From Gryganskiella cystojenkinii (lineage: Eukaryota; Mortierellomycota; Mortierellomycetes; Mortierellales; Mortierellaceae), in contig JAAAIG010000063.1 of the NCBI GenBank assembly GCA_015852425.1, forward strand, positions 16,279 to 80,278: DNA of 64,000 nucleotides. Direction: 5' to 3'. The notes under the pieces are model-generated. The model was not told the origin of the DNA. It worked only from the letters and a program-made list of their open reading frames with translations, and did no database searches. Below, one piece after another: positions 1 through 64,000 of the stretch. The position numbers and the translations under genes were made by a program. Each line of letters begins with the position of its first letter. The first letter of the stretch is position 1.

Positions 1-214
1 CGCCATATCGACAGTTGTGGTGGTTTGGGCGGTCAGAGGCAAGCCACCGCTTTTTATATATAAATTATATATATTTGAGAGAGACGCGTTGTTGGAGAGG
101 TTGTCTTTTTGCCAAACAATCTTGCTTCACCTTCGTCGTTTCCTACTGAACAGGGGACGAGATATTAAAGAAGATACCTCGAGAAAGAACAACGAACAGA
201 ACCTATTTACGCAA

Positions 215-745
215 ATGAGTCCTCCTAAGATCGAAACGTCGAACCTTGAGAGAGGCACTACTCAAGATGAATCTCAACACCCGTCGCCTGTGTCCCCTGG
301 AAACCAAGTTCCCCTTCCAGTTCCCACACAAACACAACACAGTTGTCGCAGTTTGGGCCACCACTCCAAGGGTGTGTTGCAAGTGTGCCAAACTGTCTAC
401 TATAAAGATTGTCGTTCTGCTCCTTGGATGAAATTCGCCTCCCTTTCGTGGAGTGTGTGTGTAGTGTGTATGGTATGTGTAATGTGTATGGTGTGTATGG
501 TGTGTATGGTGTGTATGTGTAGTAAGTGTGCATGTCGTGTAGTTGGTCTTGCTGCTCCAGCTGCCCTTCCTGCTCCATCTACTCCAGTTAATCCAGCTAC
601 TCCTGACATTCCTGTTATTCCTGCTGCTCCTCTTGTTCCTCATGCTCCTGGCGAACCTCGCGTTTTCGGAAATGGAATTGCTGCCATTAACAAGCAAGAT
701 GACACGCTAGTGAATAGTAAATCAGTACTAGCAACAAATTTTTAA
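215..745 (+). CDS. Low-complexity hypothetical ORF (doubtful)
   Basis: An open frame of 176 codons starts at the first good ATG downstream of a TATA-like stretch at about 51-80. The predicted protein starts MSPPKIETSNLERGTT, then passes through a TG-rich microsatellite that is translated as a Val/Cys/Met run, and ends in a Pro/Ala-rich tail. No domain is recognised. The microsatellite in the middle and the equally open opposite strand argue that this may be non-coding. An intron over the TG tract is possible but no convincing splice pair was found. Nothing upstream is visible because the window begins here. Confidence 0.2.
   Translation: MSPPKIETSNLERGTTQDESQHPSPVSPGNQVPLPVPTQTQHSCRSLGHHSKGVLQVCQTVYYKDCRSAPWMKFASLSWSVCVVCMVCVMCMVCMVCMVCMCSKCACRVVGLAAPAALPAPSTPVNPATPDIPVIPAAPLVPHAPGEPRVFGNGIAAINKQDDTLVNSKSVLATNF
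452..522. repeat. TG/TATGG-rich microsatellite
   Basis: Alternating gtgtgta and tggtgtgta units run for about 70 bases. The tract is imperfect, with units of 7-10 bases, and looks like a degenerate dinucleotide repeat. Confidence 0.8.
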
Positions 746-964
746 CTGCGGAGATCTGTGAATTAAAGCTGCGGATAATACCACTTCCCTTTAAATCTCC
801 ACTCCCTCCAATCGCTCTTTCATCATTTTTGCCGGCATTTTCTTATTAAGCCACCCACCTCCCTTCGTTTCCTACGCGATGGAGTTAGCCAGCTGCTCTG
901 TTTTTGTACCATCACTTCATTTCTCTCTCGTCTCACGCTACCCTAACCCAATACCTAATATCAT

Positions 965-1510
965 GGCTGCAGCTGAACCATCTCCGCGAGCACATGACGA
1001 TTGCCGGTTAGGAACCAGTTCTCTTTGACACCACCATTGGCAAGAACATCCGCTATGGCATTCCTGGCGGACAAGCTATTGATCAAGCGCAAGTTGTCGA
1101 GACAGCCAAAGCAGCCAACATCCACAACTTTCATGTCGTTGCCCAACGGCTACGATACTCACGTCGGTGACAAGGGATCGCAACTGTCTGGCGGACAGAA
1201 GCATCGTTTTGCTATTGCCCGTGCCTTAATCCGTAACCCTCATATCCTGCTGTTGAAGGAGGCTACCTCTGCCTTGGATTTAGAGTCGGAGAAGATGTTC
1301 ATAAAGCCTTGGACAAGGCCCAGGGATGGCCGTACAACAATTGTCCTTGCTCACCATCTGTCAACTATCCAGAATGCCGAACTTATCCTGGTCGTCAAGG
1401 ACAGTACCATTGTCGAATCGGGTCGTCATAGCGCGCTCACGGCACTCGGTGGCGTGTACTCTGAGCTCTGCAGGAAGCAGAACTTGGAGGTTACTCGCTC
1501 AATGAGCATT
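965..1510 (+). pseudogene. ABC transporter (ABCB/MDR type) NBD fragment, decayed
   Basis: The plus strand encodes pieces of one nucleotide-binding domain in shifting frames. First comes the Q-loop region (LREHMTIAG, stop, [16 protein letters not shown]) at about 975-1065. It is followed by the signature LSGGQKHRFAIARALI at about 1180-1235, a Walker B region reading ILLLKEATSALD, and the switch region TTIVLAHHLSTIQNA. Several lesions are visible: an in-frame stop in place of the Q-loop glutamine, a frame change near 1131, another near 1295-1325, and lysine where the Walker B aspartate should be. No membrane domain or Walker A motif lies upstream. It is the remnant of a full-size exporter of the P-glycoprotein class. 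Confidence 0.85.
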
Positions 1511-1621
1511 CTTCTCAGCTGATGTTTGAAGACACAGCTTATTACATGGCAAGCACCAGTGATCTGATTCTTGAAACACTGCTGTGCCTTTTCTTAGAAT
1601 TAATTGTCTTTTTGAAACACG

Positions 1622-1745
1622 ATTCTCAAGAAGATCCGTGCCCATCGTTGTCTCCGTCACTACTGAGGTGTCTGTGTCCGTGGTTCAGCACACCAAGACC
1701 ACTGGTCGTCGTGGTCCTGTCGTCGGTATCCCCAAGAAGAAGTAA
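1622..1745 (+). pseudogene. Ribosomal protein uS13 (RPS18) 3' end, decayed
   Basis: Read with one frame change, the bases encode KKIRAHRCLRHY, a TGA stop, GVCVRG and then QHTKTTGRRGPVVGIPKKK followed by TAA. This matches the highly conserved C-terminus of eukaryotic small-subunit protein uS13/RPS18, which carries tryptophan where the TGA now stands. The tail shows further substitutions in the last ten residues. Only the last ~40 codons are present. Just after the stop, 1749-1798 has intron signals: donor gtaggt, branch-like tgctaac and acceptor ttcag. The relic therefore looks like a duplicated genomic segment and not a retroposed mRNA copy. Confidence 0.8.
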
Positions 1746-1799
1746 CCTGTAGGTTTCTCTTGGTCTTGTTGACTTATTAATTGGCTGCTAACTTTCAGG

Positions 1800-2259
1800 A
1801 AAAGTGAGAGTCAGATCAGTGCCTTTTTTTGTTACAAATGATGTTTTTAAACTTACCGACATCGTCTTAAACTATATGACGACAATCTTCGTTTTTCTGA
1901 TACCTTGCAACAAATGATCCAATGGTCGACGGATGACTCGTTCAGACAGTCAGGCAGCAATCGATGGGACATCAAACGACTTTATGGATTATTTTCCATG
2001 TGTCTAACTTTTGCTTCGACTTTTTTTGCGTTGATGTCTGGCACCTCATAAAATAGTGATTTCTGTTTCATAGAAACTCGCGGGTCGCGAGCATAACGCA
2101 ATGACCAAATATCCAACGTGTTGAGTTCCACTGTCCGAAGACACCTGGTCTCATGCAGCACCCGATCCACGAAACAAAATTCCAGTCGTCTTACCTGGAA
2201 ACCGACCTGTGACCAATCTTCTCTAGCATCCCCTCCTTTCCCTCCTCTCCTTCTCCACG
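1800..2259. other. Intergenic, no gene recognised
   Basis: About 460 bases upstream of the secreted-peptide candidate. It is CT-rich near its right end, as expected of a fungal promoter. Short open frames on both strands show no recognisable protein. Confidence 0.5.
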
Positions 2260-2268
2260 TATATAAAG
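2260..2268 (+). promoter_or_regulatory. TATA box
   Basis: TATATAAAG stands about 270 bases before the ATG of the small secreted-peptide candidate and follows a CT-rich stretch. The core promoter layout is typical of fungal genes. Confidence 0.6.
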
Positions 2269-2533
2269 AAGTCGTACCAACCCAGTGTCCTGCACCAACA
2301 CACATCTGATCCTTAGCAGCACCCACGGCACTCGCATCATCTCAAGAACAACCACAAGCACTGCAACAAGCACCCTTGCAAGCACATTCACAAGAACCGC
2401 GGTATTAACGATTGACTCTCACAGCACCTTGCGAGAGCGTACCACTTTCCGCCTGGAAACAAGCACCTGCTGCACTGTGTTCACCTGCCATCTTCTTGAC
2501 TCTTCCTCCAACCAAGCAATCATATTTCGAATA

Positions 2534-2701
2534 ATGGCCCAATACATGTATCGCGTCTCTACCATTGCACTCATGCTTGCTCTTGCTCTCCTGCACCTTC
2601 AAGTCGCTGCAATGCCTGTTCCAGACGGTTCCCTTGCCGACGTTGTAGTAGATGTAGTGGATGACCTCGATGACCTCACAGTCTCGGTTTTACGTGTCTA
2701 A
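2534..2701 (+). CDS. Candidate small secreted peptide (55 aa)
   Basis: The reading frame starts MAQYMYRVSTIALMLALALL, giving a hydrophobic core and a plausible signal-peptidase site after LQVAA. The remainder is a short acidic mature peptide of about 29 residues (MPVPDGS..., rich in Asp and Val, no cysteines). The ATG was chosen because the hydrophobic core follows at once, while the longer frame upstream is Ser/Thr-rich leader sequence. A TATA box lies at 2260-2268 and AATAAA occurs about 100 bases after the stop. No family is recognised; it could be a secreted signal or effector-like peptide, or a chance ORF in a transcribed non-coding RNA. Confidence 0.45.
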   Translation: MAQYMYRVSTIALMLALALLHLQVAAMPVPDGSLADVVVDVVDDLDDLTVSVLRV

Positions 2702-2852
2702 GACTCATAATCACAAAGGCTCTCTCGATCCCTTCCATTGCCTTGTTGCGTCACAACCTAAGCTACACTCATACCGAGGATCTTGTTTCACTTAACTAAA
2801 ATAAACTTGGTCCTTATTTCCAACTCAAAACCCCTCCCCACCCCCCCCCCCC

Positions 2853-3045
2853 NNNNNNNNNNNNNNNNNNNNNNNNNNNNNNNNNNNNNNNNNNNNNNNN
2901 NNNNNNNNNNNNNNNNNNNNNNNNNNNNNNNNNNNNNNNNNNNNNNNNNNNNNNNNNNNNNNNNNNNNNNNNNNNNNNNNNNNNNNNNNNNNNNNNNNNN
3001 NNNNNNNNNNNNNNNNNNNNNNNNNNNNNNNNNNNNNNNNNNNNN
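2853..3045. other. Assembly gap (193 N)
   Basis: A run of 193 undetermined bases. It is preceded by a tract of 12 or more C and followed by nine G and a GA repeat, so the gap sits in a homopurine/homopyrimidine zone. Open frames spanning it are artefacts. Confidence 0.99.
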
Positions 3046-3054
3046 GGGGGGGGG

Positions 3055-3080
3055 AGAGAGAGAGAGAGAGAGAGAGAGAG
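3055..3080. repeat. (GA)n microsatellite
   Basis: A perfect or near-perfect GA dinucleotide tract directly follows the G-run at the edge of the gap. Confidence 0.9.
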
Positions 3081-3307
3081 GTTCATCCGCAGCAAGGTTA
3101 TTTCTTGCTACGTGTAAAGAGTTGATAGCTAGATTGTTCAAGAGGAATAAGGTCTGTAAGATTCGTTTGCTATTATTTTTTGAAAGTAAATACTCGCTAC
3201 ATACAACTATCGAAGGTGATTCGTGACCAGGGAGATGTCGACAGAGTGATGCTCATATGGCATTTTTATTGGATCCTCCTCGGTTGATCGTGAGATGGGA
3301 TGCGACC

Positions 3308-6300
3308 TTATTTGGTCGTCTCCACTGCTCCGCGCTGCCGTAATAGTCGAACATTAGACTCACTCAGGCCATGTACGCCTTCAATGGATGCGCCTGACAG
3401 AATAAGACTATTCATCGGAGAGTTCCAATGCAGGCGCACCTCAATGTCGTCTTTGTCCTCAACGACTTCCCACATAGAAACTAAGCCGCTGTGACAGCCA
3501 GTTACAAAATAATTGCCATTGTCGGCCGATCTCCACGAAACGCCACGGACGGCGCCAAGGAGGTCGCTTACAACCGCCAAACATCGACCTGTATCTGCAT
3601 CCCACAGCCGCACAGTGTTATCGCTACTGCCAGTCACGATCTGATGGCCACTGGGTGAAAAGAGCACACTGTTAACCCAGTTGGTATGGCCTTCCAAAAC
3701 ATGACCAGCTGCACCAGTTTGAGCATCCCACAGATGTATATTGCCATCTCTACTGCCTGCTGCGATCTGATGGCCGCTGGGTGAATATGCCACGCAGCTA
3801 ACACAATAGTAAATGCCAGACAGGATAATGCCAGCTGCACCAGTTTGCGCATCCCATAGTCTCACGTCGTTGTCTAAACCGCCTGACGCGATCTGATGGC
3901 CACTGGGTGAATATACCACACATGTAACCTCGAGGATGTGGCCATTCAGGACGAGACCTGGTGCACCAGTCAGTGCATCCCACAACCGCACAGTACGGTC
4001 CCAACCACCACTCGCGATCTGATGGCCACTGGGTGAATACGCCACGCTTGTAACCGGGCCGACGTGACCTATCAATTCATAGCAACCTGCACCAGTTTTT
4101 GCATCCCACAGCCGCACAGTATTGTCATCGCTGACACTCGTGATCTTAGAGCAATAGGGTGAATATGCCACTCCTCTAACCAAGTCGGTATGTCCAATCA
4201 AAAGATGGCCAGCTGCTGCAGTTTGCGTATCCCATAGTCGCACAGTTTTATCGACGCTGCCACTCGCGATTTGATGGCCAAAAGGAGAACAAGCCACACT
4301 TGTAACAACTTTGGTTTGGACTGCCAAAACAAGGCCGGCTGCTCCGGTTTGTGCATCCCAGAGCCGCACAGTATGGTCCTGGCTGCCGCTTGCGATCTGA
4401 TGGCCACTGGGTGAATATGCCACGCTCTTAATCAAGTCGGTATGGCCAGTCAATACGAGGCCAGTTGCTCCAGTTTGTGCATCCCACAGCCGTACAGTCC
4501 CATCTCTGCTGCCACTCGCGAGCTGATGGCCACTAGGTGAATAGGTCACACTCATAACCCAGTTGTCATGGCCAGCCAAGACGAGGCCAGCTGCACCAGT
4601 TTGTGCATCCCACAGCCGCACAGTGTTATCAAAACTGCCAGTTGCGATTTGATGGCCACTGGGTGAATACGCCACACTGAAAACAAAATCGGTGTGGCCA
4701 GTCAAGACAAGACCAGCTACTCCAGTTTGTGCATCCCACAGCCTCGTAGTATTGTCATGGCTGACGCTCGCGATCTGATGGCCACTTGGAGAATATGCCA
4801 CACCTATAACCTTGTCGGTATGGCCAATCAAGACGAGGCCAGCTGCTCCTGTTTGTGCATCCCACAGTCGCACAGTTTTGTCATCACTGACACTGGCAAC
4901 CTGATAGCCACTGGGTGAATATGCCACTCCTCTAACCAGACCAGTATGTCCAGTCAAGACATGGCCGGCTGCTCCAGTTTGTGCATCCCACAGCCGCAGA
5001 GTTGTATCATCACTACCACTCGCGATCTGGTGGCCACTGGGCGAATAAGCCACACTTGTTACAGCTTTGCTGTGTCCTTTCAATACAATGGTTTCCGCCC
5101 AAGTTGATGTATCGTAAACACCAATATCGCCACCTTCAAGGCCAACTGCCAAAGCCTTTCCATCTGGCGAATACGCACAGCAATAAATAATCTCGTCTCG
5201 TTGGAGATAGGGCCACTCGCCAAACTCTACTCCTTCCATCTGTGCGCCACTCAGGTCGGCGTGACGCAGCCATGTATAGCGGAGTACGGCATTTCTCAAA
5301 TCTGCTCCTTGCAGTTGAGCTGAATCGAATTGGCCATAGCTGAGATCTGCTCCTGGGATTCGGATACCTTTCAGATTTGAACTATGGAATCGAGTCCGAC
5401 GGCGGACCAAAATCGTAATGGCATTGGCCGCTGCTTGACTTGCTCGACAATCTTTTTTCGAGAGCTCGATAATCTGACGCAGTCTTCGTTCAAGACCAGG
5501 GTCGGCCTGCACATGCTCGGCTAGGAACTGAATGATGGAGGGCTCTCTGACGAGATCCGTCTTGCTCAAAGGATTGTCGGTAATATCACCGGAATCACCA
5601 TCATGGTTTTCATCCATCTCGTGAACGTGTCGAGAATAAAAATATTCCAGGAACGAACGATGCATGAACCGGTGCTGGTCCTCAACACGTGAGAGTGGAC
5701 TCGATTCCCGAAGGAGTGTTGTTTCAGCTTTGAGACTAAAAAACTCTTCCTTCCACGATCCTCGGTCGCTTCTTGCCTTGTACTGTACCACCGGATTGCC
5801 CTTGTGCCTGTGAAAGATCGCCGCCGCAAGTCTCATTGAAAAATCAAGGACACACTCATCAAAGCCATCCTCGAGGAGCACCTCAAATGCGTCCTTGAGG
5901 TCGCCTGAGAGAGATCGCCCTCGAAGCCGAAGTCGACTCTTCTCCAACCAATCGTCAATGAAAGAGTTGTACAGGGTCAGACGGTTCACCTTGACCTTAT
6001 TCAGATCCGCAATGCCCTTTACCACCTTTGGCAGAGCATTAAGTGCGAGGGACAATAGGAAAGGGTTCTTGACCAGCTCTATTAGGTTCGGGATCGACTT
6101 GAGCTTGTCCATATAGTCTTCAATGCTCCAGACGAGTCTATTGTCTGCAAGTTTGTGTACCTCTGAGTCTCGCACAAACTGACAGACATAGTCCTCGATT
6201 TGGGCTGTGGAGAACGGTATGATTACAGCCTCAGCATACTGGTCGATTTTGCTGGCACGGTAGCGGTTACTCGCTTGGGGACTGAAAAGATCGCTGTGGT

Positions 6301-8677
6301 TATGACCAATCACCGTGCTTCGGCAGCTGACAATCATCTTTGTGATGGGTTGACCCTCTTCATTCAATTGGTTGGCGGTGTGGAGGTTAACTTTTTCCTG
6401 CGTCTCATCATAGCCGTCGCATATCAAGACGAGCCGACGGTGCTGCTTCAGTTCCTGGATATGAGCCTCCGAAAACTTATGGATCCTCAGCTGTTTGGCG
6501 ATCAGGTCGATATCCGGTCGGTCGATGCCCGGTAAGTTGATGAACAACGGAATGGGATCCCCCTGCTTGTAACTGGTCCACAGCTTGTACTCAAAGCGTT
6601 CGCTGAAGGTTGATTTTCCTGCTCCTGAATCCCCCAAGATCAACATCACCTTGGCTGTTCCTTCCAAAAAGTCATGAACGCGGGCGTGCAGCGGGACATG
6701 GTCGTCGTCGGATGCCTGTAGGTTCGGCTTGCACATTGGCTGGATGTAGATTCCTGCATATTTGCTGTATATCCCGAGTCTCTTATGCTGGAGGTTGTGC
6801 AGTAGATGATCAAGACCTGGGTTCTTGTTCGCCTCCTTCAAAAGAAGAGATGATTTGGGCAGGGGCATGCTGATGCGAAGTGGATGAATGTACTTGAATT
6901 CGTCATCACCACTTCGGTTTAAATGGTTAATCAAATCTCGAGCCTTCGCTTTGATTGGAGAGTTGGCCATTAACAGCGCTGGGTTGATGCCGTCAGAAGA
7001 AGCCGAGGCTGACATATTCGAGAGATGACCAAGAATCATCAAAATCCATCGCATTACGTCCTTATCTTGCTTTGAGTCGACACTGGTCTTGAACATCTCG
7101 CCGAGGAACTCGACGGCCTGTTCTCGAGTGACCAAGTCCCAGGAGGGATCCGCTGCAACCTCGCCCACCAGTCGACTGATCCCCCACAAGAATTTGATAT
7201 CCTGGCTATTTTGAGGATCACACATCATGATGTTCAGACTGGAGAAATCGCCCCTGCTGGCATGATCCTCGGCCTCTTGCACAGCCTTGAACCAACGTGC
7301 CTCGCCTCCAAATCCGAGCGTAGTTTTCAAAAGCCCAAAAAGCCCTCGAGTGCCTTTGATCACATTTGGCAGACCCTCGGCAATCCCGCTGAAGTCGTAT
7401 TGAACAACACCTGTCATTTTGAGGAGACCGTTAGATAGACCAAGAAAATGGCGGATGTACTTTTGGCGCCGAGTCTCGTCATCCGAGACTGAGAGCAGAC
7501 TCTGACAGGCGTAGTCGGCTTGATACCTCACAAGAGGGTCATCGTGTTTTCTGAGTTCCAGGAGAATTTCAAGAAGCGGTTCGTGTTCCTTCTCTCGACT
7601 GAGACCCGTGATTTGACAAGGGACCAAAAGAATGAGAACCATGGTGATGGCGAGGACCAAGTATGCCAACTCGTTCTTGCCGATTTGGGAAGAGTCGAAC
7701 CGTCGTTTGAGACAATTGAGGGTGCGGTTTAAGTCATCTGGTGTCAGGTAGTTCTTGGGTGCATCCTGGATCAACTGGACCAACCCGAGAAGAACATTGA
7801 CTTTGAGGAGAACAGAGCTGTCCAGGAGCTTGAGGAAGCAGTCGAAAAGTTCGCTGTAAAGCTCACTGTTAAGCACGGATCCAAGAAGAATGATCTCACG
7901 GATGGCCTCAGAGTCCTTCACGTCTCGAGAGACAAACTCGTTGACCATTCGAGTCTTGATCTGGTCAAGGTGGTGCTTTTCACCGAGACTCTTTTCTATC
8001 TCCGAGATCCATGATTGCTGAGAGACACTAAGAGAACTGAAGGTAGCACTGCTGGTGAGAGACACAGCCGGCGGCGAGGACGAAGACGATGATGCCTCCT
8101 CGACTACCATGTTGAGAAGACTTGCACAGATGGCGAGCTGGGCAGTGTCTTCGAAGTCTTGACCAATATTGGGTGCAGGAACGTCGATATTGATTCTGGC
8201 AATGTTGTTCTTTGGAAAGATATTGGATCTAAAAGACCAAGTCTCCGCTCCCTTTGAAACGCTGGAGGCGGCACTGACTGAAATTCGTATTCCTGAGGCA
8301 AAAGTAGGAGCTGTCGACACGTCACCTGGGGGAGAGTCGGGCGATAGGGTGCTCAAGACGATCGTGCCTGTAGCTGGAGCGGTAATAGATGAGGTAGCTG
8401 CATGTGCGTTTGAGAGGCCTGTGTTTGCGGTTGAGATCGACACGTTGAGCGACGACCTGGATACCTTGCTGGTTCCATAGGCTGATGCTAGAGCATGGGT
8501 CTCTGTACACTCATCGTTAACTGCTGTAGGACCTGGCGACTTTGAGCGGAAGTTTCCAAAAAATCCGCGTACAGCCGATCTCTTGCTCCTGCTATCGGTG
8601 CTAGGAGTCCTGGAACGCGATCCTTCAGTCTGGGGTGACAGGTGCATCCGACTAGACCTTGTGTCGGGGTTCGCCAT
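3308..8677 (-). CDS. NLR-like STAND protein: NACHT, pentapeptide repeats, WD40 propellers
   Basis: A single uninterrupted frame of 1,789 codons. Residues 1-200 are Ser/Thr-rich with a short basic-aromatic motif RGFFGNFRSKSPG near 38-50. About 200-560 looks helical, ARM/HEAT-like (inference). The NACHT ATPase has Walker A GDSGAGKST at 682-690 and Walker B LVLICDGYDE near 750. Pentapeptide repeats (ADLSY, ADLRN, ADLSG) lie at about 1097-1154 and fourteen WD40 units fill about 1158-1730. Proteins of this plan are signal-transducing NTPases, and fungal relatives such as HET-E/HET-D control non-self recognition and cell death. Here the role is inferred, as no known effector domain is seen at the N-terminus. 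No lesion is visible, so the gene looks functional. Its flanks are relics of other genes and an assembly gap. Confidence 0.9.
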   Translation of the reverse strand: MANPDTRSSRMHLSPQTEGSRSRTPSTDSRSKRSAVRGFFGNFRSKSPGPTAVNDECTETHALASAYGTSKVSRSSLNVSISTANTGLSNAHAATSSITAPATGTIVLSTLSPDSPPGDVSTAPTFASGIRISVSAASSVSKGAETWSFRSNIFPKNNIARINIDVPAPNIGQDFEDTAQLAICASLLNMVVEEASSSSSSPPAVSLTSSATFSSLSVSQQSWISEIEKSLGEKHHLDQIKTRMVNEFVSRDVKDSEAIREIILLGSVLNSELYSELFDCFLKLLDSSVLLKVNVLLGLVQLIQDAPKNYLTPDDLNRTLNCLKRRFDSSQIGKNELAYLVLAITMVLILLVPCQITGLSREKEHEPLLEILLELRKHDDPLVRYQADYACQSLLSVSDDETRRQKYIRHFLGLSNGLLKMTGVVQYDFSGIAEGLPNVIKGTRGLFGLLKTTLGFGGEARWFKAVQEAEDHASRGDFSSLNIMMCDPQNSQDIKFLWGISRLVGEVAADPSWDLVTREQAVEFLGEMFKTSVDSKQDKDVMRWILMILGHLSNMSASASSDGINPALLMANSPIKAKARDLINHLNRSGDDEFKYIHPLRISMPLPKSSLLLKEANKNPGLDHLLHNLQHKRLGIYSKYAGIYIQPMCKPNLQASDDDHVPLHARVHDFLEGTAKVMLILGDSGAGKSTFSERFEYKLWTSYKQGDPIPLFINLPGIDRPDIDLIAKQLRIHKFSEAHIQELKQHRRLVLICDGYDETQEKVNLHTANQLNEEGQPITKMIVSCRSTVIGHNHSDLFSPQASNRYRASKIDQYAEAVIIPFSTAQIEDYVCQFVRDSEVHKLADNRLVWSIEDYMDKLKSIPNLIELVKNPFLLSLALNALPKVVKGIADLNKVKVNRLTLYNSFIDDWLEKSRLRLRGRSLSGDLKDAFEVLLEDGFDECVLDFSMRLAAAIFHRHKGNPVVQYKARSDRGSWKEEFFSLKAETTLLRESSPLSRVEDQHRFMHRSFLEYFYSRHVHEMDENHDGDSGDITDNPLSKTDLVREPSIIQFLAEHVQADPGLERRLRQIIELSKKDCRASQAAANAITILVRRRTRFHSSNLKGIRIPGADLSYGQFDSAQLQGADLRNAVLRYTWLRHADLSGAQMEGVEFGEWPYLQRDEIIYCCAYSPDGKALAVGLEGGDIGVYDTSTWAETIVLKGHSKAVTSVAYSPSGHQIASGSDDTTLRLWDAQTGAAGHVLTGHTGLVRGVAYSPSGYQVASVSDDKTVRLWDAQTGAAGLVLIGHTDKVIGVAYSPSGHQIASVSHDNTTRLWDAQTGVAGLVLTGHTDFVFSVAYSPSGHQIATGSFDNTVRLWDAQTGAAGLVLAGHDNWVMSVTYSPSGHQLASGSRDGTVRLWDAQTGATGLVLTGHTDLIKSVAYSPSGHQIASGSQDHTVRLWDAQTGAAGLVLAVQTKVVTSVACSPFGHQIASGSVDKTVRLWDTQTAAAGHLLIGHTDLVRGVAYSPYCSKITSVSDDNTVRLWDAKTGAGCYELIGHVGPVTSVAYSPSGHQIASGGWDRTVRLWDALTGAPGLVLNGHILEVTCVVYSPSGHQIASGGLDNDVRLWDAQTGAAGIILSGIYYCVSCVAYSPSGHQIAAGSRDGNIHLWDAQTGAAGHVLEGHTNWVNSVLFSPSGHQIVTGSSDNTVRLWDADTGRCLAVVSDLLGAVRGVSWRSADNGNYFVTGCHSGLVSMWEVVEDKDDIEVRLHWNSPMNSLILSGASIEGVHGLSESNVRLLRQRGAVETTK
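3560..5071 (-). repeat. 12 tandem 126-bp WD40-coding units
   Basis: Twelve consecutive 42-codon units occupy exactly 1,512 bases with no insertion or deletion. The core of most units is VAYSPSGHQIASGS followed by a variable residue and then TVRLWDAQTGAAG. Most changes cluster at the first six residues of each unit and around the GS.D.T turn. Flanking diverged units bring the total to fourteen, which fits two seven-bladed propellers. Confidence 0.95.
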
Positions 8678-9759
8678 AGATGGTCCCGTTTCCTAATTAA
8701 GACAAAAGGACAGTGATGTCGTGTGAGTATGATTGGCACCAAGAATACTCGCGAGAAGGATGACCCACGAAGACGTTCCCATAGTTAGGCCTTCCTCTCA
8801 CCTTTGCAGATGTCGGCGACGTGTTATTTACCGCGACTTCTTTTTGGCTTATCTTCTTGCTTTTGATAAGAGGATAGCACCTGGAGCGATGGACGGTTTT
8901 TGATTATCTAAAGAATGGGTTTGTTTGTTAGTAGGATGACACGAGGTATCGTTTGGGCAGTGAGTGATAAGCATTCAAAGAAGAGGCTCACATCGACAAC
9001 AGGACGACTCGCTGGGTTTTTCCTTGTTGTTTAACTTGTGGGGAGAAAGGCGGTGTCCGAAAGTAGAGGAATGGATTCATATAAGTTCGTTGAGAAATTA
9101 CCCAAGAAAGGTCGTCGTTGTTCAGTGGGGAAGTCATGTCATCGCAAACCTACAAGTGTCTTTTCGTGAACCAAGACAGGACAATTTGATAGGAAACTAC
9201 ACTTACGGTGACTCACAAGTGAAAGAGTTGATATTACAATCTCAACAGATGGCAGATAGTGAATGAAGGCGCGTGAATCTTGAAATGTCAATGAAGAATA
9301 ATGGCAATGAAGAAATGGCAATGAGATTGATGATGAGCAACGAGACATATGGAAATTGGAGGAAATTTGTACTCCTTCACCTGCAGCTTTTCTGTGGTTT
9401 GCGGAGGGCACGAGCGTTGTTGGCGTCCGTTGGATGACAGAGCCCATGCATTGTTTGGGAAGAACAAACGAAAACGTTGATTGATGTGGTTGCTGTTGTG
9501 GTTGTGTTATTGTTGTTGTTGTCGTTGTCGTTGTTGCATATCGCTGGATCAGTCGAATCCTTTAGAGAGAAAGGCTTATTTACTACCGACTAGAGTCCGC
9601 GACAAGGACGCGTCAAGAACATTTTGGGCATGTTATCATCTTGGCTCCTTAATTGATACTACGATTGAATTTGAGGTTGGCTTTTATCTTTGTCCTTACT
9701 TTAATCGCACAGTATTCTTTTTGCAGTCCTTTTTTCGATGTGCCTCACAACACTCCAGT
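8678..9759. other. Intergenic/5' region of the NLR-like gene
   Basis: Contains the promoter and leader of the NLR-like gene, which runs leftward, and a TGT/CGT-rich triplet tract at about 9487-9537. Short frames occur on both strands without recognisable protein. Confidence 0.5.
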
Positions 9760-10920
9760 TTGTTCGGCAAGACTATAGAACTTGGAGTCATGGACCATTT
9801 ACCCAGAAGCAGAACTTCGGGTCGATCGTACTCAAGCACTCGACACTGGTCTAGAACCAAGATATGATCCGAGTTCATCACAATTTTTTTGGATCAACTC
9901 ATTGGTCTCCATATCCACTGCTGCTGTGGCCTCATCCACGAGCTAGACAAATCAAGGATTGTTGACCGACTGAAAAAAATTTGCCCTGAGAAGCGACCTG
10001 GAACGACACAGAGACATGCGATCTGGTCGTTCGAATGAACGCACTGGAGACACTCCCAGAGGTCCGCATCCGTTCTCTCTCCAAAAGATCAAGATTCTCG
10101 CGGATGGTACTTGCAAAGAGCTTGGGTTCTTAAGGAATAATGGACAAATGCCGGCGCAAATCTCGAAGACCCAGAGTAGAGATGTCGATCCCATCGATCG
10201 CAATCTTTCCCCTTCCTGATCTTGAGAATATCCAAGCTCAGACGACTCGTTTCAATGAATAATACCCGTATTGCTTGTCACCCGAGTCAAATGACTATCT
10301 GCTGTCTCCATCATACGGAAGAGAGTCAAAGTCAGAGACGACTTTCCAACAGAGGTTCTTCCAACAACTGCAACCATATCCCACCCCGAGCCTCGAACGC
10401 AACCCCCTTAAGGACCAAATCCAACCCTTCCCGGTACCGGGTCGAGTAATTATCGAAGACGATACCACCCTAAGCAGGTCATCCATGTTGTAAAGCTCTT
10501 TCGGCCTCGGATGATCCACCTATGTCTTCAGTGTCCAGCGACGCCTCGGATTTCATCACCGCATATTCTTGAATTCGCTCGACCGCGACCAGTTGACTCT
10601 GCAAGTCATAATAAGTTTGAACGAATCATATCAAGGCGTTTGTGATCGTCCTGGCAAAACTCAACGCCCAACAGGCGGTACTGACATCCACGGACCCTCG
10701 AGGCCCTCAGACGACCCAAACTGCGGTCAAGAGAATGATCAAAGAGTTCGTGAGTTGGGAACGACACTCCAGCCGCCGGGTACATCGGACAAGAACCACG
10801 TACGCATTCGTGTGCAAATCAATCATGGTCATGTTCTTGCGCTTGAATCGGTCGTGGACATGCATAGCTCGGATAGTCGAGAGACCCCCAAGGGATTCGG
10901 TGAAATATTGGAAAATCTAG
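9760..10920 (-). pseudogene. ABC transporter (ABCC/MRP type) C-terminal half, decayed
   Basis: Read on the minus strand in shifting frames, the segment gives the end of the second membrane domain (HFTESLGGLSTIRAMHVHDRF, then TYYDLQSQLVAVERIQEYAV). The nucleotide-binding domain follows, with Walker A VVGRTSVGKSSLTLTLFRM, the stretch AIDGIDISTLGLRDLRRHL, the Q-loop region, then LVDEATAAVDMETNELIQ and SDHILVLDQCRVLEYDRPEVL. The DEATAAVD form is typical of ABCC proteins. Lesions include stops, frame changes, serine for glycine in Walker A, and loss of the segment with the switch histidine between the D-loop and SDHILVL. An intron acceptor (ttttctag) is still visible at the upstream edge. The first half of the gene is not found. 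Confidence 0.85.
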
Positions 10921-11209
10921 AAAATAGGTGACTTTGCATCAGATTCCATCCGTTTACAAAGGCGTGAGGCTTCATGTAGATCAGGCCTAACCCAATTGTC
11001 ATTGGGGTATATTCATGATTTGGTTTTGTATTTTGTAATGACATTGCAAGAGAACTCTTCTTGTTCAAAAAAAAGCGAACATTGGTGACCCAGGCGATAG
11101 CAAGTGGTCTCCAGATCGTCAACAACACATGGTTTTAATATGATATTTTGTCTATGGACCCTTTTTGCGTCTGTGTATATGGCTCTAACAAAACAAAAAC
11201 AAAAGACTC

Positions 11210-12270
11210 TTATCTGACCATGCCTTGACCGCTCAACTCGCGTTCCAGGTCATTATCGACGTCCATACCATTCGAGGCCTGCATCGATGCTTGTTGCTGT
11301 TGGTGGTATTGTTGTTTAAGAAGTGTTGATTGATCCATCATCCCTTCCTCCTGAATCTGTTGACTCGTCGGTTGATGGGGTGTCCGACGAGCAGCTGAGG
11401 TTGTTGCATTCCTGTCCGCGGCCGATAATGAGGCGGCACGACGAAGTCCTCCGCCTCCATTATATGACTGCTGTTGTTGTTGAGGTGCCAACATGGATGC
11501 AGCTCGGGCAGCTTCGACGGCAGCGGCTTGTGCAGCAGCAGCAGCGGCGGCGGCTGCCGCTACCTCTGCAGCCGCTTGTTCCTTGGTTGCCTTGAACGAC
11601 ATGACCTCCTGGGCAATGAGTTCTACACGGTTTGTGAAAGACGACGGTTAATGTGACTGATCTACAGTATACGGTTTGTTGAGTGCAATGATTTGAACGC
11701 TTGCTTACTCTTCATGTCCTCGATACGATCCTCGACCTCAAAAGCAAAGTCAAATGTCTGTTCATGCACAGGCTCATCATCCTCCTCATGATAAGCATGG
11801 AGATAAGGATGCGCCAGTGCCTGTTCCACCGTGATACGTGCCGCAGGGTCAAAGTTCAAAAGCTTTTCTAAGAGATCGATCGCCAGGGGTGAAGCATTCG
11901 GGTACAGCTGCGAGAAATGAATCTTGGGCATCTTAGGCAAACTGCGAATATAAGCTTGTGCCTATGAACCCCGAGATTGTCGATTGGAATAAATATTATA
12001 GTTAAAACAAAAGACGATTGATTCCGCGCTAGGTTAGTCAACGATTATGAACTTTCCAGCATGCAAACTGGGTCTGCTTTTGCGACCATTAAATATCCAA
12101 TCCGCTGTATCGGCTTACCCTTTCACTGCCAACGCGTCTCAAGGTTGCCTCATCAGGAGTACCCAAGATTTGAAGGATCTGGTTCAATTGATCCACATAA
12201 TCGCGTCCCTTGAACAAGGGTTTGCCTCCCAACATCTCTGCAAAGATACATCCGACCGACCACATGTCAA
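11210..12270 (-). CDS. Slt2/Mpk1-type MAP kinase, 3' half only (5'-truncated)
   Basis: Three exons join in frame: 12270-12119, 11961-11709 and 11622-11210. They encode about 272 residues: kinase subdomains IX-XI ([57 protein letters not shown]), the common-docking-like acidic stretch, and an Ala/Gln-rich tail. The sequence is closest to cell-wall-integrity MAPKs (yeast Slt2). Splice sites are clean: gtaagc donors with atag and gtag acceptors, and the 12270 edge is also a proper acceptor (catag) for a phase-1 intron. What should precede it (glycine-rich loop, catalytic HRD, DFG, TEY activation lip, about 190 residues) is not found on the minus strand up to the chitinase gene. Without it the product cannot be an active kinase. 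It could be a truncated copy or an assembly error. Confidence 0.8.
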
Positions 12271-15200
12271 CTATGATTAAAAGCAAAAAGAAACAAACAT
12301 AGTGGGGAAGAGGAGCGATAAAAATAGGTCAGTCCAGGTCCAAAGACAAACGAAGTTCCTTTTTCTTTACGCCACACATCTTTTTTTTTTGTTTTTGGTG
12401 CATTTTTTTTTTTTTTGTTAGTCACACCAATCAGAGGGCTGCATTGTCACAGAAAAAATAGATTATTTCGTTCTTTTGGTGTGCGAATCATCTCTGTTGG
12501 TGTGCTGAGTGGTCTCGATTTGGAGACGCACACGAGGAGACAAACTGGTCGTCGACTGGGGGTGTCACGAATCGGATCGAATCACGTCGAAGATTTCAGA
12601 AGGCTGTGGAACACCCTTTTTTCTTTATGGGCAAAAGGGACATTGTTCAGAGGAGGGCAGAACTAAAAAACCGTTTTAGTGAGGGAATTAGCAAAGAGGT
12701 AATTCCTTATTCCTGATTCCTGCTTTCTCGCTCTTGCCTTCACTTTTCAGGACCCCCTTTATTTTTCACTTCTGGAAAAAAGTCGTCATCGACCAAGAAG
12801 GGGGTCTTTTCTCTCTTTCTCACTGCATTGATCCTGTCTCTCTCCCTCTTTTCCTTTCCATAGATCCAAGATTCCGTCTTTAACTCCCAACGGTCAAACG
12901 GTTGTTTTCATGCAAGAGAAAAGGAAGAACGGGTCAACTGAAAAGATACAAGAGAAAGATTATCTTTGGTCCGGGTATCTCTCTGTTGTATCCGGGTTTA
13001 AAAGACTGTCAGACACCCCCTCCTACCCAATAAATTTCCTGTTGTATCTCACTTTCAGACATTCTTGGCGTAATAATAAGAGAGTCCATGCACCTCATGC
13101 ATTATTCACGCGCCAGCAAACAATTTTTGTTCTGGGGTAGTGTGATCACGCGTGTACAAACACAAAACTATGAAAAGGAAGGGAAAAATATGGTGTGTCG
13201 CTTGCAATATTGCTCATTCTGATCTGCTGGACCAACGTCCTTTTCTATACCGTTTTTTAACAGTGCTTTTTTTTTTCAGTGTTCCTTCTTTGAGGAGAAT
13301 AAGAAAAAGAAAGCGACTTCACCAAAAAAAAAAAGAGAAAATGTCTGAGACGAAAAAAAGAATAGTCCATGGTTCACGAAAGGCGTCTCGGTTGTCCATT
13401 TTATGGTAGTCAGAAAAAGGGTTGTTTCCCCGATGAGCACACACGGACATACCCGGGTATATATTTTTCTTTTTGTGTTGCCTCTAGTCCCCGACACATG
13501 TTCCTGATGCTTGGATGTACTCAACCCTCCCTCATGTTGTTATCGAGTGGCTATTTTCGCCGAGCAACAGGGCAAAAATGGAGAAGAGGAAATATTGAAT
13601 CACGTCTTCGTCTTCCGTAGAAACCTGGTCTTATGTCTCGTCTCTGGTCCTCATCCCATAAGCGTCACTGTCACCTGACCTCGCCCATCATCTTTGGTTC
13701 ACTCGGTTTGATTGGACTCGTTCTTTCACAGAAACAAATGGCCACGTAGTTGAATGAATACAAAAAAAAAAAAAAAAAAATCAGGTAGACGGATGAACTC
13801 AAAGTAGAAAAAACCACGGATGCCGAGAAAACCTTCTTGTGGTTTCGTGGGGTAAAGAAGTTTGTCCCTGAAGACCGACAAGCTTTACGACTGAGAAAGT
13901 GATTGAACTGACCTAAACCCCAGCAAAAAATCAAACAAAAAAGCTGTATGGTACAGTTTCGGTAGCGTGCAGTATGGTAGAAAACGAGAAACCTTTATGG
14001 TTTGGCTTGGTCATGCAACTTCCAAGATCTTACTGATAAAGTCAGGCTCACAACGACAGGAAAGGGGAGAAAAGGGCCAGTCCCTGAAAAAGACTAGAAC
14101 TGAATAATAACTAGCCTTCGAATAGGATTGAGGGGAAAAGCTGGTGTGATTTTTAGAGTATCTTCTGACATGAATGAATAAAAGTAGAGAAAGGTCACCT
14201 GGGGACTTGCAGGGAAAACAGGAGATCAGAAAGTAGGGAAGGGTTGCACGACAAAAAACTCTCTTTTTGACTTCGCCTTGCAATTTGTATGCAGGGGACA
14301 ACCCTCATGATGACAGCGATTTTTTGAGAGAGCGAGAGCGAGAGCGATCAGGCGAGCAAATTTTAGGCATGTACGGAAGGGTAAGTACGCGATATGATAT
14401 CAAATTGTGAGCATGGGAGTACGTCTTGTGTACTAGTCACCCTCTTGCATTGCTGGCGGCTAAGAAGACTGACTCCCTATGGTTCGGGAGACCACTGTGA
14501 GAGGGACGCGTCCTGACATTCCTCTAGAAGTCAACGACTCCCTCCCTCTCTCTGCCCACGCTCTTGCTTACATCCATCGACTGCAATATTAACAATAACA
14601 ACAGCAACAACAACAACAATGAAAAAACGACAGCAACAAAGGCACTGCCAACGGCCCTTCAATGTATCCTTGGCCGTAATGAAGTCAGTGCACAATTGCT
14701 TTTCTGTCAACATTCATAGCGCAAAGTGGCAAAAGATTGACCTGATGATAATACCCCCGGGTCGCGATTCGAGACCATGATATCCCGTGGAAAAAAAAGA
14801 ATAGTAACGGATTAAGAGAGTACAGTAGGGAGTAGGGGGGAGGCGCTAAGTTTTACTGTTTCTCGGATATAGGGAGTGTACCACGGAACCTCGTTATCTT
14901 GCCATCTCATCCATCACCATCGCGGTCCAAGATCAACACAAACAGACGAATAACAAACCCCCGGAGTGCAACCTAACGCCTTCTGTTAATTCAGTCTGGT
15001 ACCTTACACTATTCTACAGCATTACACCGGTCGCTCCGATCAACAGCCGCAATTGTATCGTAACAAATACGTTACGGCTGTAAACAGAAGGAATTCAAGT
15101 GAGAGAAAGGATACAGTTCCGAAGAAATAAAAAAGACACCACCAAAGAGGTTGACATCGAAAACAAAAAACATTGACATAAAGCCCACAGGGATCGTTTA

Positions 15201-15713
15201 TTATCAAAGAGAGAAAAAAAATCTTGATCATTATCGGGTCGAGCAAGGGTCAACTCTATTACACAACCCCATGCACATTGGACCCTATTCGATACCTTGT
15301 TTGTTTCGCAAGCGGCTCTCAATTGCAGCCATAGGTGGTCTACAGAGCCATTTGTCGTAGGCTTTCCGTGGACAAGTTGCCGTTTTTTTACCTTGTCCCC
15401 ACGGTCCTCCGTTATCTCTTGTTTGGTGCCGCAACGGTACATCATCATCACCTTTTTGCGATTGTTGATCGCGCTGGTAAGGCTCTTTTTTGTCTTTTTT
15501 TTATTCTCCTCGACGCTCTTATTATACGCCTGCCTTTCTAACTGCCGAGAGTCTGGTTCGATTCTTTTAGTTACATTTTGATTGAACAGAAGAGGTGTTC
15601 AAGCAAGTGGATCCCCGCGCTCAATAATTACAATGAATACTGGCCCAATAATTCGATTTTTTGTGGTTGAAGGGAATATTGGAAAATCGTTCCCCTTGTC
15701 CCCTTGGAACTCC
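12271..15713. other. Gene-poor stretch of about 3.4 kb
   Basis: No recognisable protein on either strand. It has many A/T homopolymers (about 12382-12418, 13762-13780), CT-rich segments and a CAA/CAG-type triplet tract at about 14590-14640. The missing 5' exons of the MAP kinase were looked for here (HRDLKP, DFG and TEY coding patterns on the minus strand) and not seen. The right end is promoter of the chitinase gene. Confidence 0.6.
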
Positions 15714-15720
15714 TATAAAA
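15714..15720 (+). promoter_or_regulatory. TATA box of chitinase gene
   Basis: TATAAAA lies about 155 bases before the chitinase ATG and is followed by a long CT-rich leader. Confidence 0.65.
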
Positions 15721-15869
15721 ACTCTCAACCTTCTTCCCATTTCTCCTTGCCTACCGACAGTCCCCAACATCCCTCTTCTCACTCTCTTTTCTCCCTGATC
15801 TTCATCGGCTCGTCTTTTCTTACTTCTTCCTTTCCTCCCTTTCAGATTTGTATCCTCAATTCACATACC

Positions 15870-18035
15870 ATGCGCATCACAACCACCTTGGTCACCATTG
15901 CTTCGGCTTTAGTCGTCGCCTGCACTGCCGCTGCCCAGGCAACAACACCAGTCGTTGCAGGATACCTCCTTATCAACCCTACGAACGGTCCATCAAAGCT
16001 TAAGGCCCTCGCCGATAATGCTGCCACAATCCCCATCAACCGTGTGTTCCTTTCCTTTGCTCGGCCCGGACTGGTTTATGTCCCCGGTTCGAATACATTG
16101 GAACACGTCGGACTGAACTACGCCACTACCTCCGATTTCGGATTTGCGGATCTGAAATCGCGTGTCACTGCCCTTCAAGCTGCTGGTGTCGAGGTCTTTT
16201 TGTCGGTCGGTGGTTGGAACTATGGTTGCTTCCCTTACCTGTACACTTATTATTCCGTCGGTGGTTACGGCACCACGACCCCCAACTACTACAAGATCCA
16301 GGAGAACGGTGGTTCCCTCGCTGCCTGTACCGAGGCCAACATGTGGTGCTACACTTGCGAACCCAAGTCTGAGAACACGGTTTTGGGCGACTTTGATATC
16401 TTCCCCGAGCCCTCAAACTCGAGCACTTGGCAGGCCGCTCAGCAGTACATCATCTCCAAGGCTGGTGGTGACAAGCCCGTCTTCCACCCTGAGATACTTC
16501 CTGGTAAGGAGCGAATCAGAAACTCGATCCTCCTTGGATTCGATGTGGATCTGCTTCTAACTTGATTTTTGTCTCAATCTTCCTCTACTTATTTCTTTTC
16601 CAGGCCACAGCTGGACTGATCCCGTTAACAAGATGACCAACGTCGTTCCTGGAAACGATTATTTCGTTCAGCAGAAGCGTGATCCCTATCAGGATCTTGT
16701 CTACCTGGCCAAGGACTTGGGCCTTTCTGGTGTTGATATTGGTATGTCTCCACTCCAAAACGCAGCAAATTTGATAAAATATCCGAAAACATATTTGACA
16801 ACGGTAAAAATCACTAAACTCAAAACAAAAAAAAATGTCCGTGGGTCTTTCACTTTCCTTTTTTTGAATGTAAACAAACAGATTACGAAGAGATGTGGCA
16901 CGCCGATTACTTCAAGAACGGAACTGCGACTGGTCCCTGGACCTCTCATCAGACCGTGTACAAGTACGCTACCATTATGCGTGATGTTCAGCTCAACATC
17001 CAGTCCATCTATCCAACTCTCAAGCTCGCGACCGCTGCCTCTGCCGCTGGTGGACTTTCCACCAACTGGTGGGGTGGTAACCTCAAGAACATCTGGTACA
17101 ACGTCTTCACGTGGTACCCGGATGTCTACAACTTTATCGCCCAGGGTGCGAACGGCGGTGGTGTCAACATCATGACCTACGATCTCTCCAACAACCAACA
17201 GTACTACGAGTGCCCCGACGCCAATACTTGCTCGCTGTCTCAACAGGTCAATTACTACATGAACTCTTACGCTGCCAATAACATGGTCGCCCATGTTGGT
17301 TACGAGATCGGTATCCCTGCTTACCCTGCCTCAGATCACGACCCTACTCATCAGTTGCCCCTGACCCAGTCTGAGCTCACCAGCATCTTGGCTGTTCAGG
17401 GTTCCAAGGGCGGTTTCTTCTGGGAGTTGTATAAGGCCGCTGGTGCGACCACAAATCTCGATGTCACCTCCGCTGCTCAACAGATCTGCAAGGCTGCACT
17501 CGGCGCGAGCACCCCTCGTTGTTCTGGTACTATTCCTCAGCCCGGTGGAACTGGTCCCAGCGCTTCCGCCTCCGCGTCTGTCTCTGCCACCCAGATCATT
17601 ACCTCTGCTTCAGCCTCGCCCACAAAGACGACTCCTCCTACCACTACGACAACTCAGGCCGCTGGCTGCTCTGTCGCTGCCTGGTCCGCCTCGGCAACCT
17701 ACACTACCGGTGCTCAGGTCTCTTATAACGGTCGTCTTTACACTGCTCAGTGGTGGTCTCAGAACAACATCCCCACTGCTGGTGCTCCCTGGACCGATAA
17801 CGGTGCCTGCAGCGGTGGTAACTCTGCCACTCCTACTCCCTCACCCAGCAGCTGCGCCGGCGCCGCCGCTTACTCGAGCTCGACTGCCTACAGTACCGGA
17901 GCCAAGGTCACCTATGGTGGTTACATCTACACCGCTCAATGGTGGACTCAGGGTGATGTTCCCGGCACTGCCTCGGTCTGGACCAAGGGTGCTGCGTGCA
18001 CTGGCTCCTTGCGTCGTCGCCTCTACAACCTTTAA
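15870..18035 (+). CDS. Secreted GH18 chitinase with two CBM5/12-like modules
   Basis: Three exons (15870-16503, 16604-16741, 16882-18035) give an unbroken 641-codon protein. A signal peptide starts MRITTTLVTIASALVVACTA. The GH18 barrel follows, with SVGGWNYG at about 110 and the catalytic DxDxE motif in GVDIDYEEMW near residue 255, where the last Glu is the proton donor. After about 545 a Ser/Thr/Pro-rich linker joins two chitin-binding modules, each with a TAQWW motif (YTAQWWSQNNIP, YTAQWWTQGDVP). The enzyme hydrolyses beta-1,4-GlcNAc links of chitin outside the cell, in wall remodelling or in attack on exogenous chitin. The second intron falls inside the catalytic motif, between I and the last Asp. 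The ATG was chosen because the signal peptide follows it and a TATA box precedes it; the longer frame upstream is leader. Confidence 0.93.
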
Positions 18036-18146
18036 GTAAAATATGAATATAAGGCGAGATATTAGCTCCCATCCCTCCCAGCTGCGCTGGATGAATACAG
18101 AAGGACAGCAAGCTTTGTTAGTTATTCCTTCATAGAAAAAATATAT

Positions 18147-18438
18147 TTATTCTTCGATTCCCGTCGCAAAAGTGCGCGTAAGCACAAAAGACTGTAAAGT
18201 TGACTTTTCTAGTTTCGATGGATTTTGGCGAGTAGAGTCATGTTTTAGAATAAAGGGCACGAAGAGCCTTCTCCATCCAGGCGACATATGGTACAGTATA
18301 CCAGTCTTGACTGCGGGAGCAACCTCGCTGACCAAAGAGACCAAAGTAAGATAGAGCAAATGCTCGGGCAAAATCGACAGGAAACTGCGTCCCAGAGCCT
18401 GGGCTGTAATTTCGGTCGCCCGGACCACTCGTCGTCAA
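18147..18438 (-). other. Unassigned open frames, possible gene relic
   Basis: Two overlapping minus-strand frames are open here. One reads FPVDFARAFALSYFGLFGQR and ends EKALRALYSKT, with a protein-like composition (aromatic and charged residues mixed). No family is recognised, and a TGA lies shortly upstream in one frame. It may be the 3' end of a lost gene or chance. The rest of 18036-19165 shows no gene apart from the promoter of the F-box gene. Confidence 0.2.
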
Positions 18439-19165
18439 GCGTAGATTTCAGAATCGTCGCGGTGTGTGCTGCCCAGGAATCGCTTAGTCATGCTTGCAAA
18501 CGTATAATTGATCTTGAGCAAAGCCGGAACCTCCAAAAGGATAATTTGTTATTAAATAAGTTTAATAGAAATCCAAGCAGTCCCTGGATCTTTGCATAAT
18601 CTTTTGGAGGGATTTGGAAGAGGCCACCACGTCTTTCGTAAGTTCCAGGACGGACCTGAGCAGGAAAGTGTGCCTAGAGCACTTTTTTGCCACCAATTCT
18701 ACCACGCACTAACCCTATGTGACTTTAAACTGTTTGAACCGTATATTAATATACTTGAAGGACCAAAACAGGGTTTTAAGCCGCGAGAGAAGAGGGGATT
18801 GACTGTCGAGGTCGTAGCAATCGAGTAAGGTACTTTTTCTCATCTATGCTGAATTGCAATTCGTCTAGAGATCCAGATGACTGAATTTGTCACCTTGTTT
18901 TGAGAAGTTGTCCCCGTGACTTTTGCCACCAAAGTCGATATGTATTGGCTCGCGCGGACGTGGCTTGTGGCGATGATTTAGCGCTTTCAAGGACTTGGAG
19001 TGTCAGGGTTGTTCACCCTGTGGAACCACTATTGCACAAAACGCGGCTCTTTTTGATTTTTCTTATCCGCGGCGCAAAACGTTTTTATCCATTTTCTCAC
19101 AACAATCAGGTATTTTCTTCCTCCATCACATCCTCTCTGTGCATCCCCAGAACTCGCATTCCATC

Positions 19166-21286
19166 ATGCAAGACCGATCCGTACCCATCCCGGCATGCCA
19201 GCGAGTCTTCAATCTCCCCGAACTTTGCAACATTCTTCGCGGCTACGTCTCACTGCAAGACCTCGCGACCTTGACGCTCGTCTCCCGCGCCTTCCATAGC
19301 CTATGGACACCTTACCTTTGGTACTCGGTCGAGCTCACCCAAGGCCAGCCTTCACTCCCGCCCCTGCAAAAAATTGAGCAGTGTGGCCATCTCGTTCGAA
19401 CGTTTCGCCTAGAAAATCATAGCGTGTTAGGTCAACAACAAGCTGCCGTCCTGGAGAAGGTTCGCCTCCATTGTCACAGCCTTCACACTGTCGAGTTGAA
19501 TTTTATGGAGTATGGGGTGTCAAGAGTCTTTCTGGAACAGTTCCTAGGAATACGGGACGAGGCCCTCAACGAGATCAGTCAATTGTACAACGGCGAAAAT
19601 TCATTTATCCCTGGAGTAACCATGCTCGAGTTCTGTCGGCTACGAGTGGGCGAAAACAATGTGAATGTACTACAGCAGGAACAAGATCCAATTTGGTTCC
19701 GTCGGTTGATTCCGTTGTCTCCCAACAACGGCTTTCTGTCCAATACGATTCGATCTCTTGAGATGGAATACGACGAAGAGTTCCTTGCTATCCTCTTTGC
19801 ATGGATATCTAGAGCCGGGTGGGAAGGCCACCTTCAAGGACTTGTTCAATTTAAGCTTAGTGCCACCTGGGGCACCAGTAACCCTGTAAAAGTCGAAAAG
19901 GAGTTGTTCTTTCAGTTGATGGAATCATTACCATACCTCGAAGAATTCCGTGCGCCACAGATCCGAGTTATCGCCAATACCCTTCTAAGGGGTCAGATCA
20001 ACGCCGATATCTTGGACCCGACAATTGCTCAGCCGATGTCCAGGATCCTGTCTGACCGGAGACAGCGCCCGCTGAGAGTCCGCAAGTTGACTCTTTGGTC
20101 CCTGGGACTGGATGTAGTTGACCATAACTCTTCAACTCCATCATCATCTCCAGACAAGATGGACCGCGATAGAGATTCGCAACGACCTACGCCCTCAATA
20201 CTTTCTCGGTTCCCTAACCTGACCGGCCTGAGTCTCTTGGGAGAGTCGATCTCGGATCTTGCAAAAGCGCTCACTGATGCTTCTCAAGAGCAGCAGCATC
20301 TAGAGCGGTACCAATACCACCGTACTCACCACGACGTCGGCCATGACCCTACCAACATCGCTGCCGCTGACGTTCAGTGTATCAGACATTTGACAATGAG
20401 GGATAAAATCGAATCACGGGTCGACTCAGGTTGGAGAACCCTTTTTTCAAGCCCCAATCTCCAATTAGAAACCCTGGATCTGAGTAGTCGCTATTCTTTA
20501 CCAAGAGATTTGCTGGACCATCTGGTCACATCGGCCTCAGTTACATCTCTCAAACGCGTGTTTTTCAATCTGTACGACAAAGGTGGGGTCTATGACGGCA
20601 TCTCCAAGCCGGTGGATTTCTTAGTCCAGCTCGGCTCTGTCCTGAGGTTTCTGCGGTCAGCGGTCTCGCTGGAAGAGTTTATTTGCCCCAAGATGGAGCA
20701 CTTTTTGGCCAAGGAATTATTTACACCTGAAGAATCGGCTCAATGGCCCTGTCGGGATCGATTGAGGAGTCTCAAAATGCATCCCTGGGATTTGGACTTA
20801 CAAGGGTCTAAGATCGACAGTGCGCAGATGCGTCGATGGGTCTGGAGCTTTGGTCCGAGTCTCAAAGAAATCCTGGTAATTGGCAGAAACGCGACGGTGG
20901 ATGTGCTCTTTGATCCTGATCTCTTGGTTGAATCCATCGCCGCGACCGCCGTCGTCGCCGATTCCGATCCTGATTTCTCTTCGTCTTCATCTTGTACGTC
21001 AACTTGTACGCCAACTGTGCCCGAGGTTGTGCTTCCAAGACCCCTCATGATCAAAACGTTGTTCCTGCCAAGTATTCAAAGGTCCTATGTGATGACGTTG
21101 TCGCAGACCAAGCTGGTGTTTGAGCAACTTTACCCCAGGGCAACGTTCGTAGTGACCCCAAGGATAACGTTCAAAATGGCCCCTTGCCAATTTGATGACG
21201 AATCTCTTTTGTGGCTGGAGAAGGAGCGACCTGAGGCCCTTTCAAAGGTAGAGCCGGGTTTTGGTGGTTTTGGTTCCCGTGTCTAA
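19166..21286 (+). CDS. F-box protein with LRR-like C-terminal region
   Basis: A single exon of 706 codons. The ATG at 19166 is chosen because the F-box begins soon after it (FNLPELCNILRGYVSLQDLA, then LVSRAFHSLWTPYLWYSVEL, residues about 12-58); upstream codons in the same frame look like leader. The rest has irregular leucine-rich stretches such as VRTFRLENHSVL, LHTVELNFMEY and LKRVFFNLYD, resembling the degenerate LRR of fungal F-box proteins. F-box proteins bind Skp1 and present targets to the SCF ubiquitin ligase; the target here is unknown. Such genes are a large family in Mortierella-type fungi (established knowledge). No lesion is seen. Confidence 0.8.
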   Translation: MQDRSVPIPACQRVFNLPELCNILRGYVSLQDLATLTLVSRAFHSLWTPYLWYSVELTQGQPSLPPLQKIEQCGHLVRTFRLENHSVLGQQQAAVLEKVRLHCHSLHTVELNFMEYGVSRVFLEQFLGIRDEALNEISQLYNGENSFIPGVTMLEFCRLRVGENNVNVLQQEQDPIWFRRLIPLSPNNGFLSNTIRSLEMEYDEEFLAILFAWISRAGWEGHLQGLVQFKLSATWGTSNPVKVEKELFFQLMESLPYLEEFRAPQIRVIANTLLRGQINADILDPTIAQPMSRILSDRRQRPLRVRKLTLWSLGLDVVDHNSSTPSSSPDKMDRDRDSQRPTPSILSRFPNLTGLSLLGESISDLAKALTDASQEQQHLERYQYHRTHHDVGHDPTNIAAADVQCIRHLTMRDKIESRVDSGWRTLFSSPNLQLETLDLSSRYSLPRDLLDHLVTSASVTSLKRVFFNLYDKGGVYDGISKPVDFLVQLGSVLRFLRSAVSLEEFICPKMEHFLAKELFTPEESAQWPCRDRLRSLKMHPWDLDLQGSKIDSAQMRRWVWSFGPSLKEILVIGRNATVDVLFDPDLLVESIAATAVVADSDPDFSSSSSCTSTCTPTVPEVVLPRPLMIKTLFLPSIQRSYVMTLSQTKLVFEQLYPRATFVVTPRITFKMAPCQFDDESLLWLEKERPEALSKVEPGFGGFGSRV

Positions 21287-21298
21287 TAGCATTATTAG

Positions 21299-21304
21299 AA
21301 TAAA
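21299..21304 (+). terminator. Polyadenylation signal of the F-box gene
   Basis: AATAAA occurs 13 bases after the stop codon of the F-box gene. Confidence 0.5.
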
Positions 21305-21640
21305 TCGTCAAGAGATGCATCCCGTGGATGGCGAGACCATAAAAGAAATGTCAAATCGCATGAACCTGAGATTTGAAAGCTGTCAGGGCGATGGGACTGA
21401 CGCCGTTGACAATAGACAGAGGTTATAATCGATCAATTAGACCAATACCTCTGTTGCGACAGAGTAAACCGAGAGAACGACCAAAGGCTTAGCGTCTCCG
21501 CACGTGAAACAAACGCCCTGAAGAAGGCAATGACACTGAGTTGCATCAAAATGCATGCAGTTGATCTGGAAGGTCAGTGATTCCAGCGTTCCCGTTGTAG
21601 AACAAGGCTGTGGTGACCTCTGATCAGAGGAATCAAACAA
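21300..21640 (-). pseudogene. Decayed partial copy of the alkaline ceramidase last exon
   Basis: On the minus strand, pieces reading STTGTLESLTFQ, then LLQGVCF, then (frame-shifted) the equivalents of INGVSP, LTAF and HFF follow the same order and spacing as exon 4 of the intact ceramidase at 21749-22197 (MTTGTLQSLTFQ, LLRGFYV, INGVSPETLTSF, WHFFSGMAMFG). Stops and frame changes interrupt it. A poly-A/T tract at 21639-21665 marks the junction on the upstream side. It is a partial tandem duplication that has decayed. Confidence 0.75.
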
Positions 21641-21748
21641 AAAAAAAAAAAAAAAAAAAAAAAAATTGTGAACCATTGAAAATTGAAAACTGCTAAAACA
21701 ATCACGAAAATTAAAAAGCAGGTGTCACCCAACTCCATTTTTTATTTT

Positions 21749-22968
21749 TTATTGTTTCTTTTTAGAAGAGGAAGCTTGCAGGGAGACCGCAGGCAAGACT
21801 CTCCGCCAGAGGTAAATCGAGGGGCTCGAGTTATCCTTTCGCATGTCATGATGATAATAGATCACGAGGATCGAAACACCAAACATGGCCATTCCGGAAA
21901 AGAAATGCCACACCGCGTGGAATTGGGGGTTGAAACTCGTCAGGGTCTCGGGACTCACACCGTTGATGTACACACAGAGATTGTAATCGATCAACCAAGT
22001 CAACGCCGCGATCACCGCCGCACCCAACGAGACCTTGGTCAACGGAACGATGAAGGCGTTGGGTCGGATCGACTGCCTTTGAACGTAAAACCCTCTCAAA
22101 AGATAGACGACACCGACCTGCATCAAGATGTTGTTGGTTTGAAAGGTCAGGGATTGGAGCGTGCCCGTTGTCATCGAGAAGAACGTCGTCGTGACCGCTA
22201 AAAAAAAAAAAGAAAATCAGGGGAAAGAGGTATGAGAAGTGCGAAAAAGAACAGACAGGGAGAACTGCACAGGAAGATTACAAGCAAGAACTCGGATTTC
22301 CTGAACAAAAAAACAGAAAAGACTCCTCACCTAGCCAGATAGCTGTACAGATGGGTAACCAACGTCCTTGTTTCCCGTATTTCGTCTCGATGCAGGTGAA
22401 GATGAGAAGAGTGCTGCAGTACAACATAGGCATTTCATCTGCGACAGAAATGATTCGAGAACATAAGATTGTCAGTGATGTTTGTTCTAAAAAGTAAAAA
22501 AAAACCCCCCGCCCAAACTTGGTTCCTTTCTTCCTTTCTTCCTTTTCCTGTCTTCGAGAGAGGAGGATTTACCAAGCATTTGTGTCTTGTGCAAAAGAGA
22601 TCCATGGAAAAGAACTGAGCCGAGACCGACCATGGCGAAAATTACAAAGATCAACTTGTGTTGAATCGGACTGTTCCTGGGTAAAGTCATGTAGCCCAAT
22701 ACGCCAAACGCCGCTATGAAGAAGCTTGACATGGAGTTCCAGAATCTGAGCAAAAAAAAAAAACGCATTTAAAATAAAGGATATGGTCAATCAAATTGTC
22801 GAATGTTTTGCTGACTCATCTCTGTTCGCAGCCCTCAACATTATAATCACTGTACTCGGCGACATAATAGGAGATCACATAGTTGTTCTCGCACCAGTCG
22901 ATCGAGGCCGTGTTGGGAGACCAGTATCCAGTTTTGTCAAACGCAGGCGAGACAGAGGTCGGGGCCAT
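21749..22968 (-). CDS. Alkaline ceramidase (YPC1/YDC1/ACER family)
   Basis: Four exons (22968-22856, 22745-22573, 22438-22331, 22197-21749) join to an unbroken frame of 280 codons, the usual family length. Conserved family motifs are present in order: GYWSPNTASIDWCENNYV with YYVAEFWNSMSSF across the first intron, VGLGSVLFHGSLLHKTQML with DEMPMLY across the second, and WHFFSGMAMFG near the C-terminus. Several hydrophobic segments fit an ER or Golgi integral membrane enzyme that cleaves ceramide to sphingoid base and fatty acid. The first intron has an unusual gtacag donor, chosen because only it restores the conserved AEFWNS. A decayed copy of the last exon lies just downstream. The DUF3712-like gene ends 221 bases upstream on the same strand. 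Confidence 0.92.
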
Positions 22969-23189
22969 TTTTTTCTTGAGAAGAGGAGAGGGGGAGGGAG
23001 GATGGAGATATGGGGAGTGAAAAATGAAAAAAGGGAGGAAAGGGAGGAAAGAAAGAAAGGGAAAATTTTCAATGCTTGGCCTTTTGATTTTGCAGTCTTC
23101 GCCCACGGTCTGGGACCTGCATGGCGTAATCAATTATCCGCTCCGAAGTAAAGTATAGAAACATTTTGTTCATTTATTAATTAATAATA

Positions 23190-26100
23190 TCAAGCTGCTT
23201 TTGCAGCGGCTGCCGCTTCCTCCGGATAACTCCAGTCGACAGCTCGTTGCAGCCAAGCCAAATACTCGCGCGAGTTTTCCTTAGCCGGTTCAGGTCCCAA
23301 TGCATCGGCCTCTTCAAACCCAGATTCGGACTCGTATTCGCCATCACTTTGACTCCTCTTCATCGCTCTTCTCTTGCCGAGTCCTAGCCCCGTAAGACTA
23401 AACTCAATCTTTAAAAAGACGCCGACCTGGTCCTGATTGTACTTGATATTGGCCGCATACCCAACCCCGATGTTACCCCCTATCGTGGCCGCGATCTGAG
23501 CCTGGATATCAACATAGACGTAGGCACCCGTGAGGACCCCAAGGTTCTGAGGCAAGAACGTCGTAATCATAAACGTCCAAAACTGATAACTACTCGGAAT
23601 CTGGATCGCCAGGTATGGGGACGAACTGATCACACTGGCCGCCAACGAAAACGGTTGATTCGCAATATTAATAGCTCCAAATGGAAACCCCTTCCAAAAG
23701 ACATTGGCCTGGAAAGTCTGGACCCAGAGTTCGGTCGCAACTGGGTTTTGGATCTGGACTTGGAGCATGATCTGATGATCGTTCATGAATTGCCCCACGG
23801 TCGTGTTGCCGTTGCCTCCGGCGACCATCCTTGCTGGAGGGTTCATTCCGGGGACGACGGTCACCATCTTTAGAGATTCCATGATTGGTGCCAAAGAGAC
23901 GATCGAGCTCGAGGTCGAGTCGCCATAAATTGTTGCAGCGAAATTGGTCCCGATAATGTACTCTGTAAAGAAGGCGTCACGGAAGGTGGTGTTCGTCGGT
24001 TGGATATGAACCTGGGCTGCGAGTGGGTTCTGCCCTGGGTTCAGTTTTAGGTTCGATAGGAGGACATCACCAATGTACATGGTCTCGTTGTCGATCGTGG
24101 CTTGAACATGTAAACGGGCGGGTCCTGCATCGACTGCAAAGATGGAAGGATTGTTGATAATGACGGTCGCGTTGATAGTCACATAATCCTTGTTGCCTCC
24201 GACGACCAGGATATTGCTCAGGACCGGTTGCATGGATTTGAAATCGATACCTGGGAGCGTCAAGGAGGTGTTGAATGGAACTGTGATGTTGACTTGCCCC
24301 AGGGAAGTGACCGCGGTACTTTGAGCGCTTCCTATGATGTCAAACGTAGCCATCTTTTGTTGAGCGACCGTGATCAAAAACTTCTCAAACTCATCATGTG
24401 CATTGGCTCGGACCGGTAGAGGTGACATGGGTAACGAGAACGAAATGTTGTTGTGAGCCATGTCCGAGTTGGTCCTGTTCCAGACAGCGGTTGTAATATC
24501 AGCCACGGGAGTGTTATCATAGGTCAGGGTCATGACCGCGTTCTCAAGGTTCGTGATATTCATCGAGATATTGAACGGTAATTGAAAGACAGCTGCGATG
24601 GAAGAAGAAGAAGCCATGGGCACCCAGGGTTGATCTGGTGTCATCTTTAGGTTGAGGTTGGCGATATCAATTTCCTTGATGAATTCCATGGGTGTTGGCG
24701 GCAAAAGGGGGATCGACATCTTTGTCGAGACAATCGCAGTGGTCATCCAAGAGACCGCGTTCACGCCATCCGGTAAGACTGAGACGCCTTGTCCATAAGC
24801 AGTGCTTGGCGTGTTGGCAAGGTAGTTGGAGATCATGCTCGATAGTTCCTGAAGTGACTGAGTGGTGTTTTGTTTGAGGATCGTTCCTTGTAATTCCAGG
24901 ATCGTGGGTTGACCGCCCGTGAGCACTGCATTCTTGGCAACGATGCGACCGAGATAAGCGGTCTTGAGGAACATGTCTATGGTCAGAGTACCGAGGGACA
25001 TGCCGATGGGGGAAGGGTTTGGGATCGAGACTTTGATCGCAGCCAGGGCGCCGGTCCCGTCCGGAGCATCCGAGGGGATATCGAAGGCGAGGATTTTGAG
25101 GTCCGAGAAGTTGTTCAAACCTATTGAAGAAAAATAACGTGCATGAAATTAGAAAAAGGATGACCTTTCCTTTACACTATCAGAAACAAGACGGCGGTTA
25201 TAACGCGCACATACCAGCGAGATTCAAGGACTTGTCTAGACTCAGACCCTTGATAGTTCTGCCAATGACCGAAACATCAATGTCGGCTGTGATTCTCCAC
25301 AAAAAGCTCTCCGAGGCCATCTAATTTCATGAGATAGAGAGATATAGAGAGATGAGCTCTTCTGTTGCTTATGTCTTTTCGTGTGATTTTTTCCCTATTT
25401 CCCATGAAACTGTTTCCTTTGAAGAGTTTTGGAGTGTGGGAAGCAAAGAGACTCCCTGTACCACCTCCACCAAGCAAACACAACCATCGTGTCTGAACAA
25501 TTGTTGAGGAATGGCAACAAACAGACATGCCGTACAATAACCTGATCCACAAACGTCTCTTCTAGATGATCCTCTCCCCCTCCCCTTTTCCCCCATTGTA
25601 TCTTACCATGACTTTAGCGAACTCTCCAAAGAGAACTGGGTCCATAATCTGGAAGGTGGTCTGCTGCGAAAACTCGGCCTTGGAAAACGCCTTCTTTTTG
25701 ATGCTCCCCAACTGCATGGTTCCGACTTTTGGTTGCGAGTCGGCTGTAGTGGGCACGCCACCACCAGCTGACGCAGTTCGGATCCAGTACACCTGAACGG
25801 GTGCCTGGAACTCGACTGTGGCTGCAAACAATGAAGGAATTCCGAGAATAGCAGCATCGACCGAGACCTGAATACTGGTCTCCTGAGGGTGGGTCATGTT
25901 CATTTGTAGGATCGTCATCGTACTCGAGTTCATGATGAGTTGAGCGACTTTGGGGATGATGACGATCAACAACAATGGGATAAAGATGGCCAAGAAAATA
26001 CAAGTCGAGACTAGACAGATGCCCCAAAACTTTTTCCGACGATAAAAAGGTTTTGGATAGGGCCGTTTTTCGGTTTCGTATTCATGTTCGTACTCCTCGA

Positions 26101-26392
26101 AAGAGTCATTGTTGTGTTCTTCATCGTCGTTAAGAGAGTCGAGAAGGTGTTTGGATTTCTCAGGGTTGGCGATCGTGTTGCTGATGTTGAAATTAAGAGA
26201 GAGTCGTTTCTTTGCTGAGGAGTCTGTCATGTGTGTTGGTCGTGAGGATGAATCTGTGGAGAGAAAAGAAAAGAAGGACGAAGGTCGACTTGCTGTGGGT
26301 GGATTACTATTGTGGTCCTGATACTCGATCTCGTCGTCGTTATAGGGTAGTGCTGGATCCGTTGGATCGTGTGAGGGTATCGATGTGGGCAT
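23190..26392 (-). CDS. DUF3712-like type II membrane protein
   Basis: Three exons (26392-25607, 25320-25215, 25120-23190) give 940 codons in one frame. Residues 1-130 are acidic and Ser-rich and predicted cytosolic. A basic stretch (YPKPFYRRKKFWG) precedes one transmembrane segment (ICLVSTCIFLAIFIPLLLIV) at about 140-165. The rest is a long beta-rich lumenal or extracellular part with many N-glycosylation sequons and repeated LEA/DUF3712-like patterns such as VSIPNPSPIGMSLGTLTIDM and VTINATVIINNPSIF. A short acidic/Ala-rich C-terminal tail follows. The layout resembles the fungal DUF3712 family, which includes the yeast vacuolar protein Tag1, implicated in ending autophagy; that functional link is inference. 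No lesion is seen. Confidence 0.75.
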
Positions 26393-27544
26393 TGTGATAG
26401 GTGATGTACAAGGGAGGATAAATGAAAGGAGGGGATCAAATGATGAGCAAATGTGGAGAAGGAAAAATGTGGAGGGGGGGGGGGGGTTAACAGAAGAGAG
26501 GGTCAAGGGAAGAGAAATGAAGAGAGAGGAAGGAAGGAGAAGGAGGGAAAAAGAAACAAGGAGGATTGAATGTCGATTACGATTAAAAGAGTAACAATCA
26601 AGCAAAAATAAAGGCTGACAAGAGGGGTGAGGACAGGTTCAGAACCTTTTTCTTCTGGTGGCGGGGACCATGGCCTCGGCGCTTGTCTTTATATGATTGC
26701 GAAATGAGTGATTGATGAATATTTCCTGAGAAAGGAAAAGAAGGGTGCTCACAGACCAACGACGAGGATCTCTGTTAAATTCCCTAAGGCTTTGCTGTTT
26801 GCTTGTTGATTCCGTAAGATAGCAAACAGCAAGCACACATGTCTCTCTCGCACAAAAAGATCATACGATGTCCAGAAAAAGGCAAGACCAGAGTACAAGG
26901 ACACCGCCCTGGATACATTCCTGCATTGTGGAGGTAGAAGATGGAAACATGAACGAAGTTTAAGTGAAAAATGCACGAGGAGAAGAAACATTCGTGTGAA
27001 GATATGCTGACTGCTAAAAAAAAAAGAAAACACACAGGGTACCTGACCCAAGTACATTTTATTTCTCCACCACGGAATCCCGAGCACAGAGGAGTGGAAG
27101 ATGAAATGGCCAAAACAACATGCGCACAGAGGTAAAATTGTAAATTGGGACTTGGAGACTGTGCATGTGCTTCCATTTGATTGTGTACAGTAGTAATTTT
27201 TTTCTTTCTTTTACGGACAAATGGACGGCTCTCAAGATGGAAGCAAAGAGAGCACAAAACGAAGGCATACAAAAAAAAAGGTATTTGTGATGACCCATTC
27301 AATAAGAAAAGGACTTACGCTATTGCAGTCCAGGCAACCCTGAAAATGGTACTGTGCTGGAAACCTGAGAAAAAGAGATCTCTGCTAAGTAAAATGACTC
27401 GATAAGATTCCGTAGTCGAGCCATCTGTCCATCTCTGCCTCCAACGCCTCTTTGCAGTACAGATGCACGATACATTACGAAGGTACAAAAACACGTAGAA
27501 TGGTATAGTCGTGGATCCACGATCTCTCTTATATTATCTCTAGA
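26393..27544. other. Intergenic, no gene recognised
   Basis: Holds the promoter of the DUF3712-like gene (with a G13-type run at about 26474-26486 and purine-rich DNA) and the downstream region of the Hsp70-like gene. A 172-codon minus frame at 26784-27302 has no protein-like features. Confidence 0.5.
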
Positions 27545-30159
27545 CTATTGAAAAGCCTTGTTATGCTGCGAGGCGCTTTTCAGGCCATAAATTACAGCGC
27601 CACGAGCCACTGCAAGCTCGGCCTTTTGGACCATGATCACATTCTTGACCAGCATCGCTGGGGGTCCGCCATTGCGGGACGAGGTCGAACTGCGACCGTG
27701 CGTCGACGTGGGTTGAGATTCGCTTAATGGCGTCGGCAATAAAGTCTTCAGTCGGTGCGACAAATATTTGCTGGAACCAAGTCCTCCGACGAGGAACAAA
27801 CCGGCACAGATAGGGTGATTCTTGAGTTGTTCCTCGATCAAAAGCTGGACTTTAGTCACCACAGGATCAAAGACCTTCTCACTGAGCTCTTGTCCGGTCA
27901 AAGACATGTACTCATCCTCGAGCCATGATGGAGCCGGATCCAGTTCGTTCACATCCAATCCCAGGGGCACGGCCACATGTTTGATCTCATCGACTGCAGA
28001 CGCGTCGAATTGACACTTGATCTCTGTAAAACCCTCCAACAGAGTCTCCAAAGCCTTTTGTCGCTGTGGCTTGGCATCGATGTCGATGCCGGCGAGTCTC
28101 TCGAGGACCAATGCTTTGAAATTCCAATCCAGGATTACAGACCCACAGTTTTCGGCATGAGAACTGGACAGACGCATAAACTGACGAACACCCAGGGAAT
28201 CGTCGACTTGGAACACGGTGACATGTGTCGTCATACCTCCCGCATCGCAGACAATAAACGTATCCTTGTCCTCGAGTGTCTCGAACTCTGCACAGTGTTC
28301 TCGGCAGTAAGTCGCTGCCGCCTCGGCCTCTGTGATCACAGTCATGTTGACAGCCGGTGTTTGGATGATAACGCCTGCTTCGACATAGCATCTCAAGACG
28401 AGTTCTCGCGTTGGTAGCGTCCATGACTGAGGGATGGTGATACAATAATGAATAGGGACCGACTCGGCCGCGACAACTTGACTCTTGTTGATCTCCTCGA
28501 GAATGTGGCGATGAACACTTCGGAGATAATGGATAAAGGCGTCCGTGAGGTGGAGTCCATGCTGCAACTGTCCTCGAGCGCCTTGGTCAAAGAGTAAGAT
28601 TTTGTAGTCCTGGACTAGGAACCGATCCGTCTTGGATCGTTTATAGCTAGCCAACGCTGACGAGCCCCAGTCCTCAAAGGTTCGATCCTTGTCCGCCTTG
28701 TAAAGACTGACAGTCGGTACTTTCGAGTATGCACTCACTTGCTTCGGCCTAAGCATAATGAGGGAGAGAGTGGATGAATGGATCGAGACAATCGCGCGCA
28801 ATGTTAGCATATTTAAAATCGAAAATGTCATGGTTCTGGTCGTTTCCGGTTGCGGCTGCGGTTGTTTAAGTGATATACCATTTGACGATATCAATCATTT
28901 CCCCATCGTTCTGATGCGCATAAGAGACGGCCGTAAACGTGTTTCCAAAGTCGATGCCGACCACGATTCCATTCTTCTTGGGCCGCCTCCTCTTCTTGGC
29001 ATCGCCCTCTAGTCGTTGAGCGTCGACTACGGTCCTATCGATGACTTTGCCCTCCTTGTCGACGTCAATCTCATCGCCCCAGAAGTTTGCCAGGAGTGTG
29101 TTGTGTCTTTGTTTGATCTACACAACGACAAAAGAATAAAAGTTGAAACAAAAGCAATAGGAGGTTAGTCTTGGCCCCTTGATGAGTCTAAACGGGTATT
29201 TGCCACCAAAAAATAAAATAAAATAATCACAAGCATAGGGAAAAGTGTTGCTCTACCTCGATCCGTGGAACAGGCCGTTCGAGAAGCAGCTTTGTGCGCA
29301 TAGGATTCTTGATTATGCTCGGAGGTCCAGCGGCTAGAAGATTGTTTTGTTTTTAGGTCCGTTGTGGCACAGCAACGAAAAAAATAAAAAAAACAAAGCA
29401 AAGTGAGAAAAAAAAGGAAAACAACGCCACAGGGGGATTGATAAAGGCATGAACGAACGTGCGGTAAGATGGAGAGAAAGGGATTGGGCTGGCGTTAGAA
29501 TTTTGCCTCCAGAAACTTGCTGAAAAAGAATATGCTTATTTACCGATGAAAACAGGTCGTATGCCGTTTGCACCTGTGAGGGTTAGGGGCATCCTTGTCT
29601 GATTTGGAGAAGATATCAGGGTGATAGGTCCTGCGGGAATGGACCCTGCGGGGAGAATCATGATGGGCGGTCTCTGTTGTACACGCATCGGTGACCCGGT
29701 AACAAGTTGAGGAAAGGTCTGCGTCCTGTAAACCGGCCTGGGCGCATTAACAGCCTGGTGAGCATAACCTGGCTGTGGCTGTGGCTGTTGTTGCTGAGAT
29801 TGCTGCTGGTTGTAGAGCTGTTGGAGCTGGTGCTGTTGTAACTGGTGATGTTGGATAATCTGACGAGAATGTTGGATAGAGGGATCGACAGCGTAGAGCT
29901 GAGACTGCGATTGGGACCGTTGGTGAAGCTGGTATTGCTGCTGTTGCTGCTGCTGTTGCTGAAGATGGTGGTGGTGGTTTGCACTAGTGGTGGTTGAAAT
30001 AGCACCATTGGGCTGAGCACCAACCATACCCCCGACGACAGCAGCAGCAGCTGGGACCAGTGGCGCAGGCTGGGCTTGGACCAGCGGTCTTACAGCAGGT
30101 TGCTGTTGCTGTTGCTGTTGCAGTGGGTAGTAGTGCTGTTGCTGCTGATGTGCCGCCAT
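27545..30159 (-). CDS. Hsp70-like (HSPA12-type) ATPase with long polyQ N-terminus
   Basis: Four exons (30159-29544, 29333-29257, 29117-28879, 28748-27545) join to 711 codons. Residues 1-205 are dominated by Gln and His runs and resemble a prion-like low-complexity region. From about 275 an actin-like ATPase fold follows: phosphate-1 GIVVGIDFGNTFTAVSYAHQ, phosphate-2 IVCDAGGMTTHVTVFQV, and the adenosine motif GLFLVGGLGSSKYL. There is no recognisable Hsp70 substrate-binding domain or EEVD tail, so it belongs with HSPA12-like relatives and not canonical chaperones. Its client or partner is unknown. The gene is divergent from the PPP1R37-like gene, with about 440 bases between start codons. The polyQ part is encoded in the same frame with clean splice sites, so it is real gene structure. 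Confidence 0.88.
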
Positions 30160-30601
30160 GGATGATGGCGGTGTGGGGTTGAATGGAGAGAGAAGGAGAG
30201 GGAGGGTCGAGTTCAGGGATTGGGAATGAGACCAAAGAAAGAAAAAGATTAAAAAACGATTAAAAAGATTAAAAAAAGGTCGTTTGCAGGGTTGCAGGCA
30301 GGCAGGGGTAGGTCCATAAAAAAAAAAACGTGCGAAATAAAGTCATTTTCGCTTCCATCCAGTCAGAGCAGCGAACAGGTGGGTGGTGGGTGCTCTCATT
30401 CCCTCTTTTCCCTCTGCCATCACTGACCCACGCGGTGCCTTCTTTCTTTTTTTCTTCTTCTTTGCCTTCATTCTCTCTCCACCTTCTCACGCATCCGTAT
30501 CATTATAATTATTATACATTTTATACATTTCTCCCTCCCAAATATTACTAGTATTGTCAGCAGCTACATCATCATCATCCCCCCCTCTCACCCAGTCTCT
30601 C
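30160..30601. promoter_or_regulatory. Shared upstream region, Hsp70-like and PPP1R37-like genes
   Basis: About 440 bases between divergent start codons. It contains CT-rich leader sequence toward the plus gene and poly-A stretches at about 30248-30280 and 30318-30329. No defined operator was recognised. Confidence 0.4.
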
Positions 30602-33600
30602 ATGATTGGCATCCACCACAAAGAGACAAACCCTGAAGCCATGGACCCTCCTCCACCTGCGTCCCCATCTTCCACTCCTGTCACTCCCAAAAGTAGCCTC
30701 GCCAACGGAGATAGTACCCATACAGACAATGGGATAGCAAAGATTGAACACCTGAACCTGGAACAAACACAACAAGAGCCGGCTCTATCAACAACAACAA
30801 CGACAAAAACAGAATCAACTCCAGCTATCCCCCCTCTTCCAGCACTCGACCCACTCACCCCGCTCTCAGACGCGTCCTCGGCCGCGACCGAGCTGTCCGA
30901 GGAAGACAAGGAGGCAGCACTCGCGGATGCAATTCACTCGACTGCTTCTTCATCCAACAATGAACCGGATCAACCTTCTCAGCAGACAGGAGCACCAGAC
31001 GACGGCCAGCCTCGACCTCAACAACAACAACATGGAAGTATGTGTTCAAAATGCTCTCATCCTTTCTTTTTTTTTTTTTTTTTGGTCCTTGTCGCAAAAA
31101 AGGACGCACCTTGGCCAAAGCAAAAACAAGCAAAGAACACGCTGTTTTTTACTCACCTACTCGTTTCCCCTCCTCTTTCCCCCCACTTTCTGCTCCAGTG
31201 ATCATCATTGGCACAAAGACAAAGCTCAAGAGACCTCCACTTCGGCCGATCGACCTCGACAGCACCCCTTCAAAGTCCATCCTGAAAAAGGAGAGTTCTT
31301 ACCCCTTTATCGAACAGCCCATCCGGAACCCCATCTTCAAGTCCCAATGGCTCCAGAGTACTGTCAGCAAACTGGCCGTCATCAGCGGACCTGCTGTCCC
31401 AACAGCCTACACTGCAGACCAACCCTCCATGTTTAGAAAACTCGTGGCACAAGCTACAGCTGCAACTCAGGTCACGCCGGCAGCAGGACACGGAGCATCA
31501 GCAACCACTCCCTCAGGATCGTCTCAACAACAGCAACAACAACAACAACAGAGACAACTCCAACGGACAAATTCTGGACCACCCATCTTTGCCAACAATG
31601 AACAACGACGACCCCTTCTGGAATCTCGTGACAGCTCTTCCTCCATCCTCTCCACAAAGGCGTTGAAACGCGTACGGTTCTCGGTCGGACAATTGGCTAC
31701 AGAGCATGTCTTTTACCATGACGATGCCTACGAGTCTGCAGAGGAAACTGAGCCATCATCTCGTCCTGCCCCAATCACCACTGTGGTTCAACCCAAAAAA
31801 CCTCTGATGACCTCGGATGGTGTCGTGGTCGATGACAATATTTATACTGCCAAGGAGATCATGAACTACTACCTCGCTGCTTGCAACAACCGCGAAGAGT
31901 TTCCTGTGGACCGACTCGTCTCAGAGATGCGTACTGCCTCCAGTAGACAGTCAAATCCTCTGTTGACGACCATTGATCTGACTGGTAAATATAGAGTCGT
32001 GTCGGGTTTTTTTGCCCTCATTTGCAGACTGTGAGCATTGAACTGGAACATAATAATGAGATATGAACGTATATTTCTTTATTTTTTTTTATCCCCTCTT
32101 TCTTTATAGACGAACTTTTATTGCGAAAGACTCTGGACCCCATCTCAGATGTGTTGACACTTGAATTTGGGCTGAGCCACCTCATTTTGGATAACTGTGG
32201 TCTCGAGGATGATGTAACGTGGACAAAGGAAAATGCTTTAAAGACAATGCCATGTGGCTTATCAAGAGTTCTGCAAGCTGAGTCTTTTTGTCTCCTTACT
32301 CTCTATGACCTTATTAGACCTTGAAAATGCTTTTGTACAGTCTGTTGCTCACCGACACGCTTACGACGCTCAGTATTCAGGACAACAAAAAGATCAAATC
32401 TACAGGATTTAAATACGTTTCAGTCTTTGTCAAAAAGACAAAGTCGCTCAAGAGCTTGAATGTCTCTGGAGTTGCGATGGACAAGAAGGCGATCGAGTTT
32501 TTAGCCCATGCGCTCAAGATTGGCCGTTTGGGTTTTGGGTCGCGTCTTGAGGAATTGCGCATGGATCGTTGTGGACTGCGCGGCAACCTACTGGAGACAA
32601 TGGGTACGTTCTTGGCAGAGCCGTGGTTCTGTGGACCGGTCGCTATCACTGTTCTTGGTAAGAAAAAAAAAACTAACAATATCTTCTATTATTCTGACTC
32701 TTTAATAGCTCCTGCTATCAGAGAATCCAACTTGCGACAAGTTTCTATGAGATCCAATAGGATTGGCAGCACTGGCGGCGTTTGGATTGGCGTCTTGATG
32801 CGCGACTATGATGATCAACCCAACAAAGCGATACCCATTAACAACGAGGAACAAGGATTCCGAAGAGTTTTCCCCGGCATTGTCAACCCAGAGCTTTTGA
32901 AGCGCACCAGAGGCGTGGAGGTCCTCGATATCTCGGACAATGACTTGCGCGTAGGTTCTTTTTCGAATCCGGGAGTAGATGGATGTTCACACATGTCAAA
33001 GTATGACTCTGGTTCTCACGCGAATATAACTCTACCCCCTCCCCCAATACGTTATAGCAAGGAGCGGATTATGTGGCTCAGACTCTGCGTAGGAATATGT
33101 CGCTGAAGTGCTTGATCATGGCCAACAACAATCTGGATCCCGCTAGACTCGTCGTGATTGCCGACGCTCTGGTAAGAGAAAACTCTGTCTCGGCAGAGAC
33201 GAATGATCTTTGGCACTCCAACGTAAAAATACTGACAAAACAAAACTCTATACTTCCGTTCCTTAGAAACTCAACATTGGCTTGGAAACCTTGGACCTGA
33301 GTCATAATCGCATCTGTGGACCAGTGATCACCGGTGTCAATGCTTTAACCTCCAAATTGGCATACAACCAATCCCTGACCAAACTCAGCTTGTCCAATAC
33401 TGGGCTCCAATCCGAGGGAGCCATCGCTCTGGCAGAGTTCTTGCCCGAAACTCGAGTCCTGACCCAGCTGGATCTGACAGGAAACGATCTCGTCGACATT
33501 GCCGGCGTCATGGCCTTGTCTGTCAGTATCCGGATGAACAAGAGTTTGACCTGTCTGGACATGAATGTACCCCCGAACGACGCAGAGTTTGCTCGACTCT

Positions 33601-35051
33601 CGCGAGATATCCTGCGTGCATGCATTCGCAACATGGAGGAGAAGACTGGAAAGGACGCGTTTGGGATGCCATCGCCGGACGACTTGCCAACAAATACAAT
33701 CTTTCGACAGCCCTCGCCAACCATTATACCCGAGCCCGTAGTGGCACCTGTCAACCAGGACTTGCAGTGGTCCTTGCTTGAGACTGTCGCTGTGGAGCTG
33801 TACCGTACCCGCGAGACCTTGACGGCGCTGGGCAAAGCCTTGAAACATGAGCGGATGATGAGAGAACAGTGGCAAATGGAACATTATCACCGAACGATGG
33901 ATGCTCATATCAGTCGACCTGTCGCACCAGAGAGTGAGGAGACTGAGGCGAATGGAGTTGCTGTTAATCCTGCCCCAACGATTGAACCGCTTATTCAAAG
34001 TCCCAGGGATGTCAGGATGCTCAACATCATGAATGGCATTTTGACTCGGGGGCCTTTCCAGATTGAGGTAAGGCATGCTCAGCTTTTGTTATTGTTGTTG
34101 TCGTTGTTGTTATTGTTGTTGTTGTGTTCAAGATAGGCGATTCTAAAACTCTTGTTTGTGTTTGCCGCATTAGCAAATATACCATCAACTCAAGAGACAT
34201 GAGGCCAACATCAAGAGTCTGATTCCAAGGATCCATAATGACAAAGCTCTGAATGAGCTCGATGTTATGTACGAGGTTCTCTTGGATTTAGCTCAATCCT
34301 ACCGCAGCCTCTTTGCCTTGCCAGAGATGCCACCGGATGTCATTGTGACCAAGAGAACCAATTCTCTTCCTACTGCGACCAAGGAGGGCCAAGTCATTGG
34401 AGATTTGACTGCTACTGCCGACACATCCATGGATGGAACAGCAGAGTTATTTCCTGTAACAGCGCCGGAGAGTGATAGTCAAGGTCCCATGGAACCTCAA
34501 CAGGTCTTGACAAAGGAGCCTGCCACCGAGAACATGGCATCGTCGTTCTTGCTGGAGGACGACGATGACCTGGACGAGGAAGTTTATACTAACGATGCCC
34601 TGATCGACGTGCGCAGGAGCTCGCTGTTGGCCGAGAATCGGTCCACCGTGACCACGGAAAACTTGGCGAACGGAGGGGAGTCATCAGGAGCAAGTCGTGG
34701 ACGCGGACAGAAACCCAGTCCGTTGTCGACAACGGCAATCACTCGAGCTGAAAGCGGTGAGCGATCACCTTCTTCCCTGGCTAGTCCCTTGGAGAAACTT
34801 AGAAAGGCTGCAGAGGAAGAGGAAGGCGAGGTTCTTCGTCGGGGCAAGGATTTGCTTGAGAATGGACTCGAGAACGGAGTCATTGAGGAGACATTGACGG
34901 GCGAGGAGCTCAAGACTCAGGTAATAAGAGCTCGCATATTTTTTTTTTTCTTCAAAAAGCTGTGCAAACTTCCTGTTGCGTGATGTTGACTTGTTTTGTT
35001 TTGTTGGTTTGAAATTAGCTCCTTGGAAGCGACAGCAAGACATCACCATAG
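30602..35051 (+). CDS. PPP1R37-like leucine-rich-repeat regulator of protein phosphatase 1
   Basis: Nine exons (30602-31037, 31199-31984, 32110-32213, 32318-32657, 32709-32950, 33058-33171, 33267-34067, 34174-34920, 35019-35051) sum to 1,200 codons in one frame. After a disordered Pro/Ser/Gln region comes KRVRFS (31666-31683), an RVxF-type PP1 docking motif. The segment YTAKEIMNYYLAACNNREEF follows, as in animal PPP1R37/LRRC68, then a ribonuclease-inhibitor-type LRR array (LSIQDNKKI, LETLDLSHNRI, LTQLDLTGNDL). The acidic C-terminus probably is disordered. Animal PPP1R37 inhibits PP1; this role is inferred here from shared order of motif, helix and LRR. The ATG at 30602 is the first in frame; a second at 30641 (gccATGG) has better context and may be the true start. 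Confidence 0.85.
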
Positions 35052-35265
35052 AAAATAACTTGTAAAAAAACCGTTTGAATTTGAAGATAATACACAAAGA
35101 TAACAGAGAAGAAGTGCTTTTTTAAAACGTATACGAGGTATGATATGCAGCGAAGTATCGACCCAAAAATCGAGCAAAAATCGAGTCGTACATGGCTTTT
35201 AGTCAGTCCCATTTTCAAGCACACATTGCGATTCTTGCGTGGTCGCCCAAATCTTACAACATTAG

Positions 35266-37507
35266 ACTATCGGTCCGTGCGTATACTTTATCTCTTTGTC
35301 TGGTGATTCTGACTTCTCCGCAAACACGTCGCCAACAACGAATGCCTTCACGCCAAAGAAATCTGTCACAGCTCCAAATCACTTTATATCACGACACCAA
35401 TCTCTGTCTATCCCCTCGCCAATGCAGTTTCTTTGGTCACCATCACAAGCTGTGCCACGGAGATTTATACCGGATCCTGACAAAGAAAACGAGGAGAGTG
35501 ACGATGTGGTAAGTACTTTTGGAGAATGATTCAGTTTCTATTTGCTTCGCCTATCTGGTCCGTCTATTCACGTTTTGTTGTATTTTAGGGTCCTCAACTC
35601 TTTTCCAGGTCCAAAGCAATTAGTCGTTGTCAACGAGTTTTCAACTGCACTCCAAAGGAGGAGCACCTGCAGGTCATGAATCACATTTCACAAAGAAATG
35701 ATTGTGTGTTGATTGCTCCATGCGGCTGGGGAAAAACACTGGCATACTTTCTTCCTATGGCATTTTGGCCCTAAAGCATTACTGTCATTATCTCGCCATT
35801 GATAGCTTCAATGAATGATCAGCTCCAGGTAAGTCATGATTAGACATTTCCGTGGAGCTCACAATCGCGGCAGGTAGAAATCGTGGTGCTAGTGCTTATC
35901 TGTGTACTTTCCCGCTCAATTGTACAGAAGCTGGTCAAAGCCAAAATACCTCATATCGTTCTCTCTGGCGACAACGCTGATGCCATTGACAGCAATATGG
36001 TGAGACGTATAATGGAAGGCGAGTTCAGAGCAGTCTTTATGTCGCCTGAGATCATTTTTGGCGACAGCCCTACGTCAAAGTTGGTCCAGAGACTATGGCA
36101 CAACACGCGCTGGCGGGCACTGCTGCTCGCCGTAGTGGTGGATGAAGTCCATTGCGTTGAAAAATGGGGCACGTTTCGACCAGAATATGCTCGCCTTGGT
36201 GAGCTTCGCATTTGGTCACCTGGAGTTCCGTTTGTGGGCGTAACCGCGACGCTCACTGCTGACGCGCTCACTCAAACCATGGACACACTCTTCCTGTCCA
36301 AGGCCAATGTGGTTAGAGTGCGAGAGGTTCCCACAAATGTTCGTCTTGAGGTTCACACTCAGTCCAAGGATGCCATGAAGGGTCTCAGTCGTCTGCTCGG
36401 CAAAGGCAAGACGATTGTTTACTTTGAAAAAATCCCCCTGCTCCTCGATGTTTTCAAATACTTATCGCGGGAGAGGCTTGATCTACGTGGTAAGATTGGC
36501 CTGTACTTCTCCACTTTAACCCCCCAGCTTAAGGAGGCGACCATGCTCAAGTTCGCTCAGGGTGGGCTTCAAGTCCTGCTGGCTACCGAGGCTGTGGGTA
36601 TGGGTTGTGATAATATACCCGACGTGATTCAGGTTGTTCAGTTTGGGTAAGTAATACACACAAAGAAATAAGAGACATCGAGCGATGGCTGTGGGAATGT
36701 GTGACCTTCTCTAAAATGTCCTGATATGCATTTGTACTATTTAGTTTTCCAAGGGACATGCCGAGCTTCGTTCAACGATTTGGAGGAGCAGCACGAGATC
36801 GCAAGCTCCAAGGCTTTGGAGTTCTTTACGCACCGCCGATCACCAAAACGTCTCCCACAGACAAAAACGTGCGCGAATTCCTTTCAAACCAGATAGAAAG
36901 GAAGTGTCTTTGGACGTTAATAGACGAGTTGTTCGAGAACGACGGTCGTACTTGCAACAAGAGCTGTTCTGGGTGCTTCATAATTGAACGTCCTTTCCTC
37001 GTCCAACATAGCACCATGTCGAGTAATCAAGGGAAGTGGCCAAGACCCTCGAAGGCGGAGAAACGCATGGCCAGGGAGGCGCTCCTGGCATGGAGAACGA
37101 AGGCGTATGAAAGGTGGGTGAGTAGTAAACCTTTCATGATCGGTAGAGAAACCTGGCTTCTGCCGGACAATGTGGCCAAGGTGCTGTTACAAAAGTTTTC
37201 CCAGATCAGAACTACTGAGGCAGTTGCAGCCTTTGCTTCCTCTTGCTATTGGACGCCCCTCGAAGGAAATATTACATTCAGGGAGGTCGCAGAAGTCCTG
37301 GGGAAGATCAACAAGGAGATCGATGCTCGCCGTGGATCAGACAGTCAGATGGCGGCATCTGCGATAGCCCAGTCGGAGGACGGTTCTGACAGCGACGGAG
37401 AAGGAAGCGATAGTGAGGAGGACCTACCGGAATCAGGAGAATTGTTGGCAGCCGCATATGCGACCGATCAGCAGCCTCTTGGTGACCAACCTCTGCCCAC
37501 AGATTGA
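35266..37507 (+). pseudogene. RecQ-like DEAD/DEAH helicase with in-frame stop
   Basis: Four exon-like blocks join in frame: about 35266-35508, 35589-35828, 35928-36646 and 36745-37507. Helicase motifs appear in order: I APCGWGKTLAYFLP, II DEVHC, III VTATLTA, IV TIVYFEKI, V LATEAVGMGCDNIPDV and VI QRFGGAARD, then a Cys cluster CNKSCSGC and an acidic tail. Two defects are visible. A TAA at 35772-35774 lies just after motif I (FWP, stop, SITVIISPL). Motif VI also has glycine where RecQ proteins normally carry an arginine. No ATG in frame was found after the TAG at 35263-35265, so the 5' end is unresolved. RecQ-like genes are often expanded in fungal accessory or subtelomeric DNA. Probably recently inactivated, since the rest of the frame is open. 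Confidence 0.8.
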
Positions 37508-37713
37508 GGTTGTCGTTCTGAAAGGATTGGTTGTCCACTAATTTTGTCCGAATGGCACAACCTGTGAAAGCACTTGCAATTTTGCTACATATCTGTTGTC
37601 CGATATCCATCCTTATCCATTTCTCTCTTTCCCCCTGTCGCGTTGTTCTTTTCATTAGTTTTTTCATTGCAAAGTAGTAAAATCTAAAGAAAAAAATAAT
37701 AAAATTTTGCTGC

Positions 37714-39657
37714 TTAACTGACGATATGCTCAAGAGCTCCTGTTTCTTCTAAATCCACAGCATTCTCCGCCTGGTGCTTTTCAAAAAACCGAGCATCGAT
37801 CCCCCAGCCATCTTTTCTCCACGAAGAAGCTGAAGGTCAGCCACTAGAATTCCTTGATTGCTTTGACCAGACTTCCACAAGATATTGCTGTCTCTGAGGT
37901 ATTCTTGAACTCTAGAGATATCCCGTGCAGTGGACGGTTTTTTTTGCGTTTGGCGCTGTTGAAGCCAACCCCAACCTCTCGCTCAAACATCCGCGAAATA
38001 GCCTGAAAAGTCCTGATGTTGGTGGAACTGCGTCCTGAGATGTCATGTTGGATCCTTTTGATGAAAAGATGGATTTGATGAGATAGTTATGGTTCTCTTG
38101 GAGCATGTCAGTCGCCATCCATGTACCATCAACGCCTTTGGGCTTGACAAGCATGCTGGCGAGCCTTGTCGCCTATTCATCCGTCCACAAATGGAGAATA
38201 CCGTAGAGGAGACGCAGCAGTTCAAGGGCGTAGTTCTTAATGCCTCCTCCATGCATCATCAAAGTAATGATCGGCAGCAGGTGCTTGATGCCACCAATGT
38301 CACCAGCTTCGATGGCCTCGTCTAACTCAATGTGCATTGCTACATCACAAGAAGAGAAGGGCGTTTATATTGGCGGTAGTACAGGGCAGACCAAAAAGTG
38401 ACGGCGAAGGATACCACAGAAGGAGCTGGTGATGGTTTCTGTGAAATGTCGGAATATAAAGCTCATCGGATATACCACCTTGCCGCAGGGACTCGCAGAG
38501 CAACTGCACCATTTCATCAAAGACAATACTCAGCAACTCGTCCACAGCGCTAAACTCCGGTTTTTCCTTGCTCAAGCACTTACGCCCTAGTAGTAAAAAA
38601 ATGATCGAGAAAAAGAATACCTGGGGACTGTGGAGAGCCAAAATGTCTTTTGAAGGTGGCGCGCACAGGTTCATACGAAGGTGGAAGAGTTGGAGGGTCT
38701 CTGTACCCATGAAAGGTTGTGGTAGGGATCAACTTCGACCATGTGGTGGAGCTGAGAGTCAGCAACCTGGACACGGTCATATGGTCGCTGGCAACAATGG
38801 TGTTTAAGGGTTTGGCGAACCAAAGTTTCGGCAATTGAAGACCCACCTGTGTGATTCTTTCCAGTACTGCAATGGTTGATTCGTCAAGCCCCATGGTCTG
38901 AGCGGGAAAAAAGCAGTCCTGCCGATATCAAGCTTTTTGATAGGCATAGCTGGGATAGCAAGGGCAGCGGATCCCTCCGGCGACGATCGCACGATGGCGT
39001 TGGAAACATGCGATATGCTGACCCAGCGAAACACCTCCAAAATCGAAGTCATTGGGAAAGAACACGTCGGCATTGGGTTCTTGTCTCTCATCCTTCGGGC
39101 GAAAGAGAACACGCGGTGCAGCGGTAGCTGGTGCTGGGCGGTGGGGAAGAGAGTGACGGTGGCGGCAGTGCCAGTGTCGAAAGTATCGCGCTTGTCGGCC
39201 CACTAGTGATGGTGCTTGTTAGCGATTTGATATTATCGTACACGGAATAAAAATCATACCTTTTCACCGCTTCCTTGACTTGATCTAGAGCATCCTTGGT
39301 CAACGATCGCAGTGCGTTCTAGACTTGGCTGTAGGATACTGAAAGCCCGAGCCCAGAGAGGAGCTCGAATATTCTCTTCGGGCATCCTGTCCAATGGAGA
39401 AAAATCCCCATGATGGTCTGAAAGGCATTGACCATCCGCGAGGGCATGAATATCAGCATCGCCGCGATGCATCCTCGAACAGACGAAGGCTTCTGAGTCC
39501 TGCGACGCCTGCATGACTTGCACAAGAGGTCCTGATCGGAAATATTTTCCTTGAGCAGACCCTTCAAGAGCCGTGTCAAATTCTTGGCGCCTTCGGCGTA
39601 CCGATGAACAAAGCGAAAATGATCGACTAACAACCCTGCGGCTTTATCCTCAGTCAT
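37714..39657 (-). pseudogene. DUF6589-type gene, broken
   Basis: From right to left the minus strand gives MTEDKAAGLLVDHFRFVHRY, LLSGLGLSVSYSQV, a TAG (39319-39321), then TKDALDQVKEAVKRYDFYSV with YDNI. Frame-shifted pieces follow: MGLDESTIAVLERITQ, VASDHMTVSRLL, LQLFHLRMNL, KRHFGSPQSPG, LSKEKPEFSAVDELL, GGGIKNYALELLRLLYGIL, a second TAG (38173-38175) and SSKGSNMTSQDAV. The order and wording fit fungal DUF6589 proteins, which form large families of mobile-element-like distribution and unknown activity. At least two stops and several frame changes show that it is dead. It converges on the RecQ-like helicase with about 200 bases between their 3' ends. Confidence 0.78.
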
Positions 39658-39819
39658 CTCTCAATGCCTCTATTGGTTTCTTTTCTGGATGATCAACAAA
39701 AACATTTATATATTTATTTTTCAATTAGAATAGAAAACTAGAAAAACAACCTGCCTGTGTGTCGACTGAATGGGGAGGGGTATGCTTTAGGTAACTTTTT
39801 ATTTTTTTATGAACTTGTA

Positions 39820-42102
39820 TCATTGTCTTCGCTTCTGATCCAACTTTTCTGCCGGAGGTTTCATCGAAGCCTCGGCGTAATCTGGGGGTGGGCCATCATA
39901 CCGTCTTTGAATCGAGGCCGAAGAAGGGTGAGACGCCAAAGAATCACTCTCGAACCCACTATTACTGCTGGAGCTTGTTGATTCGGCAGGGATACGGAAA
40001 CCGGGTTCTGTCGTCGTCGGTGGCAGTGGGACAATCGCCTGTGGATTCCGTGAATGCTGTGGTGCTGATGGTGGTAGGGCTTGCTGTGACGTTCCTGATG
40101 GTGGTGATGATGTTGAATAAGTAGAGGAAGACGGGCTCGGCGAGACAATGTTGATATTTGGCTGGTTTCCAGGGAACGAGACCGAGATTGGTTGCGTACG
40201 ACGACCTCCAGCCGACGGTGGGGAGGAAGACGACAACGGCGAGAAAGGTTCACCGGGGATATGTGGAACAGGCATCGGCATCGGCATCTGTGTTGGCAAA
40301 TAACCTCCGTTTCCTGATGGGTGAGGCTGCTGCTGTTGCTGTTGATGAGGTGGGTAGGAAGGCTGGCGCTGCATCATCAAAGGGTGGGGCAGATGAGGAC
40401 GCGAGGAAAGGTCTCCAGAGACGGGTCGACTGGTCCTGCCAGAAGGAGGAGAAGATGTTCGACCACTGTCGGATCCGTTCTCTCCCTGATGGTATGACGT
40501 TGCTGGTGTATACGTGGTTTTGGGAATAAACGGACTAGGGATCGGCATCCCACCAGACACAGGTGATGATGGAGAGACATCAGGAAGAGTCGAAGCGTTC
40601 GCCTTGGGAGTGTCCAGAGCTGTTGGTCGAGCATCCGTTGCTCCATCCGGAGCGTTCACTGGGTCGTCCGCCACAAAGATAGGAACTGGTTCAGGCACCG
40701 ATTCTGTAGTGCTGTTCGTCTTGGGTCCATCCTCCAGTTCGGGTGTTGGTGGGATCTCATTGATGACCTGAACCATTGGCACACCATCGATATAGGTCGT
40801 AGTGGTCATGACGGACGACATGCTGTTCCTTGGCGACATGGTTCCGGTCGAGGATGAAATCGAGTTTGTGCGGTTGTGATTTGGTCCTTTTGTCGATGAA
40901 GAAGAGGGCGAGCTGGGTGACTGGAGTTCGTACCAATCCGATTTTGTTTTGACAGCGAGATCCTGTAACATGGCATCCATGGCTTGTTTGTTATCCTTGG
41001 GGAAGTCGCCCAAGTCGATATCCGAGACTTGAACAATAGGCGCGTACTGAGACCACGATTGAAAAGTGTCGAGACATGCCTTAACAGAGTAGGCAGTCTT
41101 GGCTGTGCCTAATAAGTAAAAAAAAACAAAAAAAGAAGTCGGATATTTGTCAGTTGTGGGCAGAAAAGTGATGACACTTTCGTCAACAAATAAACAAAGA
41201 AAAAGTCGTCATGCTAGTGTCCATCCCGCACATTCTAACAGTTTCGCATCTGGTTAGTCTTACCCTCATATTCGGCGTAACGGTCGTCCGCATGCGTTCC
41301 TGCGGGTGTGGGGGTGTCGTCGATGTTGCTCATGATCCGTTTGCCATAGTAGGCAATCACAATCAGCTCCTTGCCCAACTTTTCGAGAGCATCCAACTGT
41401 CGAGTCGTGGCAGTTTTGATTTTCTTGCGCTTCAAGTCCTCCAGTTCATTCTCGACTGTCATGGTCTCTTGTCTCAGGAGCTTCATCTCTGGATGAATAT
41501 CGCCATTCACACTTCCGTTGATAGAGGAGGCTCTCGAAGAGGAGGATCCCTTACGGTTGCCACTGTGCGTGCTGCTGTTAGTGTGGGTCTTGTCCAGTGA
41601 AAGTCGTTGTTCGAGGTCGAGTTTTCGTTTCCGAACCGAATAGTTTTCGTCCTCGGCGACCCGGATCTCCTTGAAGAGTTCTCGAGATTCAGCGAGGCTG
41701 TCGGCATAAACACGTTCGAGGTCAGCGGCCTTCTGTATCAAGAGAGCGAGTTTTGAGAGAGCATCAGCGATATCAGGACCCTCGGTCTTGCCATAGAGGG
41801 CCAAATGCTTCGCAGCTAGTACAATATGGAGAAAGAGATAAAGAAAAAAAAAAAAAATGAGCGACGGGGAGCGTTTCTACTTTTGAATTGTGCCAAGAAA
41901 CGAAGAGTCGAGCGGGACGTCATTTACCTTCATCCTTCTCAAAAGCAGTTCGCTTTAGGGACGTGAGGACATTTTTCTGTTCCTGGATAAGGATGCGTAG
42001 TTCTGGAACCAGGCCACTCAACGGCGAAATGCCGTCGATGCCGCGTCGAATCCCATGCACAATCTTTGTTGCGCGCAAGCAGGGGTCAATGAGATGCGAC
42101 AT
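39820..42102 (-). CDS. Pil1/Lsp1-like eisosome protein with long disordered tail
   Basis: Three exons (42102-41928, 41815-41264, 41108-39820) sum to 671 codons in frame. Residues about 1-275 match the Pil1/Lsp1 BAR-type fold: ISPLSGLVPELRILIQEQKN, ALSKLALLIQKAADLERVYA, then LEKLGKELIVIAYYGKRIMS and DDTPTPAG. A Ser/Thr-rich insertion (NSSTHSGNRKGSSSSRASS) interrupts the coiled coil. Residues about 300-671 are Pro/Ser/Gln-rich and disordered, with a PPPDYAEA-type motif near the end. Pil1 and Lsp1 shape furrow-like plasma-membrane domains in yeast and are regulated by Pkh kinases. The yeast proteins have about 340 residues, so this one is nearly twice as long through its tail. No lesion is seen. 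Confidence 0.88.
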
Positions 42103-42678
42103 TGGTCGTGTGAGTTTGTGGAGTCGTGCGTGTGTTCTGTGTGTGTGTTCCTGTTCTGGGGTTCTCTGTTGGTGGTGGCAAGAAAGATTGGGAATCAATG
42201 AATAGTGGGCGTTGGTATTGGAGAAGGGGGTATGATGCCAAAAATAAATAAAAAATGATTTGTGGGAAGAGGACAGGAAAAATAAAGAAAAAAGACAGAA
42301 AAGATTAAACAACCACAGCAGCTGACAAATGTCGTGAATCCAGCATCATCTGCTCGTCATGTTGTCGTTTCAAGCAACTAGACGCTTTTCCGCTTTTCCA
42401 TCCTTTTTTTTTTTTTGTGCTCACGAGGTGGACAACAAACAGGTCTGGTCTGCGTGTTATGTTTCGGACCATGGGCGTGCATCGTCGGTAGCGTTCTTTC
42501 TTGTGGTCGGGGAATGAAACTCTGGAACCCAAAAGAGCGACAATGACCTCATACGCACATCTTGTAATGTAGGTAATTAAAGTTGTGGCCAAGCCATCCT
42601 GTTTCAGCACAGCCTTTTGTTCCTACTCTTCACATTTGTCATTATTTATTCTGTAACTTAAACAAAAAGAAAAAGACT
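42103..42678. other. Intergenic, promoter of the Pil1-like gene
   Basis: About 575 bases between the Pil1-like start and the SMG1 stop. A T12-type tract lies at about 42404-42416. No gene recognised. Confidence 0.5.
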
Positions 42679-45600
42679 CTAGAGCCAAGGTGTCCACCCC
42701 TCATACATGTTGGCCAGATTCTCGACCAGAGTCGCTTCTTGGATCACCCGATCTACCTGCTCGGCCACTTTACATTTCTTGGCGGCATCGAAATCGCGTC
42801 CCTCGAGCTTGTGGCGAACTCGTCGGAGGATATTAACCGCGTATGCGTTTCGCTGATGAAGCGGAGGTGGCGGCTGTTGCAGTTGTTGGTGCGGTGGTGG
42901 CGCCTGGATCGACATGGAGCTTGCTCCGTTCGTAAGGGATGCCAGGGTCGCAGCATCCAATTGATCGCCTGCACCCGTGTTCCATCGTCCAGCGGCAGCG
43001 GCGAGGCTCTTGGAACTTGAATCCACCATCGTCGTCGCGGTCGATTGGATACTCCGGCTACTCACAGAGGCCATACTATCAGTCGATGGTCTGCGCCAGA
43101 GGTTTATCGATCGGACAGAGTTGTTATCAAACGACGCCATAGAATCCCGTTGACGATTCCTGGACGATGCATTCGTCGTGGTTGAACTCGAGACCACGCT
43201 TCCACTCTCGCTCTCGCTATCCACAGCCAGACCCTGCATTCCATCTCGCGACAACAACGAGGCAAGATCACCAGCAGTGTTACTACTGTTCGAGACCGCT
43301 GTGCCAGACGCAACCAAATTGGCCATATCCACTGCGGTGATTCCGTGGACACCTCCCACAGCTCCCGGTCCTCCAGCTCCTACAGGTCCAGGTGGGCCGC
43401 CTTGTGCCGCATTGACATCCACCTGCCAATCCACCAGCGGATCATACACAAAGGCCTCGAGAAGCGTGACCAGGATCTCCTTATTCTTGCGCATCACCTT
43501 CATAGTCTGTTCACACGCGATCCTGAAGTTACCCTCCACACCGGTCACACCCAAACTCGTAAGCATATTCCGAGTGAGTCGGAAGGGAACTATCTCAGGG
43601 ATCCTCAGCCGCTTGCCCTTCTCGAAACAGACGTTGTAATCGATATGGACCATGTCACCCGTCGTGAAATCGATCAAGATATTGTCCAAGTGACGGTCTC
43701 CGAGACCAATTACATAACCAATCATGGACATGACCGCGGTTGAACGCGAGAACCGGACAGATTTACGCCACCATTCGGCCAGGGTTGGACTTGATGCCCA
43801 GAGTTCCCGCTCCAACAGATCCGCGGGGGTTTCAGACGCCATCTCGTGATACAGATCCAACAAGAGTGATTTCGGCCACAGCTTGCGAGGATGGTTCGCG
43901 GGCAATCCTGCCTTCTTGAGGGCCACGACCGCCTTTTCGTTGTACACGTCCGTTGCTCGCTGAAGAACCTGAGGCGCAGCATTACTGTTGCCGCCACCAT
44001 TCGACAAACCAGCATCGTCGTTCATCCATCGGTTACACATCAGTTCCCGGTGCTGCCATTTAGCCACGACTGTAAAGATCGAGACCGTATTCTCGACCCA
44101 TTGGATCATGCCCGAGTTATCGCTCAATGGAACAACAGCATAATGACGAGCACTCAGCTGTCTCGAGTTCGATTCCTTGTCCCGCACGAGCATCCCGTTC
44201 GAAATCCTGAGGAGTTGCATAACGCGTTCGTCCAGGTGAAGATCCTCAAGGCCCTTGAACAAATACGTGTAACGTTTCCCGTCCGATCCTAGGAGACTCA
44301 GCTTCTTGGGTTTGGTCTTTGTTGGGATCACGACTACTTGTTGCTCAAATGACTGAATGGTCACGCCTGTGGTCTGGTTGGGGACCTCGATAAGGGACGA
44401 TTGGAGAGAGGACAGCTCGGGACTCAGATCGACCAGTTGCAGAATACGTGAACCCATGACTTCCTTGCCAAGATCGATATGAATCTGTATGGTACGAATA
44501 ATAAAGTTTGCCGTTAGCCATGCCATTGTTTTCGCAATCACCCCAAGTTCTCGTATTAACTCAGATAATGTGCTTTTCAATCTTTACCTCTTTCATTTTG
44601 GCCAGGCCTTCGTACATATTACCCCAAGATTTGGGAGAGCGCAAGCTATCCAGCGCATCCTGGATTCTGTCCCTGAAAGAGGAAAGGAACCATCGTTCAT
44701 GATTCGATTCCGGCTGAGCATTCGAATCCTGTAAACTCTCAAATGTTGCCAACAATGGGATCACCGTCTGCTGATAGTTATCAGACATGACTGTATGTTT
44801 ATCCTGTGGTCCCAAACCCGAGATGAGTTCCAATCCTTGATATTGCTCCGTCAGATCCTGGATCGCGCTCTTGATCTCTGGTACGCCTGACATGATCTTT
44901 TTGTACCAAATCTCCTCCCACAGGACAGTGACACGCTCTAGCTCCCGAACCAGATGCTGCACCTGTGAGACAAGCTCTGGATGAGACTTGATCAAAGCCT
45001 CGCCAATATGACGAAGCAACTTCCTTTGCACGAGACTGTTATGCGCCGAGTTGCTACCAACCACGCAGTGAAAGACAATCAGCTGTGGACTCTCCTCACC
45101 GATCTTACAGAGGAGATCTGCAATCAGAGATTGTACCGGTTTTTCCGGATGGTCGAGTCGAGCAAACAGCTGCGGTATGATATTAGCCCAAGGGCGGACA
45201 TTGATATCGACCAAGTTCTCCTCAAAGATATCGTAAAGTTGACCACCGTGCTTAGCAAGGAGTCGCAAGAGCCGCAAAGTCGCCGTGATCTCATCCGTAA
45301 TGACAGACTGCGATTGTTGCGTGGTATCGTCATCGTCGACCATGTTCTACAGGTCGAAAAAAGAGATATATAAGTATTTAGGTTGATACTGAAAAAATGC
45401 ACAGAAACAGAGTATGTCATTCGCCTGTTAGCTTACTTTTGATCCAGGCTGTCTACAATCAAATTCGAGAGAGGCAAACTGAAGGAACTTGAAGTAACCT
45501 CTGATCGCTAATCGGTAAGACTCCAAGATGCGCAACAACAGAGTCTGGAAGGACCCCACAATCTCTGAAATCACGTCTTCCGATTCAGAGATCCCCTCGA

Positions 45601-48600
45601 TCTTAAGCAAATGAGCTCTGATACTTTCATAGGCCACAGTCTCATCAAAGGGTTGACCGGACGCACAGTGTCTCACGAAGACAGAGAAAATATTCTAAAA
45701 CAGTAATATCGTTAGAGGCTGGAAACAAACGTATGTATGCCATATGTAGATGCACCCAGTTCGGCGGTGTCTTACCTTGGAATGCTCTGCCGCACGATCA
45801 ACGCCTGTTGCAACCAAGATATTCTTGAGCGTCTCATTCGCAGCCATCGCCACAGGATGATGAAAACGGAACGATCCAAGTTCGTCCAGGATGCCCCAGC
45901 CTTGCTTGTAATGATGAGTTCCGAACGCAAACCAAGATTTGCGGTAGTTGGCTCCAACCTCGATCGCCTTCTGAAGACAACTGGACGTGATCTTCTCGAT
46001 CCTTGCCTGAGGCGACTCTGGCGCATCATGCTCCAAGTCCATGATCGTCTCAAACGTCTGCAGATTATCGGTTGAAAATGGAGGTTTCGAGGATCGCGAC
46101 CATTTCGCGAGTTTGAGGTAAATCTTGCTCTCCAATACGTAGTTGGTCCTGGAATCCCTCGATGATGGTAAAGCAGCACCTCCTTGCATCATACCAAGTA
46201 TCCGCCGAGAAGATTCCAGCGCTGTCGAGTAATCATGCTTCGCCATGGCGGCTTTCGCTTCCTCGAATTGAATCTCTGGAGATAAGGCTCCTTCCCACGT
46301 CCTGGGGATATCACTAGCAAATTTGTGACAGTCCGACCTCCGGGCAATCTTCGAGAGCAAGAACTTGAACTCGTTGGATTGTTTCACAAACTGAGTATCG
46401 TCCTCGTTGACATGTTTCTTGGCCAGGTTTACCATGTTATCAAGTCGAACCCAATTCTTCAGATCCTTGTTGAGTAGGTTCATCTTGAGTTCGTCCGGAA
46501 TCTGAGCCAGTTGATCCATAAGTTCCTTCATCGCCATTGGGGTAGTGACCTCGGGTGTATTCAACATCATGATATCCATGTACTTTGCACTCGCATGACC
46601 CAATCCACTGCCAAATGAAAACTCTGCAGTCCATCGGGCGATTTGAGCAGCTTCGAGGCGCATAGAATCGAGATCCACCGTGCTGATACCGGCCTGCTGG
46701 TACATCTTGGAGGCAAACAAAAAGTTTCTTCCTTGTACCGCACTCTGCTCCAACGGAGTGAGCTCCAGATCCTGCGACTCCTTGCACTCGGTGCTATAGT
46801 ACTCTTCCAGGTGTGTCCAAGCCTCTGAGGTTTCACCTCCACAAAATTTCCTCAGACTTTGGTTCATCGCGTCCCCGCTCCAGGGGTAGGTCTGGTCCGA
46901 GAGAACATCAATGGGTATTGAGTCAAGGAAGGCTTGGAGGTCCTTGTAACTGCAGAGATCGCTAAGACTGGCCGAGATTTGGCGCGAGAGAAATTCTTCT
47001 GGTGGTGTGATATCGTCTGTCGATTGACCTTCCGAATAGGAGCCCACAAGAGGCACTGCGTCCTTTGTGAATTGTTCATATCGGTGCTATCACGTAGGGG
47101 AATGAGTGACACATGTCAGCGAAAAATCAGGGGTTCGATCACTAAAATGAACCTATTAGGCTGCATCCTTACTTGTGCCTGGGAAACAGCCGTGCTAATC
47201 CAATCGAGCGAAATCTGAGACAGAGCAGCGACTTGAGCGTCGGTCAGACAGGAATTTTTGTACCTTGGGTCTAAGAGGATGGAGAGACAAAAGCCGATGA
47301 ACATTTTTTGGATTCTATCGACCGATATCCATAGAGAAAAGAAACACAGTTACCACTTACATTGAGTAGATTTGTCAGATGAACGCGAATGACGCGATCT
47401 GCCGGTTGTTTGCTTGGTCATATCCTTGATTGCGCGCCGACACCAGACTTGTAAGCCTGTAATAGCATCCGCAGAGTTTGACACAAGAAGTGCTTCGACT
47501 ACAACGGAAAAAAAATTCAAATGATAAAAAGGTCAAAAAACTAATAATAACTAAGAAAAACTAAAACTAAACCCCCTCCCTCTAACAAGTGACGAGGCCA
47601 TAACAACACGACATGCAGATCCCCTGAACTTACCAAGGTCGACCAAAACTTGTTCAAAATCTTCAATCCAAGGGATAATATCGCTGACATTTCCTCTAGA
47701 AAGTGAATTAAATTGCTCTGCCAGCAGCTGCAGGCGAAAGCGTTAATTTCCGACTCAAGACCTATCGAAAATATATTCGAGGCAAATGCAAAGTTTTACC
47801 TACCATATATCCATAACGGATCACCATTTCGTGCTCATCTGTAGCCTTGGCGCCTTCGATAGTACGACTTCGCACGCGTGCAAACCATTCATCCCACATC
47901 CGCTTGTTGGATCGAGCAAAAACGATTGTCGGTTTTGGCGCCAGGGGAATTACGCCCAGTGCCGTCCCCTGAGCGGCATTGTAAAACTGTAGCTCTAGTC
48001 GGTCCAAAAAGTTGATAAAGTCCCTCAAGGGCTTTAACCTTGCAGAGTGAAGGGATGGTTTCATTTAAGTATGGAGATACAAATAGCGATTCGAATTTGA
48101 CAGACAAAAGAAATCACACAAAACTTAATTGTACCTCTCTTTCTGGTCGTTCTCCTTCTGGTCTGTCCGAAGCAACTTGTTCAAGTGCTTCTCCAAAGCG
48201 TCGAGAGTCTGTTGAGGGCCACCAAACGGCGTGCGCAATCGTGAAAGCACACAGTATCGGGCCGTCTCCCAGAGCGCCCAATACCGCAGTAGATTGTGAG
48301 AATGTTGGAATATCCCAAGTTGGTCACTAGTCACGGAGTCTGTGAGATGTTAGCTAGCTGATAGCACGAATAAAAAATAAAAAAAGTCGGCGATTTTGTT
48401 ATTTTTCGTACCAGCGTTGGGATCTGCGTTCACTTTTGTAAGAGTTTCTTTGCCTTGGCAAGCATGAAAGAGCCGCTGAAGCATATCGCCATCCTTAAAG
48501 TTTGCAATGTCCAAAGACCGAGATGCACTTTCAGTTGCCGATTCTTCGCTGGAGAGTGTCATGGACGAAAGGACGATCGAGAAATGCGGGTATCGAAAAA

Positions 48601-51561
48601 TGCCCGAGTTTGGCGTCTTTAGCACTAGGAGCTGGAAGATAGAATGCGATTATGTCATCAGCACTCCTGCACAATGTCATCTAAGTGCACCGCAGGAAGA
48701 AAGTTATTCCATACCTTCAAGGTCTGAAGCACATCTTTTTCATGGCGATTATAACACGCGAATGCAAACTCGAACGGGTTCGACTGAAAGACGACTTTTG
48801 TCCACGCTGCGCTCACTCGTGGTGATACGTCTGACGATCTACAATCCCAGTCGAGTCGTTAGCATTGCAAACTTTGATTTCCTGCTAAAAATGGCAACAA
48901 TTCCCATTCGAAATAGGTGCCGTACCTGTCGATCATGCTCACAAGAAGATCGGGACCAAGACTCATGGATCCATATGTAGCAATGAACTGCTCAAACATG
49001 GTCGCCATGTGTTCCCGAATAACCTCATCCTCCTCAGAGCCTAAATAAATTTAGTAAGAAACGGCGGGTTAAGACAAGTCATCACAATTCATTTCGGAGG
49101 TTCGGCGGTGACAACTATAATACCTGCTAAAATAACCAAGTTAGGGAGAAATGAAGAATGCCAGGTCTTGAGCATCCTCCATAGCCTTGTTCTATTCTCA
49201 GTTAAGCGATAGTGACGAATCCAGGCCTTTATACTCGCATCCCATGAAATAGCACATAACTTCATAGAGCTCGGTAGCACTCGCCACTGACAAAAAAATG
49301 CTTGAACGGCACCATGTACTCGGCCCAGAGGTGTCGTGGATATGATCGGGATGTCCTGTGACTCTGAGCGACTCTTTTCAAAAAGATCAGGAGCGAAGTG
49401 TCCACGTCTAACAAGAAGAGAAGGTTTTTTTAAATGAGAATAGCGCCGTAAACGCCGAGAAAGTTCCATTTGGATAAGGGAACACGGAAGCGTACCTTTC
49501 TGCGATTTCTTTGAGGGCGTAAAGGGTGATTGTCAGGCGGCTTTCAGGTACATCCACAATTTGTCTCAGGAATCGTGCAAACAACGCGAAGGATATTTCG
49601 AAGTGTTTTGAAATCTCGACAAGGAGCAAGATGTTGATCGTCAAGTTTGTAAGAAAGTCTCTTTCTGTCGATTTGTCGAAATCGCTGCCGCGATCGTCGC
49701 CATTTGCCTGTATCGTGTTGTCATCCGAAGGTAGTGATGCTGAACTCTGAATACACGACTTGAATTTTTCCCGATCCGACAGCAGGTTGCCCCGAGGTAA
49801 ATGCTGAAGAATACGCTCGATTTCATACATAATGCTGCACCAGGCGCGACCAAACGAGTCTGATTTATCTGCTGGTATGCTTTGTTCTTCCGTTGGTGCG
49901 GCAGGTAAAGCCAAGAGGATCATATCCAGAACATCTTGAGCACGTTCCGCATGTCCAGATACGCGCCAACGGCTCCGCATAAGATTGCTTTTGGTGTTTA
50001 GTAATTCGTGAGTGACCATTGGGTGGAGTTGTGGCCGCCACAAACCGAGTATCTATTTCCATATGATTGTTCAGCAAAGAGTCTGGTCACTATCTATTTC
50101 CACGGAAATATCGAGAAAGAAAAATAAATTTAGAATGGTGTCGAACATACCTTTTTAGTATACTTGACCATGTTTCGCCATGACGCCCTATCCGCCTGCG
50201 GATCAAATTGTTTGATGATGACTTGCAGCGCCTTGGGCTGCAGGGTATAAAATGTGGACACGTCTCCTTGGCTCAAAGTCAAAATAATGTCGTTGCCTAA
50301 GAAGGTGCATGAAATCGATCAGTCTAACGCTCTCTTGGGTATTGTATTATCGACAAGAGACCCTGCTGCGAAATACAAGACATACCGGCGGTGATGCAGG
50401 GTTTGTGAGAGGTCTTCATTCTAGAGATTGTGTCCACAGCGCGTTCCTGAATGGCAGGTAGCCGATCCAGCGAGACATAAGCGTGGCCAATCAATGGTTT
50501 GGCGATGATGTTGAAGCAGCTACCGATGAAGAGACAGGGTGGCTTGTCAGTATATTTTCTATACCCATTGGACGCCTATTGCCCACGAAACGTCTGATCT
50601 GTATCCTCTGGTCCATGATGATACCTCATGAGTAAGACAGCCGTCTCCATAGAAGAAGACACTCCTGTGGCAGTAGCGGACTCTGACATAATACTTTCTA
50701 TGTCATTGATGAAGAATTCCAAAAGGTCTTGACCAAAGTCTGCAGAACTGGTCCATTGCATTGAGAAGGAGGACAGAACATCTATTGCATGGAAAACCAA
50801 AAACCATGATAAGAAAGTCAGGTCATGTCCGGGTAATCCTGCTGGCGGTTTCGACCAGTCCCTCTAGCAATATCAAAAGCATACTTACCGCTGATGCGCT
50901 TCCTCACCGCGGCATTTGTTCCCAGGTCAACATGCCATCCTACGAGCAAGTCGATAATCGCCTGTTGTGAGCGAGAAAGGGTCAGTGTGAGTATGAATGA
51001 ATGTAGGCACGAATATTTCATCGAATTGAAAAGGTGATTTAGCTTTTCTGTCCATCAATGTTGCACACCTCGAACTTTGGCTCCCATGCGATCGGTTGTT
51101 GTCCTGACAGGATCAATAGCTGATCAAGGGCTGGAACCAATCCTGTGCTATCCTCTGTTCTGTCCAGGACATCCTGGATCTCCTCCAACATCGTGGTGGC
51201 GGTTTGCAAATCATATTTCACTTTGATGCCTGCGTGAAAGACCCAAAAAATAAAAAATAAAAGGTCAGCTGTGCGAATAATAATTAAAAAAAGGCGCGTC
51301 TGCCTGTTGGCAGTCTGTGTCCGATTTTTTTTAATATCTCAAGAATGTACCTTGGTTCTGCCGCAGTCCAGGAAATAGCTCTTGCTTTGGCGCAAATGTC
51401 GGTGCGTAGGACGGCGCGTGAGCAGCGTGCCTTGGCTGCGGGCGACGATGGACGTTCTTCTGTCGTGTGAACTGTGAGTGGGAAAATAAAAGGTAAGTGG
51501 GTATGAACTAGGTGTTTTGTGTGCAGAACACAGAAAGGTCTATGGAGTCAAAGGGTGACAT
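42679..51561 (-). CDS. smg1: SMG1, PI3K-related kinase of nonsense-mediated mRNA decay
   Basis: A long multi-exon gene. Exons fixed by splice sites and frame include 51471-51351, 51229-51069, 47727-47634, 47498-47361, 47270-47173, 47086-45776, 45694-45437, 45346-44588 and 44484-42679. The C-terminal exon carries the PIKK kinase: VVVIPTKTKPKKLSLLGSDG, LFKGLEDLHLDERVMQLL, catalytic loop GLGDRHLDNILIDF, the DFG equivalent HIDYNVCFEKGKRL, and a C-terminal FATC ending NLANMYEGWTPWL. The wording is specific to SMG1 among PIKKs. Upstream exons hold the FAT/HEAT solenoid, with DLLVGWHVDL near 50930. SMG1 phosphorylates UPF1 during NMD. The first exon is uncertain: an ATG at 51561 (MSPFDSIDLS) could splice through a weak gtgttc donor. 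Total about 2.4-2.7 thousand residues, below the animal size. Confidence 0.92.
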
Positions 51562-52272
51562 TGCTAGAACTGACCATGTGTTGACTCGAGTGACCGACCA
51601 GGAAGAGAGGGAGTGACACAGAGTGAAAGAGAGAGATGAAGAGAAAATGATGCTCGAATGGAAAAGGCGCTGCGAGGTGGAGAGGAGAATAAAGAAAATA
51701 AAAAATAGAAGGGATTCGCAAGTGCTTATGCGTGTGTAGGTTGAGTATGGGAGCCGTTGGTAGTCGGGGTTGTTCAGTTGATTCAGGCGAGGGAGGATCC
51801 GATGGTGGATATATTCAGCATTGTACTCGGATTCGAATTGGGGTCTGATGTCGAGATTGATTCGAACGAGCGCGACGTGGTCATGGATGGGATGAAAGAG
51901 AGAGGTACACTGCGCAAAAGAAAGAGAGAGAGAGCGTGTTCTGGAAGGTGAGGAAGAATGGAAGGCGGGCAAAGAGTAGATTGCAGATGAGATCTGCTTT
52001 TCTGTAATGTGGGTAATCAATCGAATGTATATGTGTGTGTGTGTGTGTGTGTGACGCAGCAATGCGAGAAAGCCATTTATTTTTTTATTTTCATCGAGTC
52101 AAAAAAGATTAGCCTCGTCTTTTATTCAATCAATCAAACACAGACACACACAGACACGGACTCTCTCTCTCTCTCCCTCCATCGACTCTTATTATTGTTC
52201 AAGCACGATCCACCCCGCCCTCTTCTCCAACACACTCTCCCTCCCTCCTTCTCTCTCTCTCTTTGGAATCAG
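51562..52272. promoter_or_regulatory. Shared upstream region of SMG1 and UPF2
   Basis: About 0.7 kb between the two divergent NMD genes. It contains pyrimidine-rich leader sequence on each side, a (GT)n tract at about 52029-52051 and a (CT)n tract at about 52160-52175. The missing first exon of UPF2 probably lies inside. No defined operator was recognised. Confidence 0.5.
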
Positions 52273-55200
52273 CAATCGTGGCGAACCGACAAGAGACTCG
52301 ACAGGCTAATTTGAGGGCATGGCTGACCAAGCCTGGTAATAACCCGATCTACCTACCATTTCGCAGAAACAGCATGGAATTACACTCTCTCTCCTCAAGT
52401 TGACTCAACCCCCTCCCCTCCCCCTCGTGACAATCCCAATTAGATCACTCTGCCCTCAAGAACTTGGACTCCAACATCAAAAAGAACACGGCCTTCATCA
52501 AAAAGTGCAAGACTGGACTCACCGCAGATGTTTCGACCCAACTGCTCAACGACATCAAAAAACTCAGTCTCGAAAAGTACATCTCCGAGATCGTTGCTGC
52601 CATCCTCGAAGGTCTCTTGCGCTGTAGACAAAGCGCAGATGTTGCTGCGGCTGTCGAGGTACGTTTTACTTGTCGATAACTGCCGTGGATTTTATTACCC
52701 GACATGGTCTCCCCCCCTCTCTCTCAAACAGACGATACTAACCATGCGATTTCATATACAAAAAAAAACTGGAATCCAACATTTATAGGTCATCTCGGCT
52801 TTGCATCAGCGGTTTCCGGATACGTTCACGTTGCTGTTCACATACCATCTCGCAAAGGCTCTCGCACCATCACCCAAACTGACACATCAACAGCTCGCTC
52901 AGGCAGGATCCACACCAGAACAACGCGAAAAGGAGGAGTCATCCAGGATATCTCGTCAACGCATCCTCTCCCGTGTCGCCACGGATCTCTGGCTCGCTGG
53001 CGTCTTGCGTAACATTGAGGACGGTGTGGCGACCTTGGGCGCTGAAGGATCGGCAGGAGTTTCCAGTAAAAGCGGACAGGCAACCAAGGACAATGTGGCG
53101 GCCTTGCTCGTCAATGGCACCAAGGATCCTAGGAGCGCAGTCGACGGCTCAAAGTCGCCCTCCAACTTTGTCTACTCATTCCTTCATGACTTGGTATGTG
53201 ACGACTGGGCCAATAGTCTGAGGCTACTGGTATATTTTTATGGAGCTTGGATCATCACCTACTCATAATTCAACTCGCATTTTACCAAAACACCTTGAAA
53301 ATAGCTTGCAGGAGATAAGGAGCACGTCAACATGCCCATCTTATTGATAGTATTGAAGATACACTGCAGGGACTTGACTGGTATCACACCCCGCAAATCA
53401 AAGCCTACATCGGATGCCGAAGCCAAGCCAGCTGCCACAGAAGAGTCTGCACCAGTGGAATCCGATGTCCCTGCCACACAGCAACAAATGTTCAAGACGA
53501 TGTTCATGGAATACTACAAGAGTTTGGAGGCGCATCTCGTTCGCGATAACAAAGTATGGCGCCGAACCTTACAGTCTCAATTTTTTTTTTTTTTTTTTTT
53601 TTGGGAGTGGGGATTACTGAACGAGACTAACCAGTCAAACGGACTTCATATGGGCAACAATAGGAGTTGAAAAAGCAGAAACGAAAGAACGATTCATCCC
53701 TGTTTGCGCGAGGCGAGTTGTCAGAGGAGAGGCAACAGCAGTTTGAAAAGCAGTTCAACGCCTTTGATAAACTCTTGACTTCAACTCAATCGATCGCGGA
53801 TGCTCTAGATACAGACATGCCTGTGCTCAAGGACGAAATAGAGGAACTTATCGGTATCGTCGAATCCACCGGTGGCTCCGAGGAGAAGGGACTCGCCAGC
53901 AAAGTCTTTGAGGATGAGGACAGTGTGATGTTTTACGAGCAAATCCTGGATCTCCGCACCTTGGTCCCAAAAATCTTTCTAGAGTCGACGAAATCCAAGA
54001 AGGATAAGAAGGACGAGGCTGCCGAAACCGACAAGGATGCTGAAAAGACTTCCAAGGCAGGAGGAGAACAAGGCGCTACCAGTGAAGTCGAAGGAGCTGC
54101 CGCCGCCAAGGAGGGCGATGGCCTGGATGATCTGGATGAGAATGCAGATCTCATGATGGAGAGTATGGACGCAGAACTGGAGGAACTCGATCTCAACGAG
54201 AATACCGGCACTGACTCTTTTCTTGCAGAGGAGACTGCAGCAACTGTTCAGGAACCTGTGACTACAGCCTCAAAGACAACCGCGACCCAGCTGGATGCTT
54301 TTCTGGCTAAACTGCCCAACATGTGCAACAGAGACATGATTGACCAGGCCGCCGTCGAATTTTGTTACATGAACTCCAAGTTGAGCCGGAATCGTTTGAT
54401 CAAGGTACGCTGAGTGAGCGTTTACCTATGATTGTCGCTAGACAACAAACTACAGTGAGGCCATGGAACTAAATGCTTTCTATTTTCTCACCGCCACCAA
54501 ATATAGACACTTGTACAAGTTCCAAGAGATAGACACGATCTTTTGCCTTACTACTCTCGCCTGATTGCGACCTTCAAGCCATTTTACCCCGATGTCGCTG
54601 AAGAAGTCCTGAATGCTCTTGAGCGAGAATTCCGTGGACTCCTCCGCAAGAAACATCTTGATCTGTCGGAATCGCGCACAAAGAACATCAAGTTCTTGTC
54701 AGAGTTGGTCAAGTTTGGGGTGACACCATTGCCCATCATCTTTTACTGCCTGAAAGTCTTGTTGGAAGACTTTGTTCCTCAGAACATCATTGTCGCTTGT
54801 TCGCTGCTTGACACCTGCGGCCGGTTTCTCAAGCTCAAGAGCACTGCAACCTCGACACGTTTGGACGTCATGTTGGATATCCTAAAGCGCAAGAAGGCCG
54901 CCCTCCACCTCGAGCCGCGTTTCCTCCTCATGATCGACAACGCTTACTACCAGGTATGGTTTGCGATTTCATAGCAAAGGATGTACTGCTGCGTTATAGG
55001 TCATCGCTCCATATATTCATTCACCTTTTTTTTTTTTTTTTTTTTTTTTTTTGGTGCTTATAGTGCAATCCTCCAGAGCAGAGCACCCGAAAGAAGCGTG
55101 ATATTCCCCCAATCGAGCAGTTCATTCGAAAACTACTCTACCTCGACCTTTGCAAGAAAAACGTGGAGTTGACCCACAAGCTTTTGCGAAAGCTGCACTG

Positions 55201-57114
55201 GGAGGACCCAGAGGTAGAAATCACCTTTGTACTTTTCATTGCAATATGGGATTATTATGCGTTTAAAAGGTCATTAACTGTATGAAACTCTACCGCCATT
55301 TTTTAGACTTACAAATTGGTCGTTCGGCTGTTCAGCAAAATTTGGAAGATCAAGTACAGCAATATTCATTTGATGGCGATCCTTGTCAACGGTCTTAGTC
55401 GGTACCACTCCGACTTCTCGATCGCGATCGTTGACTTTATCGTCGAGGGTATCAAAGTTGGACTGGAGCAGAACAATTTCCGTCATAACCAGAGGCGTAT
55501 TGCGATCGTCCGATTCTTGGGAGAGTTGTACAACTACCGAACGGTCGATTCGCCACTCATCTTTAACACCTTGGATACCCTCATTTCTGTTGGACATGGT
55601 AGGAGCTTGCGGAAGGGATTGGCGGACATTTAATTCTGGACGACAAAGAGACCAGAACCTAACTCGCTCAGTTTTTTTTTTTTTTTGGCGTGACGATTCA
55701 GAACAAGGTGTCGCTTCGCCTGACCGACCTTCTCCTGTCGACGCACCCAACGATTGCTTCAGAGTTCGCCTTATCTGCACGTTGCTCGACACTTGCGGTA
55801 TGTGCTTTGACCACGGAAGCTCTAAGATCAAGCTGGATTCGTTTTTGGTGGCGTTCCAGATGTACATTCTCTCCAAGGAATCGGTACCACTCGAGATTGA
55901 ATACATGATCGAGGACACGTTCACAGAGCTGCGACCCAAGCTCAGACGTTTCACGACATATGAGGAGGCCGTGGCGGCGATGGAGGCTTTGCACGGGCCT
56001 CTTGGAAGCAACGATGCTGCTGCAAACGCTAACAATGACGATTCAAGCTCGTCAGAATCCGAGGGCGATGAGGATGGTGACGATGATCAACAGGACGAAG
56101 AGGATGATAGCAGTGATGAGGAGGACGATGGTCTAGATGACGACGAGGATATGCATGCCATGCGTGAGATGGATGACGAAGAGCAAGCTGTTGTGCTCAC
56201 GAACCAGACTCGACCTGTAGAGTCCATCGATGAAGATTTCGAGCGCGAATATCTCAAGATGATGACAGAGAGTTTGGAAGCAAGAAAATTTGAGAGGAAG
56301 CATCTAACTCTGGATGTAGCAATCCCTGTTCTTCGATCTGCAGGTAAAGAATACTGCTTTTCAGTAGCTTTGAGATCTCGAGATGGTTTGTTATCCCAGT
56401 TTACTAAGGACCTGTGTTTAATTGATCATTCATAGATCGCCGCGAGGAATCCACATTGAGTAACCCAGATCATGTCGCATTTACGCTACTCACCAAAAAG
56501 GGTAACAAGCAGCAGTTGAAAACTGTTGGGCTTCCGAGCGACAGTGCTCTGGTCATCAACACCCGTAACCAGAGAGAGGCTGAACGCGAGGAGCAACAAC
56601 AGCTTAAACAGCTTGTGCTCGAATACGAAGTTCGCGAGGAGGCCAACCAGCGTGCCGGTAATTTCTTGTTCATTTACGAAATTTTTGTTTACTGTCGGCA
56701 TTCATGAACTTCATGATCTCATGCAACCAGCCATTATCTCAATCCAATTTTATCTATATAGCATTGGAACAATCTCTGCGAAACCAGGGCATCCGACTGA
56801 ACTTTACCGAGGACAACAGACGCATCGGGGCGCGTGATGTCTCTGGTGTTCCTCTCAACTCTAACAGAGGAGACCGTGGAGGTGAACGTGGAGGTGGAGG
56901 AGGCGGCGGAGAACGCACAGTTGAACGAAGCGGACCTGTTCCTGACCCACTTCGAAATAATAGTCGATGGGCTCGTAACCAGAGTGTTGGCGTCGGTGCT
57001 GGTTTCGGTACCGAGAGCGCGTTGACCAACCTGGGTGTGGATGGGTATGAGAGACGATCTGTTGGAGGACAGGCTAATAGAGGACGAGGATCTGGAAATA
57101 CTTATGGGAGGTAA
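52273..57114 (+). CDS. upf2: UPF2/NMD2, nonsense-mediated decay factor (5' end unresolved)
   Basis: Eleven exons join in one frame (52273-52335, 52444-52658, 52789-53193, 53305-53553, 53664-54404, 54507-54953, 55064-55213, 55307-55598, 55702-56343, 56436-56657, 56762-57114), about 1,256 codons. The N-terminal block RQETRQANLRAWLTKP leads into the first MIF4G domain (NIKKNTAFIKKCKTGL, ISEIVAAILEGLL, ALHQRFPDTFT). Further MIF4G domains contain LPYYSRLIATFKPFYPDV and YHSDFSIAIVDFIVEGIKV. An acidic stretch follows, then the UPF1-binding C-terminus (FEREYLKMMTESLEARKF) and an RGG-type end. UPF2 bridges UPF1 and UPF3. No in-frame ATG lies in the first block, so an upstream exon is likely (acceptor tcag before 52273). 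Three introns contain T tracts of 15-27 bases before the acceptor. Confidence 0.93.
53581..53602 (+). repeat. Intronic poly-T tract (T22) in UPF2
   Basis: Twenty-two T in the fourth assigned intron. Similar tracts stand at 55026-55052 (T27) and 55672-55686 (T15), each within an intron of the same gene upstream of its acceptor. Confidence 0.9.
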
Positions 57115-57873
57115 GGATTCTACTTGTCAAGGAGAAAGTTTATTTCTATTGGGGGCAACCTGCGGACCGAATCCCTGACCCTGCTCTTATAACTCATTTT
57201 TTGTCCTTGTTAGACGTTGATCATACTCTTCCGCGTGGATGAACTCACAACGTCATTTACATCAGGATATCTCTCCCCAGGTGCACTAGTCGACCTTTGC
57301 GCTCGTCTATTTCTCTCGACGCTCATTCATTTTTTGAGTGAGGTTACATTTCAAAAGAGAACAAGAGTTTTTTTTGGTTCGATCTTCCTCGTAGCGTCCA
57401 CACCCTTCTCACCCGTTCACGAGAAGAATGCATCCTATTATCCTCTCCATGCAAAGGATTGCGCAGAGAAAAGAGAATTTTGACTGTGGATATTTTTACA
57501 TCCGAATTTTGTCCGCCTTAGAGAGTGCAAGTCAAATCTTAGTTCTGTTCTTCCTCGAAGAGACAAATGTGGCACGAAATAAACAAACGTCAAGCTTCTC
57601 CAGTATGTATTCGTCTTTGTTTTTTGTATATAAAAGGTTGATCGAACCTAAGCATCGTCTACTGTTTCAGAAGCAATGAAGATTCGATCGGGTATGGAGT
57701 AAATTATTTTTTTTAAAAAAAACAATATTCATTGCAGGATTTTTGATTGTTCATTAACGGTAGGCAGTGAAGGCTAAACGAGGAAAAAAAGAGTCAACAT
57801 CGGTCAGATATAAGATTCACAAATTCTTGATAATAGATGAAATGCCAACAATAAAATAAAATAAGATAAAATA
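57115..57873. other. Intergenic between convergent UPF2 and kelch-BTB genes
   Basis: Downstream regions of two convergent genes. AT-rich near 57700-57880 with AATAAA-like elements for the minus gene. Short frames without recognisable protein. Confidence 0.5.
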
Positions 57874-60800
57874 TCAATTACCATTCATGGTTCCACTGAT
57901 CTGAGAGGTGGCCGCCTTACTTGAAGCTGCTGCGCGCTCTGCTGCCTTTTGTTCACGACGTCGTTGACTCTCCAGCTGTTTTTTGCGCTCTCCTTCTTGT
58001 TTCTTGCTCCGTTTGGACAACCTTCTGGTTAGGAGTGTATGATGCATCGTCGCTGCAGGTATCGGGTCGCTTTCAGTGTTGCTCTGGACACTAAAACTAC
58101 TGTTACTTCCTGCAGCTCCTTCCTCTTCATCAATCTCCGGGTTCTGGATCTGATCCAGACTCTGCGTGGACGAATGCATGGTCGACAAGGAGATGGAAGA
58201 GACCGTCGCGCTGGAGTAATCGTCTTTGTTGATCTCCTCCGACAACGGGTTCGTGGACGAAGACGGATCATAGACACTGTTGGTGCCATCGCTCTCGATC
58301 GAGCTGTAACTGTATCGTTGGTTCGAACTCTTGACACTGCTGCTTCCAGTAGAATCGAGTCCTCCCGCGGACTCGAAACCACGATCGATTTGGGTCGCGA
58401 TCGTCAGCCCGTTCGAGCCATGGGTTGGGGACGGGGTATGAATCGCTGAAGATGGTGTATCGCTGGCGACTGCAGGGATCAGCGGCGACAAGAAAGCAGA
58501 GGTGAGGTGTCCGTGGGGCGAAACGTCATCAGGCGGTGTTCGCCGTGACTGTTGTTCGTGTACCTGCTGCTGTTGGCGTTGTCGAGGTTGCTGCTGGTAC
58601 GGCGATTGTCCTGTAGATTGGACCTCCAAATGCGATGATTGGTGATAATGCGAGGGTCGGAAGTAATCCAAAGAACCGTCACGGGGCTTCATCGACAATC
58701 TTCTATGGATCTTTTGCGCAAGCGTCAAATGGTGAAGATGCTGCAGAGGTGTCGAGGGTACTGGTGCAGTCATATTCCTGGCAGGTGGGTGGGTGCTGAT
58801 CGCAGGCGACTTTGTTGGATCAAAGACATGACTGGGATCAATCTGTTGATTAACAGGGTGATGGAAGCTTTTGGAGCGCAGATGACTTTTACCAGGTTCC
58901 CAGGAGGACCCGGAGGTCGTGGCACTGACTGTTCTCATTCGCACATTTGGGCTAGAAATGATCGAGCCTAGATCCGTATCAAATTCGGGTGCATAAATCT
59001 GTCCAGTCGTTGATCCGGGTCCGTGGATAATAGTACCTCCTCCTACTCCAGAGGATGTCATGTCAGCGGATTCTTCCCGTCCTCGGAAAAACCGACCGAT
59101 CGCACCCAGACCAGGGGTCGAAGTCGCAGATGCCGAATTCGAAGAGGTGACAGAGCCGGACTTGATCGCTGCGGCTACAGCAGGGTTAAAGAGAGTTGCA
59201 TGGCCTGCACTAGGACTTCCCACTCGGGCCGAGTTGATGATTTCCTGGATCGAGTTTTGTTGTTTCATTGCTGAATCTTTACGTTTCCGATCCTCTTCAA
59301 TCTCCTCCAATCTTGAGACTGCAAACTCTAGTCGTCTCTTGGCCTCCGCCGCCTCACCCTGTCGACGCAACTGAGCTAGTCTTGCGCTCTGCAAGAGCGT
59401 CCTTAGAGCTCGCGTTTGGAGGCCATGTTCCTGCGTCAAGACGGCAACCTCACAGATCGAGGGCGCATTGTTCGCGTTGAGTTGTCGATAAAGCTCTTGA
59501 CGGACGAGTTGTCGAAGCCGAGTCAAATCGTAGATATGCGCGATGTGTAAAAGGCCTTGGAGATTCTTGAGCTTGAGTTGATGAACGGTACTGAGCTCGT
59601 TGGTATAGAGGTATTGCAGGAACCCGACCAAGATTGGAGTCGATTCTCGAACCACAATCTCGGACGGGAGGTCCTGCAAGTAATCCTTGGATATATCTTG
59701 CTCATCAGTCTCGTTTCTTGCTTTGGACTGCCGGATCTTGTCTCGTTCTACCATCAGGGCCTGGAAATAACCCCAACGTTGGCCCACAATACCGGAATTG
59801 ACTCGAACGCGACCGCCATCTGCGGAGCTGACCAAGACCACGTCCGAACCAATGCCGTCTCTCAACATCTGTAGCCCCATGTTCACGCCTAAAGTGCCCA
59901 CGGAAGGTTCATCCACAGCGGGAGAGATCTCGAACCCTTCGAGATCGACCTTGACGATGTGTGTAAAAACCGTAGGCACTGTGCTGTTCTCATCCTGCCC
60001 TAGTCCGTCCAGCATACTGGCCATTCCTTCATGGTCCCACCGCTGACCAAGGACATACAAGTAATTGACTTCAGGATCATGAACCGAATGCGTCCAATGA
60101 CCCGATCCTAGACCCTTGGACAGCTCGAGTTGAGTCCACTGATGGTTTTGGAGGTGATGCATCCAAACCGAGAACGATCGTCGCTTTGTCGGTTGGCCTT
60201 CCATCTGCGGCAACATCTCAGCACTTCCAGCGTCTCGCAAGAGTGTCGCCATAAGTTTTGAGGGCAGGTGCGAGTTATCCTGATTCACCAAGGATGCGCC
60301 AGAGAGCAAAAAATAATGATCGACGACATGACCGACGGGTGCAAGTAGCTTTGGTGGCAACAGTCCCTCGGTACTTCCGAGAATCGACGACGGCTCATCT
60401 AGTGCAGCCCATTCGGACCTCTGGTCCAAACGCAACTTGTACGACGCTGTCGATTCCTCCCAAGCGCCGGCTCTCGCCTGGACCTTGATAAAGTCGCGCT
60501 TGGTCCTGTACTCTTTATCTTCCCGGTTCGCATAAACGTAAATCGGTTGGAATGCAGGGATAGGGAGACGCACGGCCTTTGAGTCTTGCTGCGACTCAAG
60601 GCTTCTGGCTTCCTTCGCGACTGCGGCTGCATGCGTGACATTTTCCATCATCGCATTGGCCGCAGCTTGTGCCTGTTTTAAAGTCGCGCTGCCGATCGTG
60701 CCCTCGGAGCCTCGTCGAGATGTGGGTGAAAGAATGTCGGAACCGTTGGTACTGCTACCGCTAGCACTTCCTCTACGTCGAGAATTCTTTACACTCGGAG

Positions 60801-63621
60801 TCGGAGTCCTTTCCGGTGTTCCCACGCGGCCGCCTGAAGTCGTCGGTCTAGTCGGTGTTGTTGATGGTTTTGATTGTACCTTTTGTTCTCGTGCTATAGT
60901 CGTGGCAAGGTCATCGAGATCAAAGACGCTGCCGCTGGATTTTTGAAAGAATTTTGCAGGGACTGCATGGGTGACGTGTCCCGAGGTTGATTGCACTGTC
61001 GCCGAGCGTCCAGCAGTCTTGAGAGTGACGGGTCTCTGTGCGTTCGAATAGGACCTCGCGCGAGACCTTTCCGAATTCCCAGCACTGCTCGCAATTGATC
61101 CCTCGGGGCTCTTAGGGTAGCCTAAAGAGGATTGACGTGATCTTGATAGGGACTCGTCAAAGGTATGATGTTTAGTCAACGGAGTCGAAGGATGGGCATT
61201 TCCAGAGTCCATACCGAGACCAACCAGAGGTCCAGGAGAGGGTCTGTTGAGGCGATCGCCCCCTTGTTGATTCCAGATACTATCGTCTCGTTCCAATCCA
61301 AGAACTAGTCCTGACTCGCTCCTGAACCGTTGACGGAAATCTTTGGGAGAGGCTGGGATATCGAAGGGTTGACCCTCGCCACGATGCCAGGAGTTCTTTC
61401 TCGGATTGAGCAGTGGATCCAACATGGCCGAGGAAGGTGCGGGTGAGAATGACTGTTGCGGGGTCGAGGAGATATGCGCCAAATCAGCCGCAAGTGATTC
61501 CAGGTACCTACGTCGACGGCGAGCCATTGGCTTTTCATCTGAGGCGGCGACGGTGGAAAGATGACGAGAGTGATCACTTGAGATCCTGCCACCGGATGAC
61601 CAGACTTGTCGTTTGAGGTCAAGAACGTCAATTTCATGGATGGATTGTCCGTCGATCCCCTGACCTCCGACAATGACCATACGATCTCCTGAAAGGGAGG
61701 CCAAATGACCAGACCGGGGGACAGGAGGTGGGAGACTGGAACGGCGCTGACGTAACTCTGATTCGACTCTCTACAAAGAATTGAAAATTCACAAACGAGG
61801 GTTAGAAATGCTAGTCTGACGAAGAGCAATGTTGGTCCGTGTCACCATTGTGTCATCAATTCGTCTTTTTACGGTCGTGTGAACATGCCATAGTCCAAAA
61901 AGAGAAAAAGGTTTGGAGTGAAGAAAATTGATGTCATCAAGTGGTCCAACAATCTTACCTTTGGTGTAGACGTTGGTGAGTTCAGCAAATGACTCGGGGT
62001 ATCTTCTCCGAGGGCGGCAAAGTTGTTGTCCCAGGACAGCTGTGTGTTGGCCGATGATTCTGGCAGGGTATGCTTACGCGTTGTTGTTGGCGATTTGGGT
62101 TCAGACAAGGTCGTCAACGATGGTGTCATCTCCGGAGAGTAGGGCTCTGTTGTTGTGGGACTGGTGGCTATGGATGTGTTTATGGTGAGGTTCGAGTGCC
62201 GTGGCAACGACAGCGATCCCTCATCGATCAGTGACAATTGCTTTTCGGGACGTCGACGGTGGTAGAGCGTCGTCTGGGCTGTGACTGGTTGGATTGGACT
62301 CTCCCGGGCGGACTCGGCTTTCCTTGTTCGACTGTGGGCGTGGGCGAAGCTGGTTGGGATCCACCGAAGGGTCTCCAAATCCAAAATGTGGGTATCCCTC
62401 AAGCAGGTCTCTGTTCCAGTAGCCTCATCTAGGCATGTCCGACCTCCGTGGATTACCAGGTGAGCCTCATTCTCGTTCCCCCATCCTCGGAGGGACCCAT
62501 CCATCTGTACCAAAGGAGGCGCCGCAACGAGAATAGCCGAGTGATCATACCGTGCTCGAGGGGTGGGTGCGAAGGCGGTGTCTGGAAGGAAAACAGTTGG
62601 AAGGAAAGAACGAAAAGAAATGGGTGAGTTGATCACGTTGAGACTGTCCAAATAATGATGTCCAAAACATTTTCTGCCTTCGATCCCTATTTCCGTGCTT
62701 ACCCATGCTGCGCGATGCTGCAATGTTGTTGTTCTGGACTGTTTGGTGAATTCGAGGGGAGAGTGGATGAAAACGACTTACTGCGTTTGTTGTTGCTGAG
62801 AGTCTATTCTGTTGCTGTTGTTCCGCGCTGTTCTTTTTCGAGGAGTCGACAGTCTCGTTAACCCGCAGCCAAATCTGGGTCGAGAGATCTAGAACGTACA
62901 GGTCGTTCGTGGGCACTTTTGAACCTGCAGCTTTGCCCCCAAAGACAAACATTTTGTTGTTGTGGATCGTGGTCGTTGATCCGATCAGTGGTGGGGGGAT
63001 ATCACCAATGGTCTCGATCAAGGTTGAGGTTCGATCCGATAACGTGTAGGATTCTCTGGATTCCCGTTCTGTAGCGGCGGTGGCAACGACAGCAGGTCGA
63101 TGTTCTTGCTGCTGCTGCTGCTCTTCTTGCTGTTGGTTTCCACGAACGAGACCCGGAGTCGGTGGAAGAGGTATACTCTTGGGTATTGTGAGAGACTCTG
63201 GTGGAGGCACTGGAACGACGAGAACATGAGTCGTTGGGGCAGGATGGGTGTCGGTGTTTCCATCTGTGTTATTGTCGGGCAAGAGTTGAGTCGAGGGAAA
63301 AGAGAGTGTGGGGAAGGCGATGTGGCCTTGACTCTGGTTCCTTCGATGGCCTGTTCTAGTCGGTGATTGTCTCCGTTTGGGTGTTCCAGAAGCCGAGTTG
63401 ACGGTCGAGATGGGGAGGGAATAAGAGTACTTTGTTGGTTGACGTTCTTCGATTGTGGGGTCGTTAAAGGACGGGTACTGATCAGCACTCGGGACCCTCG
63501 AACGACTTCCAGACCGTCGTGATGATGGCGGATATGCATGATCTATCCTATCTGACGGTGCAGGAATAGACGAGGAAGGTTCGAGGGATGTGGGGGGTAT
63601 TTGTAGTGGAAGAGACGTCAT
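57874..63621 (-). CDS. Large kelch-BTB protein (MDS3/Pmd1/Ral2-like)
   Basis: Three exons (63621-62703, 62581-61959, 61770-57874) sum to 1,812 codons in frame. After a disordered N-terminus with a Gln run come kelch units: GSTTTIHNNKMFVFGGKAAG, then RARYDHSAILVAAP with HLVIHGGRTCLDEATGTE and DTHILDLETLRW, and SGHLASLSGDRMVIVGGQG with VLDLKRQVW. A Ser-rich spacer follows. The BTB-type region is at about residues 1090-1230 (GSDVVLVSSADGGRVRVNSG, VGFLQYLYTNELSTV, LLHIAHIYDLTRLRQLV), then a coiled coil (RRQGEAAEAKRRLEFAVSRL) and a long disordered tail ending in a Lys/Arg/Glu-rich helix. This order matches fungal regulators such as yeast Mds3/Pmd1 and fission-yeast Ral2, tied to Ras/TOR-dependent development; the precise orthology is inference. 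No lesion is seen. Confidence 0.82.
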
Positions 63622-64000
63622 GGTAGAGTGAGTGCTAGAGAAGAGGAACGAATTGAAAGGCAGGAAGTGGAATGAATGAATGAATGAATGAATGTCAAAG
63701 GGACGAATGAGTGAATGGAATCGGAATTGTTGGTGTGTAGAGTACAAGGTTATTATGGTAATAAAATAAGGTATCAATGCAGAGAAAAAAGATTAGGAAT
63801 GAGAAAGGAGCGAGTGTAAATGAATGAAGAAAAGAAAAAGAGAGTGAGTGAGTGAAGACCGACGTCTCGTGAACAAAGTGTTGGATCGGACATGGTGTCT
63901 CTTCTCTTCCCTCTCCTCTTCACCCTCGTTTTCTCGTCTCAGTCCTCTTCCACTGTGATCCACAGCACCATATTAGTCTAAAATGTCTTGATTTTTTTTT
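63622..64000. other. Promoter side of the kelch-BTB gene, with (AATG)n repeat
   Basis: About 380 bases upstream of the kelch-BTB start. A perfect AATG tetranucleotide repeat of six units lies at 63671-63694. On the minus strand the leader is pyrimidine-rich. No gene is recognised up to the window edge. Confidence 0.6.

Follow-up and report, generated by a model that had tools for sequence, protein, structure and literature searches.

A head-to-head SMG1 and UPF2 gene pair in Gryganskiella cystojenkinii and its linkage, by proxy, across Mortierellaceae

The window analysed here, a stretch of 64,000 nucleotides, is part of one contig (C693) of the 35-Mb genome of Gryganskiella cystojenkinii. 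Two genes for NMD factors, both identified by sequence, lie in it head to head: SMG1 on the minus strand (51577..42679; 19–20 exons in our models) and UPF2, or BGZ83_009469, on the plus strand (52278..57220). Their likely start codons are 700 bp apart, the interval 51578..52277 forming a shared upstream region, and the two genes thus constitute a divergent pair, on opposite strands with 5′ ends (taken at the likely start codons) separated by less than 1 kb. This confirmed what the preliminary description had proposed, since gene identities, strands and a common upstream region of about 0.7 kb were borne out by domains, PDB matches and start codons; the spacing stood, and the exact gene ends had to be shifted slightly, to 51577 for the SMG1 start and 52278-57220 for UPF2. 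Downstream of SMG1, outside the pair, lies a gene for the eisosome protein Pil1 (minus strand, approximate extent 39820..41876), in two ORF pieces (39820-41208 and 41235-41876) of which the domain search covered only the second. On the other side, the Kelch-BTB gene BGZ83_009470 (minus strand, 57874..62582, the latter a provisional 5′ limit) is convergent with UPF2 and was used as a control neighbour. The remaining NMD genes sought map to other contigs: UPF1 to C669, UPF3 to C1032, and EST1-type matches to C552 and C633.

The assignment of SMG1 is based on several features. The minus-strand ORF 42679-44583 encodes a PI3K-like kinase domain (7e-61; 43423-44271) and a FATC domain (1.9e-13; 42682-42768). 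The five best distinct PDB sequences for this ORF are all SMG1 (399–434 bits), the next being mTOR (248 bits), so that among PIKKs the protein is nearest to SMG1; the SMG1 Pfam family PF15785 is present in the deposited model P0121 (108.9 bits). Six FATC matches (L001-L006) were found in the genome; ATM is reported as not found in Mucoromycota (PMC5709506). Our gene models are codon- and splice-based, and their 5′ ends differ from those of the deposited models. SMG1 likely starts at ATG 51577-51575, which is followed immediately by a donor and an intron and then by AAGAACGTC from 51459 downwards. The stretch AAGAACGTCCATCGT comes after a CAG ending at 51460, and its splicing to the ATG at 51577 gives M|KNVHRRPQ, to be compared with MKNVRRRPQ or MKSTHRRPQ at the start of SMG1 in several relatives. 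Splice scores of this first intron are weak (donor 0.97, acceptor -0.14), and the acceptor has no branch-site match. We did not adopt the start of P0121, at 51191, as both the relatives and the DNA of the window reach further upstream.

UPF2 was recognised on the plus strand by its MIF4G and Upf2 domains. Over its full length the deposited model P0001 carries three MIF4G stretches and PF04050, the region that binds UPF1, which together identify it as UPF2, and PF04050 matches a single locus of the genome, in two exons (56175-56339 and 56444-56623). Scans of the genome-contig and viral-contig collections found no relatives of UPF2. Coding for the N-terminal block of UPF2 in relatives, RQ(E/D)LRQANLRAW, begins at 52287, and its reading frame has no ATG upstream. 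The block is preceded by GTG GCG AAC at 52278 (context AATCGTGG), with A at -3 and G at +4 of the candidate GUG, and UPF2 probably starts at this codon, the first coding exon then being 52278-52335. Among 29 UPF2 models from Mortierellaceae, 20 are without this exon, some of them partial or cut further; the nine with it have Val at the place of the GTG in four cases (with unlike extensions), Met in one and Leu in two, and two are unalignable there. The alternative to the GUG reading is a small, unseen 5′ exon carrying the start. In a search upstream for such an ATG-bearing exon the best donor scored 1.53 and fell in a GT microsatellite, and no branch-site match accompanied the acceptor; the latter is a weak argument, because the accepted SMG1 acceptor lacks such a match as well. 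The deposited start of P0001 (MGAVGSRG...) was rejected since it skips the exon whose product aligns with the UPF2 N-termini of relatives. On the 3′ side, the C-terminus YGRR, found also in P0001 and P0027, is recovered by an intron at 57112-57213, and on this basis the stop most likely lies at TGA 57218-57220.

The shared upstream region contains a GT microsatellite and long pyrimidine tracts. On the coding strand of SMG1 (minus), pyrimidine-rich tracts occupy 51870..51990 and 51600-51720, and on the plus strand another (52140..52262) lies directly upstream of UPF2, so that mirror-image tracts precede the two genes and point outwards to each of them. The plus strand accordingly switches from purine-rich to pyrimidine-rich at 52113 (0.337), which ranks fourth in strength among the switches listed for the window; the one at the top, at 30391, is between two other diverging ORFs, and others are listed at 3153 and 63850. 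The composition of 51578-52277 thus fits two promoters placed back to back and does not single out SMG1 and UPF2. With starts only 700 bp apart, and with another diverging ORF pair of similar appearance in the same window, it could be argued that overlapping promoters make any divergent pair resist breakage, because a break would damage one or both of them, and that the partnership of the two products is coincidental. We regard this as rather unlikely, in view of the low prior chance that these genes would be neighbours at all. For one given pair the probability of adjacency is about 2 in 9,470, a gene number taken from locus tags, which reach at least 009470 in the G. cystojenkinii assembly. 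NMD factors number about nine, and for any two of them the figure is about 0.8%.

Adjacency in a single genome nonetheless means little, since anyone who reads through a large number of genes will meet many possible pairs, and it is the linkage in relatives that lifts the SMG1-UPF2 case above chance. Gene order in relatives was assessed by proxy, from the contig sizes and locus tags of deposited homologues, in which strands are not visible. By this measure, 14 of the 29 UPF2 rows from Mortierellaceae have SMG1 on the same contig. Thirteen of the other 15 were unscorable, having no SMG1 row surely from the same assembly (five species among these have SMG1 rows on contigs of other sizes, possibly from other assemblies), and no Podila assembly could be scored; in the remaining two, SMG1 is on a different, truncated contig. 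When the count was confined to assemblies whose strain name or tag by itself allowed them to be recognised in both lists, the contig was shared in seven of eight. The sole exception, E. beljakovae, has an SMG1 model labelled partial and devoid of an initial Met, and in Dissophora globulifera both SMG1 and UPF2 are partial, with no initial Met and with their 5′ ends missing. Such truncated models are expected if the assemblies broke in or near the shared upstream region, where the microsatellite and pyrimidine tracts may cause breaks. As the linkage rests on a proxy with strands unseen, we considered whether it could be an artefact of contig sizes or of wrong gene models. This appears very improbable, given that contig sizes of five to seven digits are exactly equal for same-named organisms 14 times (e.g. 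20742, 22142, 31776 and 36813 bp) and that SMG1 and UPF2 bear consecutive tags in two assemblies (EDD11_003412/003413 and BGX34_000626/000627).

In a tree of 35 UPF2 proteins, whose deepest forks are unresolved, linked assemblies are spread over the family. One of them is Actinomortierella wolfii, whose lineage, shared with A. ambigua, has the longest internal branch in the family (0.46). Outside Mortierellaceae, SMG1 and UPF2 are on different contigs in 14 of the 15 species represented by a single row in each of the two lists (R. irregularis and Gigaspora margarita, with mixed clusters, were left out): Fennellomyces, Zychaea, Dichotomocladium, Phycomyces nitens, Umbelopsis isabellina, Circinella minor, Apophysomyces ossiformis, Diversispora, two Ambispora, two Funneliformis, Rhizophagus clarus and Basidiobolus ranarum. 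Six of these 14 involve a contig shorter than 50 kb and say little, and eight are on contigs longer than 100 kb. The one outside species with both genes on the same scaffold, of 1.93 Mb, is Radiomyces spectabilis (P0051, P0180). The suggestion in the preliminary description that the linkage may be conserved is therefore upheld within Mortierellaceae, with 14 assemblies, and not for Mucoromycota at large, and it appears to be ancient and specific to this clade rather than general. A literature search covering openly accessible journal papers found no title that was taken to report SMG1-UPF2 adjacency; one paper, PMC8664836, contains the terms SMG1, UPF2 and bidirectional promoter. The linkage across Mortierellaceae, as seen by proxy, is new here.

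A retained pair could also be a passive remnant, in which a Pil1-SMG1-UPF2 block has been left unbroken by chance and two independent promoters stand back to back with no selected co-regulation. The control neighbour argues against a region that simply does not rearrange, since Kelch-BTB is away from UPF2's contig in 12 of the 14 assemblies where it could be identified, and on it in two, while the SMG1-UPF2 linkage persists (7/8 versus 2/14; Fisher p = 0.0015, a test that treats related species as independent). By the same proxy, the pair is thus linked more often than another neighbour of UPF2. This comparison is weakened by the possibility that Kelch-BTB is a recent gain beside UPF2 in the genus and not an old neighbour lost by others. 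Moreover, some traces of a block do exist: Kelch-BTB is still on UPF2's contig in L. zychae EC991, 17 tags away, and on SMG1's contig in M. alpina (3.7 Mb), E. parvispora (2.95 Mb) and L. gamsii (128752). On the other side of SMG1, single models containing both SMG1 and Pil1 domains were found in Podila humilis and Entomortierella beljakovae, so that Pil1 lies beside SMG1 in at least two relatives and simple synteny of the block may account for some of the retention; however, the Lunasporangiospora SMG1 model runs into GH31-type domains (PF01055 and others) in place of Pil1. Taking into account also that the promoter region looks ordinary for the window, a passive origin deserves serious but less than even weight.

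The explanation that we favour, at about an even chance, is that SMG1 and UPF2 are a divergent pair retained in Mortierellaceae and most likely governed as one bidirectional control unit. The two back-to-back promoters of the 0.7-kb region would act as a single unit, and SMG1, the kinase of UPF1, and UPF2, a UPF1-binding factor, would be made together. Such a mechanism would involve head-to-head orientation in the relatives as well and a common regulatory element, and selection for co-expression would be the reason why the linkage was retained. The pair itself is real and is linked across much of the family, and it may plausibly operate as a single regulatory unit. UPF1 (L009, L015) has nine SQ/TQ sites in its N-terminal ORF piece, three before the first Met and six within the first 100 residues after it, and 11 in its C-terminal ORF piece of 156 aa; the clusters at both ends include the motifs MSQES and LSQDS. 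The retention of these sites indicates that the SMG1-UPF1 axis is probably alive. With regard to SMG8/SMG9, PF10220 gave no match in the G. cystojenkinii genome, but the controls likewise gave none.

Comparable arrangements are known elsewhere. Integrin alpha and beta genes of Corallochytrium and Capsaspora are likewise partner genes kept head to head in the long term (PMC5560861); for them orientation is reported, together with co-expression in Capsaspora, whereas for SMG1 and UPF2 in relatives the proxy provides linkage only. Divergent pairs with putative bidirectional promoters and starts less than 1 kb apart have been described (PMC2648788, PMC2670823), to which the present pair, on opposite strands and 700 bp apart, is similar; it differs in joining two core factors of one pathway and in that its spacing is taken from start codons, not transcription starts. 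If co-regulated, SMG1 and UPF2 would represent a natural case in which gene order coordinates the NMD kinase with a partner of UPF1, in fungi that have retained SMG1, unlike Dikarya, where it was lost; the pair offers a simple test of selection for the physical linkage of partners.

SMG1 has already been described in non-Dikarya fungi (PMC5709506), and G. cystojenkinii SMG1 has the kinase, FATC and PF15785 in common with those proteins. By contrast, Mortierellaceae SMG1 is without the insertion domain of about 1000 residues between kinase and FATC. The gap is 201 residues in G. cystojenkinii SMG1. As measured by regex, it spans 98-201 residues in 40 of the 41 Mortierellaceae-type rows (which include P0156) and 892-1245 in 45 of 48 other rows measured (79 in all), the exceptions being Funneliformis caledonium (666), Synchytrium endobioticum (278) and a partial Paraglomus sequence (197). 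Two Umbelopsis rows, outside this measurement, are also short-tailed, at 409 and 432 residues when counted from the HIDYN motif. The insertion is typical and not defining, since C. elegans SMG1 is without it, and several Amorphea have previously been reported to have lost it (PMC5709506). We do not tie the loss to the gene linkage, as Umbelopsis SMG1 is short-tailed, yet the two genes are on different contigs in U. isabellina. Removal of the insertion domain hyper-activates human SMG1 (PMC8592573), and Mortierellaceae offer an opportunity to study how an insertion-less SMG1 is controlled. A speculative and, in our opinion, improbable answer is that SMG1 was rewired in this family, with the cis-autoinhibitory insertion lost and control transferred to dosage, through a single bidirectional promoter common to SMG1 and UPF2 and through an inefficient GUG start of UPF2 that would fix the kinase-to-UPF2 ratio and could possibly be tuned by NMD or stress. 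As for gene order, its mention in the available text of PMC5709506 is limited to the synteny of lost SMG1C genes in Arabidopsis.

Elsewhere in the window, the minus-strand ORF 3308-8692 (1794 aa), as read from its sequence, apparently encodes an NTPase of the NACHT type, after which come numerous nearly identical WD40 repeats.
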